NCBI GenBank assembly: GCA_017848965.1
Contig: JAFIHA010000036.1
Coordinates: forward strand, 1-64,000
Direction: 5' to 3'
DNA length: 64,000 bases
DNA from: Dechloromonas aromatica (nom. nud.)
Lineage (GTDB): Bacteria; Pseudomonadota; Gammaproteobacteria; Burkholderiales; Rhodocyclaceae
In this document: positions 1 to 64,000 of the stretch, piece after piece
How the letters are laid out: each line of letters begins with the position of its first letter
Position numbering within the stretch: position 1 is the first letter of the stretch
The notes under the pieces: model-generated
Told to the model about the DNA's origin: nothing
The model's database searches: none
The model's input: only the letters and a program-made list of their open reading frames with translations
Position numbers and translations under genes: made by a program

Positions 1-271
<271 letters not shown>

Positions 272-308
272 GCGAATCTCCTCCACTGTCCCTTTGCGGG
301 GAACTTGC

Positions 309-335
309 GGGGGCGGGCGACCGCCCCCTTTTTTT
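309..335 (+). terminator. Rho-independent terminator after aldehyde dehydrogenase
   Basis: A perfect 7-bp stem GGGGGCG (309-315) / CGCCCCC (322-328) with a 6-nt loop is followed directly by seven T residues (329-335). It lies 38 bp after the dehydrogenase stop and just before the cytochrome gene, so the cytochrome is probably transcribed at least partly on its own. Confidence 0.85.
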
Positions 336-353
336 CGAATTCCCGGAGTTTTC

Positions 354-680
354 ATGAAATCCGTCTTCCGCGCCGCCGGCCTCTTCCTCGCCGCCAGCCT
401 GCTCGCCCCAGCCCTGTCCGCCCACGCCAGCGAAGCCATCGTCAAGAAGGCGCGCTGCGTTGCCTGCCACGCCGTCGACGTCAAGCGCGTCGGCCCCGCC
501 TATAAGGACGTTGCCGCCAAGTACCGAGGTGACGCCAAGGCGCCCGCCGCCCTCTTCGACAAGGTCCGCCACGGCGGCGCCGGCAACTGGGGCACGGTAC
601 CGATGCTGCCCCACCCCGCCGACAAGATCAGCGACGACGACCTCAAGCAGGCGATCGCCTGGGTGCTCTCGCTGGAATGA
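354..680 (+). CDS. Small periplasmic class I cytochrome c
   Basis: A 108-residue protein with an N-terminal signal peptide (about residues 1-26, ending in SAHAS). One haem-binding CVACH motif follows shortly after the mature N-terminus, and a Met in VPMLPHP is the probable sixth haem ligand. Size and layout match cytochrome c-551/c5-type monohaem electron carriers. It probably accepts electrons from a periplasmic dehydrogenase and passes them to a terminal oxidase. The ATG at 354 was chosen because it begins the signal peptide and follows a CCGGAG ribosome-binding site. The 3' end nearly abuts the convergent sugar dehydrogenase gene (3 bp apart). Confidence 0.9.
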   Translation: MKSVFRAAGLFLAASLLAPALSAHASEAIVKKARCVACHAVDVKRVGPAYKDVAAKYRGDAKAPAALFDKVRHGGAGNWGTVPMLPHPADKISDDDLKQAIAWVLSLE

Positions 681-683
681 GCC

Positions 684-1829
684 TCACGGCCGGGCGGCCG
701 GCTCCAGCCGCAGCAGCCGCCCGTCCGCCGCGTCGGTCAGCAGGTAGAGAAAGCCGTCCGGCCCCTGCCGGACATCGCGGATGCGGCCGACCTGGCCGAC
801 CAGCAGGCGCTCCTCGCCGACCACCCGCTCGCCGTCCAGTTCCAGCCGCAGCAAGGCCTGCGCCTTCAGCGCGCCGACGAAGAGATTGCCCTGCCAGCCG
901 GGAAACCGCCCGCCCGTGTAAAACGCCATGCCGGACGGCGCAATCGACGGCGTCCATTGGTACAGCGGCTGCTCCATCCCCGGCAAATGCGTACCGACGC
1001 CGATCTTCGTCCCCAGCCCGTAATTGACCCCGTAGGTGATCAGCGGCCAGCCGTAATTGCGGCCGGGCCGTATCACGTTGATCTCGTCGCCGCCCTGCGG
1101 CCCGTGCTCGTGCGTCCATAAAGCGCCGCTCTGCGGATGCAGCGCCGCCCCCTGCATACTGCGATGGCCGGTGCTGTAGACCTCCGGCCGGGCGCCGGCA
1201 ACGCCGCGCCAGGGATTGTCGGCCGGCACCCGGCCGTCGTCGTGCAGACGGAGCAGCTTGCCGGCGAGATCGCCGGGCGCCTGCGCCCGCTCCATCTCGC
1301 CGCGGTCGCCCTGGGTGATGTAGAGCATGCCGTCGCCGCCGAACACCAGGCGCGAACCGAAATGCACGCGGCCGAGCGACTTCGGCTGCTGGCGATAGAT
1401 CACCTGCAGATCGACCAGTCGGCTGCCACCGCCATCGCTGACCAAGCGCCCGCGCGCCACCTCAGTTCCCGCACCGCCCTCACCGCCCCCGGCGTAGGAC
1501 AGATAGACCCAGCCGTTGCTGGCAAACTGCGGATGCAGCACGACATCGAGCAACCCGCCCTGACCGCGCGCCACCACCGCCGGCACCCCGACCACCGACC
1601 GCGGATCGAGCCGCCCGTCGGCCCCGACCAGGCGCAAACTCCCCGGCCGCTCGCTGACCAGAAAACGGCCATCGGGCAGGAAAGCGACTGACCACGGATG
1701 CTCCAGCCCTGCGCTCAACTCAACCACCCGAAAAGCCGCCTTCTCGCTGCGCTGCACCTCGCCAGCGGCGCGGGCGGTTGGAAGGACAGCGACGAACAGC
1801 AAGCCACCGAACAGGAAACGCCAGACCAT
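684..1829 (-). CDS. PQQ-dependent sugar (aldose/sorbosone-type) dehydrogenase
   Basis: A 381-residue secreted protein of the soluble glucose/sorbosone dehydrogenase beta-propeller family. A signal peptide occupies about residues 1-21 (MVWRFLFGG...TARA). Family hallmarks follow: LEHPWSVAFLPDGRFLVSER near residue 42, later VHFGSRLVFGGDGMLYIT, the GDRGE turn, a TGHRSMQG stretch and HEHGPQGGDEIN. These supply the PQQ- and Ca-binding residues of the family. It is predicted to oxidise an aldose in the periplasm and reduce a cytochrome, perhaps the convergent neighbour. The start at 1829 was chosen over a longer open frame because it begins a clear signal peptide. The true substrate cannot be read from sequence. 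Confidence 0.85.
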   Translation of the reverse strand: MVWRFLFGGLLFVAVLPTARAAGEVQRSEKAAFRVVELSAGLEHPWSVAFLPDGRFLVSERPGSLRLVGADGRLDPRSVVGVPAVVARGQGGLLDVVLHPQFASNGWVYLSYAGGGEGGAGTEVARGRLVSDGGGSRLVDLQVIYRQQPKSLGRVHFGSRLVFGGDGMLYITQGDRGEMERAQAPGDLAGKLLRLHDDGRVPADNPWRGVAGARPEVYSTGHRSMQGAALHPQSGALWTHEHGPQGGDEINVIRPGRNYGWPLITYGVNYGLGTKIGVGTHLPGMEQPLYQWTPSIAPSGMAFYTGGRFPGWQGNLFVGALKAQALLRLELDGERVVGEERLLVGQVGRIRDVRQGPDGFLYLLTDAADGRLLRLEPAARP

Positions 1830-2176
1830 GCCGCTCTCCAGAACAGCCCACGCGGGGCAGGAGTCGGATAGACCTGAACGAGGGTGGAAAATTCCGCTGG
1901 GATGAGGGCGGCTTTGCGCTGCCGAGCATTCTCGATGGGGCTCGCGAGGATCACGCAACGCCTCGTCGCGAATCACGCTGGGCGGGAAATGCTGGCGACG
2001 CCTTCGCAGGTCAAGGCAAAATTCCGTTGTCAGTGGCATAGTCTTCCACCTACGAGCATCGCCGGCCTCCCAAAAACGCCGCACGGCAGATGTTGGCCTT
2101 TTTCACAAGATGCTTGATTGATAGCGAAACCAGCATCAGATACCCAGCCCAAAAATTTTGAGATCACGGAATTATC
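1830..2176. other. Intergenic stretch, no gene recognised
   Basis: About 350 bp between the sugar dehydrogenase start and the DUF2971 gene. Antisense and overlapping frames are open here but show no recognisable domain, start signal or coding character. Base composition falls from GC-rich to clearly AT-richer at about 2090, so the boundary of the probable DUF2971 insertion lies near there. No terminal inverted repeats or target duplications were found by eye. Confidence 0.5.
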
Positions 2177-3046
2177 TTGAAACGTCACTGTCCTCGACTG
2201 TTGTACAAGTACTTTGCCCCTGATCGAGCGAAGTTTTTTTCGGATCTTCGAATCCGTTACAGCCAACTTGGCGCGTTTAACGATCCGTTTGAAGGCCGAC
2301 CAGAAATTACTTCTCTGTCCACTAGAGAGGAAATGCTGACCACGCTCAGGCGAGTTTTGCCGGAAGAAATTGAGCGGGTATACCAGCAACTCCCTCAACA
2401 CATCCAGGCAACCTTCAGTTACAAGCAAGCACTACTGCTTGCAGAGCAGTTAGCCCAAGTTAAACAGACGGAGATGTTGGACGCGCTTGAATCAATTGGC
2501 CCTCGTGCTGTGTCGTTCATAACAGGGAAGATTGACCAGATGCTAGGAGTTCTGTGCCTTTCCGAAGTACCAGATAGCCTTCTCATGTGGGCTCACTATG
2601 CAAGCAGCCACACCGGCTTCGTTGTCGAGTTTGATGCTTGGCACCAGTATTTTCATCAACAAAAATCGGACGATGACGACTTACGCCATCTTCAGCGGGT
2701 TTGCTACCGGGAGAACAGACCGAGTGCCCCACTATCCCACATGAGCGCTATAGAACTCTTTCTCGTAAAAAGCGGGCATTGGGAATACGAACGCGAGTGG
2801 CGCATCGTTCGCCCACTCGCTGACGCCGTTGCTACCATCCCGGACACTCCCTATCCGATCAGTCTCTTCGAGATTCCTGCTGACGCCGTTACCGGTGTCA
2901 TTTTCGGGGCCCGCATGAACGATGAAGTGGCCACGAGCGTTCGGGATGCCATACGAACAAATGCTGACCTGGCCTCTCTACCAATCCGCCGTGCAATCGC
3001 TGACGCAAGCCACTTTATGCTCCGCATCAAAGATGAACCCGATTAA
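2177..3046 (+). CDS. DUF2971-family protein of unknown function
   Basis: A 289-residue cytosolic protein. The N-terminus LYKYFAPDRAKFF with SQLGAFNDPFEGRPEIT, a central LCLSEVPDSLLMWAHYASSHTG and a late WEYEREWRIVRP block match the DUF2971 family, whose biochemical role is unknown. These conserved blocks are characteristic, so the family call is firm. The frame appears to start with TTG (2177), with a possible ACGGA ribosome site 8 bases upstream. Composition is visibly AT-richer than every neighbour and codon use differs. It splits a run of alcohol-oxidation genes, suggesting horizontal acquisition. Members are often found singly in variable regions; no function is claimed. Confidence 0.8.
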   Translation: MKRHCPRLLYKYFAPDRAKFFSDLRIRYSQLGAFNDPFEGRPEITSLSTREEMLTTLRRVLPEEIERVYQQLPQHIQATFSYKQALLLAEQLAQVKQTEMLDALESIGPRAVSFITGKIDQMLGVLCLSEVPDSLLMWAHYASSHTGFVVEFDAWHQYFHQQKSDDDDLRHLQRVCYRENRPSAPLSHMSAIELFLVKSGHWEYEREWRIVRPLADAVATIPDTPYPISLFEIPADAVTGVIFGARMNDEVATSVRDAIRTNADLASLPIRRAIADASHFMLRIKDEPD

Positions 3047-3090
3047 TTTCAGTAGGCCGCGCGCCACCTGCTCCATTTCTCAACACCTGT

Positions 3091-3624
3091 TCATTTCCGC
3101 AACAGCGCACCGGGCAACATGCGCTGCAAGGTTCCGTCGCGCAGCAGCAGGTGTTTCAGGGTGCCGGCGAGGTGGAGGAGGATCAGCGCGGCGCCGGTCC
3201 ATACCAGAACCACATGCACTTGCTTGAAGGCGGCGTTGAGTCCTTCGTCGGCGGCGAACAGGCGCGGCAGTTCGTGGCCGAAGAATTTGACTGGATAGGG
3301 CGTAAAGGCCGAGGCCAGATAGCCGGCGAGCGGGGCGAGGAGCAGAAAGGCGTAGAGCGCCAGGTGGGTGGCGCCGGCCACCTTGGCCAGCGGCCCTTGC
3401 AGCGGCGAGGCCGGTGGCGGGTGGAAGCGGCGCCAGCCGAGGCGGATTGCCACCAGGAGGAGCGCGAGCAGGCCGAGCGATTTGTGCAGGCCGTAGGCGG
3501 CGCTGCGTTCGGCGCCCTTGGGCAGGTCGATCATCGTCCAGCCAAGCCAGAGCAGCCAGACGATCAGGATCGCCTGCGCCCAGTGCAGCAGGATCGCCGG
3601 CAGCGTGTAGCGGGCGGCGCTCAT
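3091..3624 (-). CDS. Cytochrome b561-family di-haem membrane protein
   Basis: A 177-residue integral membrane protein with four hydrophobic helices: about 9-29 starting LPAILLHWAQ, 45-62, 85-107 and 134-152. His residues sit in helices 1 (LLHW), 2 (GLHKSLG), 3 (ATHLALYAF) and 4 (QVHVVLVW), the arrangement expected for two b haems in the bacterial b561 (CybB/YodB) family. It should move electrons between a periplasmic donor and quinone. It is last in a same-strand run (pedF, binding protein, beta-propeller, b561), overlapping the beta-propeller gene by 4 bp (ATGA). This points to translational coupling and a role in PQQ-linked electron transfer. Confidence 0.88.
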   Translation of the reverse strand: MSAARYTLPAILLHWAQAILIVWLLWLGWTMIDLPKGAERSAAYGLHKSLGLLALLLVAIRLGWRRFHPPPASPLQGPLAKVAGATHLALYAFLLLAPLAGYLASAFTPYPVKFFGHELPRLFAADEGLNAAFKQVHVVLVWTGAALILLHLAGTLKHLLLRDGTLQRMLPGALLRK

Positions 3625-4556
3625 CGGATGCTGACGCCCCAGGGCAGTTCGCCGACGGCGATGTCGCCGGTTTTCTCGAAGCGGCCGGTGTCAATCACCG
3701 AGACGCTGCCGGAGCGCCCGTTGGCGACGTAGAGCTTGCCGCCGTCCGGGGTCAGCGCCATGTTCCAGGGCCGCTTGCCGACGGCGACGGTGCCGCTGAC
3801 CGTGTTGCTGGCAACGTCGATGGCCATCACCGTACCGTCGCGGCCGTTGGAGATATAGACGCGCTTGCCGTCCGGATGGATGGCGACGCCGTTGGGGTAC
3901 TGGCCGGCGGGAATCTCGGCGATGGCTTTGTGGCTGGCGACGTCGATGGCGTAGACCTTGTCGGCCAGTTCGCAGGCGACGTAGGCGCGGCTGCCGTCGG
4001 CCAGGAAGCCGATGCCGCGCGGCCGCTTGCCGACCGGAATGCTGGCGACCTGGCGGCGGGCGGCGACGTCGATCACATCGACCTGTTCGGCGTCTTCGGC
4101 GCTGACGTAGAGCCAGCGGCTGTCGGGGCTGAACACGGCGTGCTCGGGGTTCTTGCCGTGCACCTTGATGCGCGCCAGCTCCTTCGCCGCCGGGGCGCTG
4201 AGCAGCGTGACCACGTTGTCGTCCTCGACGGCGACGGCGAGCAGTTTGCCGTCCGCCGAGAGGCTGACGCCTTCCGGCGAATCGCCGACCTTGACCCGGC
4301 GCTCCAGCTTGCCGGCGGCGCTGTCCACGATCAGCAGGCTGTTGCTCTTGCCGTCGGTCAGGTAGAGCCGGCCGCTGCCGCCGGCGATGCCGCGCGGCCG
4401 TTCGCCGATCGGGAACTGGCGGACGACGGTATCGCTGGCGGTGTCGATGACGCTGACGCTGGCGCTCTTCTCGTTCGGCACGTAGGCGTAGGGTTCGGCG
4501 CTGGCGCCGGCGGCGGCGGCGAACAGGGCGAGGAGGAAACAGGAAATGGCGCGCAT
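3621..4556 (-). CDS. YncE-like beta-propeller protein, PQQ-catabolism associated
   Basis: A 311-residue exported protein. A signal peptide (about 1-20, ending ASAEP) precedes roughly seven repeats of about 42 residues. Each contains variants of V-x-V-I-D-x-A followed by P-x-G-I/V, for example PRGIAGGSGRLYLT, PEGVSLSADGKLLAV and PRGIGFLADGSRAYV, the YVTN/NHL-type propeller pattern. Proteins of this type recur beside PQQ-dependent alcohol dehydrogenases, where they are thought to have an accessory or structural role rather than a proven catalytic one. It lies 7 bp downstream of the binding-protein gene and overlaps cytochrome b561. Repeat architecture is certain; function is inferred from context. 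Confidence 0.85.
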   Translation of the reverse strand: MRAISCFLLALFAAAAGASAEPYAYVPNEKSASVSVIDTASDTVVRQFPIGERPRGIAGGSGRLYLTDGKSNSLLIVDSAAGKLERRVKVGDSPEGVSLSADGKLLAVAVEDDNVVTLLSAPAAKELARIKVHGKNPEHAVFSPDSRWLYVSAEDAEQVDVIDVAARRQVASIPVGKRPRGIGFLADGSRAYVACELADKVYAIDVASHKAIAEIPAGQYPNGVAIHPDGKRVYISNGRDGTVMAIDVASNTVSGTVAVGKRPWNMALTPDGGKLYVANGRSGSVSVIDTGRFEKTGDIAVGELPWGVSIR

Positions 4557-4563
4557 GTTGGCC

Positions 4564-5409
4564 TCAGTTGGCTTGGTAGGTGATGCCGTGCTGGCGGAAG
4601 ATGGCGGCGATGCTGCCGTCGCGGCGCAGGTCGGCGACGGCCGCGCCGACCGCTTCGGCGAGCGCTGCTTCCTCGGCCTTGACGGCCATGCCGAGCGGCC
4701 AGCCGTCGATCTTCAGCTCGGCGAAGTTGGCGCTTTCCAGCACCACCTGCTGCTGCCCGGCCAGCGCCGCTTCCAGCTCGGCGCGCGGGGCGAGGACCGA
4801 GGCGATCTGGCCGGCGGCCAGCGCCCGGCCGGCTTCGGCGACGGTGGTGAAGTGTACGACGTTCTCGCGCAGGCGGCCGTTGAGCACGGAAAGCAGGAAG
4901 GAATCGGCAAGCGAGGCGGTTTCGACGCCGATCTTCTCGCGGGTGAACACTTCCAGCGCCACCGCGGCGGAGCCGGCAAGCGCCGGCACGCGCTGCGGAT
5001 TGCGCGCGACAGCCAGGCTTTCGCGGTGATAGGTGCCGAAGATGCGGACCTTGTCGTTGGCCCGCGCCAGGCCTTCGTCGACCGGCACGTGGAGCATCAG
5101 GTCGGCGGGCTGGGTGCCGAGGTAATGGCCCTTCCAGACCATGTTGCGCAGGTCGTCGTTCATGTCCTCGTCGGCGTTGAAGCCGACGATCTCGGCAGCG
5201 ACGCCGAGGCGGGCGGCGATGGCGCGACCGAGGTCGGCGTCGATGCCCTTGCCACCGGCCAGCGAGTACGGCGGGAAGTCGTTATAGACGGCGATGCGCA
5301 GACGTCCGCGCTGGCGAATCGTCTCCAGCGCATCGGCAACCGCCGGCAGGGCCAGGCAGAAGGGCAGCGCGGCAAGCGCCTTGAGGCAGCGGCGGCGATC
5401 ATTCTTCAT
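4564..5409 (-). CDS. Quinoprotein dehydrogenase-associated periplasmic binding protein
   Basis: A 281-residue exported protein of the extracellular solute-binding family 3 fold. A signal peptide covers about 1-27 (KNDRRRCLKALAALPFCLALP). The mature N-terminus reads ETIRQRGRLRIAVYNDFPPYS, followed by KGIDADLGRAIAARLG, both standard for this fold. No ABC permease or ATPase is nearby. The gene sits between pedF and the beta-propeller, as in PQQ-alcohol dehydrogenase clusters where a binding-protein-like partner is thought to help assemble or feed the dehydrogenase. The ATG at 5409 lies 11 bp inside the end of pedF; a longer upstream frame lacks a signal peptide. Confidence 0.82.
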   Translation of the reverse strand: MKNDRRRCLKALAALPFCLALPAVADALETIRQRGRLRIAVYNDFPPYSLAGGKGIDADLGRAIAARLGVAAEIVGFNADEDMNDDLRNMVWKGHYLGTQPADLMLHVPVDEGLARANDKVRIFGTYHRESLAVARNPQRVPALAGSAAVALEVFTREKIGVETASLADSFLLSVLNGRLRENVVHFTTVAEAGRALAAGQIASVLAPRAELEAALAGQQQVVLESANFAELKIDGWPLGMAVKAEEAALAEAVGAAVADLRRDGSIAAIFRQHGITYQAN

Positions 5410-5824
5410 GGACGGTCTCCAGCCAGGCGCGGATTGCCCACATCGCTTCCTGCGACAGGGTGCCTTCGAACGGCGGCATGTAGACGCGGCCGTCACGCAC
5501 GGCGCCCTTGCGGATGCGCTGCAGGAAGATTTCGTCGCCCTCGTCGCCCTTCGGCAGGTAGCGCAGATCGGGCGCGATACCGCCGGAAACGGCGCCCAGG
5601 CCGTGGCAGCGCGCGCAGTTCTGGTTGAAGGCGGAGTCGCCGATGCGGATCGCCGTCTTGTTGTCGCGGTAGGGGTTGGCGGTCTGCCAGTCGGTGCCGA
5701 GTTGCTTGAGGCCGGTGGTGTCGACCGCCTGCGGCACCACGTCGCCGTGGGCGAAGACCAGCGAGGAAGTGGCCAGGCACAGGGTGGCGACCAGGGCGCC
5801 GAGGGAAAGGTGGAAATGCTTCAC
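5399..5824 (-). CDS. pedF: Cytochrome c-550 of PedF type
   Basis: A 141-residue periplasmic cytochrome. A signal peptide (about 1-22, ending LVFA) leads to HGDVVPQAVDTTGLKQLG, a haem motif CARCH in FNQNCARCHGLGAVSGGIAPDL, and a Met in VYMPPFEG as likely axial ligand. The mature N-terminus and the APDLRYLPKGDEGDEIF block match the PedF family, electron acceptor for PQQ-alcohol dehydrogenases in Pseudomonas. The start is GTG at 5824, chosen because it follows an AAAGGAGA ribosome site and begins the signal peptide. It heads a four-gene run to cytochrome b561 and lies behind a strong sigma-54 promoter. The partner dehydrogenase is not in the window. Confidence 0.85.
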   Translation of the reverse strand: MKHFHLSLGALVATLCLATSSLVFAHGDVVPQAVDTTGLKQLGTDWQTANPYRDNKTAIRIGDSAFNQNCARCHGLGAVSGGIAPDLRYLPKGDEGDEIFLQRIRKGAVRDGRVYMPPFEGTLSQEAMWAIRAWLETVHEE

Positions 5825-5872
5825 GGGGTCTCCTTTGGTGAATGCGGAACAACAGCTTGTACCGGGTCTGAC

Positions 5873-5889
5873 TGCAAGGCCTGTGCCAG
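5873..5889 (-). promoter_or_regulatory. Sigma-54 (-24/-12) promoter for pedF operon
   Basis: Read on the minus strand, the site is CTGGCACAGGCCTTGCA, matching the RpoN consensus TGGCAC-N5-TTGCW with GG and GC elements 10 bases apart. It lies about 50 bp upstream of the pedF GTG and ends in the right orientation. A sigma-54 activator is encoded divergently next to it. Confidence 0.8.
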
Positions 5890-5890
5890 T

Positions 5891-5952
5891 CCCCCGAAAC
5901 AGCGGCCGCTCCCCCGTTTTGCCGCGCCCATTGGCAAAATCCCCCCGAAACA
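5891..5952. promoter_or_regulatory. Probable activator-binding region: dyad plus direct repeats
   Basis: Between the two sigma-54 promoters are an 11-bp direct repeat CCCCCGAAACA at 5891-5901 and 5942-5952. Inside these is an inverted repeat TTTTGCC (5917-5923) / GGCAAAA (5933-5939) with a 9-bp spacer. Placement suggests an upstream activating sequence for the adjacent AcoR-like activator, but binding is inference. Confidence 0.45.
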
Positions 5953-5955
5953 ACA

Positions 5956-5970
5956 TGGCACGTTTCTGGC
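5956..5970 (+). promoter_or_regulatory. Second sigma-54-like promoter facing the activator gene
   Basis: TGGCACGTTTCTGGC carries GG and GC exactly 10 bases apart and a full TGGCACG -24 box; the -12 box (TGGCT) deviates at one position from TTGCW. It points toward the activator gene at 6077 and suggests autogenous control. Confidence 0.55.
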
Positions 5971-6076
5971 TTCAACGGCAGCGGCGTTGCACAGACAATT
6001 GCTCCTTAAATGGGCAGGTGCTACGTTATGAAACAACAGCACATAAAAACGCATCCGGGGACGGAGGAGAGACAAG

Positions 6077-8056
6077 ATGGGACAGATACAAGTGGTGGCC
6101 GGCCTGCACGGCCCGCGCCTGCGCGAGGCGCGGCAGGCATTTTTCGAACGTGGCGAACTGCCGGCGGGCGTGATCGATCCGCTGATCCTGCGTTCCTGGG
6201 AACGCTGCCGGCGTTTCGGACTGACCGAGAACTACGCGCTGCCGGGCGTCGAATCGCTCGACCGGGTGGCGCTGAAGACCGAGCAGTACCGCAACCGCTA
6301 CCTGCTGCAACAGGTGCGGCCGATCATGGAACATGTCTATGAGCAGATTCGCGACTCGGGCAGCATGGTCATCCTGGCCGACGCCAACGGACTGCTGCTC
6401 GATACCGTCGGCGACCCCGACTTCGTCGATCGTGCCGACCGCGTCGCCCTCGCCCCCGGCGCTTCCTGGGACGAGAACCAGCGCGGCACCAACGCCATCG
6501 GCACGGCACTTTCCGAGGAGCGCCCGATCGAAGTGCTGGGCGCCGAACACTTCCTCGAACACAACGGTTTCCTGACCTGCTGCGCCAGCCCGATCTTCGG
6601 CCCGGACGGCGCACTGATCGGCGTCCTCGACATTTCCGGCGACTACCGGGCGACGCAGCGCCACACCCTGGGCCTGGCCCGACTATCGACGGCGCTGGCC
6701 GAGAAGCGCCTGTTCGAATCGGCGCACGCCGGCGACATCATCGTCTGCTTCCATTCCCGTCCCGACTACCTGGGCAGCCCCAAGGAAGGCCAGGCGGCGG
6801 TGAGCCCGGACGGCCAGGTCAAGGCGATCAACAACAACGGACTGGAAATCCTCGGCATCCGCCGCGTCGACGCGGTACGGCGCGATTTCTCGATGGTCTT
6901 CGAGCATAACCTGGGCACGCTGATCGACCGCCAGCGACAGAACAGCCAGGGCCACAGCACGATCACGGTAAACGGCCGGACGATCAACCTGGTGCTGCGC
7001 GGCAGCCTGCCAGCTTCACCCACCGCCGGTCGCGTCTACAACGTTGACAGCGGCAGCCGTCCGGCCGCCGCCCGACGCGCCGAAGCGCCCTGCCCGCAGG
7101 TGTTGACGCTGGACACCCTGAACACCGGCGACGCCCGCCTGCAACTGGCGATCGACCGCGCCCGCCGCCTGCTCGGGCGCGACATCCCGATCATGATCCA
7201 GGGCGAATCCGGCGCCGGCAAGGAGATGTTCGCCAAGGCCTTCCACAACAGCGGCCCGCGCGCCGACGGCCCCTTCGTCGCCCTCAACTGCGCGTCGATC
7301 CCGGAAAGCCTGATCGAGTCCGAACTCTTCGGCTACCAGGGCGGCGCCTTCACCGGCGCGCGCAAGGAAGGCGCGCCGGGCAAGATCCAGCAGGCGCACG
7401 GCGGCACCCTCTTCCTCGACGAAATCGGCGACATGCCGATGAACATGCAGGCGCGGCTGCTGCGCGTGCTGCAGGAACGCGCGGTGACGCCGCTCGGCAG
7501 CACGCGCGAGATCCAGGTCGACATCTCACTGGTCTGCGCCACCCACCGCAAGCTGCGCGAGGAAGTCGCCCGCGGCGGCTTCCGCGAGGATCTCTACTAC
7601 CGCCTCAACGGCATGAGCGTCACCCTGCCGCCGCTGCGCGAGCGCAGCGACCTGCGTCAACTGGTCGCCAAGCTGGCCGCCGGCGAAAGCTGCGAGCGCG
7701 GCCCGGTGCGCTTCACCGAAGGCGCGCTGCAGGTGATCGAGCGCTACGCGTGGCCAGGCAACATCCGCCAGTTGTTCAACGTGATCCGCGTCGCCATCGC
7801 CCTGCTCGACGACGACGAGACGACGGTGCACGAATCGCATCTGCCGGAAGAACTGTTCGAGGCGCCGCTGGCGCCCGCCAGCGGCGAAGCACAGTGGGCG
7901 GCGGCACCGCTGGAAAATCCGGTCGGCAGCCTGGAGGAAGTCGGCCGCCAGCTCGCCCAGCGCGCGCTCGACCAGGCCAACGGCAACGTCTCGGCGGCGG
8001 CGCGCCAGCTCGGCATCAGCCGCAACACGCTGTACCGCAAGCTCGGCAAGTTATAG
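6077..8056 (+). CDS. Sigma-54-dependent Fis-family transcriptional activator (AcoR-like)
   Basis: A 659-residue enhancer-binding protein. The N-terminal ~330 residues are GAF-like (PIMEHVYEQIRDSGSMVILAD...) as in AcoR-type activators. The AAA+ module follows with Walker A GESGAGKE (residues 376-383), the sigma-54 contact loop GAFTGA (423-428) and Walker B GGTLFLDEIGD. A C-terminal Fis helix-turn-helix reads AARQLGISRNTLYRKLGKL. The start has a GGAGGAGA ribosome site. It is divergent from pedF, whose promoter is of the sigma-54 type, so it very likely activates that operon in response to an alcohol or aldehyde signal sensed by the GAF region. It overlaps the convergent SirB2 gene by 6 bp. Confidence 0.93.
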   Translation: MGQIQVVAGLHGPRLREARQAFFERGELPAGVIDPLILRSWERCRRFGLTENYALPGVESLDRVALKTEQYRNRYLLQQVRPIMEHVYEQIRDSGSMVILADANGLLLDTVGDPDFVDRADRVALAPGASWDENQRGTNAIGTALSEERPIEVLGAEHFLEHNGFLTCCASPIFGPDGALIGVLDISGDYRATQRHTLGLARLSTALAEKRLFESAHAGDIIVCFHSRPDYLGSPKEGQAAVSPDGQVKAINNNGLEILGIRRVDAVRRDFSMVFEHNLGTLIDRQRQNSQGHSTITVNGRTINLVLRGSLPASPTAGRVYNVDSGSRPAAARRAEAPCPQVLTLDTLNTGDARLQLAIDRARRLLGRDIPIMIQGESGAGKEMFAKAFHNSGPRADGPFVALNCASIPESLIESELFGYQGGAFTGARKEGAPGKIQQAHGGTLFLDEIGDMPMNMQARLLRVLQERAVTPLGSTREIQVDISLVCATHRKLREEVARGGFREDLYYRLNGMSVTLPPLRERSDLRQLVAKLAAGESCERGPVRFTEGALQVIERYAWPGNIRQLFNVIRVAIALLDDDETTVHESHLPEELFEAPLAPASGEAQWAAAPLENPVGSLEEVGRQLAQRALDQANGNVSAAARQLGISRNTLYRKLGKL

Positions 8057-8431
8057 AGGGAAAGGATTGCGGGTCAGCGCGACGCTGACGATGTAGGCAT
8101 AGGCGAGCACCGCCAGCGCGCCGTAGCCCAGGCGGGCGGCGCGCGTCCGGCCGCGCTTCAAGGCCATCGTGCCCAGTCCGATGTAGGCGAGCAGACCGCC
8201 CAGCTTGGCGGTCAGCCAGCCATCGACGAAAGGATACTGGCCGCTCCACACCGCCAGGGTCAGCGCGCTGCCAAGCAGCACGCTGTCGATGACATGCGGC
8301 AGGGTGCGGGTCAGGCGCTGGCGCAGGCGCGGCGATTCACTCGCCATCCAGTACAGCCGGAGCAGGAAGCCAGCACCGCTGAGGACGACGCAGGAGATAT
8401 GCAGGTGACGCAGCAGCAGATAGGTGTTCAT
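8051..8431 (-). CDS. SirB2-family membrane protein
   Basis: A 126-residue protein with four hydrophobic segments. The N-terminus YLLLRHLHISCVVLSGAGFLLR, then LPHVIDSVLLGSALTLA and DGWLTAKLGGLLAYIGLG, match the SirB2 family of small inner-membrane proteins whose biochemical role is not established. Its ATG overlaps the end of the upstream membrane-protein gene by 4 bp (ATGA), making it last in the hemerythrin-DUF2249-membrane protein-SirB2 run. A longer upstream frame is only the neighbouring gene read in another frame. Confidence 0.85.
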   Translation of the reverse strand: MNTYLLLRHLHISCVVLSGAGFLLRLYWMASESPRLRQRLTRTLPHVIDSVLLGSALTLAVWSGQYPFVDGWLTAKLGGLLAYIGLGTMALKRGRTRAARLGYGALAVLAYAYIVSVALTRNPFPL

Positions 8432-9714
8432 GCCGGCGCCTGTTGCAACTGCCGGCCGTGCCGCCACGCCGCCTGCAGGAGATTGACGGCCAGCCAGACC
8501 GCAGCGGCGATCAGCAGCACACCCGCCGGGCGGCTCAGCCAGTCGGGCAGCAACACCGCCAGCAGCGCCAGTCCGGCAGCGGCGACGAAGACCTGGAACT
8601 GGCGCTGCATCGGCGCCTCGGGCAGCAGCTTGTTCATCGGCGGCAGCGCCTTGCCGACCAGGCCGTGGTTCTGCAGGTCGAGCCAGAGCAGGAAGGGGAC
8701 GATCTTGGCCAGCATGCCGACGATCAACGGCACGAAGGCGCCGAGCAGCAAGACCAGGCCGAAGGCCGGCGTCCACCGCGGATCGTCGGCGAGCGCCGGG
8801 ACCAGCGCGCCGGCAGCAAGCATGGCGAGCGCCAGCAATGCGCCGTAGAGGCCGAATTGCCAGTAACGGAAGGTGGTGTCGGGCCGCGCCCGCCGCCGTT
8901 TGGCCTGCAGGCGCAGGGTCTGCACGGCGAAGGCGGCGCCGCCGGCGGCGAGCAGCAGGCGGCCGAGCCGCGCCGGCCAATCGGCGTCGAACGCCAGCGC
9001 GGCGCTCCAGGCAAGCAGCACGGCGAACAGGAAAACCGGGAAACCCCACGCCGGGCGCGCCGCGTAACCCGGCGTCAACTGGAACATCGGCACCACGACG
9101 TAGGCGACCGCCGCCAGCAGCACGCCGGCCCAGCCGGCCAGGCCCCAGGCGGCATGCAGGTCGGCCAGCGCCAGCAAGGGCAGCGACCAGCCGCCGGCGA
9201 GCGCCAGTAGCATGAACAGGCCGCTGCCGCCGACCACGGCGAGGCCGACCAGCGACAACTTGAGGCCACGGATGCTCGGACTGGTCGACGGCACCCGGAA
9301 CAACGCGCTGCCGGCGGCACCGACGAAGACCAGCAGAGCCAGCGCCAGCAGCGTGCCGGCGGCATGCAGCCAGCCCGGCGCCGACCACAGGAAGCCGCCG
9401 GCCAGCGCCAGCGCGCCAAGGTTGATCGCCGGATGAACGACGCGCGCCACCCACAGCGGCCGCGCCAGCGCGGCGCCGGCGACCACCGGCAGAACCTGGA
9501 TCAGCGCGCCGAGCATGACCTGCAGCATGAAGCCGACGGTGAGCAGATGGGTCGCGGCGAGCGCCGCCGGCGTCCACCGCGAAGCCAGGATGGCCGGCCC
9601 GTCGATCACGGCGAGCAGTCCGGCGAGCGCGATGAACAGCGGCGCGGTGACGAAGAAGCGCAGCGGCGCCGCCAGCGGCGGCACCTGGTCGAAGGAGAGC
9701 ATGCCGCTGGCCAC
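8428..9714 (-). CDS. Twelve-helix membrane protein, NnrS-like
   Basis: A 428-residue, extremely hydrophobic protein with about 11-12 transmembrane helices. Conserved-looking polar points are the His in AATHLLTVGFMLQVMLGAL, the His in VVHPAINLGAL, and a late block FLLWLDLQNHGLVGKALPPMNKLLP. The His-containing helices and the neighbours (hemerythrin, DUF2249) resemble membrane proteins of denitrification and nitric-oxide stress clusters such as NnrS, but the match is by general character rather than a diagnostic motif. It may bind haem or copper. It lies 7 bp after the DUF2249 gene and overlaps SirB2 by 4 bp, so it is in one operon under the FNR/Dnr-type site at 10438. Confidence 0.6.
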   Translation of the reverse strand: MASGMLSFDQVPPLAAPLRFFVTAPLFIALAGLLAVIDGPAILASRWTPAALAATHLLTVGFMLQVMLGALIQVLPVVAGAALARPLWVARVVHPAINLGALALAGGFLWSAPGWLHAAGTLLALALLVFVGAAGSALFRVPSTSPSIRGLKLSLVGLAVVGGSGLFMLLALAGGWSLPLLALADLHAAWGLAGWAGVLLAAVAYVVVPMFQLTPGYAARPAWGFPVFLFAVLLAWSAALAFDADWPARLGRLLLAAGGAAFAVQTLRLQAKRRRARPDTTFRYWQFGLYGALLALAMLAAGALVPALADDPRWTPAFGLVLLLGAFVPLIVGMLAKIVPFLLWLDLQNHGLVGKALPPMNKLLPEAPMQRQFQVFVAAAGLALLAVLLPDWLSRPAGVLLIAAAVWLAVNLLQAAWRHGRQLQQAPA

Positions 9715-9721
9715 GACCGCC

Positions 9722-9946
9722 TCAGCAGGTGATGCGCACGGCGAAAGTGCCGTCGTCGCGCAGTTCGGTCCGCCAGCGGTGGCCGTTCTGCTGCAGCACG
9801 CGGTAGAGCGGGTGCGGCTCGCGGAACAGGAGGAGCAGCATTTCCTCGCCCGGCTGCAGCGTCGCCAGCATTTCCATGGTGTCGACGAAGGGTTGCGGCG
9901 GCTCCAGGTAGCGCGCGTCGACCGTGCGTTCGGCGGGGATGTCCAT
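9722..9946 (-). CDS. DUF2249-family small protein
   Basis: A 74-residue protein. TVDARYLEPPQPFVDTMEMLATLQPGEEM and FREPHPLYRVLQ match the DUF2249 (TusA-like fold) family, which often accompanies hemerythrins and NO-related genes. The ATG at 9946 overlaps the hemerythrin stop by one base (TGATG), implying coupled translation. The biochemical role is unknown; a part in sulfur or metal handling is only suggested by the fold. Confidence 0.78.
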   Translation of the reverse strand: MDIPAERTVDARYLEPPQPFVDTMEMLATLQPGEEMLLLLFREPHPLYRVLQQNGHRWRTELRDDGTFAVRITC

Positions 9947-10380
9947 CAGGCCAGCTCGCTTTGCAGGCGTTCCAGCACCGCCGGCTCGCCGGCCAGATGC
10001 TGGTCGCACATCGGGTAGAGGACGTTCTCTTCCTTCATGTTGTGCTGCTGCATCATGATCAGCAGGCTTTCCGCCTGGCCGAGAAATTCCTCCAGGTCGC
10101 CGCCGTCCAGCGCCTCCTCGGCGACTTCGACCAGCCCACGCATCTGCTCGTGCTCGATGCGCATCATTTGCGTCGGCCCCATGGTCATGCCGGTACGCGC
10201 TTCGAAGGCCGGGAACAGCGTCTGCTCCTCGGCCGCGAAGTGGCGCAGCAGCGCCGCGCGGAACTGCCCGAAGGCCGCCGCGGCAGCCGCCGCGTCGCCG
10301 CGTTCGACCGCCTGCTCGGCAGCGGCATAGAAATCGTCGCAATGACGGTGATCGTCGATCAGGAATTCACGAATGCTCAT
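9946..10380 (-). CDS. Hemerythrin HHE-domain protein
   Basis: A 144-residue four-helix protein. Iron-ligand residues are visible in FLIDDHRHCDDFY (helix A), LLRHFAAEEQTLFPAFE (HxxxE), MRIEHEQM and MMQQHNMKEENVLYPM (HxxxE). This is the hemerythrin HHE pattern of a non-haem di-iron site that binds O2 or NO. The start at 10380 gives the standard domain; an upstream in-frame extension has no coding character. As first gene behind a perfect FNR/Dnr-type palindrome it is probably induced under low oxygen or by NO, with the downstream DUF2249, NnrS-like and SirB2 genes. Confidence 0.88.
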   Translation of the reverse strand: MSIREFLIDDHRHCDDFYAAAEQAVERGDAAAAAAAFGQFRAALLRHFAAEEQTLFPAFEARTGMTMGPTQMMRIEHEQMRGLVEVAEEALDGGDLEEFLGQAESLLIMMQQHNMKEENVLYPMCDQHLAGEPAVLERLQSELA

Positions 10381-10437
10381 GACCAGGCTCCAGTTGGGGT
10401 TCGCCGGCATTCTCCGCTGGCGCGCCGGAATGCGGCC

Positions 10438-10451
10438 TTGATGGAAATCAA
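10438..10451 (-). promoter_or_regulatory. FNR/Dnr-type operator
   Basis: TTGATGGAAATCAA is an exact match to the TTGAT-N4-ATCAA palindrome bound by FNR/ANR/Dnr regulators. Its centre lies about 64 bp upstream of the hemerythrin ATG, a normal activating distance from a start codon. It supports control of the four-gene run by anoxia or nitric oxide. Confidence 0.8.
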
Positions 10452-10894
10452 AATCGGGGAAGCGCCGGAATTGGCGCCCCCGGTACCGGGGATCAGGGCC
10501 ATGCTCTTCAGGCAGGGCCAAGCCGGCTCCGGCGTCCAGGCCGCGAGCTGTGCCAGTTTTCGCCGGCACCGGCTTCGATCAGCCAGCCCCTGTCGTTCTC
10601 TTCCAAAAATTCTTGCGTGACGCAGTTTTGCATTAAACCGTATGGTTACGACGGGGCTTTTCATTGCTTCTGCTCCTTGTCAAGCGAATTCCAGCGCCCA
10701 TTGAAGCCGTGGCCGATGCCTGCCTGTTTACCATCAACCAACCCGTTCCGGGCTCGCGGCAGCACGTTCTGCGGTGCAGACGACCATGAATATCGAAGTC
10801 CTGCCGGGCTGACATGTAGCTGACCCGGAGGCTTCACCGGCGTGTCATGGTGCTTCCATAGTCTCTCGCTCTTTCAACCGAACGGGAGCGCTTC
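10452..10894. other. Intergenic region between hemerythrin and nucleotidase operons
   Basis: About 440 bp between divergent transcription units. Apart from the FNR/Dnr site at its left edge and a PhoB-like repeat near 10809 no gene or RNA was recognised. Short open frames on both strands lack conserved character. Confidence 0.5.
10809..10848 (+). promoter_or_regulatory. Possible PhoB box upstream of 5'-nucleotidase
   Basis: Heptamers CTGACAT (10809-10815) and CTGACCC (10820-10826) are spaced by 4 bp, with GTGTCAT (10842-10848) three 11-bp steps from the first. The 11-bp spacing and the CTGTCAT-like sequence recall Pho boxes. It lies 47-86 bp before the start of a phosphate-releasing enzyme. 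Matches are imperfect. Confidence 0.35.
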
Positions 10895-12955
10895 ATGTTT
10901 ACCTCTCCATCCGCCGAGCCGCTGGCCCACTCTGGCATCCGATTGACCTTTCTCGCGGCGCTGTGCCTGAGCCTCAGCGCCTGCCTGGGCAGTGACGACG
11001 ACGCCGGCGCTCTCCTGCCCGATGGCAGCACCGCCCAGCTAGCCATTCTGGAAACCACCGACCTGCACGCCAACCTCCTCAGCTACGACTATTTCAAGCT
11101 GGCCGAAGATAAAAGCCTGGGATTCGAGCGCACTGCCACCCTCATCAAGCAGGCGCGCACGGCGTTTCCCAACAACCTGCTGATCGACAACGGCGACACC
11201 ATCCAGGGCACGGCCCTGGCCGACTACCAGGCCCTGGTGACCCCGGTGGCCTGCAACCAGAAGCTGGCCACCTACAAGGCCATGGACACCATTGGCTTCG
11301 ACGCTGGCACTCTGGGCAACCATGAGTTCAACTACGGTCTGCCCTACCTGGCGCAGGTCACGGGAGCGAAGTTCAACGTGGATGGCATGGCAGCCGTGGC
11401 CAGCCAGCCCACCTGCACCGGTCCCGCTTTCCCGCTGGTGCTGGCCAATGTGACCAGCAAGAAGGACGGGCAGACGCTCTACAAGCCTTACACCCTCATC
11501 AGCAAGAAGGTGACCGGCAAAGACAAAGACGGCAAAGCCATCGAAAGCACCGTGAAAGTGGCGGTGATCGGCTTTGCCCCCCCGCCTATCCTGAACTGGG
11601 ACAAGCGCTGGCTGGATGGCAAGGTGGACGTGCAGGGAGTGGTCGAGGCTGCCCAAAAGTACGTGCCCCTGGCCCGCGCCGACGGAGCAGACATCGTCAT
11701 CGCTGCCTCGCATGGCGGCTGGGACACCAGCACCTACACCCCCACCATGGAAAATGCCAATTACCATTTGGCCAAGGTGGCTGGTATTGACGGCATCCTG
11801 ATGGGCCATTCGCACAGTGAATTCCCCAACGCCACCTGCACCACCGCAGCATGCGGCGCCGAGGGCGTGGACAAGATCAAGGGCAGCTTCTTTGGCGTAC
11901 CTGCCGTCATGCCCAGCTACTGGGGCAAGGCCATCGGCGTCATCAACTACAGCCTGGTTGTGAAAAACGGCAAATGGACCATCGACACCGGCAAAACCGA
12001 GGTCAGCGTGCGCAAAACCTTGCTCGATGCCACGGCCAAAACCTATGTCGAAGTTGACCCGGCCATTGGCAATGCCGTGAAAACCGAGCACGAGGCCGCC
12101 ATCACCTATGTGAAGACGCCCATAGGCCAGTCTGACTTCGCGCTGTCCAGCTACTTTGCCGATGTCGGTGACGTAACGGCCATTCAGGTGGTCAACGCCG
12201 CCCAGGCTGACTACGTGGCCAAATACGTCAGCGCCAATCTGCCGCAGTACAAAGACCTGCCGGTGCTGTCGGTGAGCGCCCCGTTCAAGAGCGGTTTTGC
12301 CGGTGGCACCGACTTCACCGACGTGGCCAAAGGCCCCATCGCCATCAATAACGCCGCCGACCTTTACCTGTACCCCAATACCGTCTACGCCGTGAAGGTG
12401 ACGGGTGCAGGCATCAAAACCTGGCTGGAGAAGGCGGCCGAGCGATTCAACCGCATCGATCCGACCTTGACCACCGCCCAGGCCCTGGTGTCCAGCTTCC
12501 CCGGCTACAACTTCGACATGTTCACCTCGGCTGACATCAGCTACGAGATCGACGTGACGCAGGCCATTGGCAGCCGCATCAAAAACCTGATGTACAAGGG
12601 CGCGCCCATCAATGCCACGGCCGAGTTCATCATCGCGACGAACAACTACCGCGCCACCAGTGGCACAGCCTTTGGTCTGACGGCGGCCAACACCATCTAT
12701 GCTTCGCCCGATGCCAACCGCGACGTGTTGATTGACTACATCAAGGCCCGCAATAACCTGACCCTGGCTGCCGACGGTTCTGCCCGCAGTTGGCGCTTCA
12801 CCAAGGTCGCCACGGCAGGCCCGGTGACCTTCACGTCAAGCAGCGACAAACTTGCTGTGGCTCAAGCTGCCGGGCTTGCCAACATCAGTCTGGTCAGCAA
12901 CGACAACGGCACCGGCAAAGGCCTGGGCGTTTACGCCATCGATCTGTCCAAATAG
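10895..12955 (+). CDS. Lipoprotein bifunctional metallophosphatase / 5'-nucleotidase
   Basis: A 686-residue envelope enzyme of the UshA/CpdB-like family. The signal peptide ends in a lipobox LSAC (Cys near residue 30). The metal-binding motifs appear in order: ETTDLHANL, DNGDTIQG, LGNHEFNYG, AASHGGW and GHSHSE. A C-terminal 5'-nucleotidase domain starts near residue 405. It should hydrolyse nucleotides or cyclic nucleotides outside the cytoplasm to release nucleoside and phosphate. The ATG follows a GGGAG ribosome site. Codon use is somewhat less GC-biased than its neighbours, which may mean a different history. The natural substrate cannot be decided from sequence. Confidence 0.9.
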   Translation: MFTSPSAEPLAHSGIRLTFLAALCLSLSACLGSDDDAGALLPDGSTAQLAILETTDLHANLLSYDYFKLAEDKSLGFERTATLIKQARTAFPNNLLIDNGDTIQGTALADYQALVTPVACNQKLATYKAMDTIGFDAGTLGNHEFNYGLPYLAQVTGAKFNVDGMAAVASQPTCTGPAFPLVLANVTSKKDGQTLYKPYTLISKKVTGKDKDGKAIESTVKVAVIGFAPPPILNWDKRWLDGKVDVQGVVEAAQKYVPLARADGADIVIAASHGGWDTSTYTPTMENANYHLAKVAGIDGILMGHSHSEFPNATCTTAACGAEGVDKIKGSFFGVPAVMPSYWGKAIGVINYSLVVKNGKWTIDTGKTEVSVRKTLLDATAKTYVEVDPAIGNAVKTEHEAAITYVKTPIGQSDFALSSYFADVGDVTAIQVVNAAQADYVAKYVSANLPQYKDLPVLSVSAPFKSGFAGGTDFTDVAKGPIAINNAADLYLYPNTVYAVKVTGAGIKTWLEKAAERFNRIDPTLTTAQALVSSFPGYNFDMFTSADISYEIDVTQAIGSRIKNLMYKGAPINATAEFIIATNNYRATSGTAFGLTAANTIYASPDANRDVLIDYIKARNNLTLAADGSARSWRFTKVATAGPVTFTSSSDKLAVAQAAGLANISLVSNDNGTGKGLGVYAIDLSK

Positions 12956-12997
12956 CCGAGCAATCCCCGGGATGGGGAACAAGAAAGACTGAGCCAG

Positions 12998-13042
12998 CCC
13001 CAGAGCCTGATCCGGGTGGACACCGGACCAGGCTGTTTGGGG
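12998..13042 (+). terminator. Long hairpin downstream of the nucleotidase
   Basis: Three nested complementary blocks, CCCCA/TGGGG, AGCCTG/CAGGCT and TCCGG..TG/CA..CCGGA, form a strong stem with small interruptions about 40 bp after the stop. No T-tract follows, so it is either a Rho-assisted/3'-end-stabilising hairpin or another structured element. Confidence 0.5.
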
Positions 13043-13411
13043 AACACCCGAGTTGTGGCCGGCTTTCCCGTCCGTTCCGGGGGTTCTGAACGCCTTCTCG
13101 GCTTCGAGCGCATCCGGGAATTGCAAATGGATTCGCCCTCTGAAAAACACAGGGGGTTTTCCGGCCACGGCGTCACGGTTTCGCCAAGGAGCGTGAACTC
13201 GTCGATGAATTCGGAGGCTTCGCGTCTCAACACACCGGAACCGACCTGCTTGCCCTGAAAGAAGAAAGCCCCGCTGGCCCACTCCGGACATCCTTGCTCA
13301 TGTGGTAGTCACACGCGGCGAGCAGCTTGAGGCCTTTGAACAGATTCGACGCAACCAGCAAGAGTCGTTGCCGCCTGGAAACAGCCCGGCAGAACGGCCA
13401 GGCATGCCCCA
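13043..13411. other. Intergenic stretch, no recognisable gene
   Basis: About 370 bp. A short plus-strand frame from about 13170 to 13305 reads FAKERELVDEFGGFASQHTG... and may be a remnant of a gene, but it has no start and no family was recognised. The right edge is where similarity to the 18.06 kb region begins. Confidence 0.4.
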
Positions 13412-14745
13412 CTATTGATGATCGCTGAACTGGCGGGCGATGCTGCGGAACTCGTCTTCGATTTCCCGGAATACGGCGATCAGGTCCGGGTCGAAATGCT
13501 TGCCACTGCCTTCGAGGATGATGCCAACCGCCTTCTCGTGGCTGAAGGCCGGTTTGTAGACGCGCTTGCTGATCAGCGCGTCATAAACATCGGCCACCGC
13601 CATCAAGCGCGCCGACAGCGTAATGGCCTCGCCGACGAGGCCTTGCGGGTAGCAGCTGCCGTCCCATTTCTTCTGCTGCGCATGGGCGATCTCCCCGGCG
13701 ATGCGCAGGAAGCCGCCCTCGCCTGCTCGACAACACCGCCAGGCCAAAGAAGATGCGGATCAGGTAGTCGTCGAACTTGTCCAGCACCTCGGGGGAAAAC
13801 GCCTTCATGCCACCGGGCGGGGTCGCCCACAAGGTCACCCCGATCATCAGCAGCATGCGGCCCCAGATCAGGGTGAAGGTGGCGACGCGTTGCGCCGTCA
13901 GCCCGGAAACCTCGCACCACGACAAGCGGTTGAGCGCCGCGTGCACGGCGTCGCGATAGACCTCGGAGCAACTGCGTCCCTTCGGTTTGCAGACATCCTT
14001 GCAGTTCGGGTCGAGCGTGCAGCACAGCGAGCAGATATATTGACGCCGTGGTGCGGGCAGTAGGCCGAATCGGCCTCGGCGTAATGGTGTTCGCAGATGC
14101 CGCAGGCGACCAACGCGTTCGAGCGCTCCGGGAAGCTGCTGCGGCGCGCGATGTAGTACTTGCCCTTGGTGACGTAGGCGATCAGCGGGGCAAGGACGCT
14201 GTTCATCGCATCGAACAGGTCGAGTTCCATCAAGAGCAGCGCGATGGCGCAGTTGAAGACGAGCCAGACGACAAGCCCCGGGTGCGAGTGGGTGACGCAG
14301 GAAAAGAAGTTCGACCAGGCGAGCGAGCCGGCGTAGGCATTGGTGACATTGACCTTGAGTTCCGAGACGCAAACGAAGATGGCGCCGATCAATATGTAGC
14401 CGAGCCGCAGCGGCATGCCGAAATAGAGCTTGATCGCCTGCGCCATGATGGCGGTTTCGACGGCAAGGAAGATAAAGGTGAAGGAAGCGTAGATCAGCGA
14501 GGTGAAGGTCGAGCCGACGTAGCCGAAGCCGAAATCGAGCAGCAGCAGGGCGCCGATCGCTTCGCAGGAAAGCGCCGAGTTGCTGCCGATTATTGACGCT
14601 TGACCTTTTCAGCCGATGCCGTCGCCATTCCGCCCAGCTCCCGATGTCTAGCGGCGCATTCCTGATCGATGCGCTTGTGTTACGCAATGTTAGACGGATC
14701 TACTTGCCGATTGAAGAATGCTTCCGGCAATTTTTCGCATCGCCG
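13412..14745 (-). pseudogene. Multiply deleted copy of the permease-kinase / HD-GYP locus
   Basis: This segment aligns, block by block and in the same order, with 18055-23440. It contains the 5' flank and first 12 codons, a few permease helices, the Cys/His-rich segment, a last helix pair and then directly the final third of the HD-GYP protein. About 4 kb is missing through at least five internal deletions, including one of about 3.1 kb that removes all kinase domains. The frame stops at codon 13 (CGT CAA TAA) and there is a 2-base insertion at the Cys-rich segment (near 14038). Two deletion junctions fall on 8-bp repeats present in the intact copy. It cannot encode a functional sensor. Confidence 0.9.
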
Positions 14746-14857
14746 ACGGCGAGGGTGATTGCCGGCGCCGCCTTCGCACCAGCAGCACATGGCTTCGCTG
14801 GTGCCCGGATCGGCACCTTGGCTCCGATAGCCAAAACGACAACAAGCACCCGCTGTC

Positions 14858-15604
14858 TTATTGGCCGCGTTTACCGGCCCGTAAAATCTGGTCGGCGCGA
14901 ATCACGCGGTTGCGCCCTGTCCGCTTGGCCTCGTACATGGCTTCGTCGGCCTCGCTGTAGGCTGTTCTGAAATCGCCGCCAGCGGGCATCCAGCAAACTC
15001 CGAAGCTGGCAGTGATGCGGCTTGCATTGGGCAGGGAGAAATCATGGCCGGCGATTGCCAGGCGCATCCGTTCAGCGATCTGCTGCGCCTGTGCACAATC
15101 CTGCTGGGGCAGGATCACCGTGAATTCCTCGCCGCCCACCCGGCCGATCTCGCCGGGTGTCGCCAACGTCCGTCGCAGGCATTCGACCAGGCCACAGATC
15201 ACGGCATCGCCCACCGGATGGCCGAAGCTGTCGTTAATCTGCTTGAAGTGGTCGATGTCGAGCACGATCATCGCCATGTCGTGATTTTCCAGGAAGCGAT
15301 GGGCGCGCTCAATCACTGCCGCACGGTTTAGCGCGCCGGTCAGGGGATCGTGGGTAGCCCGGTATTCCAGCTCATTCGACAAATCGGTGAGTCGGTGGTT
15401 GAGCCGATTCATCTCGAGCTCCTGGCGATCGCTGTGACGAATCAGTCGGCGAGTTTGCCGCATCAGCTGGTCGAAGCTGTTGATGAGTTCGCCAAGAGCC
15501 GCGCGGTAGCTTGCGGCGTCGCCGGTTTCGACGTTGTACACGACACGCGCCGACAACAAGGCGTTGCTCTCCTGATCGAAAAGATCGGGATCTGGTTGAG
15601 ACAT
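14858..15604 (-). CDS. siaD: Diguanylate cyclase of the Sia operon (SiaD-like)
   Basis: A 248-residue cytosolic protein. An N-terminal helical region with coiled-coil character (about 30-85) leads into a GGDEF domain beginning ATHDPLTGALNR, with DIDHFKQINDSFGH and active site GGEEF. The RxxD product-inhibition motif expected just upstream is absent (the position reads TPGE). It should make c-di-GMP. It is last in a phosphatase-kinase-SiaC-cyclase run, the order of the Pseudomonas siaABCD operon, where unphosphorylated SiaC activates the cyclase. The ATG at 15604 has an AGGTG ribosome site; a GTG at 15613 directly after the siaC stop is an alternative. Confidence 0.85.
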   Translation of the reverse strand: MSQPDPDLFDQESNALLSARVVYNVETGDAASYRAALGELINSFDQLMRQTRRLIRHSDRQELEMNRLNHRLTDLSNELEYRATHDPLTGALNRAAVIERAHRFLENHDMAMIVLDIDHFKQINDSFGHPVGDAVICGLVECLRRTLATPGEIGRVGGEEFTVILPQQDCAQAQQIAERMRLAIAGHDFSLPNASRITASFGVCWMPAGGDFRTAYSEADEAMYEAKRTGRNRVIRADQILRAGKRGQ

Positions 15605-15613
15605 GGCAATCAC

Positions 15614-16003
15614 CTAGGCGGCTTTCACGGGACGATCGACGAAGGTGATCTCCGGGAAATCGACATGCAGTTCCTGGCCGAACTCGAAGATGGTGTCGTC
15701 TTCTTCGTAATGATGCCAGTTGAGTACAACTTCGTTGCCGGCGTCTACCGCAGTCTTGAACGCCTCGAAAATATTGAACAGCATCTTGGTGCTGGAACTG
15801 TTGAAGTAGGCGAGCCCGATGTCAACGTTGATGCAGATGTTGTTGCAGGAAGCCAGATATTCACGCAGGCGCTTGATGATATCGCCGTAAAAGGCAGCCG
15901 CATTCTCGGGATAGGACTCGCCACGGATGCTTAGCTGGTGCTGGGCAAAATCAAAATTCACTTCCGGTGAACTGGGGGTAGCAGCGATATACAAGTTTTC
16001 CAT
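15614..16003 (-). CDS. siaC: SiaC family regulatory phosphoprotein
   Basis: A 129-residue protein of the SiaC (DUF1987) family. The N-terminus MENLYIAATPSSPEVNFD, the RGESYPENAAAFY block and the centre LAYFNSSSTKMLFNIFE are the family signatures. Thr72 in SSSTK lies where the Pseudomonas protein is phosphorylated. In that system SiaB phosphorylates SiaC, SiaA removes the phosphate, and dephospho-SiaC binds and activates the SiaD cyclase. Here siaC lies between the siaB kinase gene (30 bp upstream) and the cyclase gene (9 bp downstream), so the same partner-switch is expected. The phosphosite is inferred by motif position. Confidence 0.88.
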   Translation of the reverse strand: MENLYIAATPSSPEVNFDFAQHQLSIRGESYPENAAAFYGDIIKRLREYLASCNNICINVDIGLAYFNSSSTKMLFNIFEAFKTAVDAGNEVVLNWHHYEEDDTIFEFGQELHVDFPEITFVDRPVKAA

Positions 16004-16033
16004 ACCAATTTCTCACGATTGTCATACCGGTAT

Positions 16034-16585
16034 TCAAATGGTGGCTTTCAGGTTGAATACCACTTTGCCCGAATGGCCTTCCAGAGGCTGGAAGTCGAAC
16101 TCCAGCGGTTCGCTTGAGTCGCGCGCCACGGTAAGGAAGCCCAGCCCCGCCCCCTTGCTGCCCTCGGGGCTCTCGGCGCGCAGCGAATCCTTGTAGGCGC
16201 GCTTGATTTCGTCCAGCGTCATGCTGCGCAGCGATTGCAGGCGCTCGCGCAGGCCTTCGGCAACCTCGGCATCGATCGGATTGGCGCACTGCAACAGGTA
16301 TTGTCCTTCCTTCTCGCTGATGCAGACCGAACCATGACGCAACTCATGGTTGTCTTGGTTGCTGGGGGTCAGCGAATCGGCCGAGTAGTGGATGATGTTC
16401 TGCGCCATCTCCACGAACGAAGAAAAAAGCTTGCGACGGGTCGCCCCGCTGACGCCGCTCATTTCCAGCTGTAACCTGACCGCGTCCGCCATCGCCGCCA
16501 CGACGTTCTGCGAAAAGTAACCGACGTAGTAGAAAATCACCCGTTGCTGGCAGGCAATCTCAAAAAAAGAGCCGAAGTCCTTCAT
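16034..16585 (-). CDS. siaB: SiaB family protein kinase
   Basis: A 183-residue protein with a GHKL-type ATP-binding fold. The N-box-like FVEMAQNIIHYS lies near residue 60 and a G-rich loop GSKGAGLGFLTVARDS near 145. This matches the SiaB (DUF6272) family of small Ser/Thr kinases that phosphorylate SiaC. Its ATG overlaps the stop of the PP2C gene by 4 bp (ATGA), so kinase and opposing phosphatase are made together. Cytosolic; no sensor domain of its own. Confidence 0.85.
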   Translation of the reverse strand: MKDFGSFFEIACQQRVIFYYVGYFSQNVVAAMADAVRLQLEMSGVSGATRRKLFSSFVEMAQNIIHYSADSLTPSNQDNHELRHGSVCISEKEGQYLLQCANPIDAEVAEGLRERLQSLRSMTLDEIKRAYKDSLRAESPEGSKGAGLGFLTVARDSSEPLEFDFQPLEGHSGKVVFNLKATI

Positions 16586-17853
16586 GAGGCTTGATTTGTC
16601 CGTTGCGCTTCCTGAACGCGGAAGCAGAAAAAGGTGACGTCATCGCGACGATGGTTCGGCCCCTGCCATTCGCTGATCGCCTGCTGTACGGCGCGGTTGA
16701 TCTCGCTGCTCGGTCGGTCGCGGTTGGCCAGGATGAGGTCGCGGATACGACGCTTGCCGAAGGCAATGGACTTGGGGCCGCCGACTTGGTCGACCAGACC
16801 GTCGGTGGTGACAAACACCAGGCTGCCAGCTTGCATCTGCACCGCCCGCTTCTGCCAGGTGAAATCCAGCTCGCTATCGACGTAGCCGACGCACTTGCGG
16901 TCGCCATCCACCATTTCCACCCCATCGCCACCGGGGTGCAGCACGAAGAGGCTGGTCTTGGCGCCGGCGAATATCAGCCGGCGGGTGGCGATGTCGTACC
17001 AGAAACAGGCGGCATCCATGCCGTCGTCCGATTCCGGGGTTTCATCCTGCCCGCCGACCTGTCCGAGCATCTGCTTGATGCCGCAGTTGACGCTGCCCAG
17101 CAACAGCGCCGGGTCAGCAGGGCCATGCTGGTCAATTGCCTGGGCCAGACAACTGGAAGCGATCAGCGTCATGAAGGCGCCGGGCACGCCGTGACCGGTA
17201 CAATCCGCGACGGCACCGAACCAGCCATCGCTGCGGGCAACGAAGTAGTAGAAATCGCCGCCGACGAGATCGCGCGGCTCCCAAACCAGATCGGCGTCCT
17301 CCAGTGTGTGCAGCATGGTGTCGCGCGAAGTACGCAACATGGAACGCTGAATCACGCTGGCGTATTCGATGCTCTGCATGATCTGGCGGTTGCGGGCTGC
17401 CTGCATGTCGGCCACCACCCGCATCAGTTGCAAACCGTGGCCGACGCCGGCGAAGCGGCCGCCGCGGGTGATGATGAAACCATCGGCCAGCGCCTTCTCG
17501 CCGTATTCCACCGCCTTGAAGGTCAACGACTCGATGTCCATGTCCGCCTCGACCACCAGCGGCTCCTTGTCCATAAAGGCAATGGAACTCTTGCGGCTGT
17601 ATACCTCCTTGCGGAACGGCTTGCTCATCTGCGACAGGAAGATGCCGCGGTTGATGAGGCCGATGGGGATACCATCCTCGATCACTGGCAGACTCGTCAG
17701 GTCGCGGTACTTGGAGAATATCTCCATGACCGTTTCATTGCTGTCTTCAGCCGTGACCGAGGGCGTCTGGATGCAGAGATCTTCGGCGGTCGGCTGCTGA
17801 GAGCGCGGACGACAATCGGCGGGGAGATGGGGGGATATTTCCAAGGCAAGCAT
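16582..17853 (-). CDS. CBS-domain PP2C (SpoIIE-type) phosphatase, SiaA counterpart
   Basis: A 423-residue cytosolic protein. A tandem CBS-like pair (about residues 30-150) contains TSLPVIEDGIPIGLINR and ADGFIITRGGRFAGVGHG. A short linker (AARNRQIMQSIEYASVIQR) precedes a PP2C/SpoIIE phosphatase domain with metal motifs DLVGGDFYYF, ADCTGHGVPGAFMT and a late RRDDVTFFCFRV. It is the first gene of the Sia-type operon and should dephosphorylate SiaC. In Pseudomonas, SiaA is membrane-bound with a periplasmic sensor and HAMP; here these are replaced by CBS domains, which usually bind adenine nucleotides. The signal is therefore probably intracellular. Start at 17853 has only a weak ribosome site. Confidence 0.85.
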   Translation of the reverse strand: MLALEISPHLPADCRPRSQQPTAEDLCIQTPSVTAEDSNETVMEIFSKYRDLTSLPVIEDGIPIGLINRGIFLSQMSKPFRKEVYSRKSSIAFMDKEPLVVEADMDIESLTFKAVEYGEKALADGFIITRGGRFAGVGHGLQLMRVVADMQAARNRQIMQSIEYASVIQRSMLRTSRDTMLHTLEDADLVWEPRDLVGGDFYYFVARSDGWFGAVADCTGHGVPGAFMTLIASSCLAQAIDQHGPADPALLLGSVNCGIKQMLGQVGGQDETPESDDGMDAACFWYDIATRRLIFAGAKTSLFVLHPGGDGVEMVDGDRKCVGYVDSELDFTWQKRAVQMQAGSLVFVTTDGLVDQVGGPKSIAFGKRRIRDLILANRDRPSSEINRAVQQAISEWQGPNHRRDDVTFFCFRVQEAQRTNQAS

Positions 17854-18057
17854 TCCGGAAAATGGGGTTTTGCGTTATCTGTTTGCGGCGAACTCGTCGG
17901 CGACAGTCTAGGCAGTTCGTGTGTCCAATCGGTGACAAGACAGGCGCAAGATGCGGCTTTTCTTCCGGAATGCGCCGGCTGCAGGCTGCCCCAAGGCGAA
18001 CCCGCAGAGCGAAAGGAGGCGGCACGCTTCGGCGCTGTCGCTACGCCGGAGCCTGGC

Positions 18058-19155
18058 CTATTCGTGATCCTGGAACTGCCGGGCGATGGCGCGGAATTCG
18101 TCCTCGATTTCCCGGAAGGCGGCGATCAGTTCGGGGTCGAAATGCTTGCCACTGCCGTCGAGGATGATGGCGACCGCCTGTTCGTGGCTGAAGGCCGGCT
18201 TGTAGACGCGCTTGCTGATCAGCGCATCATAGACGTCGGCCACCGCCATCAGCCGCGCCGACAGCGGAATGGCTTCGCCAGCGAGGCCTAGCGGATAGCC
18301 GCTGCCGTCCCATTTCTCCTGGTGCGCATGGGCGATCTCGCCGGCGATGCGCAGGAAGCCGTCCTCGCCTTCGAGGTGCTGCTCGGCGCGGCGGATCGCT
18401 TCGAGGCCGAGCGTGGTGTGGGTCTTCATGATTTCGAATTCGGCGTCGTCGAGCTTGCCCGGCTTGAGCAGGATGTGGTCGGGGATGCCGACCTTGCCGA
18501 TGTCGTGCAGCGGCGCCGACTTGTAGAGCAGTTCGATGGTCAGCTCGTCGAGTGCGCCGGCGTATTTCGGGTTGCGCTGCAGGTGCCGGGCGAGCGCCCT
18601 GACGTAGCGCTGCGTGCGCAGGATGTGGTTGCCGGTCTCGTTGTCGCGGGTTTCCGCGAGCGAGGCCATGGCGATGATCGTCACGTCCTGGATGCGCTGC
18701 ACCTGGCGCGTGCGCTTCTGCACTTCCTGTTCCAGCCAGGCGTTCTGCTGCGCCAACTGGTCGCGGCTGCGCTTCAGGGCGACATGGGTATGGACGCGGG
18801 CGACCAGGATCAGCGGATTGATCGGCTTGCCGACGTAATCGACCGCACCGAGTTCGAAGCCGCGCCGCTCGTCCTCGGCTTCCGTGCGCGCAGTGAGGAA
18901 GATCACCGGGATGTCGGCCGTCGCGGGATCCTGCTTGAGCCGGGCGCAAACTTCGTAGCCATCCATCTCAGGCATCATGATGTCGAGCAGAATCAGCGCC
19001 GGCGAGGGCGACTGGGCGGCCAGTTCGAGCGCCTGCGGCCCGTTGGTGGCGACCCGCACCTTGTAGTCGTCCATCAGCAGCGCGCTGACCAGGCGCAGGT
19101 TTTCCGGGGTGTCGTCCACCACGAGAATGCTGGTCTTGACGGCATCACTGCTCAT
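18058..19155 (-). CDS. Response regulator with HD-GYP c-di-GMP phosphodiesterase domain
   Basis: A 365-residue protein. A receiver domain (about 7-125) has the phospho-acceptor Asp in ILLDIMMPEMDGYE and the conserved Lys in YVGKPINP. A coiled linker (QNAWLEQEVQKRTRQVQ) follows, then the HD-GYP domain with SAPLHDIGKVGIPD and KWDGSGYPLGL. It should break down c-di-GMP when phosphorylated. The ATG at 19155 lies 11 bp inside the end of the upstream permease-kinase gene, so that kinase, through its HPt domain, is the likely phosphodonor. The last third is duplicated in the remnant at 13412. Confidence 0.92.
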   Translation of the reverse strand: MSSDAVKTSILVVDDTPENLRLVSALLMDDYKVRVATNGPQALELAAQSPSPALILLDIMMPEMDGYEVCARLKQDPATADIPVIFLTARTEAEDERRGFELGAVDYVGKPINPLILVARVHTHVALKRSRDQLAQQNAWLEQEVQKRTRQVQRIQDVTIIAMASLAETRDNETGNHILRTQRYVRALARHLQRNPKYAGALDELTIELLYKSAPLHDIGKVGIPDHILLKPGKLDDAEFEIMKTHTTLGLEAIRRAEQHLEGEDGFLRIAGEIAHAHQEKWDGSGYPLGLAGEAIPLSARLMAVADVYDALISKRVYKPAFSHEQAVAIILDGSGKHFDPELIAAFREIEDEFRAIARQFQDHE

Positions 19156-22100
19156 GGCGCAGCCCTCCCTGAGTGGCATGAAGAATGTCCAGCGCGCTCC
19201 GGAACTCGTAGTCGCGGACGGCTTTCTCGAAAGCTTCGCCGGCGGCGCCCGGCAAGGCCGCGCGGATGGCGGCGAGATGATCGACCAGGTAATCGATCGC
19301 CGCGCCGTCCTGATCGGCGAGATAGCCGGCCAGCCGCGCGAGGATGGCGGCGGTTTCGCCGGAAGTCGACGGCGACGCGGCCGGCGCCTCGCCGGCCGGC
19401 ACCGGAACGCCCTGGCGGATCGCTTCGGCGAGGGCCGCCAGCGCGTCAAGGAAGCCGGCGAGCGCCGCCGTCGCCAGTTCGTCCTTGAGCAGCGCACTTT
19501 CCAGCTCGGCCGCCTGCTGGTGCAAGGCATCGGCGCCGAGGTTGCCGAGCACGCCTTTGAGGGTGTGCAGTTGGCGGGCGAGCTGCGTCTTGTTGGCGGC
19601 AGCGAGCGCGCCGCGCAACTGACCATCGTGTTCGGCCTGATGCTGCACGAACTGCAGCAGCATTTCCCGGTACAGCGCCGTTTTGCCGTTCACCCGCCGC
19701 AGGCCGACGACCACGTCGAGGCCGGCAATCGCCGGAAACACCGGCGCCGGCGCGGGCTGGCCGGCAGCGGGAAGCGGCGCGCCGGCGCCGGGCTGGGTAC
19801 CGGCGTAGCGGGCCCAGCGGGCAATGGTACGCAGGAAACTCGGCGGATCGATCGGCTTGCCGACGTGATCGACCATGCCGGCGTCGATGCAGCGTTGCCG
19901 CTCTTCCATCATCGCGTGCGCGGTCATGGCGACGATCGGCAGTTCGGCGAAGCGAGCGTCGGCACGCACCCGCCGGGTGGCCTCGATGCCGTCCATTTCC
20001 GGCATCTGCAGGTCCATCAGCACCAGGTGATAGGCGGGCGCCGTAGCGGCGCCCAGTATTTCCAGCACCTGCCGGCCGTTGTTGGCGACATCGACCGCCG
20101 CCCCGGCCTCCCGCATCAGCTCGATGGCAATCTGCTGGTTGATCGGGTTGTCTTCCGCCAGCAGGATGCGCAGTCCGTCGAGCATGCCGGTCGGCAACAG
20201 GGTGTCGTCTGCCGTCTGGTGCGTCTGACTGAGGAACTGCTCGGCGTCGAGCACCGGCAATGCGACGGCGAAGCTGAACTGTGAGCCGACGCCGGCGATG
20301 CTCTCGACCTTGATCTCGCCGCCCATTGCCTCGACGATGCGCTTGCTGATGGTGAGGCCGAGACCGGTGCCGCCGTATTTGCGGGTGGTCGAGCCGTCGG
20401 CCTGCGAAAATGGCTGGAACAGCTTGTCCAGTTGCGCCGGCGTCATGCCGATGCCGGTATCGCGCACGCAGAAGCGCAAGACCGCCTGCTCGCCGTGCAC
20501 TTCCTGCGGCGTGACGGCAATCTCGATGCGTCCGCGCTCGGTGAACTTGACCGCGTTGTTGGCGAGATTGATCAATACCTGCCCCAACCGCAGGGGGTCG
20601 CCAAGGAAATGGCCGGGCAGCGCCGGATCGACGCTGATCAGGAGTTCCAGCCCCTTTTCGGCGGCCCGCCCGCCGACCACGGTGCGCACCGATTCGCACA
20701 CCTCGGCGAGGGCGAACGCGACGCGCTCGAGTTCCAGCTTGCCGGCCTCGATCTTCGAGAAATCGAGAATGTCGTTGATGATGCGCAGCAGCGAGGTGGC
20801 GGCCAGGTTGGCCTTGGCGATGTAATCGCGCTGGCGGGCGTCGAGATCGGTTTTCAAGGCCAGGTGCGACATGCCGATGATGGCGTTCATCGGCGTGCGG
20901 ATTTCGTGGCTCATGTTGGCCAGGAAATCCGACTTCAGCCGCGTCGCCTCCAGCGCCACGTCGCGCGCTCGCGCCAGTTCCTCCTCGGCGCGCTTGCGCC
21001 GGCTGATGTCGCGGACGAAGGAACTGAAGGTGTAGCTGTCGCCGACCTTGACCGGCCAGATCGACAGTTCGACGTCGATGATGCCCTTGTCCCGGGTCAG
21101 CGCGGTGATTTCGATCCGCTGGTTGACCAGGCTGCCCTGGCCGGTCTCGGCGAAGCGGCGCACACCGGCTTCGTGCATTTCCCGATAGGGCTCGGGGACG
21201 ATCAACTGGCTCATCTTCTGGCCGATGGCTTCGTCGCGCCGCCAGCCGAAAATCTGTTCCGCCGCCGGGTTCCAGTCCACGATCATGCTCTGCGCATCGA
21301 TCGTGATCACCGCATCGTTCGCCGTATCGAGCAGCATGCGCGTGCGTTCGGCGGCGCGCGCCAGTTCCGCCGAGGCCGCTTCGGCGCTTTCCTTGGCGCT
21401 GCGCAATTCGTCTTCGGCCCGATTGCGGCTCTCCTCGGAGAGCGTGATCCACCACGTGGCGATGCTCGACAACACCGCCAGGCCGAAAAAGATGCGGATC
21501 AGGTAGTCGTCGAATTTGTCCAGCACCTCGGGGGAAAACGCCTTCATCCCGCCGGGCAGCGTCGCCCACAGCGTGATGACGATCATCAGCAGCATGAAGC
21601 CCCAGATCAGCGTGAAGGTGGCGACGCGTTGCGCCGTCAGCCCGGAAACCTCGCGCCACGACAGGCGGTTGAGCGCCGCGTGCACGGCGTCGCGATAGAC
21701 CTCGGCCCAACTGCGCCCCTTCGGTTTGCAGACATCCTTGCAATTCGGATCGAGCGTGCAGCACAGCGAGCAGATGTTGACCCCGTGGTGCGGACAGTAG
21801 GCCGAATCGGCCTCGGCGTAATGGTGTTCGCAGACGCCGCAGGCGACCAGCGCGTTCGAGCGCTCCGGGAAACTGCTGCGACGCGCGATGTAATACTTGC
21901 CCTTGGTGACGTAGGCAATCAGCGGAGCGAGGACGAAGGCGAGCGCCGCCGCGATCAGCCAGGAATAGGCCTGCGCGTAGTCGCCCAGCACGCCGCTGAA
22001 GGCGATGGTGGAGACGATCGAGGCCACCGTCATGCTGAGCACGCCGACCGGGTTGAAGTTGTACAGGTGGGCGCGCTTGAATTCGACCAGCGGTGGGCTG

Positions 22101-23329
22101 AGGCCGAGCGGCTTGTTGATCGACAGATCGGCGACCACGGCGCAGACCCAGGCGACGGCGATGTTCGAATAGAGGCCGAGGACGCTGTTCATCGCCTCGA
22201 ACAGGTCGAGTTCCATCAAGAGCAGCGCGATGGCGCAATTGAAGATCAGCCAGACAACGCGCCCGGGATGCGAGTGGGTGACGCGGGAAAAGAAGTTCGA
22301 CCAGGCGAGCGAGCCGGCGTAGGCATTGGTGACATTGACCTTGAGTTCCGAGACGCAGACGAAGATGGCGCCGATCAGCAGCGCCGTTTCCGGATTGTCG
22401 ATGGCGTAGCGGAAGGCGGTGTTGAAGATCTGGATCGGTTCCTTGGCATCGGCGACGGCGACGCCGGCGAGCACCGCGACGGCGGCGAGCAGCATGCCGC
22501 CGAGCTGTTTGAGGAAGGCGATGACGATCCAGCCGGGGCCGCCGAGCAGCATGTTGAACCACCAGCCGACGCGGTTGCCGCGTTCGCGCTCGGGCATGAA
22601 GCGCAGGTAGTCGACCTGCTCGCCGATCTGGGCGATCAGCGCAAAGGAGATCCCGGCGGCGATGCCGAAATGGTAGGGATCGAAGCCGTTGCTCTTCGAC
22701 ACCTCGCCGGCGAAGCGGGTCATCGCCGCGAGCGCCGCCGGCTCGCGCGTCAGCACGTAATAGAAGGGCACCGCGAGCAGGATCAGCCACAGCGGCTGGG
22801 TCCATTGGTGGAAACGGTTGATCGCGGTGACGCCGTAATAGACGACGGGAATCACCACCACCGTGCACACGATGTAGCCGAGCCACAACGACATGCCGAA
22901 ATAGAGCTTGATCGCCTGCGCCATGATGGCGGTTTCGACGGCGAGGAAGATGAAGGTGAAGGAGGCGTAGATCAGCGAGGTGAAGGTCGAACCGACGTAG
23001 CCGAAGCCGGCGGCGCGCGTCAGCAGGTCCATGTCGATGTTGTGGCGCGCCGAATACTGGCAGATCGGCAGGCCGGCGACGAAGATCATGATGCCGGCGA
23101 AGATCAGCGCCCAGATCGCGTTGGCGAAGCCGAAATCGAGCAGCAGCAGGGCACCGATCGCCTCGTAGGAAAGCGCCGAGTTGGTGCCGATCATGGTGTT
23201 GCCGATCACCGACGGCGACCACTTGCGAAAACTCGCCGGCGAATAGCGCAACGCGTAGTCCTCGATCGACTCCGTCGCCACCCAGCGATTGTATTGACGC
23301 TTGACCTTTTCAGCCGATGCCGTCGCCAT
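19145..23329 (-). CDS. NCS1-type permease fused to hybrid histidine kinase with HPt
   Basis: A 1394-residue multi-domain membrane sensor. Residues ~25-475 form a 12-helix transporter of the purine/cytosine permease (NCS1) type, with WSPSVIGNTMIGTNSALSYE at helix 1. A Cys/His-rich segment (497-534; CGVC, HH, CPHH, CSLCC, then two more Cys) is followed by two more helices (~570-625). A PAS domain (~660-780) precedes HisKA with His808 (NMSHEIRTP), an ATPase domain (DTGIGMT, GGTGLGLTIS), a receiver with Asp1106 (LMDLQMPEMDG) and an HPt with His1255 (QLHTLKGVLGN). It probably senses or transports a nucleobase-like ligand and relays phosphate to the overlapping HD-GYP regulator. Ligand is inference. 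Confidence 0.88.
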   Translation of the reverse strand: MATASAEKVKRQYNRWVATESIEDYALRYSPASFRKWSPSVIGNTMIGTNSALSYEAIGALLLLDFGFANAIWALIFAGIMIFVAGLPICQYSARHNIDMDLLTRAAGFGYVGSTFTSLIYASFTFIFLAVETAIMAQAIKLYFGMSLWLGYIVCTVVVIPVVYYGVTAINRFHQWTQPLWLILLAVPFYYVLTREPAALAAMTRFAGEVSKSNGFDPYHFGIAAGISFALIAQIGEQVDYLRFMPERERGNRVGWWFNMLLGGPGWIVIAFLKQLGGMLLAAVAVLAGVAVADAKEPIQIFNTAFRYAIDNPETALLIGAIFVCVSELKVNVTNAYAGSLAWSNFFSRVTHSHPGRVVWLIFNCAIALLLMELDLFEAMNSVLGLYSNIAVAWVCAVVADLSINKPLGLSPPLVEFKRAHLYNFNPVGVLSMTVASIVSTIAFSGVLGDYAQAYSWLIAAALAFVLAPLIAYVTKGKYYIARRSSFPERSNALVACGVCEHHYAEADSAYCPHHGVNICSLCCTLDPNCKDVCKPKGRSWAEVYRDAVHAALNRLSWREVSGLTAQRVATFTLIWGFMLLMIVITLWATLPGGMKAFSPEVLDKFDDYLIRIFFGLAVLSSIATWWITLSEESRNRAEDELRSAKESAEAASAELARAAERTRMLLDTANDAVITIDAQSMIVDWNPAAEQIFGWRRDEAIGQKMSQLIVPEPYREMHEAGVRRFAETGQGSLVNQRIEITALTRDKGIIDVELSIWPVKVGDSYTFSSFVRDISRRKRAEEELARARDVALEATRLKSDFLANMSHEIRTPMNAIIGMSHLALKTDLDARQRDYIAKANLAATSLLRIINDILDFSKIEAGKLELERVAFALAEVCESVRTVVGGRAAEKGLELLISVDPALPGHFLGDPLRLGQVLINLANNAVKFTERGRIEIAVTPQEVHGEQAVLRFCVRDTGIGMTPAQLDKLFQPFSQADGSTTRKYGGTGLGLTISKRIVEAMGGEIKVESIAGVGSQFSFAVALPVLDAEQFLSQTHQTADDTLLPTGMLDGLRILLAEDNPINQQIAIELMREAGAAVDVANNGRQVLEILGAATAPAYHLVLMDLQMPEMDGIEATRRVRADARFAELPIVAMTAHAMMEERQRCIDAGMVDHVGKPIDPPSFLRTIARWARYAGTQPGAGAPLPAAGQPAPAPVFPAIAGLDVVVGLRRVNGKTALYREMLLQFVQHQAEHDGQLRGALAAANKTQLARQLHTLKGVLGNLGADALHQQAAELESALLKDELATAALAGFLDALAALAEAIRQGVPVPAGEAPAASPSTSGETAAILARLAGYLADQDGAAIDYLVDHLAAIRAALPGAAGEAFEKAVRDYEFRSALDILHATQGGLRHEQ

Positions 23330-23420
23330 TCCGCCCTACCCCCATGTCTGGCGGCGCATCTCCGGTCGATGCGCTTGCGTTACGCCATGTTAGACGGATT
23401 TACGCATCGAATGAAGAATG

Positions 23421-23440
23421 CCCGCAGCAATTTCTGCGGG
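23421..23440 (-). terminator. Hairpin after the ODP-like gene
   Basis: CCCGCAG (23421-23427) / CTGCGGG (23434-23440) with a 6-base loop lies 24 bp past the stop of the minus-strand MBL gene and is followed on that strand by a T-rich stretch (CATTCTTCATTC). It separates the PHA-linked run from the permease-kinase operon. Confidence 0.5.
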
Positions 23441-23463
23441 CGACGCCAGCGGTGAGCCAGGAC

Positions 23464-24204
23464 TCAGCCGCCGATCACGCCGACCGGCAAGGCGTCGAAC
23501 CAGTGGATGAAGCGCTGCACGTCGGCGCCGCGGTAGATGGCGCCGTGCTGCGGGCAGAGGAAGTCGATGTCGAGCCCGGCGACGCGTTCGCACCAGCGGC
23601 GCTTGGCCTCGTTGGACCCCATCCAGCGCTGGTGAAAGGCTTCGGCGTAGCGGATATGGGCATCGAAATCCTCGACGAAGAGCCCGTCCTGGCCGGCCGG
23701 CAGGAGCGCCGCACCGACGTCGCCGGAGAACAGGATCTTCGCCTTGCGGTCGTAGAGATGGAAGTTGCCGGAGGCATGCAGGTAATGCGCCGGTACCGCC
23801 TGCAGCGGCAGACCGCCGAGGGATATTTCCATGCCGGCGTCGGGAATCGGCACGAAGGTCTCCGGCGCGCCGCCGAAGTGCGGGATGAAGCCAGCCCACA
23901 GCCAACTGACATAGCAGCGCATGCCGGGGTTGAATTCCAGCCACAGCGCCAGCGACGAACAAATGTCGGGGTCCTGGTGCGAGGCGAAGACGGCGGTCAG
24001 CGCGGAAGGATCGAATTCGCCGGCGAGCGCCGAGAAGACGGCGGGAAAGATTTCGGCGCCACCGGGATCGAGCAGCATGCCCTGGCCACCGTGGCTGACC
24101 AGGTATTCGTTGGTGTCGATCAGATGCCCCGGCCGCTCCGGATCGCGCACGATGGCCACCCATTTGTGGTCACCATCCTGGAAAATGGTACTGGTTTTCT
24201 TCAC
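23464..24204 (-). CDS. ODP-like di-iron MBL-fold protein (O2-sensor type)
   Basis: A 246-residue metallo-beta-lactamase-fold protein. Metal-binding motifs are ASHQDPDICSS (HxDxD), PAHYLHASGNFHLY, LFSGDVGAALLP and CPQHGAIYRG. The HxDxD rather than HxHxDH form, and the layout, match the oxygen-binding di-iron protein (ODP) and flavodiiron core group, without a flavodoxin domain. In Treponema an ODP works with a cytosolic chemoreceptor as oxygen sensor. Here the gene lies 15 bp after one encoding a chemoreceptor-tip-like protein, so a sensor pair is plausible. An NO/O2 reductase role is the alternative. Start ATG at 24204 gives the complete domain. Confidence 0.78.
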   Translation of the reverse strand: MKKTSTIFQDGDHKWVAIVRDPERPGHLIDTNEYLVSHGGQGMLLDPGGAEIFPAVFSALAGEFDPSALTAVFASHQDPDICSSLALWLEFNPGMRCYVSWLWAGFIPHFGGAPETFVPIPDAGMEISLGGLPLQAVPAHYLHASGNFHLYDRKAKILFSGDVGAALLPAGQDGLFVEDFDAHIRYAEAFHQRWMGSNEAKRRWCERVAGLDIDFLCPQHGAIYRGADVQRFIHWFDALPVGVIGG

Positions 24205-24219
24205 CCCGCCCCCGCTGTC

Positions 24220-24834
24220 TTAATTGTTCTTGAAAAAATCCGAACGCTGCAGCGCCTGCAGCGAATTGCGTATTTCCTCGACGACGCCGTCGAATTCGCC
24301 GGAAACCTGAGTCAGCGCCCCGGCAAACCCCTGACCGTAAGCCGCCTCGATCTTCGCCGACTTGGCCAGCACGCCGCCCAGCTCGACCAACTGGAAAGCG
24401 TCTTCGAGCGCCCGCTGCAACTGTCGGCGCAAGCTCGCCAGATGCTGCTGGTGTTCGGCGTTGGCCCGTTCGCGCCGGCTCACCAGTTGATCCAGCTGGC
24501 GCGCCGGAACAGCGGCGACGGCGGCGCGCAGCAGCCGGGTGTTGCGGATGTCCTGGAGGACGACCGAGACGTCGCGCACGCCGGCGTGGATGTGTGCGGT
24601 CAGCGTCTGCATCTGCGTCCGCAGGTCCTGCGAGAAGACGCGCAACTCGTTGGAGAGGACGCCGAAGCCGCGCGCGTTGATGCCGGCGCGCTTGGCCAGG
24701 AAGATGGCGTTGAGCGCCATCAGGTTGATGCGAAAGGCAACGGCGACGACGGCCTTGACCTCCTCGTTGATGCGGACGATGCGCCGCAGGTCTTCGCCGG
24801 CTGCGGCACCGGCCGTCCGCACCAGCGCCGTCAT
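24220..24834 (-). CDS. Short cytosolic chemoreceptor-tip-like protein
   Basis: A 204-residue, almost fully helical protein without membrane segments. Residues ~35-75 read FRINLMALNAIFLAKRAGIN and then RGFGVLSNELRVFSQDL. This resembles the hairpin tip of methyl-accepting chemotaxis proteins (typical core NLLALNAAIEAARAGE then GRGFAVVADEVR), with the central Glu positions replaced. The rest is coiled-coil. The ATG overlaps the phaC stop by 4 bp. It may be a truncated or decoupled signalling coiled-coil working with the neighbouring ODP-like protein, or a chemoreceptor-derived scaffold. No methylation sites or ligand domain were recognised. Confidence 0.65.
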   Translation of the reverse strand: MTALVRTAGAAAGEDLRRIVRINEEVKAVVAVAFRINLMALNAIFLAKRAGINARGFGVLSNELRVFSQDLRTQMQTLTAHIHAGVRDVSVVLQDIRNTRLLRAAVAAVPARQLDQLVSRRERANAEHQQHLASLRRQLQRALEDAFQLVELGGVLAKSAKIEAAYGQGFAGALTQVSGEFDGVVEEIRNSLQALQRSDFFKNN

Positions 24835-26579
24835 TTCTCGAGCACGTAGGTGCCGGGCGCGTCGGCCAGCGCCGGGAATTTGCGGTTGGCCACCGGGTAG
24901 GCGTCGACCAGTTCGCCGGTACGCTCGCCGAGCCAGGCGGTCCAGTCCTGCCACCAGGTGCCGGGCTTCTTGTCAGCGCGGTCAAGCCAGTGTTCCCAGT
25001 GCTCGTTGCGTTCCGGTTCGGCGATCCAGTAGGCGCGCTTGGGCGGATTGACCGGCGGATTGACGATGCCGAGGATGTGTCCGGAGGTGGACAGCGCGAA
25101 GCGCATCGGCGCCTGGACGTTGATGTACTTGCGGATGCGGTAGCACTGCTTCCACGGCGCGATGTGGTCGTCCTCGGCGGTCACCGCGTAGAGCGGCTGG
25201 ACGATGCGATCGAGGTCGATCGGCTCGCCGGCGATGCTCAGCTTGCCGCGCTTGATCAGGTTGTTGTTGAGGTACATCTCGCGCAAGTAGTAGGAATGCA
25301 TCGCCGCCGGCATGCGCGTCGTATCGCAGTTCCAGAACAGCACGTCGAAAGGCGGCAGCGGTTCGCCGAGCAGGTAGCTGTTGACCCAGTACTGCCAGAC
25401 CAGGCTGTTCGAACGCAGCAGGCGGAAGGAGGTGGCCATTTCGGCGCCGTCGAGATAGCCGCGCTTGGCCATCTTCTCTTCCAGCGCGCCGACGCAGGCG
25501 TCGTCGATGAAGACGTCGATGTCGCCGGGGTGCGCGAAGTCGGTCAGCGTGGTGAACAGCGTCCAGTGGGCGACCGGCATCTGCTCGGCGGCGAAACGCT
25601 TGTTGGCCCAGGCCATGTAGGTGCTGACCAGGGTGCCGCCGATGCAGTAGCCGACCAGATGGACCTGCGGCACCTTGCAGAATTCGCTGGCGACGCGCAC
25701 CACTTCATTGACGCCTTCGAGCAGGTAATCGTCGAAACGGACGTCGTGCATCTCGGCGTCCGGGTTCTTCCAGCTGGTGATGAAAACCGAAAAACCCTGG
25801 TCGGTCAGGTACTTGACCAGGCTCTTCCTGGCGTTCAGGTCGAGGATGTAGAACTTGTTGATCCACGGCGTGACGATGACGATGGGCATCGCCCGCACCT
25901 TCTCGGTGGTCGGCGTGTAGTGAATCAGCTCGACCAGACGGTTGCGGAAAACCACCTTGCCCGGCGTCGTCGCCAGGTCCTTGCCGACGGTGAAGGCGTC
26001 GGGCTCGACCATCTGGATGTTCTTCGCCTTGACGTCGCGCTGAAAGTTGGCCCAGCCACGGCGCAGGCTGTCGCCCTGAGTGGCGACGGCGCGCTCGATG
26101 GCGACCGGGTTGGTCCAGAAGAAATTGGTCGGCGCCACCATGTTCAGCCACTTGCGCGACCAGAACGCCGCCCGCCGCCGTTCCTTGTCCGACATGCCGG
26201 GGGTTTCGAAGAGCATGTCCTGCAGACGGTGGGTGAAGGCGAGATACCACTCCTTGACGATGTCCCAGGACGCCGAATCGCTCCATACCGGCGCCGTGAA
26301 GCGGGCGTCGTCGGCATGCGGCTGGATCACGTCGGCGGACGCAATGCCGAGCGCCCGCCGGGCAACGTGCGCCTGCAACGCGAACAGGTCGGCGGAGAGC
26401 GCGTTGACCGCGCGCGTCAGTTCCTGCGGATGCATCAGCCACGCCATCTGCGCGTTGAGCAGCGAGGTGGTCGCCCCGAAGGGATCGATCGCCTTGCTCA
26501 CTGCCTTGCCGACCGTCTCGACCGGGCTCAACCCGTCGAGGTCGATACTGCGTTCTTGTGTTGCCGGATTGCCTGACAT
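24831..26579 (-). CDS. phaC: Poly(3-hydroxyalkanoate) synthase, class I
   Basis: A 582-residue cytosolic polymerase that joins hydroxyacyl-CoA units into PHA granules. It has the N-terminal PhaC domain (WNFQ-like region around residues 70-190), the alpha/beta-hydrolase core with lipase-like box GYCIGG carrying nucleophile Cys312, and downstream VTAEDDHIAPW (Asp) and LSTSGHILGIVNPP (His) completing the triad. Length is as for class I enzymes, and no PhaE or PhaR gene is nearby. The start at 26579 follows a GGGAGAA ribosome site. It lies 31 bp downstream of a beta-CASP MBL gene and overlaps the receptor-like gene. Confidence 0.95.
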   Translation of the reverse strand: MSGNPATQERSIDLDGLSPVETVGKAVSKAIDPFGATTSLLNAQMAWLMHPQELTRAVNALSADLFALQAHVARRALGIASADVIQPHADDARFTAPVWSDSASWDIVKEWYLAFTHRLQDMLFETPGMSDKERRRAAFWSRKWLNMVAPTNFFWTNPVAIERAVATQGDSLRRGWANFQRDVKAKNIQMVEPDAFTVGKDLATTPGKVVFRNRLVELIHYTPTTEKVRAMPIVIVTPWINKFYILDLNARKSLVKYLTDQGFSVFITSWKNPDAEMHDVRFDDYLLEGVNEVVRVASEFCKVPQVHLVGYCIGGTLVSTYMAWANKRFAAEQMPVAHWTLFTTLTDFAHPGDIDVFIDDACVGALEEKMAKRGYLDGAEMATSFRLLRSNSLVWQYWVNSYLLGEPLPPFDVLFWNCDTTRMPAAMHSYYLREMYLNNNLIKRGKLSIAGEPIDLDRIVQPLYAVTAEDDHIAPWKQCYRIRKYINVQAPMRFALSTSGHILGIVNPPVNPPKRAYWIAEPERNEHWEHWLDRADKKPGTWWQDWTAWLGERTGELVDAYPVANRKFPALADAPGTYVLEK

Positions 26580-26610
26580 GGGATTCTCCCTGATATCTTC
26601 AGATTCGATC

Positions 26611-28023
26611 TTACAGCGTGACGAAGCTGTTCGCCTGCGGCAGATGCACCTCCCGCCAGCCGAAACGGGCGCGGATGGCGTCAGCGAAGGCCTGCGACGC
26701 CGAACTTTCGCCATGCACCACGAACAGCTTGCCGGGCGCCTTGTGAAAACCGGCCAGCCAGTCGAGCAGCGCCGCCTGGTCGGCATGCGCGGAAAGGCCG
26801 CCGACCGTGCAGATCTTCGCCTTGACCGACACCGTTTCGCCGAAGATGCGGACCAGCTTCGCGCCGTCGACCAGGCGTCGACCGAGCGTACCGGCCGCCT
26901 GGAAACCGGCGATCAACACCGTCGATTCGTGACGGCCCAGGTTCTCGCGCAGGTGGTACTTGATCCGTCCGGCGTCGCACATGCCGCTCGCCGAGATGAT
27001 CACCGCGCCGTGGCGGATGTCGTTCAACTGGCGTGAACGTTCGACGTCGGCGACGAACTCGATGTCCATCTTGTGCGGATGCGCCTGCTGCCAGGCGATC
27101 AGTTCGCGGGTCGGGGCATCGAGCAGGTGGCTGTGTTCGAGCGTGATGCGGGTGGCCGAATTGGCCATCGGCGAATCGACGAAGACCTTCATCGCCGGCA
27201 AGCGGCCGCGCCGCACCAGGTCGGTGAGGATGAAAAGAATCTCCTGGGTACGCCCGACGGCGAAGGCCGGAATGACGATGTTGCCGCCGGCGGCGCGGGT
27301 GCGCGCGAAGGCGTTGACGATCTCTTCCTCGGTTTCGGCGAGCGAGCGATGCAGGCGGTTGCCGTAGGTCGATTCGATGAGCAGCGCGTCGGCGCTTGCC
27401 GGCGCTGGCGCCGGGTCGTTGAGCACCGGCCGGCCGGGCATGCCGAGGTCGCCGGAGAAGACCAGCCGGCGGCTGCGGCCGCCGCTGGCGACGGTCACTT
27501 CGAGCGAGGCCGAGCCGAGGATGTGGCCGGCATCGCGGAAGCGCACGCCGATGCCGGCCAGCGGCGCGAAGCTTTCATCGTAGGGCACCGGGCGCAGCAG
27601 CTTGAGCGCCGCCTGGGCCTGCATCACCGTGTATAGCGGCGGCAGGATGCCGCGCTCGCTGCGCCCCCGGCGATGGCGGTTGCGCAGTTGCCACTCGGCT
27701 TCCTTTTCCTGGATGTGCGCCGCGTCCGGCAGCAGCACTTCGAGCAGCGAGATGGTCGCCGGCGTGGTATACACCGGGCCGCGGAAGCCGAGCATCGCCA
27801 AGCGCGGCAAGAGGCCGGAATGATCGATGTGGGCATGGGTGAGGAGCACGAAGTCGAGGCGCCGCACGTCGAAACCGAAGGACAGTGCCCGTTCGTTCTT
27901 GGCGCGTGCCTCGGCGCCGCCCTGAAACATGCCGCAATCGACCAGAAAACGCGCTTCCCCGGTATCGACCAGGGTGCAGGAACCGGTCACTTCGCCAGCG
28001 GCACCGAAAAAGCCAAGTCGCAT
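26611..28023 (-). CDS. MBL-fold beta-CASP RNase-type protein
   Basis: A 470-residue protein of the metallo-beta-lactamase/beta-CASP group. Motifs include MRLGFFGAAGEVTGSCTLV, LLTHAHIDHSG (motif 2), DAGHILGSAS, VFSGDLGMPGRP, a beta-CASP insert, and the C-terminal SAHADQAALLDWL and VVHGESSA. Related proteins are RNA exo/endonucleases of the YSH1/CPSF type; many bacterial members have no demonstrated substrate. ATG at 28023 was preferred because it begins the conserved N-terminus. It is the first gene of the run leading to phaC, divergent from uspA. Confidence 0.88.
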   Translation of the reverse strand: MRLGFFGAAGEVTGSCTLVDTGEARFLVDCGMFQGGAEARAKNERALSFGFDVRRLDFVLLTHAHIDHSGLLPRLAMLGFRGPVYTTPATISLLEVLLPDAAHIQEKEAEWQLRNRHRRGRSERGILPPLYTVMQAQAALKLLRPVPYDESFAPLAGIGVRFRDAGHILGSASLEVTVASGGRSRRLVFSGDLGMPGRPVLNDPAPAPASADALLIESTYGNRLHRSLAETEEEIVNAFARTRAAGGNIVIPAFAVGRTQEILFILTDLVRRGRLPAMKVFVDSPMANSATRITLEHSHLLDAPTRELIAWQQAHPHKMDIEFVADVERSRQLNDIRHGAVIISASGMCDAGRIKYHLRENLGRHESTVLIAGFQAAGTLGRRLVDGAKLVRIFGETVSVKAKICTVGGLSAHADQAALLDWLAGFHKAPGKLFVVHGESSASQAFADAIRARFGWREVHLPQANSFVTL

Positions 28024-28106
28024 GTTTGAAAACCTCCCGACTTGGCGTAGCATGAACCCATAAACGGCGGAAAGCAACGCCAGCAGACCATTTCAGGAGG
28101 TATAGC

Positions 28107-28550
28107 ATGTTCAAGAACATTCTGGTTCCCACCGACGGTTCGGAACTTTCCCGTGCCACCGCCAAGCGCGCGGTAGCCTTTGCCAGCGAAGCCGGCGCCC
28201 GCGTTACCGCGTTCTACGCCAAGCCTGAATATCCGATCGCCTATTTCGGCGAAGGCGCCTTGATCGACCCGACGACGCCGGAAAAATTCACCCAGATGGC
28301 CGAACAGCAAGCCGCCGAATACCTGAACGAAGTCGCTGCCTGGTGCCAGGAAGCGAAGGTCGAATGCACCACCGCCTCGGCGACCAGCGACATTCCCTAC
28401 GAAGCGATCATCGAAGCCGCCGAGAAGGCCGGCTGCGACCTGATCTTCATGGCTTCGCACGGCCGCCGCGGAATCAGTGGCCTGCTTCTGGGCAGCGAAA
28501 CCAACAAGGTACTGACCCATTCCAAGATTCCGGTCCTGGTCTATCGCTGA
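28107..28550 (+). CDS. Universal stress protein UspA family
   Basis: A 147-residue single-domain Usp protein. It begins FKNILVPTDGSELS and ends with the nucleotide-binding signature SHGRRGISGLLLGSETNKVL (G-2x-G-9x-G pattern) followed by IPVLVYR, so it is of the ATP-binding type. A near-perfect AGGAGGT ribosome site lies 8 bp before the ATG, indicating high expression. Such proteins often rise under stress or anoxia and commonly lie beside PHA genes. It is divergent from the MBL-phaC run. Confidence 0.92.
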   Translation: MFKNILVPTDGSELSRATAKRAVAFASEAGARVTAFYAKPEYPIAYFGEGALIDPTTPEKFTQMAEQQAAEYLNEVAAWCQEAKVECTTASATSDIPYEAIIEAAEKAGCDLIFMASHGRRGISGLLLGSETNKVLTHSKIPVLVYR

Positions 28551-28557
28551 CCTTCCC

Positions 28558-28622
28558 CGGCCCGTCCGCGTCGGTGCCGGCGGGCCTTCCGGCAAGCTAC
28601 CGTTGCCCCGCCCGCGGGCGGG
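28558..28622 (+). other. Two GC-rich inverted repeats between uspA and kinase gene
   Basis: GGCCCG (28558-28563) / CGGGCC (28580-28585) and the near-palindrome CCCGCCCGCGGGCGGG (28607-28622). No T-tracts follow. The second ends 6 bases before the kinase ATG and occupies its ribosome-binding region, so it could limit translation. Confidence 0.35.
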
Positions 28623-28628
28623 TCGTTG

Positions 28629-31226
28629 ATGCCTTCCCTCCAGCCCAGCATCCCTTTTCGTCGCCGCATCCTCGTCCCGGTCAGCCTTGCCCTGCTCGGC
28701 CTGGTGGCGATTTTCGTCGCGGCCTTCGCCCTGCACCTGCGCGGCCAGGAAAACCAACTGACCCGCCAGGCCGCGGCCCAGGCCGCCCGCTCCTGGCAAT
28801 TGCGGCTCACGGAAAGCGGCCAGCATCTCGACTGGTTCGCCACCGAAGCCATGGCCAGGCCGGAATTGCGAACGGCGATGCGGCGCCGCGACGCGGCCGC
28901 CCTACTGGCCGCCAGCGAGCCGCGCTTTGCCGAAATCGCCCACGAATTCGGCATCAGCCACTGGTATTTCATCACCCCCGAGCGCCGCGTCCTGCTCCGC
29001 GTCCATGCCCCGCAACGTAGCGGCGATCGCATCGACCGCCAGACCCTGGCTGACGCCGCGACCTACGACAAGGTGGCGCGCGGCATCGAACTGGGGCCGC
29101 TCGGCAGCTACACCCTGCGCCATGTCCATCCCTGGTATGAAGCCGGCGAGTTGCTCGGCTATGTCGAAATGGGACAGGAAGTCGATGGCTTCATCAGCGA
29201 GATCGAGAAAACGCTCGGCCTGACCCTGATCAGCGGCGTCGACAAACACCACACCGAACGCGCCGCCTTCGACGCCGGCAAGGCGGCGCTGGGTTACGCC
29301 GGCAACTGGGACGACCAGCCGCAGATCGCTCTCTTTCACCCCCATTTCGCCGCCCTGCCCGCTGACCTGGCCAGGCAATGGAACGCCCACCCGGGCGGCT
29401 GGCCCGATCAGGTATTTTCGGTCAGCGAAGGCGACCAGCGCTGGTCGGCGACGCTGCTGCCACTACCCGATTACCAGCACCGGGCGGTCGCCTCGCTGGC
29501 CGTGCTGCGCGACACCACCGCCGAACGCGCCGCCAGCACCAGCAAGCTGCTCTTCGCCCTGGCCGCAGCCAGCGCGCTGGCCACCCTGCTCGGCTTCGCC
29601 CTGCATCGTCTGACCGGCGCCATCGAACGCGACCAGCAAGCCGCCAGGGTCTCGCTCGCCGAGAACGAACAGCGCTTTGCCGACATCTTCTCGACCAGTT
29701 CCGACTGGTGGTTCTGGGAAACCGATGCCAGCCTGCATTTCAGCTTCCTCACCGACAATGTTGCGTCCCTGCTCGGTTTGCCGCAGACGGCGCTGATCGG
29801 CACCCGGCTCGACGACTTCATCGTCCTTGACGACGACCCCGGACACCCGCGGACGCAGGCGCTGGCCTCCGATCTGCAGGCACGCCACGCCTTCCATCGT
29901 CTCGAGCATCGCCTGACGCTACCGGATGGACGGCAGGTCTGGATCGCCAGCAGCGGCGTTCCGGTTTTCGCCAGTGACGGCAGTTTCCGCGGCTACCGCG
30001 GCGCCTCATCGGAAATCAGCCTGCGCTGCGAGCGCGAGCAGGCCGAACGCGAAGCCCGGCGTGAGGCCGAGGTCAAGTTCGCCATTGCCCGCAGCCTGCA
30101 CCAACCGCGCCCGCTCGACGAACGCCTGAACGATGCGTTGAAGCTGCTGCAGGGGCTGCCCGGCCTGGCCGCCGAACCACCGCCACGCATCCAGCTCCCC
30201 GCCCCGGACGGCAGCATTCCGCCCTGCGACGGCGGACGCAACCAGGACGGCCGACTGTGCAAGCAGGCGGCCAGCAGCAACCGGGTCATGATCGCCAGAC
30301 GCTGCGTCGGTGACCTTGAAGCCAGCGACGGCCGCTGCGTCGTCCCGCTGCTGCTCGGCGACACCTGCCTCGGCATCCTCTGCCTGCACGGCACCGCCGA
30401 GACGAAACGCTCACCGGCCCGCGAGGAAACCTTGCAGCACATCGGCAACCTGTTCGCGCTGGCCATCGCCAACGAACGCGTGCTCGCCGCCGAACACCAT
30501 GCGGCAGCACTGGCCGGCGAGGCGAGCCGGGCGAAGAGCGAGTTCCTCGCCAACATGAGCCACGAACTGCGCACGCCGATGAACGGCATCATCGGCATGA
30601 CCCAGCTACTCCTCGACACGCCGCTCGATGCCGAGCAGAAGGAGTACGCGGGCATCATCGGCCAAAGCGCCGACGTGCTGCTGGCGGTAATCAACGACGT
30701 CCTCGACTTTGCCCGCATCGAAGCCGGCAAATTGCCGATCGAATGTGTCGAATTTTCCCTCGCCGATCTCGTAGACCAGACCTGCAAGCTGCTGGCGGTG
30801 CTCGCCCAGGAGAAATCGCTGGCCTTCACCTGGCAGTTGGCGCCGGATTTGCCGCAGACGCTGCGCGGCGATCCGGGACGGCTGCGTCAGGTGCTGAACA
30901 ACCTGATCGGCAACGCGATCAAGTTCACCGCCAGTGGCCGCGTCGAACTCGAAATCCGGCCGCAAGAAGGCGACCGCCTGCGCTTCGTCGTTCGCGACAG
31001 CGGCATCGGCATCCCGTCGCAGCAGATGGGCCGCCTGTTCAAGCCCTTCTCCCAGCTTGATGGTTCGGCGGTCCGCCGCTATGGCGGCACCGGCCTGGGC
31101 CTGTCGATCTCGCGCCAACTGGTCGAGATGATGGGGGGCGAAATCGGCGTCGACAGCGTCGAAGGTGAGGGCTCGACCTTCTGGTTTACGCTGCCGCGCG
31201 TCGCCGAGGCCCGGCCGACGGCCTGA
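28629..31226 (+). CDS. Membrane histidine kinase with Cache-like sensor, PAS and GAF
   Basis: An 865-residue sensor kinase. A transmembrane helix (~14-36) and a second one (~310-330) flank a periplasmic Cache-like domain containing [18 protein letters not shown] and [21 protein letters not shown] domain (~350-470) and a Cys-containing GAF-like domain (~490-620) follow. HisKA has His645 in [12 protein letters not shown], and the ATPase domain has RDSGIGIP and [10 protein letters not shown]. There is no receiver domain, so a separate regulator is needed; none is adjacent. The ATG at 28629 directly follows an in-frame TTG and has no clear ribosome site. It ends 3 bp from the convergent hydrogenase operon. 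Confidence 0.88.
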
Positions 31227-31229
31227 AAC

Positions 31230-31718
31230 TCAGCCGGCCAGTGCCTGCCAGGCGGCCAGCTCCGGCTTGGCGAACAGTTTCTCGAGTTTCTGCATCGCTT
31301 CGTCCATCGCCGCCCGGGCTGCCGCCCCCGGCGCCTCACCGAGGGCGAAGGCGACGCCGCGCACGGCGAGGACGAAGGACGGCGGCGGCGCAACGCCTTC
31401 AGTCTGCAGATAGACCTGGAGCACCGCTTGCGGCGGCAAGGCGTGCGACGAATGACTGATCGTCGCCGACGGCCCGATCTGCCGGAAAACCACCGCTGCC
31501 TCCTGATTGACTGCGGCGTCGATGAACAAGGCGAGCGCGCGTCCCTGCAGGTCGATCGCGTGTTCGATGTTGAGCTGAAAATCCTCGATCAGCTCGACCC
31601 CGCCTGCCAGCCCGCGGGCCAGCAGCCAGCTGTCGAGCCGGGCGCAGAGCAGCGGCCCGATGGCGTCGTCGCCCCGGCTCGGGTTGCCGATGGCGAAGAC
31701 GACGACGGGTGCCGTCAC
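31230..31718 (-). CDS. hoxW: Hydrogenase maturation protease
   Basis: A 162-residue protease of the HyaD/HycI/HoxW family that removes the C-terminal peptide of the hydrogenase large subunit after Ni insertion. The N-terminus VVVFAIGNPSRGDDAIGPLL carries the nickel-sensing Asp, and IEDFQLNIEHAIDLQG and FIDAAV provide the next metal-binding block. The start is GTG (31718), which overlaps the hoxH stop as GTGA; an upstream extension lies within hoxH. Position at the end of hoxFUYH fits HoxW. The C-terminus is less conserved. Confidence 0.85.
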   Translation of the reverse strand: MTAPVVVFAIGNPSRGDDAIGPLLCARLDSWLLARGLAGGVELIEDFQLNIEHAIDLQGRALALFIDAAVNQEAAVVFRQIGPSATISHSSHALPPQAVLQVYLQTEGVAPPPSFVLAVRGVAFALGEAPGAAARAAMDEAMQKLEKLFAKPELAAWQALAG

Positions 31719-33181
31719 AGGCCGTGACTCAGACGATCGACCACCGCCCCGCCGGCATCGACCAGTTCGACCAGCAGCGGCATCTTGCCCAGCGCATGGG
31801 TGGCGCAGGACAGACAGGGATCGTAAGCGCGGATCGCGCACTCGATGTGGTTGAGCAGTCCCTCGGTCAGTTCGCGGCCATCAAGATACTGGCGGGCGAC
31901 GGTGCGGATCGCCTCGTTCATCGCCTGGTTGTTGTTGGTCGTCGACACGATCAGGTTGCAATAGGTAACTTGGTCGTCCTCGTTGACGCGGTAGTGGTGG
32001 AAGAGCGTGCCGCGCGGCGCCTCGATGACGCCGACCGCCTCGTAACGGCGCTCGCCCCGGTCGGCCATCAGCTCGCTGCCGAGAATGTCCGGGTCGTGCA
32101 GCAGGTCGCGGATCATCTCGGCGGCGTTCAGCACTTCGACCAGCCGCGCCCAGTGGTAGAACAGCGTGCCGTGCACCGGCTTGCCGTTGCCCAGCGCCAT
32201 CATCTTCTGGCGCTCGATCTCGGCCAGCGGTGTGGACAGGAAAGTGGCGGCCTGGACGCGGGCCAGCGGGCCGACCTTGTACCAGCCGTCGTCGGCACCC
32301 AGGCTGCGGATATGCGGGAACTTCATGTAGCTCCACGGCTTGATTTCTTCCTGCAGCACCTGCTGGTAATCGGCGTAATCGACACCGTCGAAAATCGTCT
32401 GGCCGGCCGCGTCGACCGCACGCAAGGTGCCGTGATAGTAGTCCAGCGCACCGTCGGCGCGCATCAGCCCCATCATGTTGCCCGGCGATTCGCCGAACAC
32501 GTTGTAGAAGCCGGGATTGGTCTCGTGCAGGCGGCGCACCATGTCGATCGCGCCCTGCGTCCAGACGATCATCTGCTCGATGTCACGCGCCATCTCGTCG
32601 CGCTCGGCGACGCTGAGCGCCTTGTTCACGCCGCCCGGAATGGCGCCGGTGCCATGCACGCGCTTGCCGGCGACGTGGCGGATCACTTCCTGGCCATACT
32701 TGCGCAGCAGCACGCCCTGCTTGGCGATCTCCGGGAAATCGAGGGCGACGCCGACGATGTTGCGACGGGTGAAATCGCTGTCGAAACCGAGCAGCAGGTC
32801 GGGCGACGCGAGGTGGAAGAAATGCACCGCGTGCGACTGCACGATCTGGCCGTAATGCAGCAGCCGGCGCAGCTTTTCGGCGGTCGGCGTGAGCGGGCCG
32901 TAGCCGGCGATCTGGTCCATCGCCTTGACCGCGGCGAGCTGGTGGCTGACCGGGCAGATGCCGCACAGGCGCTGCACGGTGACCGGCACTTCCCAGTAGG
33001 GACGGCCTTCGATGAAGACTTCGAAGCCGCGGAACTCGACGATGTGCAGGCGGACCTGGTGAATCTTGTTGTCCTGGTCGAGCAGCAGGGTGACCTTGCC
33101 ATGGCCTTCGACCCGAGTCACCGGGTCGATCGCGACCCGGCGCAGGGTTTCGGGATGGGCGGCGGTTTCCAGTTCAAACAT
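31715..33181 (-). CDS. hoxH: NAD-reducing [NiFe]-hydrogenase large subunit HoxH
   Basis: A 488-residue catalytic subunit. The N-terminal nickel motif RLCGICPVSHQ holds Cys73 and Cys76; the C-terminal motif DPCLSCATH holds Cys456 and Cys459, with His462. The remaining 26 residues (ALGKMPL...) are the tail expected to be cut off by HoxW. RVEGHGKV near residue 23 is also a family signature. With HoxY it forms the hydrogenase module of a soluble cytosolic enzyme that exchanges electrons between H2 and NAD(H). It starts 12 bp downstream of hoxY. The hyp genes for Ni-Fe cofactor assembly are not in the window. Confidence 0.95.
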   Translation of the reverse strand: MFELETAAHPETLRRVAIDPVTRVEGHGKVTLLLDQDNKIHQVRLHIVEFRGFEVFIEGRPYWEVPVTVQRLCGICPVSHQLAAVKAMDQIAGYGPLTPTAEKLRRLLHYGQIVQSHAVHFFHLASPDLLLGFDSDFTRRNIVGVALDFPEIAKQGVLLRKYGQEVIRHVAGKRVHGTGAIPGGVNKALSVAERDEMARDIEQMIVWTQGAIDMVRRLHETNPGFYNVFGESPGNMMGLMRADGALDYYHGTLRAVDAAGQTIFDGVDYADYQQVLQEEIKPWSYMKFPHIRSLGADDGWYKVGPLARVQAATFLSTPLAEIERQKMMALGNGKPVHGTLFYHWARLVEVLNAAEMIRDLLHDPDILGSELMADRGERRYEAVGVIEAPRGTLFHHYRVNEDDQVTYCNLIVSTTNNNQAMNEAIRTVARQYLDGRELTEGLLNHIECAIRAYDPCLSCATHALGKMPLLVELVDAGGAVVDRLSHGL

Positions 33182-33193
33182 GAGGTACTCCGA

Positions 33194-33748
33194 TCAATCG
33201 AATTTGAGCAGCGGGTGCTCGATGCGCGGCGTGCGGCCGGTCAGCAGGTCGGTGAGGAATTTCCAGATGGTGTCGGCGGACGGCGGACAACCGGGCAGGA
33301 AGTAGTCGACGCGAACCACTTCGTTGACCGGATAGACCTTGTCGAGCAGCAGCGGCAGTTCCGGATCGTCGGGAATCGCCGTCGCGCTGCCGTCCGGCGT
33401 GCGGTACACCTGGCTCAGGCACTTGCCGACGTCGAGGTGATTGCGCTGCGCCGGCAGTCCGCCATTGACCGCGCAGGCGCCGAAGGCGACCAGGATCTTG
33501 GAATTGGCGCGCAACTCGCGCAACACATGGACGTTCTCGGCGTTGCAGACGCCGCCTTCGACCAGCGCCAGATCGCAATGCTGGCTGCAGTGCTTGATGT
33601 CGGTGATCGGCGAGCGGTCGAACTCGACCAGCGCGGCGAGTTCGAGCAGGCGTTCGTCGATGTCGAGGAAGGACATGTGACAACCGAAGCAACCGGACAG
33701 CGAGGTGGTGGTGACGCGCAGCTTGCGCGGATTCATCGGTGCGTTCAT
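33194..33748 (-). CDS. hoxY: Hydrogenase small subunit HoxY
   Basis: A 184-residue iron-sulfur subunit. TTSLSGCFGCHMSFLDID supplies two cluster cysteines; others are in EGGVCNAENVHVL, VAFGACAVNGG and YFLPGCPPSAD, giving one proximal [4Fe-4S] cluster as usual for the short HoxY type. It transfers electrons from HoxH to the HoxFU diaphorase. ATG at 33748 lies one base after the hoxU stop; a longer frame upstream is hoxU read out of frame. Confidence 0.93.
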   Translation of the reverse strand: MNAPMNPRKLRVTTTSLSGCFGCHMSFLDIDERLLELAALVEFDRSPITDIKHCSQHCDLALVEGGVCNAENVHVLRELRANSKILVAFGACAVNGGLPAQRNHLDVGKCLSQVYRTPDGSATAIPDDPELPLLLDKVYPVNEVVRVDYFLPGCPPSADTIWKFLTDLLTGRTPRIEHPLLKFD

Positions 33749-33749
33749 T

Positions 33750-34511
33750 TCAGCGCTCCTCGGTTTCGGCCGCCGGCACGATGGCGATGTGCCGGCGGGC
33801 CAGGTAATCGACCTGACGGCTGATCGGCTGCTCGTCGAACTGGCGTTCGCCGATCGGTACCGCGTAGCCGACGCGCTTGACCAGGATGGCGCCGACCGGG
33901 CAGACGTGGGCGGCGGCATCGTCGATGCTCAGCGCGCTGTCGCCGAGCCGGCCGCTCGGCGAATTGACGACGATGTGCGATTCGGCACCGCGCCCGGCGA
34001 GCATGAACACGTTCTTGCCGTCGATGTCGCGGCTGGCGCGCACGCACAGTTCGCACATGATGCAGCGGTTGAGATCGAGCCAGACGTCGGGATGGGTGGT
34101 ATCGATCGGCCGCACCGGGTAAGCGTGGCGGAAGTGCGGCGAAACCATTTCCAGATCGTAGGCGAGCGCCTGCAACTGGCAGTTGCCGCTCTTCTCGCAG
34201 CCCGGGCAGAAGTGGTTGCCCTCGACGAAGAGCATCTGCAGCAGCACCCGGCGCCTGTCGTTCAAGGTCGGCGTGTTGTTCTCGACCTCGATGCCGGGCA
34301 TCGCTTTCTGCGTACAGGCCGAGCCGTTGCGCCCGTTGACGATCACCGTGCACAGCTTGCAACTGCCGTGCGGCTTGAGGTCCGGGTGATGACAGAGGTG
34401 CGGGATATAGACGCCGGCGGCGAGGGCCGCCTGCAGGATGGTCTGGCCGGGCGTGAAGGGAATGCGCTGGCCGTCGATGGAAAAGCTGTTGGCGTTGCTG
34501 GTGTCGCTCAT
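33750..34511 (-). CDS. hoxU: Diaphorase iron-sulfur subunit HoxU
   Basis: A 253-residue NuoG-like subunit. A 2Fe-2S ferredoxin domain has Cys40, Cys51, Cys54 and Cys66 (HLCHHPD, GSCKLC, ACTQ). The His-coordinated 4Fe-4S site is in GNHFCPGCEKSGNC (about 99-111). Ferredoxin-type 4Fe-4S ligands are CIMCELC (150-156) and HVCPVGAIL (Cys204). It links the FMN subunit HoxF to the hydrogenase module. Its ATG overlaps the hoxF stop by 4 bp. Length and motif set agree with HoxU of soluble NAD-reducing hydrogenases. Confidence 0.94.
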   Translation of the reverse strand: MSDTSNANSFSIDGQRIPFTPGQTILQAALAAGVYIPHLCHHPDLKPHGSCKLCTVIVNGRNGSACTQKAMPGIEVENNTPTLNDRRRVLLQMLFVEGNHFCPGCEKSGNCQLQALAYDLEMVSPHFRHAYPVRPIDTTHPDVWLDLNRCIMCELCVRASRDIDGKNVFMLAGRGAESHIVVNSPSGRLGDSALSIDDAAAHVCPVGAILVKRVGYAVPIGERQFDEQPISRQVDYLARRHIAIVPAAETEER

Positions 34512-36313
34512 GCTTCTTCTCCCAGGTGGGCGGCGGCATCGTCGCGGCCGGCCAGTTCGCGGGCGCGGGACAGGGCGGCGTCGAGGTCGAAGGCCGGGAC
34601 GAAGTCGGTTTCGGCCAGCCGGCGCTCGTAGGCGGGACGGAATTTCTGCACCGTGTCGGCGACCGCGTTGCCGGCGGTCTGGCCGAGGCCGCAGTGGCTG
34701 CCCGGTTTCAGGACCTGCTGCAGGCGCAGCAGCTCGTTCATTTCGTACTGCGTGCCGCGGCCGTCGGCGATCTTGTCCATGATCTCCTTCATCAGCACCG
34801 TGCCGACCCGGCACGGCGTGCAGAAGCCGCAGGATTCGTGAGCGAAGAAGTGGGCGAAGTTGCGCGCCACCTCGAACAGGTCGCGCTGCTTGCCGAAGAT
34901 CATGAACGAGCCGGCGGTCGGCACATCCTCGAAGGCGATCCGGCGGCCGAACTCGCGTTCCGACAAACAAACGCCAGAGGCGCCGCTGACCTGCACGGCA
35001 ATCGCGTCCTGGGCACCGCAGTCTTCCAGTACCTGGGCGATGCGTACGCCGAAGGCGTATTCGTAAAGCCCGGGCCGCGCGCAATCGCCGGCAACCGACA
35101 GGATTTTGGTACCGGTCGACTGCTTGGTGCCGATCGCTTCGTACCAGGTGCCACCATGCAGGGCGATCTCGGTGACCTTGCACAGGGTCTCGACGTTGTT
35201 GACCACGGTCGGCTTGCCCATGTAGCCGGAGGTCACCGGGAAAGGCGGGCGGACACGCGGGCGGCCGGCCTTGCCTTCGAGCGATTCGATCAACGCAGTT
35301 TCCTCGCCGCAGACGTAAGCCCCGGCACCGAGATGGATTTCGATGTCGAAATCGAAACCGGCGACGCCACCGATGTCGCGGCCGAGCAGACCGGCGGCGC
35401 GCATGCCGGCGAGGTAGGCTTCGAGCGGCTGCAGCAGGTAGAGGTATTCGCCGCGCAGGTAGAGGAAGCCGTGACTGGCACCAACCGTGTAGGCGGCGAT
35501 GACCATGCCCTCGAACACCCGGCCGGCGTAGGACTGGAGCAGGACGCGGTCCTTGAAGGTGCCCGGCTCGCCCTCGTCGGCGTTGCAGACGATGTAGCGC
35601 GGCGCGGCCGTGGCGTTGCGGCAGGCTTCCCACTTGACGGCGGTGGTGAAGCCGGCGCCGCCGCGGCCGCGCAGGTTGGACAGCTTCATTTCGGCGAGCA
35701 TGCCGTCGCGGCCGCGGGCGATCGCCGCGCGCACCGCCTTGCCCGGCTCGTGCGGCGTGCCGAGCAACATGTCGGCGCGGCGGATGTTGTCGTCGACGCG
35801 GAAGAATTCGGCCGGCCACTTGTCGAGCGGCACCTGGCCGCGGATCAGGTCGCAGATTTCGTCGACCCGGCGCAGCGTCATCCGGGTGATCGCCCGGTTA
35901 TTGACCAGGATCGCCGGCCCCTGGTCGCACATGCCGGTACAGGAGCAATAGTCGATGCTCACCAGCCCGTCGTCCGAGACCTTGCCCGGTTCGAGTTTGA
36001 GGCGCTTCGCCATGTGCTCGAACAAGGCCTGGTTGCCGGCCATGCGGTCGGTGATGTTGTCCGAGAAGAGGACCCGGTAGCGGCCCCGGTTCTCGCGGTA
36101 GAAGAAGGCGTAGAAGTCCCGCGTGCTGTGCACCTGGGCATACGGAATCTTCAAGGCCTCGGCCAGATGGGCCGCGGTTTCATCGGAAATGAAGTCCACG
36201 GCTTCCTGGACCTCGCGCAGGATCTGCACAAGACGGTCCGCTCGCCAGGCGTGGCGCTGCAGGATCGGCTCGATCAGACTGGAAATCTCGGCTGAGACAG
36301 ACACGGTAGGCAT
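34508..36313 (-). CDS. hoxF: NAD-binding diaphorase subunit HoxF
   Basis: A 601-residue subunit fusing a NuoE-like N-terminal 2Fe-2S domain (DYCSCTGMCDQGPAILVNN at about 130) to a NuoF-like part. The NuoF-like part has the FMN/NAD motif LRGRGGAGFTT (about 225), CNADEGEPGTFKDR, GAYVCGEETALIESLEG and a 4Fe-4S site ESCGFCTPCRVGT (about 510). It oxidises or reduces NAD at the flavin. It is the promoter-proximal gene of hoxFUYHW. ATG at 36313 was chosen because the family's N-terminal domain begins there and a CCAGGGG site precedes it. Confidence 0.94.
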   Translation of the reverse strand: MPTVSVSAEISSLIEPILQRHAWRADRLVQILREVQEAVDFISDETAAHLAEALKIPYAQVHSTRDFYAFFYRENRGRYRVLFSDNITDRMAGNQALFEHMAKRLKLEPGKVSDDGLVSIDYCSCTGMCDQGPAILVNNRAITRMTLRRVDEICDLIRGQVPLDKWPAEFFRVDDNIRRADMLLGTPHEPGKAVRAAIARGRDGMLAEMKLSNLRGRGGAGFTTAVKWEACRNATAAPRYIVCNADEGEPGTFKDRVLLQSYAGRVFEGMVIAAYTVGASHGFLYLRGEYLYLLQPLEAYLAGMRAAGLLGRDIGGVAGFDFDIEIHLGAGAYVCGEETALIESLEGKAGRPRVRPPFPVTSGYMGKPTVVNNVETLCKVTEIALHGGTWYEAIGTKQSTGTKILSVAGDCARPGLYEYAFGVRIAQVLEDCGAQDAIAVQVSGASGVCLSEREFGRRIAFEDVPTAGSFMIFGKQRDLFEVARNFAHFFAHESCGFCTPCRVGTVLMKEIMDKIADGRGTQYEMNELLRLQQVLKPGSHCGLGQTAGNAVADTVQKFRPAYERRLAETDFVPAFDLDAALSRARELAGRDDAAAHLGEEA

Positions 36314-36707
36314 CCCCTGGAAAACAGACCACAACACTCTAGAGCTTTGTCCCGGCGCGAATTTGCGCTGGATCAAATAAACCCGAGGTCAACAGCGAAA
36401 AGTAGCTGCCGGAAATTCGTAAAACACTGATAAGGAAAGTGTTTTTTAGCCAATACAGAAAATGACAAAAGGATTTTTTATCGCAGCGCAACAAGCCGCC
36501 TCGGCAGAAGTAAGCCAGCGTTTTTCGACGCTGCAGGAGATTTGCCGGGCGATGCCGTGCCACATGACGAAACCGCCACCCATTTGATGCAACAAAGTAG
36601 CGGATGGACGTCACAATTGCCCGCGGCAAAACGTGCTAATCTGCGCCGCATGGTGCAGCGCAGCATGCGCGCTGCCGCTTTCACGACAACCCTCCGCGAG
36701 AAAACCC
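36314..36707. promoter_or_regulatory. Divergent control region between hoxF and fabI
   Basis: About 390 bp, AT-richer than the surroundings between 36380 and 36490. It holds an FNR-like site TTGCGCTGGATCAA (36363-36376; right half perfect, left half 3 of 5) 50 bp upstream of hoxF, and an inverted repeat AAAACACT (36421-36428) / AGTGTTTT (36438-36445) followed by TT. No gene was recognised. Redox control of hox is plausible, not shown. Confidence 0.4.
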
Positions 36708-37496
36708 ATGAGTTCCAGCAATTCCACCACCGCCCTGCCGCTGGCCGGCAAGAAGGGCATCGTCACCGGCATCGCCAACGACAAGTCGATCGCCTACGCG
36801 GTCGCCCGCGCCATCGTCGAACTCGGCGGCGAAATCGCCGTCACCTACCAGAACGAGAAGACCGCCAAATACACCCAGCCGCTGGCCGAAGCCCTCGGCG
36901 CCAAGCTCTTCCTCAAGCTCGACGTCGCCGAGCCGGGCTGCCTCGAAGGCGTCATCGCCCAGTGCGGCGAAGCCTTCGGCGAAATCGACTTCGCCATCCA
37001 CTCGATGGCCTTCTGCAACGCCGACGACCTGCACGGCCGCGTCATCGATGCGTCCGAAGCCGGCTTCGATTCGGCGATGAACGTTTCCTGCCACAGCTTC
37101 CTGCGCATGGCCAAGGCGCTGGAGCCGCTGATGGCGCACGGCGGTTCGCTGATCACCATGTCCTACCTCGGTGCCGAACGCGTCGTGCGCAACTACGGCG
37201 TCATGGGCATCATCAAGGCGGCGCTCGAATCGGCCGTCCGCTACATGGCTTACGACCTCGGCCCCAAGGGCATCCGCGTCTTCGCCGTGTCGCCCGGCCC
37301 GATCATGACGCGCGCCGCTTCCGGCATCGCCAACTTCAACAACCTGCTCGAATCCGACGCCCAGAAGGCGCCGCTCGGCCGCACCGTGACCATCGAGGAA
37401 GTCGGCGCCCTGACCGCCTTCCTGTGCACGCCGGGTTCGTCGGGCATGACCGGACAGACCATCTACGTCGACGCCGGCGCCCACATCGTCGCCTGA
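36708..37496 (+). CDS. fabI: Enoyl-[acyl-carrier-protein] reductase (NADH)
   Basis: A 262-residue short-chain dehydrogenase-fold enzyme performing the last reduction of each fatty acid elongation cycle. KKGIVTGIANDKSIAYAVA is the atypical nucleotide-binding loop of FabI. The active-site stretch MSYLGAERVVRNYGVMGIIK contains the catalytic Tyr and the Lys seven residues later. FAVSPGPIMTRAASGI and the end SGMTGQTIYVDAG follow as expected. The ATG at 36708 gives the usual length, though its ribosome site is weak. Transcribed divergently from hoxF. Confidence 0.95.
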   Translation: MSSSNSTTALPLAGKKGIVTGIANDKSIAYAVARAIVELGGEIAVTYQNEKTAKYTQPLAEALGAKLFLKLDVAEPGCLEGVIAQCGEAFGEIDFAIHSMAFCNADDLHGRVIDASEAGFDSAMNVSCHSFLRMAKALEPLMAHGGSLITMSYLGAERVVRNYGVMGIIKAALESAVRYMAYDLGPKGIRVFAVSPGPIMTRAASGIANFNNLLESDAQKAPLGRTVTIEEVGALTAFLCTPGSSGMTGQTIYVDAGAHIVA

Positions 37497-37507
37497 CCCC
37501 CGCAGCG

Positions 37508-37535
37508 GCGCGGGACGACCGGTGTCGTCCTGCGC
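37508..37535 (+). terminator. Hairpin downstream of fabI
   Basis: GCGCGGGACGAC (37508-37519) pairs with GTCGTCCTGCGC (37524-37535) over 12 positions with one G-T pair and a 4-base loop. No T-tract follows, so termination strength is uncertain. Confidence 0.5.
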
Positions 37536-37569
37536 TATGCTGACGCCTGCCCCAAGCGGCGGATACGAC

Positions 37570-38148
37570 ATGAGCGAACCGACAACCCCGATCATTCCCG
37601 ACCCCGTTCCCGACCACCCCCTGCTCAAGGGGAGGAAGGAAATCGGTCGCGGCGAAAGCACCATCGTCGTCGAAGGCGATACCGTCGACGGCCAGGAACG
37701 GGTCTTCAAGATTCTTTCCTCGCCGACCGACTACGCCTATTACACGGCGCCCGACCGGCCGACCGGTCGCCATTTCCCTATCGTCTACGCCGATCATGGC
37801 ACCGCCGGCAAGTCGAGCCGCGGCTTCCCCTTCCACGTCGTCGAGGTCGAACGGCTCTATCCGCTGCCCGGCAGCGGCGAGACGGCCGAGGTGGCGACCA
37901 AGATCTCGACCGCCTATTTCGACGCCTGCATGATGTGGCGCAACCTGGCCCAGGACATGGGCCGCATCGCCCTGCACCACCTGACGGCGACGCCGATGGG
38001 CTGGGCCGATACGGTGCGCGAGTCGCTGCAGGCGCTGGAGACCTTTTCCGGCGAATACGGCGCCCTGCCCGACCTGATCAAGGCCGACAACCTGATGATG
38101 CGCAAGGACGGCACGCTGGTCTTCTCCGACCCCGTCTTCATGGAATGA
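37570..38148 (+). CDS. Small protein-kinase-fold protein of unknown target
   Basis: A 192-residue cytosolic protein. KEIGRGESTIVVEG resembles a glycine-rich loop and RVFKILSS a beta-3 Lys strand. The C-terminal DLIKADNLMMRKDGTLVFSDPV resembles the catalytic and metal-binding loops of compact kinase-fold proteins, with SDP in place of DFG. The family is not one with a known name to me. It is followed 31 bp later by a Cys-phosphatase gene, suggesting opposing activities on the same substrate. It is also compatible with a catalytically inactive kinase fold, as the loop spacing is one residue longer than usual. Confidence 0.55.
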   Translation: MSEPTTPIIPDPVPDHPLLKGRKEIGRGESTIVVEGDTVDGQERVFKILSSPTDYAYYTAPDRPTGRHFPIVYADHGTAGKSSRGFPFHVVEVERLYPLPGSGETAEVATKISTAYFDACMMWRNLAQDMGRIALHHLTATPMGWADTVRESLQALETFSGEYGALPDLIKADNLMMRKDGTLVFSDPVFME

Positions 38149-38179
38149 CCTTTCGCTTATTTCCCGGAACGGGCCCACG

Positions 38180-38662
38180 ATGACCATCAACCGCGTTTTC
38201 TACACCTCGCGCAAGCTCGCCGAATCGCTTTCCGGCAACCCCTACATGGCGGTGATCTCGATCACCGACCCGACGACGCCGCAAGCCCGGCTCGACCCGC
38301 TGTTCCGCCACGTGCTGCGCCTCTCCTTCTTCGACGCGGTGCCGGCCGACGAATTCATGCCGCCGCTGCCCGGTCTCTTCGACCGGACCATGGCGCGCCG
38401 CGTCGACGAGTTCGTGCGCGAAATCCACGGCGCACCGTTCGAGATGTCGATGATGGTCCATTGCGAATATGGCGTCAGCCGCTCGGCCGCCGTCGCGCTG
38501 TTCGTCGAGGCTGCCACCGGCGCCCCGCTGGAAGCCCGCGAATTCACCTACGAAGCCAATCTCTGGGTGGTCGACAGCCTGCAGGCGTTGCACCCGGGGA
38601 TGGAAATCGACATTCCGTCGCCGCTGGCCGCCCGCGAGCGGCGGGCCAGCGCACGCGCCTGA
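38180..38662 (+). CDS. Dual-specificity/tyrosine-phosphatase-like protein
   Basis: A 160-residue cytosolic protein with the Cys-phosphatase signature HCEYGVSRSAAVA (His94, Cys95, Arg101; HCx5R). Asp residues in FFDAVPADEF (52-57) lie where a general acid is expected. This supports a dephosphorylating enzyme of the dual-specificity/PTP class; many bacterial homologues are unstudied. It follows a kinase-fold gene by 31 bp and precedes the MaoC-Pta gene by 22 bp, all in one direction. The basic C-terminal tail (ARERRASARA) may be flexible. Confidence 0.72.
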   Translation: MTINRVFYTSRKLAESLSGNPYMAVISITDPTTPQARLDPLFRHVLRLSFFDAVPADEFMPPLPGLFDRTMARRVDEFVREIHGAPFEMSMMVHCEYGVSRSAAVALFVEAATGAPLEAREFTYEANLWVVDSLQALHPGMEIDIPSPLAARERRASARA

Positions 38663-38684
38663 ACCTTTCTGCCGGAGCCGCCAG

Positions 38685-40094
38685 ATGTCCGAAACCCATT
38701 ACCTGAGCAACAAGACCTACGATGAAATCGCCGTTGGCGACAGCGCCAGCCTGACCCGCACGCTGATGCCGGAAGACGTCAAGCTGTTCGCCATCCTGAC
38801 CGGCGACTTCAACCCGGCGACGATCGATCCCAATTACTCGGAAAGCGGCATGTTCCGCGAGGCGATCGCCCACGGCATGTGGAGCGGTTCGCTGATTTCG
38901 ACCGTGCTGGCCACCCAGTTCCCCGGCCCGGGCACGATCCTGGTCGACCAGGCGCTGCATTTTGCGCGGCCGGTGACGATCGGCGACCGCATCGTCATCA
39001 CCGTCACGGTCAAGCACAAGTTCGACCATAACCGGCACATCCTCTTCGACTGCCTGTGCACCAACCAGGAAGGCCTGCCGGTGGTCAAGGGCACGGCGGA
39101 GGTGCTGGCGCCGAGCGAGAAGATATCGCGCCTGCAGGAAACGCAGGCGCCGGAAATCTACATCGACGACAAGCACGCCCGCTACACCCAGCTCCTGTCG
39201 CGGGTGAAGGGGCTGGAACCGATCCCGACTGCGGTCGCCCACCCCTGCGACCAGGAGTCGCTGCGCGGGCCGGTGATCGCCTTCCAGGCCGGCATCATCG
39301 AACCCATCCTGGTCGGTCCGGAAGCCAAGATCCGCGCCGTTGCCGAGGAATTCGCCATCGACCTGTCCGGCATCCGCATCGTCAATGCCGCGCACAGCCA
39401 CGATTCGGCGGCGCTCGCCGTGTCGCTGGTCAAGACCGGCGACGCCGAGGCGCTGATGAAGGGCAGCCTGCACACCGACGAACTGATGAGCGAGGTGGTC
39501 GCCCGCGCCAACGGCCTGCGCACCAACCGCCGCATCAGCCACGTCTTCGTCATGGACGTGCCGACCTACCACCGGCCGCTGCTGATCACCGACGCGGCGA
39601 TCAACATCGCGCCGACGCTGGAGGAAAAGGTCGACATCATCCAGAACGCCATCGACCTCGCCCACGTCCTCGACATCCCGGAACCCAAGGTGGCGATCCT
39701 GTCGGCGGTCGAGACGGTCAATCCGAAGATCCAGTCCACGCTCGACGCCGCCGCCCTGTGCAAGATGGCCGACCGCGGCCAGATCAAGGGCGGCCTGCTG
39801 GACGGTCCGCTGGCTTTCGACAACGCAGTGTCGATCGTCGCCGCCAAGACCAAGGGCATCAAGTCGGCGGTCGCCGGCCATGCCGAAATCCTCGTCGTTC
39901 CCGATCTCGAATCCGGCAACATGGTGGCCAAGCAGCTCGAATACCTGGCCAACGCGCTGACTGCCGGCATCGTGCTCGGCACCAAGGTTCCCATCGTCCT
40001 GACCAGCCGCGCCGACACGGCGGAGACGCGCACCGCGTCCTGCGTGATAGCCGCTCTGGTCGCCCACGCCAAACGCGCCAAGGAAAACGCATGA
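38685..40094 (+). CDS. Bifunctional MaoC-type hydratase / phosphate acyltransferase
   Basis: A 469-residue fusion. Residues ~1-150 form a MaoC-like hot-dog domain (YDEIAVGDSASLTRT, FAILTGDFNPATID, AHGMWSGSLISTVLATQFPG). Residues ~165-469 form a phosphate acetyl/butyryltransferase (HPCDQESLRGPV, AALCKMADRGQIKGGLLDGPLAFD, AGIVLGTKVPIVL). It should convert acyl-CoA to acyl-phosphate for the downstream kinase; the hydratase part may link enoyl-CoA or PHA monomer metabolism. The start is at 38685, before the conserved N-terminus. It overlaps ackA by 4 bp. Confidence 0.9.
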   Translation: MSETHYLSNKTYDEIAVGDSASLTRTLMPEDVKLFAILTGDFNPATIDPNYSESGMFREAIAHGMWSGSLISTVLATQFPGPGTILVDQALHFARPVTIGDRIVITVTVKHKFDHNRHILFDCLCTNQEGLPVVKGTAEVLAPSEKISRLQETQAPEIYIDDKHARYTQLLSRVKGLEPIPTAVAHPCDQESLRGPVIAFQAGIIEPILVGPEAKIRAVAEEFAIDLSGIRIVNAAHSHDSAALAVSLVKTGDAEALMKGSLHTDELMSEVVARANGLRTNRRISHVFVMDVPTYHRPLLITDAAINIAPTLEEKVDIIQNAIDLAHVLDIPEPKVAILSAVETVNPKIQSTLDAAALCKMADRGQIKGGLLDGPLAFDNAVSIVAAKTKGIKSAVAGHAEILVVPDLESGNMVAKQLEYLANALTAGIVLGTKVPIVLTSRADTAETRTASCVIAALVAHAKRAKENA

Positions 40095-41281
40095 GCCAAA
40101 AGAAGCAAGGCATCCTGACCATCAACGCCGGATCGTCGTCGATCAAGTTCGCGCTGTTCCCGCTCGCCCATCCGATCTCGCCGCAGGCCGAAGTCTCCGG
40201 CCAGATCGATGGCATCGGCACCAATGCCACCAAGCTGGTCGCCCACGACCGCGCCGGCGAACGCATCGCCAACCAGGCCATCGCCGGCGACGCGGTCAGC
40301 CACAGCGCGGCGCTCGACGCCATGCTGCAGTGGTTCCTCGCCACCTACACCGGCTGGCAGATCGTCGCCGTCGGCCACCGCGTCGTCCACGGCGGCGAGC
40401 GCTACTCGAAGCCGATCATCGTCGACACCACGGTGCTCGGCCACCTGGAAAGCTTCATCCCGCTGGCGCCGCTGCACGAACCGCACAACGTCGCCGGGAT
40501 CAAGGCGCTGCAGGCGCTGTTGCCGGAAGTGCCGCAGATCGCCTGTTTCGACACCGCGTTCCACCGCAGCCAGCCAGATGTCGCCCAGCTCTTCGGCCTG
40601 CCGCGCGCGCTGACCGCCGAGGGCATCAAGCGCTACGGCTTCCACGGCCTCTCCTACGAATACATCGCCCGTGCCCTGCCGCAGCATTCGCACCGCGCCA
40701 ACGGCCGCGTCGTCGTCGCCCACCTCGGCAACGGCGCCAGCATGGCGGCGATGGTCAATCGCAAGTGCGTCGCGACGACGCTCGGCTTCTCGACCATCGA
40801 CGGCCTGATGATGGGTACCCGTTGCGGCAACCTCGACCCCGGCCTGATCCTCCACCTGATGGAGACCAAGGGCTTCACGGTCCAGGACATGACCCGCATC
40901 CTGTACAAGGAATCCGGCCTGCTCGGCGTCTCCGGCATCAGCCAGGACATGCGCACCCTGCTCGCCAGCAGCAAGCCGGAAGCGCACGAAGCGGTCGAAC
41001 TGTTCTGCTACCGCATCGCCCGCGAACTCGGTTCGCTCGCCGCCGCCGCTGGCGGGCTCGACGCGCTGGTGTTCACCGGCGGCATCGGCGAGCACGCCGC
41101 CGAAGTCCGCCGCCGCGTCTGCCTGCAATCGGAATGGCTGGGCATCCGCGTCAACCCGGAAGCCAACGCCCGTCACGACATCGTGATCAGCGCCGGCAAC
41201 AGCAGCGTCGACGTGTTGGTCGTGCCGACCAACGAGGAATGGATGATGGCGCACCACGCGCAGACGCTGCTCGCCCTCTGA
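40091..41281 (+). CDS. ackA: Acetate/propionate kinase
   Basis: A 396-residue enzyme of the acetokinase family converting acyl-phosphate plus ADP to acid plus ATP. It opens with ILTINAGSSSIKFALFP, has VGHRVVHGG, FDTAFHRS, YGFHGLSYEYIA, HLGNGASMAA, STIDGLMMGTR and the late FTGGIGEHAAEVR, all canonical. The ATG overlaps the upstream acyltransferase stop (ATGA), giving a coupled Pta-Ack pathway. A strong terminator follows. Confidence 0.95.
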   Translation: MSQKKQGILTINAGSSSIKFALFPLAHPISPQAEVSGQIDGIGTNATKLVAHDRAGERIANQAIAGDAVSHSAALDAMLQWFLATYTGWQIVAVGHRVVHGGERYSKPIIVDTTVLGHLESFIPLAPLHEPHNVAGIKALQALLPEVPQIACFDTAFHRSQPDVAQLFGLPRALTAEGIKRYGFHGLSYEYIARALPQHSHRANGRVVVAHLGNGASMAAMVNRKCVATTLGFSTIDGLMMGTRCGNLDPGLILHLMETKGFTVQDMTRILYKESGLLGVSGISQDMRTLLASSKPEAHEAVELFCYRIARELGSLAAAAGGLDALVFTGGIGEHAAEVRRRVCLQSEWLGIRVNPEANARHDIVISAGNSSVDVLVVPTNEEWMMAHHAQTLLAL

Positions 41282-41301
41282 AAATTATTTTTCCAGCCTT
41301 G

Positions 41302-41338
41302 GGCGCCGACCGTGAAAGCGGTCGGCGCCTTGTTTTTT
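41302..41338 (+). terminator. Rho-independent terminator after ackA
   Basis: A perfect 10-bp stem GGCGCCGACC (41302-41311) / GGTCGGCGCC (41320-41329), 8-base loop, then TTGTTTTTT. It lies 20 bp past the ackA stop and closes the kinase/phosphatase-Pta-Ack run. Confidence 0.92.
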
Positions 41339-41385
41339 CGGGCTTTTTCCGGCGATGACGGCAGCACCCCGAGGCGATGCAGAAA

Positions 41386-41432
41386 ACACCGCATCTAGTC
41401 AACGTATTGCCCGCATACACTATATCTAGTAG
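41386..41432 (+). promoter_or_regulatory. Paired NrdR boxes upstream of nrdJ
   Basis: ACACTATATCTAGTAG (41417-41432) closely matches the NrdR box ACACWATATATWGTGT. A weaker copy ACACCGCATCTAGTCA (41386-41401) lies exactly 31 bp upstream, start to start, the in-phase spacing typical of NrdR box pairs. The position, about 50-95 bp upstream of the nrdJ ATG, fits repression of ribonucleotide reductase by NrdR. Confidence 0.78.
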
Positions 41433-41480
41433 ATTACCGGGCATTCCAAACCAGATAACACCTACCGAGAGGAGCTTTCA

Positions 41481-44369
41481 ATGAGCAAAATCGCCGAGCA
41501 GTTGTCGTTGACCGACATTCCTGCACCGCCGCAATTCGCGCCGCTGCCCGAGCAGGAAATCTCCGGCGAGGTGCTCATCGAAAAGTACGCCAAGGGCAAG
41601 GAAACCAACGTCCACGACGTGCGCAAACGCGTTGCCTGGGCCCTCGCCCAGGTCGAGCAGGAAGCCGACCGCGCGCACTGGGAAGGGCGCTTCCTGTGGG
41701 CCCAGGAAAACGGCTTCATCCCGGCCGGGCGGATCAATTCAGCCGCCGGCACCGATCTCCAGGCGACGCTGATCAACTGCTTCGTGCAACCGGTCGGCGA
41801 CTCCATCGTCGAAAACGTCGAAGGCCGCCCCGGCATCTACACAGCGCTCGCCCAGGCCGCCGAAACGATGCGCCGCGGCGGCGGTGTCGGCTACGATTTC
41901 TCGTCGATCCGCCCGCAGGGCGCCCGCGTCAAGGGCACCCAGTCGCGCGCTTCCGGCCCGGTCTCCTACATGCGCGTCTTCGACCGCTCCTGCGAGACCG
42001 TCGAATCTGCCGGCGCCCGCCGTGGCGCCCAGATGGGCGTGCTGCGCTGCGACCATCCGGACATCGAGGAATTCATCCACGCCAAGGACAAGGGCGACCT
42101 GACCAACTTCAACATCTCGATCGGCGTCACCGACGCCTTCATGCAGGCCGTTGACGTCGACGGCGACGTCGAGCTCGCCCACCGCGCCGAACCGAACGCC
42201 GACATGAAGGCCGCCGGCGCCTACCAGCGCGATGACGGCACCTGGGTTTACCGCAAGCTGCGCGCCCGCGAACTGTGGGATCAGGTGATGAAGTCCACCT
42301 ACGATCACGCCGAGCCGGGCATCCTCTTCCTCGACCGGATGAACAAGGACAACAACCTCAATTACTGCGAAGTGATCGAGGCCACAAACCCCTGCGCCGA
42401 ACAGCCGCTGCCGCCCTACGGCTGCTGCTGCCTGGGTTCGATCAACCTGACCCTGTTCGTGCGCGACGCCTTCTCGAGCAAGGCCGAGTTCGACTTCGAC
42501 GCCTTCGCCGAAGTCTGCCGCGTGTCCACCCGCATGCTCGACAACGTCCTCGACGCCACCCACTGGCCGCTCGAACGCCAGCAGCAGGAAGCCGCCAACA
42601 AGCGCCGCGTCGGCCTCGGCTTCACCGGCCTGGGCGATACGCTGGCCATGCTGCGCCTGCGCTACGACAAGGCGGAAGCCCGCGCCATGGCCGCCCGCAT
42701 CAGCGAGTTCATGCGCGACACCACCTACCTGACCTCGGTCGAACTGGCCAAGGAACGCGGCGCCTTCCCGCTGTTCAACGCCGAACTCTATCTTTCCGGC
42801 GGCAACTTCGCGTCGCGCCTGCCGGCCGACGTCAAGGCCGAAATCCGCAAGCACGGCCTGCGCAACTCGCACCTCCTGTCGATCGCACCGACCGGCACCA
42901 TCTCGCTGGCCTTCGCCGACAACGCGTCGAACGGCATCGAACCGCCGTTCTCCTGGACCTACAACCGCAAGAAGCGGATGCAGGACGGCACGATCAAGGA
43001 ATACTCGGTCGAGGACTACGCCTGGCGCCTGTACAAGCACCAGGGCGGCGACGTCAGCAAGCTGCCGGACTACTTCGTCACGGCGCTGGAAATCTCCGCC
43101 AAGGCGCACGCCGACATGGTCGCCGCCGTCGCCCCGTTCATCGACACCTCGATCTCGAAGACGGTCAACGTGCCGGGCGACTATCCTTACGAAGACTTCC
43201 AGGATCTCTACATGCAGGCCTGGAAGGCCGGTCTCAAGGGCCTCGCCACCTACCGTCCGAACAGCGTGCTCGGTTCCGTCCTGTCGGTCGAACCGGCCAA
43301 GACCGAAGCTGACGACGACAAGTCGCCGCAGGACTTCGTCAGCGACGCCAACCGCCGCCTGTCGATCAAGAACCTGCCGGCGCCGGTCCTCTCCAGCCTG
43401 CGCTGGCCGGGCCGCCCGAACCTGCCGGAAGGCAACCTGTGCTGGACCTACATGGTCGATTCGCCGATCGGCAAGTTCGCCCTCTTCGTCGGTCACGTCG
43501 AACAGGAAGGCCACGCCTGGCCGTTCGAAGTCTGGGCCAACGGCCCGGCCGAACCGCGCGGTCTGGGCGCCGTCGCCAAGACCCTGTCCATGGACATGCG
43601 CGCCAACGACCACGGCTGGCTGGAAATGAAGCTCGAAGCCCTGGCCAAGACGCCGGGCGACGCCTTCGAAATGCACATGCCGCCGCACGGTGAGAAGAAG
43701 CGCATGCCGTCGGTCGTCTCGGCGATGGCGCAGGTCATTCACTGGCGCGTCAACCAGCTCGGCGCCCTCGGCCACGACGGCGCGACGCCGGTCAAGGATG
43801 CACTGTTCTCGACCAAGGAACCGAAGACCGGTACCGACGGCACGCTGTCCTGGACGGTTGACGTCAACAACCCGTCGACCGGCGAGGATTTCGTCCTCGG
43901 CCTGAAGGAAATCACCCTGCCCGACGGCGTCACCCGCCCCTATTCGATGTGGCTTTCGGGCAACTACCCGCGCGCCCTCGACGGCCTGTGCAAGCTCCTC
44001 TCGCTCGACATGCGCGTCATCGACCCGGCCTGGATCGGCATGAAACTCAGGAAACTGCTCGACTACTCCGAACCGCTCGGCGATTTCATGGCCTTCGTGC
44101 CCGGTTCGCGCAAGCAGCAGACCTGGCCGTCTACCGTCGCCTATATCGCCCAGCTGATCATCCACCGCTACGCCATGCTCGGCGTGCTCGACGAGGAAGG
44201 CTTCCCGCTGCAACAAATGGGCATCCTCGAGGCGCCGGAAGACACCACCAGCAACAAGGTGCTACCGACCCAGGGCAAGCTGTGCGGCGAATGCGGCAAC
44301 CACACGATGATCCGCAAGGACGGCTGCGACTTCTGTACCGCCTGCGGTGCGGTCGGCACCTGCGGCTGA
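41481..44369 (+). CDS. nrdJ: Adenosylcobalamin-dependent ribonucleotide reductase (class II)
   Basis: A 962-residue enzyme that makes deoxyribonucleotides without oxygen using a B12 radical. The catalytic barrel has [12 protein letters not shown], an active-site Cys in [38 protein letters not shown] (radical-site Cys and Glu) and [23 protein letters not shown]-terminal region (~640-900) carries two TSCPD-like repeats ([18 protein letters not shown] and a second copy near 790). It ends in a zinc-ribbon [18 protein letters not shown]. It is preceded by a strong GAGAGGAG ribosome site. No B12 riboswitch was seen upstream; control appears to be by NrdR. Confidence 0.95.
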
Positions 44370-44397
44370 CCTGAGATTCGCACCGGGTAATCCCCCG

Positions 44398-44435
44398 AAG
44401 GCCCATCGACCATAAGCTCGATGGGCCTTCTTGCA
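44398..44435 (+). terminator. Rho-independent terminator after nrdJ
   Basis: A perfect 12-bp stem AAGGCCCATCGA (44398-44409) / TCGATGGGCCTT (44418-44429) with an 8-base loop, followed by CTTCTTG. It closes nrdJ transcription. Confidence 0.88.
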
Positions 44436-44573
44436 TCTGGAATGCCCGCGCGAACGGCCGCCCAAGGCGCCTTTGCAGCCTGCCGGCAAGGGCTTGCAGT
44501 TATGGTAAGACCACTCGCTTCTGCTAGAATGCGCGGATACGCAAGGTCGCATCCCCTATAAGCAGAGTACACA

Positions 44574-44873
44574 ATGACAACTCAAGAATCGACCACCTTC
44601 GTCATCGTCGGCGTGACCAAGGATGGCAGGAAATTCCGGCCCAGCGACTGGGCCGAACGCCTGTGCGGCGTCATGTCGGCGTTCGGCACCGAACGCAAGA
44701 TGCGCTACTCGCCCTACGTCGGCCCCGGCGATTACAACGGGGACAAGGCCGTTTTCGTCGATGGCCGCCTCGGCGAAATCGAGCCGATGGCTTACCGCTT
44801 CATGCTCAACTTCGCCCAGGACAACGATCTGCAGATCATCGACGGCGTCTGCCCGCTGGACGGCAAAAAATAG
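44574..44873 (+). CDS. DUF3579-family protein
   Basis: A 99-residue protein. TTFVIVGVTKDGRKFRPSDWAERLCGVMS, the YSPYVGPGDYNGDKAVFVDGRLGEIEP block and NDLQIIDGVCPLDGKK are the conserved features of DUF3579, a small family found mostly in betaproteobacteria and of unknown biochemical role. It stands alone, separated by terminators on both sides; a TAGAAT that could be a -10 box lies about 40 bp upstream. Confidence 0.85.
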   Translation: MTTQESTTFVIVGVTKDGRKFRPSDWAERLCGVMSAFGTERKMRYSPYVGPGDYNGDKAVFVDGRLGEIEPMAYRFMLNFAQDNDLQIIDGVCPLDGKK

Positions 44874-44890
44874 AGCAATCTAGAAGCAAT

Positions 44891-44919
44891 AAAAAAGGCG
44901 CCCGCAGGCGCCATTTTTA
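44891..44919. terminator. Bidirectional terminator between DUF3579 gene and rpsT
   Basis: GGCGCC (44897-44902) / GGCGCC (44907-44912) around a CGCA loop, with six A residues to the left and ATTTTTAT to the right. Works for both convergent genes. Confidence 0.88.
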
Positions 44920-44940
44920 TGATTCCGGGAGTCGCCTCGA

Positions 44941-45216
44941 TCAGGCAGCGGCAGCGCCCATCGCCTTGATCTGTGCAGACAGACGGCTCTTGGTGCGAGA
45001 CACCATATTCTTGTGCACAATCTGCTTGTCAGCGATACGATCGATGACCGAAACGGATTGTTGGAAAATGCTTTGTGCGGCGGCTTTGTCGCCGGCAACG
45101 ATCGCCTTGCGCACGCTCTTGATCGCGGTACGCAGGGTCGAACGCAGACTTGCATTGTGGGCGCGCTGCTTGTCAGCTTGACGGGCGCGCTTGCGGGCTT
45201 GTGCGCTGTTGGCCAT
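44941..45216 (-). CDS. rpsT: 30S ribosomal protein S20
   Basis: A 91-residue basic helical protein that binds 16S rRNA early in small-subunit assembly. [21 protein letters not shown] and [11 protein letters not shown], followed by IHKN-like [20 protein letters not shown], are diagnostic. It is monocistronic, with a bidirectional terminator after it and a plausible promoter upstream. Confidence 0.98.
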
Positions 45217-45249
45217 GAATTGATCTCTGTAAAAAAACCGAAGTCCGTC

Positions 45250-45278
45250 ATTATTTCACAATCAGACAATGCACACAA
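45250..45278 (-). promoter_or_regulatory. Probable rpsT promoter
   Basis: On the minus strand TTGTGT and AATAAT are 17 bp apart, 34 bp upstream of the rpsT start. The -10 box matches TATAAT at five of six positions; the -35 box matches only at TTG. Confidence 0.45.
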
Positions 45279-45442
45279 GAAAATTCAGCGCGCTGTCCCA
45301 ACAAAACACTCGAAGACAAGCAAGCCCACCCCCCTCACCCGTTCCTGCAACCATCCATCGCCGCAGAACGACCACTGAGCCAGCAATAGAAGAAATCCGC
45401 ATCCATCTCGTATAGATTAGACTCAGAAAATTGGTAAAGGCC

Positions 45443-45991
45443 ATGAACAGCGCAATGATCAGGAATCCGCAAACCCCGCCCAGCCCCCGCCTTTCTATAG
45501 CTGGCTTCTCATTGGTGGAATTGATGGTTGCCGTGGCCATCATCGCCATACTTGCCGTGATCGCGGTCCCCGCCTTTCAGGACATGATCGTGCAGAGCCG
45601 CCTAAGCGCCCAGGCCAATGACCTTGTCAGCGCCATTCAGGCAGCCCGGGGCGAAGCCATCAAGCGCAACCTGCGGGTTGATTTCTGCAGGACATCCAGC
45701 GCCACCAGCACCGATTGCGCTGGCGCCGGTAGCTGGGAATTCTGGATCGCCCGAATCAACACCACCGCCACGGTACTTCGTCGAGGCAGCATCAATCCTG
45801 AATTGAGACTGTCCAGCACCTTCAACCAGGGACGGATCACTTTCCTCCCTGACGGCACCAGTACGATCACCGCGGGCAGCGATACGCTGACCGCCTGCTC
45901 CCCCACCGGCAGTGGCAACACCACCCGAGTGATTACCGTCGGCATTGCCGGCAGAACCTCCGTCACGAAAACCACGGGATCCTGCAGCTAA
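45443..45991 (+). CDS. fimT: Type IV pilus pseudopilin FimT/GspH family
   Basis: A 182-residue prepilin-like protein. The processing site is G|FSLVELMVAVAIIAILAV with the conserved Glu at mature position 5, followed by the hydrophobic helix. The C-terminal part (GRITFLPDGTST...) matches GspH/FimT domains, with a Cys pair possible. It is a minor pilin priming pilus assembly or DNA uptake. Start ATG at 45443 has AAAGG nearby; ATG at 45455 is an alternative. First of six pilus genes in one direction. Confidence 0.88.
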   Translation: MNSAMIRNPQTPPSPRLSIAGFSLVELMVAVAIIAILAVIAVPAFQDMIVQSRLSAQANDLVSAIQAARGEAIKRNLRVDFCRTSSATSTDCAGAGSWEFWIARINTTATVLRRGSINPELRLSSTFNQGRITFLPDGTSTITAGSDTLTACSPTGSGNTTRVITVGIAGRTSVTKTTGSCS

Positions 45992-46450
45992 ATGAAACGC
46001 TCAATCTACCCCCGGCAAACCGCATTGCCCCTCCGGCAGCAAGGCGTCAGCCTGCTGGAAGTCATGATCGCCATGCTGGTTCTCTCTTTCGGCCTGCTCG
46101 GATTGGCCAGCTTGCAGATGGCGACGCTGCGCAACAACCAGAGTTCGTTCGACAACAGCCGGGCGATCATGAGTATCTACAGCATTACCGACATCATGCG
46201 CGCGGACATGTCGAGCCAGGGCGCACTAAACATGGCCAACGCCTTTCCTGCGGGCCGCAAGGCCGACTGGCTGAGCGACCTGAAGAGCAATCTCGGCGAT
46301 GACGCCACCGGCACCATCCAGTGCACCCCGACAACAACGACACCGATCCTCGGCGACCCCTTCATCAGCAACATCTGCACCGTCACGATCAGCTGGACCG
46401 ACGTCCAAGGCGGCACGACGCGGACGATGACGACGGAGGTGCAGCTATGA
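45992..46450 (+). CDS. pilV: Type IV pilus minor pilin PilV
   Basis: A 152-residue prepilin with processing site QQG|VSLLEVMIAMLVLSFGLLGLASLQ, the PilV signature. Its ATG follows the fimT TAA directly and its stop overlaps pilW, so it is coupled to both. Minor pilins PilV, PilW and PilX form the complex that primes and tips the pilus together with PilY1. Confidence 0.9.
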   Translation: MKRSIYPRQTALPLRQQGVSLLEVMIAMLVLSFGLLGLASLQMATLRNNQSSFDNSRAIMSIYSITDIMRADMSSQGALNMANAFPAGRKADWLSDLKSNLGDDATGTIQCTPTTTTPILGDPFISNICTVTISWTDVQGGTTRTMTTEVQL

Positions 46451-47412
46451 AGCCAGCACACAAAATCGCCCTGCCTCGCCGGATGCGCGGCCTTTCGCTG
46501 GTCGAAGTCATGGTCACGGTGGCAATCGGACTGGTCATCACGCTCGGCGTGGTCGGTGTCGTCGGCGTCAACCAGCAGAATTTGCGCATCACGGAAGGCC
46601 TTTCGGAATCCCAGGAGAATGCCCGCATGGCGTTCGAGCTGATCGCCCGCGATGTCCGCCAGGCCAGGGATACCGGTTGTGGGCCGGTTACCGCCAGCAG
46701 GGTCACCGACCTCGACACCACGTGGTGGGGAAACTGGTATCCGATCCGCGGCTTTGACGGCACCACCGGCGCCCCTGGCGTCACCACCGGCAGCGCCACC
46801 GGACAACGGGTCTCCGGCACCGAAGCCCTGCAGTTGCAAGGCACGGGTGAAGCGGTTGTGATCGGCAGTTTCACGGGACTGAACAAAGTCACGCTGAAGA
46901 CCAGCAGCCATTCATTGAGGGCTGGAACGGTCGTCATCTGCGACATGGACAACGCCAGCCTGCACAACGTCACGGCAGTTTCCGGGGCCGACGTCACCTT
47001 CTCGCCGAACATCGTCATCTCCGACCCGGACAACCCCCAGTTCCAAGCCGCCCAATACGTGGCGACCACCTGGTACATCGGCAACAACGGCCGCGCCGCC
47101 GAAGGAGGGCGCTCCCTGTATCGGGTCCGTAGAACGCCCGCTGGAACCACCTTGACCGAGGAAATCCTTCCCGGCGTGGTCGACATGAACATCAGTTACC
47201 ACCGCGTCGGACAAGCCAACTTCGCTGCGACGCCACCGACCAGCGAAGCCGACAGCGATCTGATCAACGCCATCGAGCTTGAACTGGTTACCGAAACCAC
47301 CCAAAGCAGCGTTGCCACCGAAGCGGCCAATGCCGATGCAGAACTGGTCGGCAGCGACGGCCGCCTCCGGCGTACCGTGACCCACGTCATCGCCATCAGA
47401 AACACCCTCTGA
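46447..47412 (+). CDS. pilW: Type IV pilus minor pilin PilW
   Basis: A 321-residue protein with a prepilin start RG|LSLVEVMVTVAIGLVITLGV and the downstream stretch SQENARMAFELIARDVRQARDTGCG, typical of PilW. The remainder is a beta-rich domain. It overlaps pilV by 4 bp (ATGA) and is followed by pilX with one base between. Confidence 0.9.
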   Translation: MKPAHKIALPRRMRGLSLVEVMVTVAIGLVITLGVVGVVGVNQQNLRITEGLSESQENARMAFELIARDVRQARDTGCGPVTASRVTDLDTTWWGNWYPIRGFDGTTGAPGVTTGSATGQRVSGTEALQLQGTGEAVVIGSFTGLNKVTLKTSSHSLRAGTVVICDMDNASLHNVTAVSGADVTFSPNIVISDPDNPQFQAAQYVATTWYIGNNGRAAEGGRSLYRVRRTPAGTTLTEEILPGVVDMNISYHRVGQANFAATPPTSEADSDLINAIELELVTETTQSSVATEAANADAELVGSDGRLRRTVTHVIAIRNTL

Positions 47413-47413
47413 C

Positions 47414-48019
47414 ATGCGCAATATGAATCCACCTTCCCGCACCCATCGCATGCCGGCACAGCAGGGCGGCATCGCCCTGATCATGGCCATCATCATGCTG
47501 ATCGTCGCCACCCTGGCCGGCATCGCCGGCATACGCGGCAGTTCGCTACAGGAAAAGCTTTCCGGCAACCTCTATGACCGCGCGATCGCCCTGCAAGCGG
47601 CGGAAGCCGCCCTGAAGGCGGCGGAACTCCGGATTGTCTCGACCGACCGGGCAAACCTGCTTAAGGACAGCAAGATTGTCGACTGCACCCAGGCCGCCAC
47701 GAGTTGCCCGCCCATCCCGACCAATGCATTCAACAACGACGCCAACGGCTGGACGGCCCTCGCCACAACCACCAATTCCAGCCTAAAAGCCGATACTTTC
47801 CCGCAGTATTTCATTCAGTACCTCGGCCTGAAAAACAGCAATGCCGTCACCGACACCAGCCAGTCGGCAATCCCCTTGCAATACGGTGCCACGGGCGGCG
47901 GCAGCGGCAGCGACTCGCCGCAGAACGCCACCTACCGCGTCATCGCCCGCAGCAGCCAGCCCACGACTAGCAACGACCGCTCGATTGCCCTGGTCAGCAG
48001 TTTGATCAAGGGTAACTGA
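47414..48019 (+). CDS. pilX: Type IV pilus assembly protein PilX
   Basis: A 201-residue protein. RMPAQQGGIALIMAIIMLIVATLAGIAG is a PilX-type leader and helix, lacking Glu5 as usual for this subunit. RGSSLQEKLSGNLYDRAIALQAAEAALKAAE is the family's next signature. It lies between pilW and pilY1. Confidence 0.88.
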   Translation: MRNMNPPSRTHRMPAQQGGIALIMAIIMLIVATLAGIAGIRGSSLQEKLSGNLYDRAIALQAAEAALKAAELRIVSTDRANLLKDSKIVDCTQAATSCPPIPTNAFNNDANGWTALATTTNSSLKADTFPQYFIQYLGLKNSNAVTDTSQSAIPLQYGATGGGSGSDSPQNATYRVIARSSQPTTSNDRSIALVSSLIKGN

Positions 48020-48062
48020 GCCATGCTTATCTCATCGAATTCCAGCCAGACCAGGTGAAACC

Positions 48063-51000
48063 ATGACACCGCACAGCCACCGCCCGACACCTGTCCGCCA
48101 TCGCCTTTTGTCCTTGCTGCTCTACGCGACGATCGCGCTGGCCCCGCTGTCCTCTCAAGCCGGCGTCGATATCGCGCAGCAACCGCTATCCGTTGCCGAC
48201 CCCGTACCGCCGAACATCATGTTCATCATGGACGATTCGGGATCGATGGCCTGGCAGCACATGCCCGGAACGACGGCAACATGGAGCGCCGCTCCTCCCA
48301 GCGGCCTGCCCTACTCGAGCGATCTGACCAACGACATTCGCCTGCGCGCCAGCAATGTCAACACGCAATGGTACAACCCGCTGATCACTTACTCCCCCTG
48401 GCTGAAGTACGACGGCAGTTCCTATGGCGACGTTTCGCTTTCCGCTGCCCCCAACGACCCCTCGGGAAAATCCGCCTCCGGCAATTTCGATTTTCAGGAC
48501 GAGCTCGCCGACTGGCCAACGATCAGCACAAGTGACACTGGCAGCTACACGAGCAGTTGGCGCTACAGCGGTTTTTACCTCCTCAACCCTAACGCCAGCG
48601 CGACCGCCGATCAAAATTACGTGCGCTACGAGTTCCGCTATAACTCAAGCTGCGCCCAAACCCAGCTTCAATGCACCCGCTGGTGGTCAAACGGTAGCTG
48701 CAGAACCTGGACAAATGTCTGTGTCGCTTACAACAATGTATGGGAAGCACGCAAAGTGACGCTGACCAGCAGCGGCAGCAATAGCGCCACCACAAATCTC
48801 ACGCAGTTCGACTGGACGGCACATGGCGGTCCGGTACGCACAATCCAGCAGGAAATCCAGAACTACGCCAACTGGTACTCCTATTACCGCCTGCGCGCCA
48901 CGATGGCCAAGGCATCGGCCAGCCGGGTTTTCGCCAAACTGGGCACGGGCTATCGCATTGGCTACAACACGATCTGGAACCGGCAGGACCTGAAAATTCC
49001 GGTCGGAACGGATAACGGCCTGTTCCGCGGCGACAACAAGAAGGATTGGTTCGACTCCCTGTTCAATACCGATAGCACTAATGGCACGCCTTTGCGACAG
49101 GCACTCGGCCGTGCCGGGGAGTATTTCACAGATACCGCCAGCACCGGCCCATACGGACCGGAAACAGGCAGCCAGCAGGTTTCCTGCCGCCAGAACTTCG
49201 CGATCATGACGACCGACGGTTACTGGAACAGTGACGCGGCAGACAACTCGGATGCCCGGGCAGACAACGACAGCACCAATGGAAGTGCAATCAGCGGCTT
49301 GAATGGCAAGTCCTACCAATACGTGGCGGGACTGCCCTACAAGGACGGCCGCTCCAATACGCTGGCCGATGTGGCGATGTACTACTGGAAGACGGATTTG
49401 GTAGCGAACTTGACCAACAACGTCCCGACCACGGCCAAGAATCCGGCATTCTGGCAGCACATGCGCACCTTCGGTATTTCCATTGGCGAAAAAGGGACGC
49501 TTGATCCAAAAACGGACCTTCCCGCCTTGACCGCCGGCACAAAGACCTGGCCCGCGCCGGGTTGCGATCAGTCGGGCTGGAGTTGTATCGACAGGCAAGC
49601 CAACATTGACGACCTCTGGCATGCCGCAGTCAATTCACGCGGCGAATTCATCGTCGCCTCCAACCCGGATGAATTCACCAAAGCGCTGGGCGATACGCTG
49701 AACGCGATCAAGAACGAAACCAAGAGCGCGGCCAGCGGCGGCTCCAGTTCCACCCGGATCGAGGCTGGCGCCAAGGCCATTTTCAGCCAATACACTTCCG
49801 GCTCCTGGAACGGCAACCTTCTCGCCTACAACATCAATGAAACGACCGGCCTGCAGGACACCACGGCGCCCGCCTGGACTGCAGAAAATAAGCTTCCCGC
49901 CTGGGGGTCGCGCAGCATCTATGTCAGCAAGGACGGCGCTTCGGTACCGTTCCGCTACAGCAATCTGAACGCCGCGCAGCAAACGGCACTGGGGTCACAG
50001 CAAGTCGTCGACTACCTGCGCGGTGACCGCAGCCAGGAACAACCCTCGGGTAGCTTGCGCGCCCGCGCCGGCGTCCTGCCCGCCTTCGTCAACTCGCAAC
50101 TGGTCTATGTCGGCCCGCCCAGCCAGACGGCGTACTTCGGCAATGCCAGCTTCACCGGCGCCAGCCAGTATGCGGCTTACGCCACCAGCAAACAGAGTCG
50201 CACCCCGATCCTCTACGTCGCGGGCAACAACGGCATGCTGCACGCTTTCAACGGCAATACCGGTGCGGAAGTCTATGCCTTCCTGCCCAATTTCTCGATA
50301 ATGCACCCGAGCGCCTCAGCCACCCAGAAGACGCTGAAGCTCTATACCGACCCGAAATACGGCCTGAACGATTCCGCGGATGCCGACTGGGAAACCTACA
50401 AGCACCGCTATATTCTGGATGGCGAACTGACCGTGGCCGATGTCTATCTCGCCGGTGCCTGGAAGACCATTCTGGTCGGTACTCAAGGACGCGGCGGTAC
50501 AGGCGTATTCGCCCTCGACGTGACCGACCCGGCTGACATCAAGTTCCTCTGGGAAAAAACCAGCAGCGACAGCACCGCCTTGGGCAACAATCTGGGCAAA
50601 CCGATCATTGCCCAGGTGGCGAGCGGCGACTGGCGCGTCATTCTCGGCAACGGCCCCAACAGCACCGGCGACAAGGCGCAATTGATCATGATCAAGCTTT
50701 CCGACGGCAGCATATCGACGGTAGATACCGGCGTCGGCGAAAACAACGGTCTGTCCGGCGTCAATCTGTGGGATGCGGACAAGGACGGTTTCTTCGAAAC
50801 AGCCTATGCCGGCGACCTGAAGGGGAACCTGTGGCGCTTCAAGGGACTCGGCGGGACGCCAAGCTTTGCCAAATTGTTCGCCACCCGCAATGCCCGCCCG
50901 ATCACCGCCATGCCGCTGATCGTACGCAATCAGAAAACCAACAAGACCTGGGTTTTCTTCGGTACCGGCCAAAATCTCAACAAGGTCGACCAGGAAAATC

Positions 51001-51563
51001 TGGATGTCCAGAGTTGGTACGGCATGATGGACGACGGCAGCGAGGTCGCCAGCAACAAGTTGCGGGCTCGCGCAATCGGCACTTCCGGCACCATTGGTGC
51101 GCGTTCAGCCAGAATACTGGAATCCGGTACGGAGGCGGAAATCATCAGCGCCGGACAACTCGGCTGGTACATTGACTTCCCCGCCAACGGCGAACGCATG
51201 ATCACCCCGAACAGCCTGCTGGGAGGTGCGCTCTTCGGCACGACCTACACACCGGACAACAGCGACACTTGCGCCCCTGATGGCAAGAGTTCGTTGTGGG
51301 CAATCAACCCGTTCAGTGGCGCGCGACTCAACCAGGGCATCTTCGACGTCAATGGCGACGGGGTCGTCAATGACTCGGACAAGGTTAACGGCGTTTTCCC
51401 GTCCGCGCTCGATGGACTCTCGCCGATCACCAGCGGACAGCCTCCCATCACGGTGGGCAAGGATGGAAAATTCTCCGTCCATCTCCCCGGCGAATCGATC
51501 GGTGGCAAACTTCCGGTCGGCGTATTGGGACGTCAATCCTGGCGTGAAATCATCGGACAATAA
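48063..51563 (+). CDS. pilY1: PilY1-type pilus tip adhesin / assembly protein
   Basis: A 1166-residue exported protein. A signal peptide (~1-35, ending LSSQA) precedes NIMFIMDDSGSMAW, the von Willebrand-type metal site. The N-terminal half is variable with several Cys; the C-terminal half (~650-1100) is the PilY1 beta-propeller. Ca-binding loops are seen: DADKDGFFE near 903 and DVNGDGVVND near 1095. PilY1 sits at the pilus tip, controls extension/retraction and can act in surface sensing and c-di-GMP signalling. Follows pilX by 43 bp. Confidence 0.92.
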   Translation: MTPHSHRPTPVRHRLLSLLLYATIALAPLSSQAGVDIAQQPLSVADPVPPNIMFIMDDSGSMAWQHMPGTTATWSAAPPSGLPYSSDLTNDIRLRASNVNTQWYNPLITYSPWLKYDGSSYGDVSLSAAPNDPSGKSASGNFDFQDELADWPTISTSDTGSYTSSWRYSGFYLLNPNASATADQNYVRYEFRYNSSCAQTQLQCTRWWSNGSCRTWTNVCVAYNNVWEARKVTLTSSGSNSATTNLTQFDWTAHGGPVRTIQQEIQNYANWYSYYRLRATMAKASASRVFAKLGTGYRIGYNTIWNRQDLKIPVGTDNGLFRGDNKKDWFDSLFNTDSTNGTPLRQALGRAGEYFTDTASTGPYGPETGSQQVSCRQNFAIMTTDGYWNSDAADNSDARADNDSTNGSAISGLNGKSYQYVAGLPYKDGRSNTLADVAMYYWKTDLVANLTNNVPTTAKNPAFWQHMRTFGISIGEKGTLDPKTDLPALTAGTKTWPAPGCDQSGWSCIDRQANIDDLWHAAVNSRGEFIVASNPDEFTKALGDTLNAIKNETKSAASGGSSSTRIEAGAKAIFSQYTSGSWNGNLLAYNINETTGLQDTTAPAWTAENKLPAWGSRSIYVSKDGASVPFRYSNLNAAQQTALGSQQVVDYLRGDRSQEQPSGSLRARAGVLPAFVNSQLVYVGPPSQTAYFGNASFTGASQYAAYATSKQSRTPILYVAGNNGMLHAFNGNTGAEVYAFLPNFSIMHPSASATQKTLKLYTDPKYGLNDSADADWETYKHRYILDGELTVADVYLAGAWKTILVGTQGRGGTGVFALDVTDPADIKFLWEKTSSDSTALGNNLGKPIIAQVASGDWRVILGNGPNSTGDKAQLIMIKLSDGSISTVDTGVGENNGLSGVNLWDADKDGFFETAYAGDLKGNLWRFKGLGGTPSFAKLFATRNARPITAMPLIVRNQKTNKTWVFFGTGQNLNKVDQENLDVQSWYGMMDDGSEVASNKLRARAIGTSGTIGARSARILESGTEAEIISAGQLGWYIDFPANGERMITPNSLLGGALFGTTYTPDNSDTCAPDGKSSLWAINPFSGARLNQGIFDVNGDGVVNDSDKVNGVFPSALDGLSPITSGQPPITVGKDGKFSVHLPGESIGGKLPVGVLGRQSWREIIGQ

Positions 51564-51565
51564 AC

Positions 51566-51997
51566 ATGAACCAAACCATTCACTTACAGAACAGGCTAGC
51601 CAAGGCCCATCACCTACGCGGCGACGGGGGATTCTCTCTGGTTGAACTCATGATCGTCGTCGCTGTCATCGGCATCCTTGCCAGTATTGCGGTGCCGAGC
51701 TATCAGGCCTATGTTCGGCAGAGCGTCCGTACCCAGGCTCAGGGATGCGTTTCACAGATTGCCCAGGCACTGGAAAGACGCTATTCCACCGCGCTCAGCT
51801 ATGCGGGCGCGATGCCTGTAACGGGATGCACCACAGAAGGGGGATTGAACACGCGCTACACGATCACGGCCAACATTCAGGCGAGAAGCTATGTGCTGAC
51901 TGCGACGCCATCGGGGGACCAAGTCAAGGACACTTGCGGCACGATGACCCTGAACAACCAGGCCACCAAAACAGCCGCCAAGACTGGTTGCTGGTAA
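51566..51997 (+). CDS. pilE: Type IV pilin-like protein PilE
   Basis: A 143-residue prepilin with site GG|FSLVELMIVVAVIGILASIAVPSYQAYV, the standard type IVa start. Cys residues at about 72, 98, 132 and 142 could form disulfides. It begins 2 bases after the pilY1 stop. In Pseudomonas the equivalent position between pilY1 and ispH is occupied by the minor pilin PilE, and this is the best match; it is not obviously the major pilin. Confidence 0.88.
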   Translation: MNQTIHLQNRLAKAHHLRGDGGFSLVELMIVVAVIGILASIAVPSYQAYVRQSVRTQAQGCVSQIAQALERRYSTALSYAGAMPVTGCTTEGGLNTRYTITANIQARSYVLTATPSGDQVKDTCGTMTLNNQATKTAAKTGCW

Positions 51998-52045
51998 GCG
52001 GGGAAGCTACAATGTTCCGGGATTTTTTTCTGACCGGAAAGCAAC

Positions 52046-52276
52046 ATGCAAACCAAGAAATTCAACATCAACGAACTGACGCTCGAGGACATGCAACCGA
52101 AGCAGGCTTCTCGGCATGATCCCTCGAACGTCGGTCGCAAGTGTCTCAAATGCGAGCACATCCGGCTCGCTTCGGAAAGCCACATTCCGGCCTATGAGTG
52201 CCCGAAATGCGGTGCTGTTTACGACAAGATCGAGCAACTGGTCAGCGCTCGTCCCATGGGCAAACTGGCACGCTGA
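52046..52276 (+). CDS. Small zinc-ribbon-like protein, unknown function
   Basis: A 76-residue protein. RKCLKCEHIRLASE and YECPKCGAVYDKIEQ give two CxxC knuckles 17-18 residues apart, a likely zinc ribbon. The ATG follows GGAAAGC and sits 48 bp after pilE. No homologue was recognised. Position and codon use suggest a genuine gene; it could regulate or chaperone the pilus proteins, or be unrelated. Confidence 0.7.
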   Translation: MQTKKFNINELTLEDMQPKQASRHDPSNVGRKCLKCEHIRLASESHIPAYECPKCGAVYDKIEQLVSARPMGKLAR

Positions 52277-52313
52277 ACGACTGTCTGTCCATACTCCTGA
52301 TCCCTCAGGGCCT

Positions 52314-53234
52314 TCAGGCAAGTTCTTTCGGCAGGGCGAACGAAACGCCTTCTTCCACGCCCTGCAACTGCCCCACCGCCGCGCCAGTTAGCTCGCCCAG
52401 GCGGTCAACCACCTGCTGGACCAGGATTTCCGGCGCCGAGGCACCGGCGGTGACGCCGATGCGTTGCTTGCCGACCAGCCAGGCCTCGTGGATTTCTGCA
52501 GCGCTGTCGATCAGGTAGGCGTCAATCCCGCGGCCGGCGGCGACTTCCTTCAGGCGTCGGGAGTTCGAACTGTTCGGGCTGCCGACGACGACAACCAGAT
52601 CGCATTGTTCGGCCAAAGCCTTGACCGCGTCCTGGCGGTTCTGCGTGGCGTAGCAGATGTCGTCCTTCTTCGGCCCCTGAATCGCGGGAAAACGCTGGCG
52701 CAGGGCGTCGATGACGCGACGGGCGTCGTCCATCGATAGCGTCGTCTGGGTCACGTAGGAAAGTTGTTCGGGCAGACGGACCTGCAGTTGCGCGACATCG
52801 TCGACGGTCTCGACCAGATACATGCCGCCGTCGCTCTGCCCCATCGTCCCTTCGACCTCGGGGTGGCCCTTGTGGCCGATCATGACAATCTCGCGCTCGC
52901 CCTTGCGCATGCGCCCGACTTCCAGGTGAACCTTGGTCACCAGCGGGCAGGTCGCGTCGAAAACCTTCAAGCCGCGCTGCTCGGCCTCCTCACGAACCGC
53001 CCGCGAAACGCCGTGGGCGCTGAAGATCACCGTGCTGCCGGCCGGCGCCTCGGCGAGTTCCTCGATGAAGACGGCGCCCTTGGCGCGTAAGTCGTCGCAG
53101 ACGAACTTGTTATGCACGACCTCGTGGCGGACGTAGATCGGCGCGCCGAAGCGCTCCAGCGCGCGCTCGACGATGGCGATGGCGCGTTCGACGCCGGCAC
53201 AGAAGCCGCGAGGATTGGCAAGAATGACCTGCAT
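52314..53234 (-). CDS. ispH: 4-hydroxy-3-methylbut-2-enyl diphosphate reductase
   Basis: A 306-residue iron-sulfur enzyme making IPP and DMAPP in the last step of the MEP pathway. Cluster cysteines are Cys12 ([13 protein letters not shown]), Cys96 ([12 protein letters not shown]) and Cys194 ([11 protein letters not shown]). [15 protein letters not shown] and [12 protein letters not shown] are further signatures. Its ATG overlaps the fkpB stop by one base; it is last in the ribF-ileS-lspA-fkpB-ispH operon and converges on the pilus genes. Confidence 0.96.
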
Positions 53235-53665
53235 TACATGATTCCGATGATTTTCACCTCGAAGCGGATCGGTTTGCCCGCCATCGGGTGATTGAAGTCG
53301 AACAGGGCGCTGGTTTCGTCGAGCTCGCGCAGGAAACCAGCGAAGGTCGCGCCGTTGGGCGCGGTGAATTCGACGACCGAATTCTCCTTGAGTTCCATGC
53401 CGGCGGGCAGTCCGTTACGGGCGATGCGCTCGACCAGGCGTTCGTTATGCACGCCGAAGGCCTGTTCCGGCTCCAGTTCGAACACGTAATGCTCGCCGGC
53501 GTTCAGACCGAGCAGCACGTTTTCGAGGTTCTCGGCGAGCTGGCCGCTGCCCATCTGCAAGGTCGCCGGGCTCATGTCGAAGGTGGACAGGAATTCCTCG
53601 CCATCCAGGGCGGTGACGCGGTAATGCAGGGTCAGGTAGCTGTCGGAGCGGACGGTGGTGCTCAT
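53234..53665 (-). CDS. fkpB: FKBP-type peptidyl-prolyl isomerase (SlpA/FkpB)
   Basis: A 143-residue protein. [19 protein letters not shown], the [35 protein letters not shown] block and [16 protein letters not shown] are signatures of SlyD/SlpA-type FKBPs, but it lacks the His-rich tail of SlyD. It is predicted to catalyse proline isomerisation or act as a chaperone. ATG at 53665 overlaps lspA by 4 bp. Confidence 0.92.
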
Positions 53666-54141
53666 GCCTTGTCTTTCTGTTCTTTGTGGGTCAGCGTAGC
53701 GACGATCAGCAGCAGCGCACCGACGCTGATTGCCGAATCGGCGACGTTGAACGCAGGCCAATAGTAGCCAGCGGCGTGCCATTGGATGAAATCGACGACG
53801 GCGCCAAAGCGCACGCGGTCGATGACGTTACCGAGCGCCCCACCCATCACCAGGGTCAGCGCCAGCGCCATCAGTTTTTGTTCCGGGTGTTTCTTCAGCT
53901 CAAAGGCGATCCAGCCGGAAACGCCGAGCGCCAGTACGGTGAAGAACCAGCGCTGCCAACCCGGCTGGTCGGCGAGAAAGCTGAACGCCGCCCCCGGGTT
54001 GAAAGTCAGCACCCAGTTCCAGAACGGCGCGACGTAGATCGTTTCGCCAAAGCTCAGCGTATTGAGCACGACCCACTTGGCGAGCTGATCGAGAACGACG
54101 ATCAGCGCCGCCAGCGCATACCAGTGCTGCGCCTTAGGCAT
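53662..54141 (-). CDS. lspA: Lipoprotein signal peptidase II
   Basis: A 159-residue inner-membrane aspartic protease with four helices that removes signal peptides from diacylglyceryl-modified prolipoproteins. Catalytic Asp117 and Asp135 lie in [15 protein letters not shown] and [17 protein letters not shown] near residue 17 is also conserved. It overlaps the 3' end of ileS by 8 bp and fkpB by 4 bp, so the operon is tightly coupled. Confidence 0.96.
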
Positions 54142-56956
54142 GCGTGCGCACCTCGCCGTCGCCGTGCAGGTTGCTGACGCAGCGCCCGCACAGACCGGGA
54201 TGCGCCAGATCGGCGCCGACGTCTTCGCGCACGTGCCAGCAGCGTTCGCACTTGGCGTGGGCCAGCGGCGTGGCAGTCACCGATTCCTCGGCGGATTCGA
54301 TCAGCGTGGTCGCCGAGCAGATGAAGACGAACTTCAGGTCGTCGCCCAGCGCCGACAGCGCCGCGAACTTGTCGCCGGCACAGCGGATTTCGACTGCCGC
54401 CTGCAGCGCGGCACCAATCTCGCCGGCCTCGCGACGGGCCTCCAGCGCCTTGGTGACGTCGTTGCGCACTTCGCGAACGATCGCCCACTTGGCCAGCAGC
54501 TCGGCCTCGCCAGGCTGTTCCGGCAGCTCATGCCACTGCTGGAACATCACCGAATCGTCCTCGTCACCGCTCAGCACGGCCCAGACTTCCTCGGCGGTAA
54601 ACGAGGTGATCGGCGCCAGCAGGCGGACGAAGGCCTGGGTGATGTGCCACAGCGCCGATTGCGCCGAACGCCGGGCGAGCGACTGCGGCGCCGTCGTGTA
54701 TAGGCGATCCTTGAGGATGTCGAGGTAGAAGCCGCCGAGGTCTTCCGAGCAGAAGGTCTGCAGCGCCTGGACCACGCGGTGGAACTCGTAGCGATCATAA
54801 TCGGCGCGCGCGCCATCCTGCAGAGCGCGAGTCAGTGCCAGCGCATAGCGGTCGATCTCCAGCCAGTTATCGACTGGCAGCATTGCGTTCGACGCGTCGA
54901 AATCGGAAATATTGGCGAGCAGGAAGCGCAGCGTGTTGCGGATGCGGCGGTAGCCTTCGACGACACGCGCCAGGATTTCCTTGGACATCGCCAGTTCGCC
55001 CGAATAATCGGTCGACGCAACCCACAGGCGCAGGATATCGGCGCCCATCTTGTCGGTGACTTCTTCCGGCAGAATGGTGTTGCCGAGCGACTTGCTCATC
55101 TTGCGCCCCTGCTGGTCGACGGTGAAACCGTGCGTCAGCAGCGCCTTGTACGGCGGATGACCGTCGATCGCCGCGCCGGTAAGCAGCGACGAATGGAACC
55201 AGCCGCGATGCTGGTCGGAGCCTTCCAGGTAGAGGTCGGCACGCGGACCGCTGGCATGGCCGTCGTTGTGCGAACCGCGCAGCACATGCCAGTGCGTCGT
55301 GCCGGAATCGAACCAGACGTCGAGCGTATCGCTGATCTTCTCGTACTGCTCGGCTTCCGCCCCCAGCAGTTCGGCGGCGTCGAGCTTGAACCAGGCTTCG
55401 ATGCCTTCCTTTTCCACGCGCTTGGCCACTTCTTCCATCAGCTCGACGGTACGCGGATGCAGTTCGCCGGTTTCCCGGTGCATGAAGAAGGGAATCGGCA
55501 CACCCCAGTTGCGCTGGCGCGAGATGCACCAGTCCGGCCGGTTGGCGATCATGTTGTGCAGGCGCGGCTTGCCCCAGCCAGGATAGAACTCGGTCGCCTC
55601 GACGCCGCGCAGAGCGATCTCGCGCAAGGTCTCCCCTTCCCCGCCGTGCCCGGCTTGTGCCGGTTGGCTGGCCACCCTGTCCATGCCGACGAACCACTGC
55701 GCCGTGGCGCGGTAGATCACCGGTGTCTTGTGCCGCCAGCAGTGCATGTAGCTGTGGCTGATATTGCCGTGCGAGAGCAGGCAGCCGACTTCGGTCAGCT
55801 TGTCGCAGACCGCCTGATTGGCCTTCCAGATCGACATGCCGCCAAAGAAAGGCAGGTCGTCTACATAAACGCCATCGCCCTTGACGATGGAAAGAATCTC
55901 GTCGTTGCCGCGCCCGTAAGCGAGCCAGGTATTGAAGTCATCGACGCCGTGCGCCGGCGCGCTATGCACGACGCCGGTACCGGCATCCAGCCCGACGTAG
56001 TCGGCGAGATAGACCGGCGACTCGCGATCGTACAGCGGGTGGCGGAAGCGCAGCCCTGCCAGCGCCTTGCCCTGCACGGTGGCCAACACGCTGCCTTGCA
56101 GGTCGTAGCGTTGCAGCGAGGCTTCAAGCAGTTCGGCGGCCAGCACCAGCAGCCGCTCGCCGGTATCGACCAGCGCATAGTCATGTTCGGGATGGATGTT
56201 CAGCGCCTGGTTGGCCGGAATGGTCCACGGCGTCGTCGTCCAGATCACCGCGAACGCCGGTTTCGTCAACACCGGCTGGCCGAAGGCAGCCGCCAGTTTT
56301 TGCCCGTCGGCGGCGTCGACCGGAAAGGCCACGTCGATGGTCGGCGATTTCTTGTCGGCATACTCGACTTCCGCCTCGGCCAGCGCCGAACCGCAGTCAA
56401 AACACCAGTTCACCGGCTTCAGGCCCTTGAATACGTAGCCTTTCCTGACGATTTCGGCCAGCGCCCGGATTTCGCCGGCTTCGTTGGCAAAGTTCATCGT
56501 CAGGTAGGGATTGTCCCATTCCCCCAGCACGCCGAGACGGATGAAACCGGCCTTCTGGATTTCGATCTGTTCGGCCGCGTAGGCACGGCACAGTTCGCGC
56601 ACCTTGTCGGCGGGCAGGTTCTTGCCGTGCGTCACCTCGACCTTGTGCTCGATCGGCAGACCGTGGCAATCCCAGCCGGGCACGTAAGGCGCATCGAAGC
56701 CGGCCAGCGTCTTCGAACGGACGATGATGTCCTTGAGAATCTTGTTCAGCGCGTGGCCCAGATGCAGGCTGCCGTTGGCATACGGCGGGCCGTCGTGCAG
56801 GATGAACTTCGGCCGCCCGGCAGAAATCTCGCGAATCCGCCGGTAAAGCTGCTTCTCTTGCCAGCGTGCCACCCACTTCGGCTCGCGCTTGGGCAGGTCG
56901 CCGCGCATCGGGAACGGGGTATCGGGAAGATTCAGGGTGTCTTTGTAATCAGCCAT
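54134..56956 (-). CDS. ileS: Isoleucyl-tRNA synthetase
   Basis: A 940-residue class I synthetase. HIGH motif: [13 protein letters not shown] near residue 60; KMSKSLGN near 600; an editing domain between them; and a C-terminal zinc site [12 protein letters not shown] with CGRC. The N-terminus [20 protein letters not shown] matches the family from the ATG at 56956. An in-frame GTG at 56968 overlaps the ribF stop (GTGA) and would add four residues. Confidence 0.96.
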
Positions 56957-56964
56957 TTGCTTGC

Positions 56965-57885
56965 TCACCGCTTGAAGAAGGCCCGCGCCGCCGCGGCATC
57001 GGCCGCGATCTGCGCCTTGAGGGCATCGAAATTGGGAAAACGTTGCTCGTCGCGCAGTTTATGCACGAAACGAACCGAAATATGCGCGCCGTAGATGTCG
57101 CGATCGAAATCGAACAGATGGACTTCGAGCAGCGGTCGCGTGCCACCGAGCGTCGGCCGGATGCCGAGGTTGGCAACGCCGGGCAGCGGCGTCTCGCCGA
57201 GGCCGCCGACCTCGACCGCAAAAACGCCGGTCATCGGCAGCGGGTTGTGCTTGATGCGCAGGTTGGCGGTGGCGAAACCGAGCTGGCGGCCGAGCTTCTG
57301 GCCGTGAACCACCTGGCCGTCCATCATGTACGGGCGGCCGAGCAACTTCGCCGCGTGCGCCATGTCGCCAGCAGCCAGCGCCCGGCGCACGCCGGAACTG
57401 GAGACTCTTTCAGCATCGACAACAACGCTGGCCATCGCTTCGACGGCAAAGCCATGACGTTCGCCAGCAGCCTGCAGCAAGGCGAAATCGCCGACACGCC
57501 CCCTGCCGAAACGGAAATCGTCGCCGATCACGAGATGCCGGACGCGCAGGGCATGCACCAGAACATCGTCGATGAAGGCTTGCGCCCCCAGCGCCGCGAA
57601 AGCGCGGTTGAAGGGGCAGATCATCGCTTGCGCCACGCCGCTGGCGGCGAGCAGTTCGAGCTTTTCGCGGAAGGTGCTGAGGCGGGCCGGTGCCGAATCG
57701 GGCGCGAAGAACTCGCGCGGATGCGGCTCGAAGCTCAATACCGTCGGCACCAGCGAGCGCTCTCCGGCCACCTCGGCCAGACGGCCGATCAGCGCGGCGT
57801 GGCCACGATGCACGCCATCGAAATTGCCGATGGCCAGTGCGACCGGTGCCGGAACAGGACGAGAATAACCGCGAAAAACGCGCAT
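56965..57885 (-). CDS. ribF: Bifunctional riboflavin kinase / FAD synthetase
   Basis: A 306-residue enzyme forming FMN and FAD. The nucleotidyltransferase part has [27 protein letters not shown] and [11 protein letters not shown]. The kinase part has [18 protein letters not shown], the [10 protein letters not shown] block and [18 protein letters not shown] at 57885 was chosen because a longer frame upstream has no conserved sequence and a TATAAT-type box lies just before it. First gene of the five-gene operon. Confidence 0.95.
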
Positions 57886-57909
57886 CGGATGCTGCTGCAA
57901 AAAAGCGCG

Positions 57910-57986
57910 ATTATACCGGGGCGCCCTGAAGTTCCGGCCAAATCCACGAAAAAACAGCCCCTTGCCGCAGAGGCCGCCGCTATAAT
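57910..57986. promoter_or_regulatory. Divergent -10 boxes between ribF and diguanylate cyclase
   Basis: A perfect TATAAT on the minus strand (57915-57910) lies 25 bp before the ribF ATG, and another on the plus strand (57981-57986) 24 bp before the cyclase ATG. The -35 regions are poor. They probably mark the two divergent start sites. Confidence 0.55.
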
Positions 57987-58010
57987 CTGGCAAAATCGAC
58001 AAGCCATCCC

Positions 58011-59057
58011 ATGATGCTCAGCCTGATCAACCATGTTCTTCGCATTTCGGCGCGCCGCGACCGTACCGAAATCAACTCGGCAATGGTCGACGCACTGAAG
58101 GAGCTGTTTTCCCCACGCCGGCTGACCATTTATCGCTGCTATTCCAGCAAACGCAAGACCATTGTCTTCGCCTGCGCCGGCTATGGCCCGCAAGGGCAGT
58201 TCCTGCGCAACGCCTACCTGCCCGAAGCACGCTTCTGCCAGCCGATCGAACGCGACCCGCTGCTCCGACAATGCCGGCGCGAACTCTCCGCCGTCCTCGA
58301 ACCCATGGGCGACGGTTCGCATCGGGTGATCTTCCCGATATTGCGCCTTGATGAACCGATCTACTTCATTGATCTGGTGATGGAAGAGGATTTTTCCGCC
58401 GACCTGCGCGTCACCCTGATGGGACTGGTTGAGTATTTCGGCAACCACATCGGCCTCCTCGACTACGGCGAGGCCGACACGCTGACCGGCCTGGCCAGCC
58501 GCAAGACTTTCGACAAGCACCTGTTCGAACTGCTCGGTCTGGCCGCTTCCGACCACATGCTCGGCAACGCGCCGCAACCTGCCCGGCGCAACGAACAAGC
58601 GGACAGCAACCACTGGCTGGCAGTCTGCGACATCGACCATTTCAAGCGGGTCAATGACAGCTACGGCCACCTGATCGGTGACGAGGTGTTGATCATGGTG
58701 TCGCAGGTGATGCGGCAGAGTTTTCGTTTCGACGACCAGTTGTTCCGCTTCGGCGGCGAGGAATTCATCGCCCTGCTGCAGCCGACCAACCGCCAGTCGG
58801 CCGCGGCAACCCTGGAGCGCTTCCGCCACGACGTCGAGCAGACGGTTTTCAGCCGCGTCGGCCACGTCACCGTCAGCATCGGCTTCAGCCGCCTGCTGCT
58901 CAGTGACACCCCGAGCGACGTCATCGAACGCGCCGACGAGGCGCTTTACTATGCCAAGCGCAACGGCCGCAACCAGCTTGCCTGCTACGAGCAGTTGATC
59001 GAAGACGGGCGGCTGGCCGCCCGCGAAATCGCCAAGGGCGAAGTCGAACTCTTCTGA
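58011..59057 (+). CDS. Diguanylate cyclase with GAF-like N-terminal domain
   Basis: A 348-residue cytosolic protein. The N-terminal ~150 residues (ALKELFSPRRLTIYRCYSSK, FPILRLDEPIYFIDLVME) resemble a GAF-type fold. The GGDEF domain begins DTLTGLASRKTFDKHL and has CDIDHFKRVNDSYGH and active-site GGEEF, preceded by a full inhibitory site RFDD. It should synthesise c-di-GMP with product feedback. It is divergent from ribF and stands alone. Its 3' end overlaps the extended convergent gene. Confidence 0.92.
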   Translation: MMLSLINHVLRISARRDRTEINSAMVDALKELFSPRRLTIYRCYSSKRKTIVFACAGYGPQGQFLRNAYLPEARFCQPIERDPLLRQCRRELSAVLEPMGDGSHRVIFPILRLDEPIYFIDLVMEEDFSADLRVTLMGLVEYFGNHIGLLDYGEADTLTGLASRKTFDKHLFELLGLAASDHMLGNAPQPARRNEQADSNHWLAVCDIDHFKRVNDSYGHLIGDEVLIMVSQVMRQSFRFDDQLFRFGGEEFIALLQPTNRQSAAATLERFRHDVEQTVFSRVGHVTVSIGFSRLLLSDTPSDVIERADEALYYAKRNGRNQLACYEQLIEDGRLAAREIAKGEVELF

Positions 59058-59782
59058 GGCCTCAGCGGCGGCCAGCGGCGGCCAGCGGCGAGCAAGGCGC
59101 TGGCCGCGCTGATCCGCTCGCCGAGCGGCACGGAAGCGTCGTTCATCACCGCCAGCAGGAAAGCCGCCGGATCGGCAAAATGTCCGGCCAAGGGCAAAGC
59201 ACCTGCAGCCGGCGCCTGAACCGGTGTCGGCAGTTGGGCCATTGCCTTGGCCAACTGCCGGTCGTCGATCGCCCTCAAGCCGGCCAGCATTTCCACCTGG
59301 CGTTCCGGATTGGGCGGAAACTCCAGACCCGGCTCGCTGACGAACATGCTGCCCATGCCGGGGTCGATGAAGGCCGACCAGCGCTCGACACCGGCGTCGA
59401 ACGCTGGCACCAACGGCACTGCTTCAACCCCGCTCAACGGATGACAGCGCACCCGCTCGGCCGGCAGATCGCTCAGGCAAGCTGCCCGCAGGCCATCGTA
59501 AAACGCGGCCAGTTGCGGCAGTGGCCGCGGTGTTGCGAAAGCCAGCCAGAGCGTGAACGCGCCGCCGACGGACACCGACAGCGCTGGCTGCGGCAAGGCC
59601 AGCTCGTCGGCGAGATAACTCAGGGTTGCACCAACGCTCGGCCAGTCGCTGGCCTGCGGGAATTCGATGAGCAAGGCGCGGGCCGTGCCAGCGGCGTCAA
59701 GCAGCGGCAGTTGCGCGGCATCGCCAGCGATATCGGCAGCCGTGTAAAGACGGCGCAGTTCAGTGAGCGGCGCGGCCTGCAT
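58985..59782 (-). CDS. Hypothetical protein, extended at its 3' end by a repeat
   Basis: A 265-residue protein of unknown family, rich in Ala/Leu/Pro. SVGGAFTLWLAFATPRPLPQLAAFYDGLRAA and ERWSAFIDPGMGSMFVSEPGLEFPPNP are the best-conserved-looking parts; no catalytic motif was recognised. Its ATG overlaps the amiC stop (TGATG), so it is likely co-transcribed after tsaE and amiC. The last ~25 codons run antisense through the neighbouring cyclase gene because a 10-bp tandem duplication displaces the natural stop. Confidence 0.6.
   Translation of the reverse strand: MQAAPLTELRRLYTAADIAGDAAQLPLLDAAGTARALLIEFPQASDWPSVGATLSYLADELALPQPALSVSVGGAFTLWLAFATPRPLPQLAAFYDGLRAACLSDLPAERVRCHPLSGVEAVPLVPAFDAGVERWSAFIDPGMGSMFVSEPGLEFPPNPERQVEMLAGLRAIDDRQLAKAMAQLPTPVQAPAAGALPLAGHFADPAAFLLAVMNDASVPLGERISAASALLAAGRRWPPLRPQKSSTSPLAISRAASRPSSINCS
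59063..59090. repeat. Short tandem repeat (10-bp unit)
   Basis: CAGCGGCGGC occurs as 2.8 head-to-tail copies at 59063-59072, 59073-59082 and 59083-59090. It lies just after the diguanylate cyclase stop and within the 3' part of the convergent hypothetical gene. The unit is not a multiple of three, so copy number changes shift that gene's frame. Confidence 0.85.
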
Positions 59783-61098
59783 CAGCCGATCTGGGCGATC
59801 TTCGCCTTCGGCCCCGGCGGATGCTTGATGAAGTACTGGCGGATGCCGCGCATGATGGCGTCGGCCATCTGCTCCTGATAGGCGTCGTCCTTCAAGCGCA
59901 GCTCTTCTTCCGGATTGGAGATGAAGGCGGTCTCGATCAGTGCCGATGGAATGTCCGGCGCCTTGAGGACGGCGAATCCCGCCTGCTCGACGCTGGTCTT
60001 GTGCAGGTGGTTGATCGAGCCGAGTTCGCCGAGCAGGTACTTGCCGAGTTTGAGGCTGTCGTTGATGGTCGCCGTCTGCGACAGATCGAGCAGGGTGCGG
60101 GCCAGGAAAACGTCCTTGGTCTTGGCCAGATTGACGCCGCCGATCAGGTCGGCGCTGTTTTCCTTCTGCGCCAGCAGGCGAGCCTGGGTGCTCGACGCCC
60201 CCTTCTCGGACAGGACGAAGACCGAGGAACCACGCGCATCGGGCTTGATCCAGGCGTCGGCATGGATCGACAGGAAGAGGTCGGACTGGATGCGTCGCGC
60301 CTTCTGCACGCGCACCTGCAGCGGAACGAAGAAATCGCCGTCGCGGGTGAGCACGGCGCGCATGTTCGGTTCGGCGTCGATGCGCGCTTTCAGGCGACGA
60401 GCGATGGCCAGCGTGACCGCCTTTTCGTGGGTACCGCGCTTGCCGACGGCACCGGGATCTTCGCCGCCATGCCCGGGATCGAGCATGATCGTCACCAGCC
60501 GGTCCACCACGGCCTTGCCGGAACGCTTCGCCACCTGCGGCTCTGGCACCTTGGCCGGCTTCGCTTCCTCGCCGCCGAGGTCCTGCCCCGGCTTGAGCGG
60601 CTCGACCGCGTCGCGCCGCCCTTCGAGCAGCGCCATCAGGGGATCGGCCGGGGTTTCCGGATAGATGTCGAGGACCAGGCGGTGACCGTATTCGCCAACT
60701 GGCACCAAGGAGAACACCTGCGGCACGACGCGCGTCTTCAGTTCCATCACCAGACGGACGACGCCCGGTTTGAAGCGGCCGGCCCGCAACAGCTTGATGT
60801 AGGGATCGTCATCGCCGACCTTGCCGGCCAGGCTGTCGAGCACGCTGTTGAACTCGACACCTTCGATGTCGACGACCAGACGCTCTGGATTTTCGACGGT
60901 GAAATGGGTGAATTTCAGCGGCGCGTCGTGTTCGAGCGTGACCCGGGTGTAATCGGCGGCCGGCCAGATGCGTACCGCGACGATCGCCGGCCGGCTGGCG
61001 GCGCGACCGGTGAGCGGCGTGACCGAGAGAACTAGCGCGCTGCCGGCGTAGCGCAGGAGCTGCCGACGGCGCGGATCGAGGCGGTGGTCCTTACGCAT
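59782..61098 (-). CDS. amiC: N-acetylmuramoyl-L-alanine amidase, AmiC type
   Basis: A 438-residue periplasmic enzyme cleaving peptide side chains from peptidoglycan during cell separation. DPRRRQLLRYAGSALVLS forms a twin-arginine (RRxxLL) signal, as in AmiC. An AMIN domain (~40-150) targets the septum. The amidase_3 domain has Zn ligands in MLDPGHGGEDPGAVG (His), KRGTHEKAV (Glu) and LFLSIHADAW (His), plus catalytic Glu in IPSALIETAFISNPEEE. ATG at 61098 lies 67 bp inside tsaE. Confidence 0.93.
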   Translation of the reverse strand: MRKDHRLDPRRRQLLRYAGSALVLSVTPLTGRAASRPAIVAVRIWPAADYTRVTLEHDAPLKFTHFTVENPERLVVDIEGVEFNSVLDSLAGKVGDDDPYIKLLRAGRFKPGVVRLVMELKTRVVPQVFSLVPVGEYGHRLVLDIYPETPADPLMALLEGRRDAVEPLKPGQDLGGEEAKPAKVPEPQVAKRSGKAVVDRLVTIMLDPGHGGEDPGAVGKRGTHEKAVTLAIARRLKARIDAEPNMRAVLTRDGDFFVPLQVRVQKARRIQSDLFLSIHADAWIKPDARGSSVFVLSEKGASSTQARLLAQKENSADLIGGVNLAKTKDVFLARTLLDLSQTATINDSLKLGKYLLGELGSINHLHKTSVEQAGFAVLKAPDIPSALIETAFISNPEEELRLKDDAYQEQMADAIMRGIRQYFIKHPPGPKAKIAQIG

Positions 61099-61547
61099 GA
61101 CGCCCCCCTTTCCGAGATGGCTGCAAGTTCGGCAACACGCGCGCCACCGGCGTGCCGCAGGAGAATGCGGAGATCGGGCGCTGGCACGCAGCCGGCCGCC
61201 TTGTCGGGCCATTCGACCAGGCAGACGGAGGCGTCGTTGAAGTATTCACCAAATCCCGCATCGAGGAATTCCTCGGGTGACTCGAAACGATAAAAATCAA
61301 AGTGATACAAGTATAAACTCGAAACTACGTAAACTTCAACCAAAGCATAGGTCGGACTTTTCACCGGACCACTGTATCCAAGCGCCCGGATCATCGCCCG
61401 TGCCAGCGTCGTCTTGCCGGCGCCGAGGTCGCCTTCGAGGTAGATCACCAGCCCCGGCTGCAACGCCTGCGCCAGTTCGGCACCGAGGCACTGGGTCGCC
61501 GCCTCGTCGGGGAGATCGAAAACGGCGGTAACATCCGGGCTATGCAT
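61032..61547 (-). CDS. tsaE: tRNA threonylcarbamoyladenosine ATPase TsaE
   Basis: A 171-residue P-loop protein required for t6A formation on tRNA. Walker A is LEGDLGAGKTTLARAMIRALG; SPTYALVEVY and FDFYRFESPEEFLDAGFGEYF are signatures. The last ~20 residues extend 67 bp into amiC, longer than usual. Its ATG (61547) overlaps the divergent queG ATG (61542). Confidence 0.93.
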   Translation of the reverse strand: MHSPDVTAVFDLPDEAATQCLGAELAQALQPGLVIYLEGDLGAGKTTLARAMIRALGYSGPVKSPTYALVEVYVVSSLYLYHFDFYRFESPEEFLDAGFGEYFNDASVCLVEWPDKAAGCVPAPDLRILLRHAGGARVAELAAISERGASCVRTTASIRAVGSSCATPAAR

Positions 61548-62594
61548 GATCAGGACTCCAATCTGGACCACGTCGCCATCAAGGCGCGCATCCGCGAACT
61601 CGGCCGGGAACTGGGTTTTGCCGAGATCGGCGTGGCCCGCGCCGAACCGGGCGCCGCCGTCGATCGGCTGCGTGCATGGCTGGCCGCCGGCATGCACGGG
61701 GAGATGGATTATATGGCGCGCCACCTTGAACTGCGCGCCCGGCCGCAGCAACTGGAAGCCGGCACGCTGACGGTGATTTCCGCGGCCCTCGACTACCTGC
61801 CTCATGATAAAGCTGCCGACGCTCCCGGTCAGGCGGCGATCTCCCGCTACGCTCAGGGCCGCGACTACCACAAGGTGGTGCGCAACCGACTGCAGAAGCT
61901 GGCCAGCGCCATCGGCGAACTGGCCGGCCCCTACGGCTACCGCGTCTTTTCCGATTCGGCGCCGGTGATGGAAGTCGAATACGCCCGCCAGGCCGGCCTC
62001 GGCTGGCGCGGCAAGCACACGCTGCTGCTGTCGAAACACGGCTCTTGGCGCTTTCTCGGCGAAATCTACTGCGACCTACCGCTGCCGCCCGACGCGCCGG
62101 TCGACGAGCACTGCGGTTCCTGCCGCGCCTGCCTCGACGCCTGCCCAACCGGCGCCATCGTCGCCCCCTATGTGGTCGACGCGCGGCGCTGCATTTCCTA
62201 CCTGACCATCGAACTCGCCGGCGCCATCCCCGAGGCATTCCGGCCGCTGCTTGGCAACCGCATCTACGGCTGCGACGACTGCCAGACCTGCTGCCCGTGG
62301 AACCGCTTCGCCCGGCTCGGCGATCCGGAATTCGCGCCACGCCATGGTCTGGATTCGGCGACGCTGATCGAATTGTTCGCTTGGAGCGAACAGCAGTTCA
62401 ACGACCGTCTGGCCGGCAACCCGATCCGCCGCATCGGCCATGAACGCTGGCTGCGCAACATCGCCGTCGGGCTCGGCAACGGCCCGGCCACCAACGCGGC
62501 AATCGGCGCCCTGCGAGCCCGGGCTGACGATGCGTCGGCACTGGTCCGCGAGCACGTCGCCTGGGCCCTCGGACGCCTTGGCAGCGCTAGCTGA
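61542..62594 (+). CDS. queG: Epoxyqueuosine reductase
   Basis: A 350-residue B12- and iron-sulfur-dependent enzyme performing the last step of queuosine synthesis in tRNA. It has FGFAEIGVARAEPG-like N-terminus, GWRGKHTLLLSKHGSWRFLGE and two ferredoxin-like clusters, CGSCRACLDACPTGAI and YGCDDCQTCCPWN. A HEAT-like C-terminal tail with IRRIGHERWLRNIAVGLGN follows. The start codon overlaps the tsaE start on the other strand. Confidence 0.95.
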   Translation: MHDQDSNLDHVAIKARIRELGRELGFAEIGVARAEPGAAVDRLRAWLAAGMHGEMDYMARHLELRARPQQLEAGTLTVISAALDYLPHDKAADAPGQAAISRYAQGRDYHKVVRNRLQKLASAIGELAGPYGYRVFSDSAPVMEVEYARQAGLGWRGKHTLLLSKHGSWRFLGEIYCDLPLPPDAPVDEHCGSCRACLDACPTGAIVAPYVVDARRCISYLTIELAGAIPEAFRPLLGNRIYGCDDCQTCCPWNRFARLGDPEFAPRHGLDSATLIELFAWSEQQFNDRLAGNPIRRIGHERWLRNIAVGLGNGPATNAAIGALRARADDASALVREHVAWALGRLGSAS

Positions 62595-62678
62595 CGTGGG
62601 CGCGTTCATCTTCCTTTCAGCCTGTTCTGCTCTAATGGGCGAATACCGATCCGGACCACCGCCAGCCGCCGACTGCCG

Positions 62679-63941
62679 ATGAAGACTTTCAAACAACGCG
62701 CCGCACGCCGCATCGCCGCCATCAGCATGCTTCTGGCATTGATCAGCGGCCCGCTCGCCTGGCTGATTTCGCGCGAGATCGCCGAGGAGAACATGGTCTC
62801 GCTGGCGATGGAGGAATCCCGTCACATCCTGGGCGACCGCGACAGCTTCGCCCTTCCCGCCGAGAAACAATTGCCGCTGCGCGCCGACGAGGCGGCGCTG
62901 GCGATCACCGGCGGCCTGTTCGACATTGCCGAAATCTACGACGCCGACGGCCGCAAGCTGGCCGAGGCCAGCACGCCGGCCGGCGAGGCCGTCGAATCGC
63001 TACTGCCCAAGCATGGCCGGCCGAATTACCGGACCCCCAGTTATCAAAGCCTGAAGCTGCCTGAACAGGGCTGGATACTGCGCATTTTCGTTCCCCTGGA
63101 AGGACGCGACGCCGAGCGTCCGGCCGGCTTTTTCGAGGGCGTACGCATCGTCCCGGAATGGCAGAAGGAAGAACTGATGCGCGGCGCGCTGACCATGGCG
63201 TTGATCGTCGCCGCCGCTTCACTGCTCTGCGGCCTGACCATCTATCCCTTCGTCGTCCATCTGTCGGCGGAAAACTCGCGGCGGGCGGAAGCGCTGCTCG
63301 AATCGCATCTGTCGATGATGGAAGCGATGGGCCGCGCCGTCGCCCGCCGCGATTCCGACACCGGCGCCCACAACTACCGGGTGGCCTGGATCGCCGCCTG
63401 CATCGGCGAAGCGCTCGGACTGGAACGGCCAGCGATGCAGGCATTGATCGTCGGCAGCTTCCTGCACGATGTCGGCAAGATCGGCATCCCCGATGCCATC
63501 CTGCTCAAACCCGGGCGGCTGGACGCCGAGGAAATGGCGACCATGCGCACCCACGTCGCGCAGGGCGAAGCCATCGTCGCCGGTATCGGCTGGCTGGACG
63601 AGGCGGCTGCCGTGGTTGCCGGCCACCATGAAAAATGGGACGGCAAAGGTTACCCGCGCGCTCTGAGTGGCGAAAACATTCCCCTGGCGGCCCGCATCTT
63701 CGCCATTGCCGACGTTTTCGATGCTCTGGTCTCACGCCGTCCGTACAAGGAGGCGATGCCATTCGCCGCCGCCATCGAGATCATCCGCCAGGACAGCGGC
63801 AGCCATTTCGACCCGGCGCTCGCCGCCATCTTCCTGAACATCGCCGAAACGCTGCACACCCGGCTGCAATGTTGCGACGAAGCCGACTGCCGCCGCCTGC
63901 TCGACGACAAGGTCCGCCACCATTTCTTCGCGCAGGCCTGA
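62679..63941 (+). CDS. Membrane-anchored HD-GYP phosphodiesterase
   Basis: A 420-residue protein with two transmembrane helices (~12-30 and ~170-192) flanking a periplasmic sensor domain (ITGGLFDIAEIYDADGRKLAEAS). The cytosolic part is an HD-GYP domain: FLHDVGKIGIPD, HHEKWDGKGYPR and IADVFDALVSRRPYK. It should hydrolyse c-di-GMP in response to an envelope signal. The Cys pair LQCCDEADC near residue 400 is unusual and may bind a metal. It stands alone after queG. Confidence 0.92.
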   Translation: MKTFKQRAARRIAAISMLLALISGPLAWLISREIAEENMVSLAMEESRHILGDRDSFALPAEKQLPLRADEAALAITGGLFDIAEIYDADGRKLAEASTPAGEAVESLLPKHGRPNYRTPSYQSLKLPEQGWILRIFVPLEGRDAERPAGFFEGVRIVPEWQKEELMRGALTMALIVAAASLLCGLTIYPFVVHLSAENSRRAEALLESHLSMMEAMGRAVARRDSDTGAHNYRVAWIAACIGEALGLERPAMQALIVGSFLHDVGKIGIPDAILLKPGRLDAEEMATMRTHVAQGEAIVAGIGWLDEAAAVVAGHHEKWDGKGYPRALSGENIPLAARIFAIADVFDALVSRRPYKEAMPFAAAIEIIRQDSGSHFDPALAAIFLNIAETLHTRLQCCDEADCRRLLDDKVRHHFFAQA

Positions 63942-63957
63942 GCCCGAACGCGAAAGC

Positions 63958-64000
63958 TCAGCGTTCGACCGGCCGCGCCGGATCGGCGCACCACTCGCTC
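63958..64000 (-). CDS. C-terminal end of an unidentified protein (cut by window edge)
   Basis: An open minus-strand frame ends with SEWCADPARPVER and TGA at 63958-63960, 17 bp after the HD-GYP stop. Thirteen codons are too few for identification. It is a coding candidate because it ends near the neighbouring stop, as is common for convergent genes here. Confidence 0.3.
   Translation of the reverse strand, partial: SEWCADPARPVER

Follow-up and report, generated by a model that had tools for sequence, protein, structure and literature searches.

The DNA analyzed here, a stretch of 64,000 nucleotides from Dechloromonas aromatica (hereafter the window), encodes a sensor kinase in which an NCS1-type permease is joined through an eight-cysteine module to a hybrid histidine kinase with an HPt domain, and the gene overlaps that of an HD-GYP response regulator. 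The protein belongs to a widespread and apparently undescribed family of NCS1-sensor kinases, the permease of which is most likely a sensor of urea or short amides. On balance, we lean toward a transceptor-type kinase whose permease would sense urea or a short amide and signal via the Cys module, the phosphorelay and the HD-GYP protein, lowering c-di-GMP.

Organization of the fused kinase and its partner gene

The preliminary description, made from the sequence alone, had proposed a 1394-residue transporter-fused phosphorelay kinase with an internal Cys-rich module, coupled to an HD-GYP regulator, and each of these features was recovered (Table 1). The reading frame is open from ATG to stop, and HisKA, HATPase_c, Response_reg and Hpt domains are all present with their phospho-acceptors. 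Residues H808, D1106 and H1255 align in all eight full-length proteins of the subgroup formed with its close relatives, the window protein included, a set that leaves out L040 (open frame ending after 636 aa) and L045 (contig end). The chain is not a fusion created by assembly, since close homologues have the same domain arrangement. Within the subgroup, the PAS domain was found only in the window protein and in that of Leeia oryzae (L044), and Pfam Hpt was absent from the four ordinary family members scanned (L002, L013, L014, and L048). The linker gave no Pfam match above cut-off; inspection by eye revealed two hydrophobic helices, absent from the preliminary description, between the Cys module and PAS, followed by a long helix leading into PAS. 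The helix-pair blocks were modeled as helices (pLDDT there ∼46–70) in a weak structure model of residues 1–646 built from 10 rows (pLDDT 44.9).

Table 1. Positions of the kinase, its segments and the adjacent regulator gene in the window.
Feature	Residues	Position	Strand	Basis
Whole fused sensor kinase	1394 aa	19145..23329	-	Open frame and Pfam
NCS1-like permease	1-487	21869..23329	-	NCS1 profile match; relative over Pfam cut-off; signature residues
8-Cys module	494-536	21722..21850	-	Alignment, genome profile search, Pfam negative
Two extra hydrophobic helices	~563-631	21437..21643	-	Sequence by eye; weak model
PAS domain	662-774	21008..21346	-	Pfam, above cut-off
Histidine kinase core, phospho-acceptor H808	799-1023	20261..20935	-	Pfam, above cut-off (HisKA 799-863, HATPase_c 910-1023), and alignment
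Receiver domain, phospho-acceptor D1106	1055-1167	19829..20167	-	Pfam (Response_reg, above cut-off) and alignment
HPt domain, H1255	1222-1306	19412..19666	-	Pfam (Hpt, above cut-off) and alignment
HD-GYP (c-di-GMP phosphodiesterase) response regulator		18058..19155	-	Pfam and motifs; activity predicted

The module contains cysteines 497, 500, 512, 520, 523, 524, 530, and 534, which were invariant in 14/14 alignment rows; in the motif scan, the pattern was present in every fused member covering the region except L049. A profile search of 185 genomes found the module confined to this family, and a Pfam search returned no family at E 0.08 or better. A likeness to classical zinc fingers (best E 0.0046, over 20 residues, with no Pfam family) was dismissed as a chance match. 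The module is probably metal-binding. Its conservation could also suggest that it is the main sensor, of metal or redox state, with the permease as a mere membrane scaffold, a reading which is very improbable as the pocket residues of the permease are equally invariant and the neighboring genes indicate a nitrogen substrate.

The ATG of the HD-GYP gene lies within the last codons of the kinase gene (overlap of 11 bp), and its product contains a receiver domain as well as the HD and GYP motifs. Such a gene adjoins the kinase in the window and in 7/9 close relatives (the exceptions being L039 and L041), compared with 1/20 control loci (L083), and the c-di-GMP output of this branch is well supported. 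Sia-like genes were left as mere neighbors, since none of the nine relatives gave a match to SiaB or SiaC at thresholds of 30% identity and half the length. A degraded second copy of the kinase and HD-GYP pieces was located at 13412–14801 of the window. Although this copy could be read as a sign of a decaying or functionless locus, such a state is hardly credible for the main copy, which has an uninterrupted frame, retains its catalytic motifs and is conserved in relatives (70–81% over residues 1–646, 57–71% over the full length).

The permease segment and its putative pocket

The window permease by itself showed no match to PF02133 in Pfam even at E values up to 10, and a phmmer search against PDB yielded nothing meaningful (best E 0.54, two short SH3-type matches). 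Family-level comparison confirmed the segment as NCS1-type, as had been proposed in contrast to the SSS family, its transport activity being putative. L025, a relative that occurs as a stand-alone permease and shares 44% identity across 486 residues, exceeds the PF02133 (Transp_cyt_pur) cut-off, and a profile of 27 fused permeases matched nine canonical NCS1 proteins with an hhalign value of 99.2% (E 1.1e-19). Against 17 SSS rows, SSS being the one other LeuT-fold family compared and one row (L122) possibly in a wrong frame, the same profile scored 9%, with 76% for canonical NCS1 proteins and 35% for stand-alone family members. Membership in the SSS/CbrA group was rejected on the basis of the 9% versus 99.2% values. 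Profile A1 matched the structures of CodB (cytosine permease, 7qoa) and Mhp1 (hydantoin permease); this match was not used alone because four of the A1 rows, namely L025 and three canonical permeases, themselves pass the NCS1 cut-off of Pfam, and because profile A5, built from fused members only, had no match in PDB.

The family signature comprises E132, Q234, E237, Q238, K330, N332, and N335, and all seven residues are identical in 27/27 family rows of A1, including the window protein. The Lys of TM8 (K330) was found in 43/49 motif-scan rows, a few of which represent the same gene twice. The six rows without the exact TM8 pattern were L047 (KINVTNSY), one cut fragment and four canonical NCS1 rows (three proteins); the canonical row L027 also carries Lys at this position. 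In the A1-based alignment, the substrate Trp of Mhp1 (W117) falls on F128. E132 stands where Mhp1 has Gln121, and an Asn of Mhp1 TM8 (N318) aligns to the invariant N335. The Ser/Thr of the Na+ site in TM8 of Mhp1 is not kept and falls on the invariant K330, a placement that may be off by one as two alignments differ there by one residue.

Gene neighborhoods and the probable ligand

Urea-transport, urease or formamidase genes (urt, ure, or fmd, within ∼9 kb) adjoin 39/40 family loci in a set chosen blind to the neighbors and 10/19 loci in an earlier set, compared with 0/20 control kinase loci, one of which (L095) showed a lone UrtA match. Fisher tests against the controls gave 5e-15 and 1.5e-4, respectively, for rows that are not independent. 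Eleven plasmid loci (9/11 positive) were hand-picked, partly after looking, and were excluded as a test. Nine of the first 19 loci were without a urea marker, including the full 20-kb stretches L057, L058, and L063. Stand-alone permeases of the family adjoin urease (L051 and L075) or formamidase (L050, L062, and L047). As fused and stand-alone permeases mostly adjoin urt, ure or fmdA genes, urea and short amides are the better guess for the ligand, and these contexts speak against the nucleobase-like solute suggested earlier. The match to the solved cytosine and hydantoin permease structures, resting partly on rows over the NCS1 cut-off and not reached by the fused-only profile, would favor a nucleobase or hydantoin-type sensor; this is quite improbable in view of the urea/amide neighbors and of the changes at the Mhp1 Trp and Na+ sites.

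In the subgroup itself, urea/amide markers were found at 0/9 loci (some of them short, 6.7–17.6 kb), and none matched within the initial 30 kb of the window, so the substrate of the subgroup may have changed. The genome of the window encodes urease, as well as a homologue of UrtA, on contigs other than this one, a search of it for FmdA found no match, and it harbors a second, ordinary family member (C63), which may serve urea. In the tree, the subgroup joins L057/L058 (support 98) and then the stand-alone urease- or formamidase-linked permeases (85; 97 with L059 added), L057–L059 being its nearest outsiders. Its stem branch is long (0.57), and a distinct TM1 stretch, TMIGTNSALSYEAIG, is found throughout. 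The missing markers, the long stem, the distinct TM1 and the second member in the same genome would all fit a subgroup that has abandoned urea/amide sensing, with the permease as receptor for another small solute dedicated solely to c-di-GMP control. We regard this as an unlikely alternative, though one of some weight, because all seven signature residues are retained.

In the favored urea/amide transceptor, the N-terminal permease would bind, and perhaps transport, urea or a short formamide-like amide, and its conformation would be relayed through the cytosolic 8-Cys module and the two-helix hairpin to the kinase. Phosphate would pass from H808 to D1106, to H1255 of HPt and then to the receiver of the overlapping gene's product, which is predicted to hydrolyze c-di-GMP. 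A nitrogen source would thus likely lower c-di-GMP and lead cells to leave sessile growth. A protein from the neighboring branch, L057, combines permease, Cys module, PAS, GGDEF and EAL in one chain. It is plausible, though we put it forward tentatively, that the permease-8-Cys unit is a portable urea/amide receptor placed onto c-di-GMP turnover at least two times (HPt/HD-GYP and PAS-GGDEF-EAL), with a small nitrogen compound setting the sessile/motile switch without transcription.

Distribution and relation to known systems

The fused family was present in ∼52/398 genomes of the phylum sample, mostly as permease-Cys-kinase-receiver, and 507/528 matching plasmid or chromid records spanned 80% or more of the query, which was 646 residues long, the plasmid collection including 342 matching Klebsiella records. 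The hosts include soil, plant-associated and clinical bacteria. Members are annotated merely as "ATP-binding protein" or "hybrid sensor histidine kinase," and a literature search revealed no description of the family among the matches listed. The architecture had been called unusual; this does not hold for the common permease-Cys-kinase-receiver form, and the unusual features are the HPt-containing branch with its HD-GYP partner and the lack of a description of the family among the literature matches listed. A large family of putative transporter-derived urea/short-amide sensors is now defined by sequence and context, which offers a concrete ligand hypothesis for proteins so far carrying generic annotation and a matched set in which to compare coupling (transcriptional output, HD-GYP output, GGDEF-EAL fusion, and stand-alone permease).

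The window family shows profile-level homology to CodB and Mhp1 over ∼400 residues; it differs in K330 at the sodium site, E132 and the fused Cys tail. A Dechloromonas aromatica protein of 1131 aa, VIMSS583663, is given simply as "histidine kinase" in Table 4 of PMC2907700 and adjoins a CheY-like receiver and UrtA; its length and neighbors, as given there, fit an ordinary family member. According to the consulted parts of the respective reports, SLC5-STAC kinases (CbrA, CrbS, and RpuS) join a transporter to a histidine kinase via a soluble cytosolic module with nutrient input (PMC13022988, PMC9100948, PMC7096432, PMC5715377). The window protein likewise consists of transporter, cytosolic module and histidine kinase; unlike them, as far as those parts describe them, its transporter is NCS1, its linker an 8-Cys module with a helix pair, and its partner an HD-GYP protein. 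In the ammonium sensor kinase Ks-Amt5, the fold of an uptake transporter serves to sense a nitrogen compound and, in the consulted part of that report, is described as fused to a kinase without a PAS, HAMP or STAC linker and with no mention of a receiver or HPt (PMC5764959). Both proteins, on that account, couple a transporter fold to a kinase for the sensing, putative in the window protein, of a nitrogen compound, Ks-Amt5 with the Amt fold and the window protein with that of NCS1.

Domain architecture and affiliation of the permease

The window kinase is encoded by a 1394-aa ORF, uninterrupted from ATG to stop, and its PAS, HisKA, HATPase_c, receiver and Hpt domains were all over their Pfam cut-offs, confirming the domain architecture proposed in the preliminary description. 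The protein of the adjoining receiver-HD-GYP gene retains both the HD and the GYP motifs.

Features of the window and of related loci (aa, residues of the window kinase)
Feature	Position	Located in	Remarks
Fused sensor kinase	19145-23329 (-)	Window	
Permease-like stretch	1-487 aa	Window kinase	N-terminal of the Pfam domains
Cys-rich stretch	497-534 aa	Window kinase	Eight Cys
Two additional hydrophobic helices	about 563-631 aa	Window kinase	Judged by eye
Receiver-HD-GYP gene	Adjoins kinase 3' end	Window	Starts within last kinase codons, 11 bp overlap
Sia-like set	14858-17853 (-)	Window	Downstream of HD-GYP gene
CBS-SpoIIE phosphatase		Sia-like set	SiaA C-terminal match, below cut-off
SiaB-family kinase		Sia-like set	Over its NCBIfam cut-off
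SiaC-like protein		Sia-like set	Below cut-off
GGEEF diguanylate cyclase, about 250 aa		Sia-like set	Occupies SiaD place
Degraded second copy of kinase/HD-GYP unit	13412-14801 (-)	Window	
Protein with weak flavorubredoxin-type match	23464-24204 (-)	Window	Upstream of kinase
PhaC-type polyhydroxyalkanoate synthase	24831-26786 (-)	Window	Upstream of kinase
Second family member (L060)	3653-7183	Contig C63, same genome	51% identical
Permease-Cys module-PAS-GGDEF-EAL	7352-11008 (-)	L057	Single chain, 1219 aa
Fused kinase	6411-9989 (-)	L062	Family Cys tail
Stand-alone permease	10093-11943 (+)	L062	Family Cys tail
Fused kinase	8920-12435 (+)	L047	Family Cys tail
Stand-alone permease	13541-15307 (+)	L047	Family Cys tail

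The permease segment alone gave no PF02133 (NCS1) match up to E 10 in Pfam and no meaningful match against the PDB. A stand-alone relative, 44% identical to the window permease, was over the PF02133 cut-off (8.7e-8; 31.8 bits vs. 23.5), and in profile-profile comparison a profile of 27 fused members matched nine canonical NCS1 proteins with 99.2% probability (E 1.1e-19, 415 columns) vs. 9% for 17 SSS rows. Owing to these two results, the window permease is assigned to an outlying branch of NCS1, and a CbrA-type SSS domain was rejected. The match to Mhp1/CodB was obtained with a profile that included canonical NCS1 rows; the fused-only permease profile matched no PDB chain. The predicted model of residues 1-646, with ten rows in the alignment, was poor (pLDDT 44.9) and supports no fold conclusion.

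Seven residues of the presumed permease pocket, which we take to lie in TM3 (E132), TM6 (Q234, E237, and Q238) and TM8 (K330, N332, and N335), were the same in all 27 family rows of the alignment A1, window and stand-alone L025 and L032 included; E132 presumably stands at Gln121 of Mhp1. These positions were mixed among three canonical NCS1 rows. The NCS1 permease of L027/L076 (497 aa, about 25% identical) has E132, K330, and N335 in common with the family; no urea marker was found within its 17.8-kb stretch. The Na+ site of Mhp1 includes two Ser/Thr residues in TM8 (positions 312/313). Since K330 falls on one of them (two alignments disagree by one residue), the comparison suggests that binding or transport by the family permease is Na+-independent.

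Distribution of the family and its urea/amide gene neighbourhood

The family search gave a match in 21 of the 369 genomes of the class sample (Gammaproteobacteria). Exclusion of three genomes with canonical NCS1 proteins only (G120, G192, and G055) and one whose partial match lies at the edge of a contig (G038) left 17, among them G279 with a stand-alone permease only. The phylum sample (Pseudomonadota) gave 56 of 398 genomes, or 52 after removal of four with short partial matches only (G637, G526, G545, and G586), so that the rarity claimed earlier was overstated. A plasmid/chromid collection, which judging by length includes some whole chromosomes, held 528 matching records (507 covering at least 80% of the query), of which 342 were from Klebsiella. 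Klebsiella plasmids, e.g., the conjugative plasmid of L049, carry urtABCDE and formamidase together with an ordinary member of the family; the Cys stretch of L049 gave no match in the Cys pattern scan.

The typical member is about 1130 aa long and contains a kinase and a receiver, and neither PAS nor Hpt was found in four such members scanned with Pfam (L002, L013, L014, and L048). All 29 phylum loci checked gave a kinase match and none a GGDEF match. A Cys-module profile search found matches in 12 of 185 genomes, all at family loci except the contig-end gene of G038 and pieces of the degraded copy in the window.

Annotated relatives have urtABCDE-fmdA beside or divergent from them in Burkholderia, Paraburkholderia, and Klebsiella, adjoining urt genes in Roseomonas and Thioclava, urease genes in Mitsuaria, and formamidase in Methylovirgula; stand-alone family permeases neighbour formamidase in Tsukamurella and urease in Acinetobacter lwoffii. 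No urea/amide cluster was found at the Sinorhizobium (L052) and Azospirillum (L053) loci, L052 having a lone UrtA match and no annotation. With a marker defined as at least three Urt proteins, or FmdA, UreC or UreA, under identity and coverage thresholds, 10 of the 19 class loci were positive; of the other nine, three were full 20-kb stretches (L057, L058, and L063), two measured 16.6 and 18 kb, and four ranged between 5.7 and 15.7 kb. None of the 20 control loci, which surround other hybrid kinases in the class-set genomes, carried the marker; the controls cover 14 of these 16 genomes and include one locus of just 3.9 kb and one at which UrtA was the single match. In a second set of 40 loci, taken one per genome from 40 of the 52 phylum genomes with neighbours unseen and the rule unchanged, 39 were positive, the sole miss (L201) being 11.3 kb and ended by the contig. 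At 36 of these 40 loci vs. 0/20 controls, the LuxR-type or Mitsuaria-type regulator of annotated relatives was matched over its full length. The 40 loci span 31 genera, with eight from one genus, and the controls were drawn from the genomes of the first set; given this genus overlap and control origin, the p values of the marker association (1.5e-4, first set; 5e-15, second set) are not literal.

The association of the family with urea/amide genes is very strong. Therefore, the family input with the best support is urea or short amides, a ligand assignment that we consider likely at the family level and hold with moderate confidence for the window gene itself. The nucleobase-like ligand proposed earlier is probably wrong in view of these markers. 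At L062 and L047, a fused kinase lies near a stand-alone permease, as if one protein served as sensor and the other as transporter.

The window branch and its probable c-di-GMP output

Nine close relatives (75-84% over the permease) grouped with the window kinase at support 100 in a quick tree with SH-aLRT support only, of unsure root and very long canonical outgroup branches. The nearest outsiders were L057 and L058 (98), beyond which stand-alone urea/formamide-linked permeases joined at 85 and the whole set including L059 at 97. The urea/amide marker was found at none of the nine subgroup loci, some on short stretches (6.7-17.6 kb). As the TM1 sequence of the subgroup is distinct from the rest of the family, its ligand may have changed.

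An HD-GYP regulator (59-79% identity) adjoins the kinase in seven of the nine relatives. In six of them it lies upstream of the kinase, and in Leeia oryzae it has the downstream position seen in the window; at the same threshold, it was found at 1/20 control loci. None was seen beside L039, where the ORFs scanned were FtsK, FtsX-like, ABC, and one unmatched, or beside L041, with a LysR regulator and one unmatched ORF. The phospho-acceptors of kinase, receiver, and HPt were invariant across eight full-length subgroup members; PAS was limited to the window and Leeia. The frequency of the HD-GYP neighbour and the invariant HPt phospho-acceptor indicate that HPt and HD-GYP partnership coincide in the window branch. 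Because L057 carries a direct PAS-GGDEF-EAL fusion, c-di-GMP output appears to take two forms in neighbouring branches.

The window genome (G000) has urease (UreC 77%) and a homologue of UrtA (44%), both encoded on contigs other than that of the window, as well as a canonical NCS1 permease; FmdA gave no match. Its second, ordinary family member is followed downstream by a regulator that shares 56% identity with the urease-linked regulator of Mitsuaria. Given this second member and regulator, the window copy could be free for c-di-GMP control, with the C63 member serving the urea genes. The Sia-like set includes a GGEEF cyclase near the HD-GYP gene, and thus a c-di-GMP-making module adjoins a c-di-GMP-breaking one. 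The degraded copy comprises the HD-GYP 3' end (88%), followed by kinase pieces (residues 465-623, 318-384, 101-153, and 46-71), and also retains the kinase start codon region and upstream DNA, at 82-94% DNA identity with large gaps between pieces.

Comparison with known transporter-kinase proteins

No NCS1-kinase family was named among the literature matches listed (two of the lists giving the best 20 of 50 and the best 20 of 307), mostly non-subscription papers, and the family may be described elsewhere. CbrA (PMC13022988) and Ks-Amt5 (PMC5764959) are known cases, and Table 4 of PMC2907700 gives a 1131-aa histidine kinase of Dechloromonas adjoining UrtA. PMC11109136, which applies a strict definition of a transceptor and so leaves out CbrA, presents its S-component fold as the first such case in prokaryotes. 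The fusion of permease and kinase observed earlier is confirmed; the window system is like the known transporter-kinase proteins in kind but differs from them as a variant.
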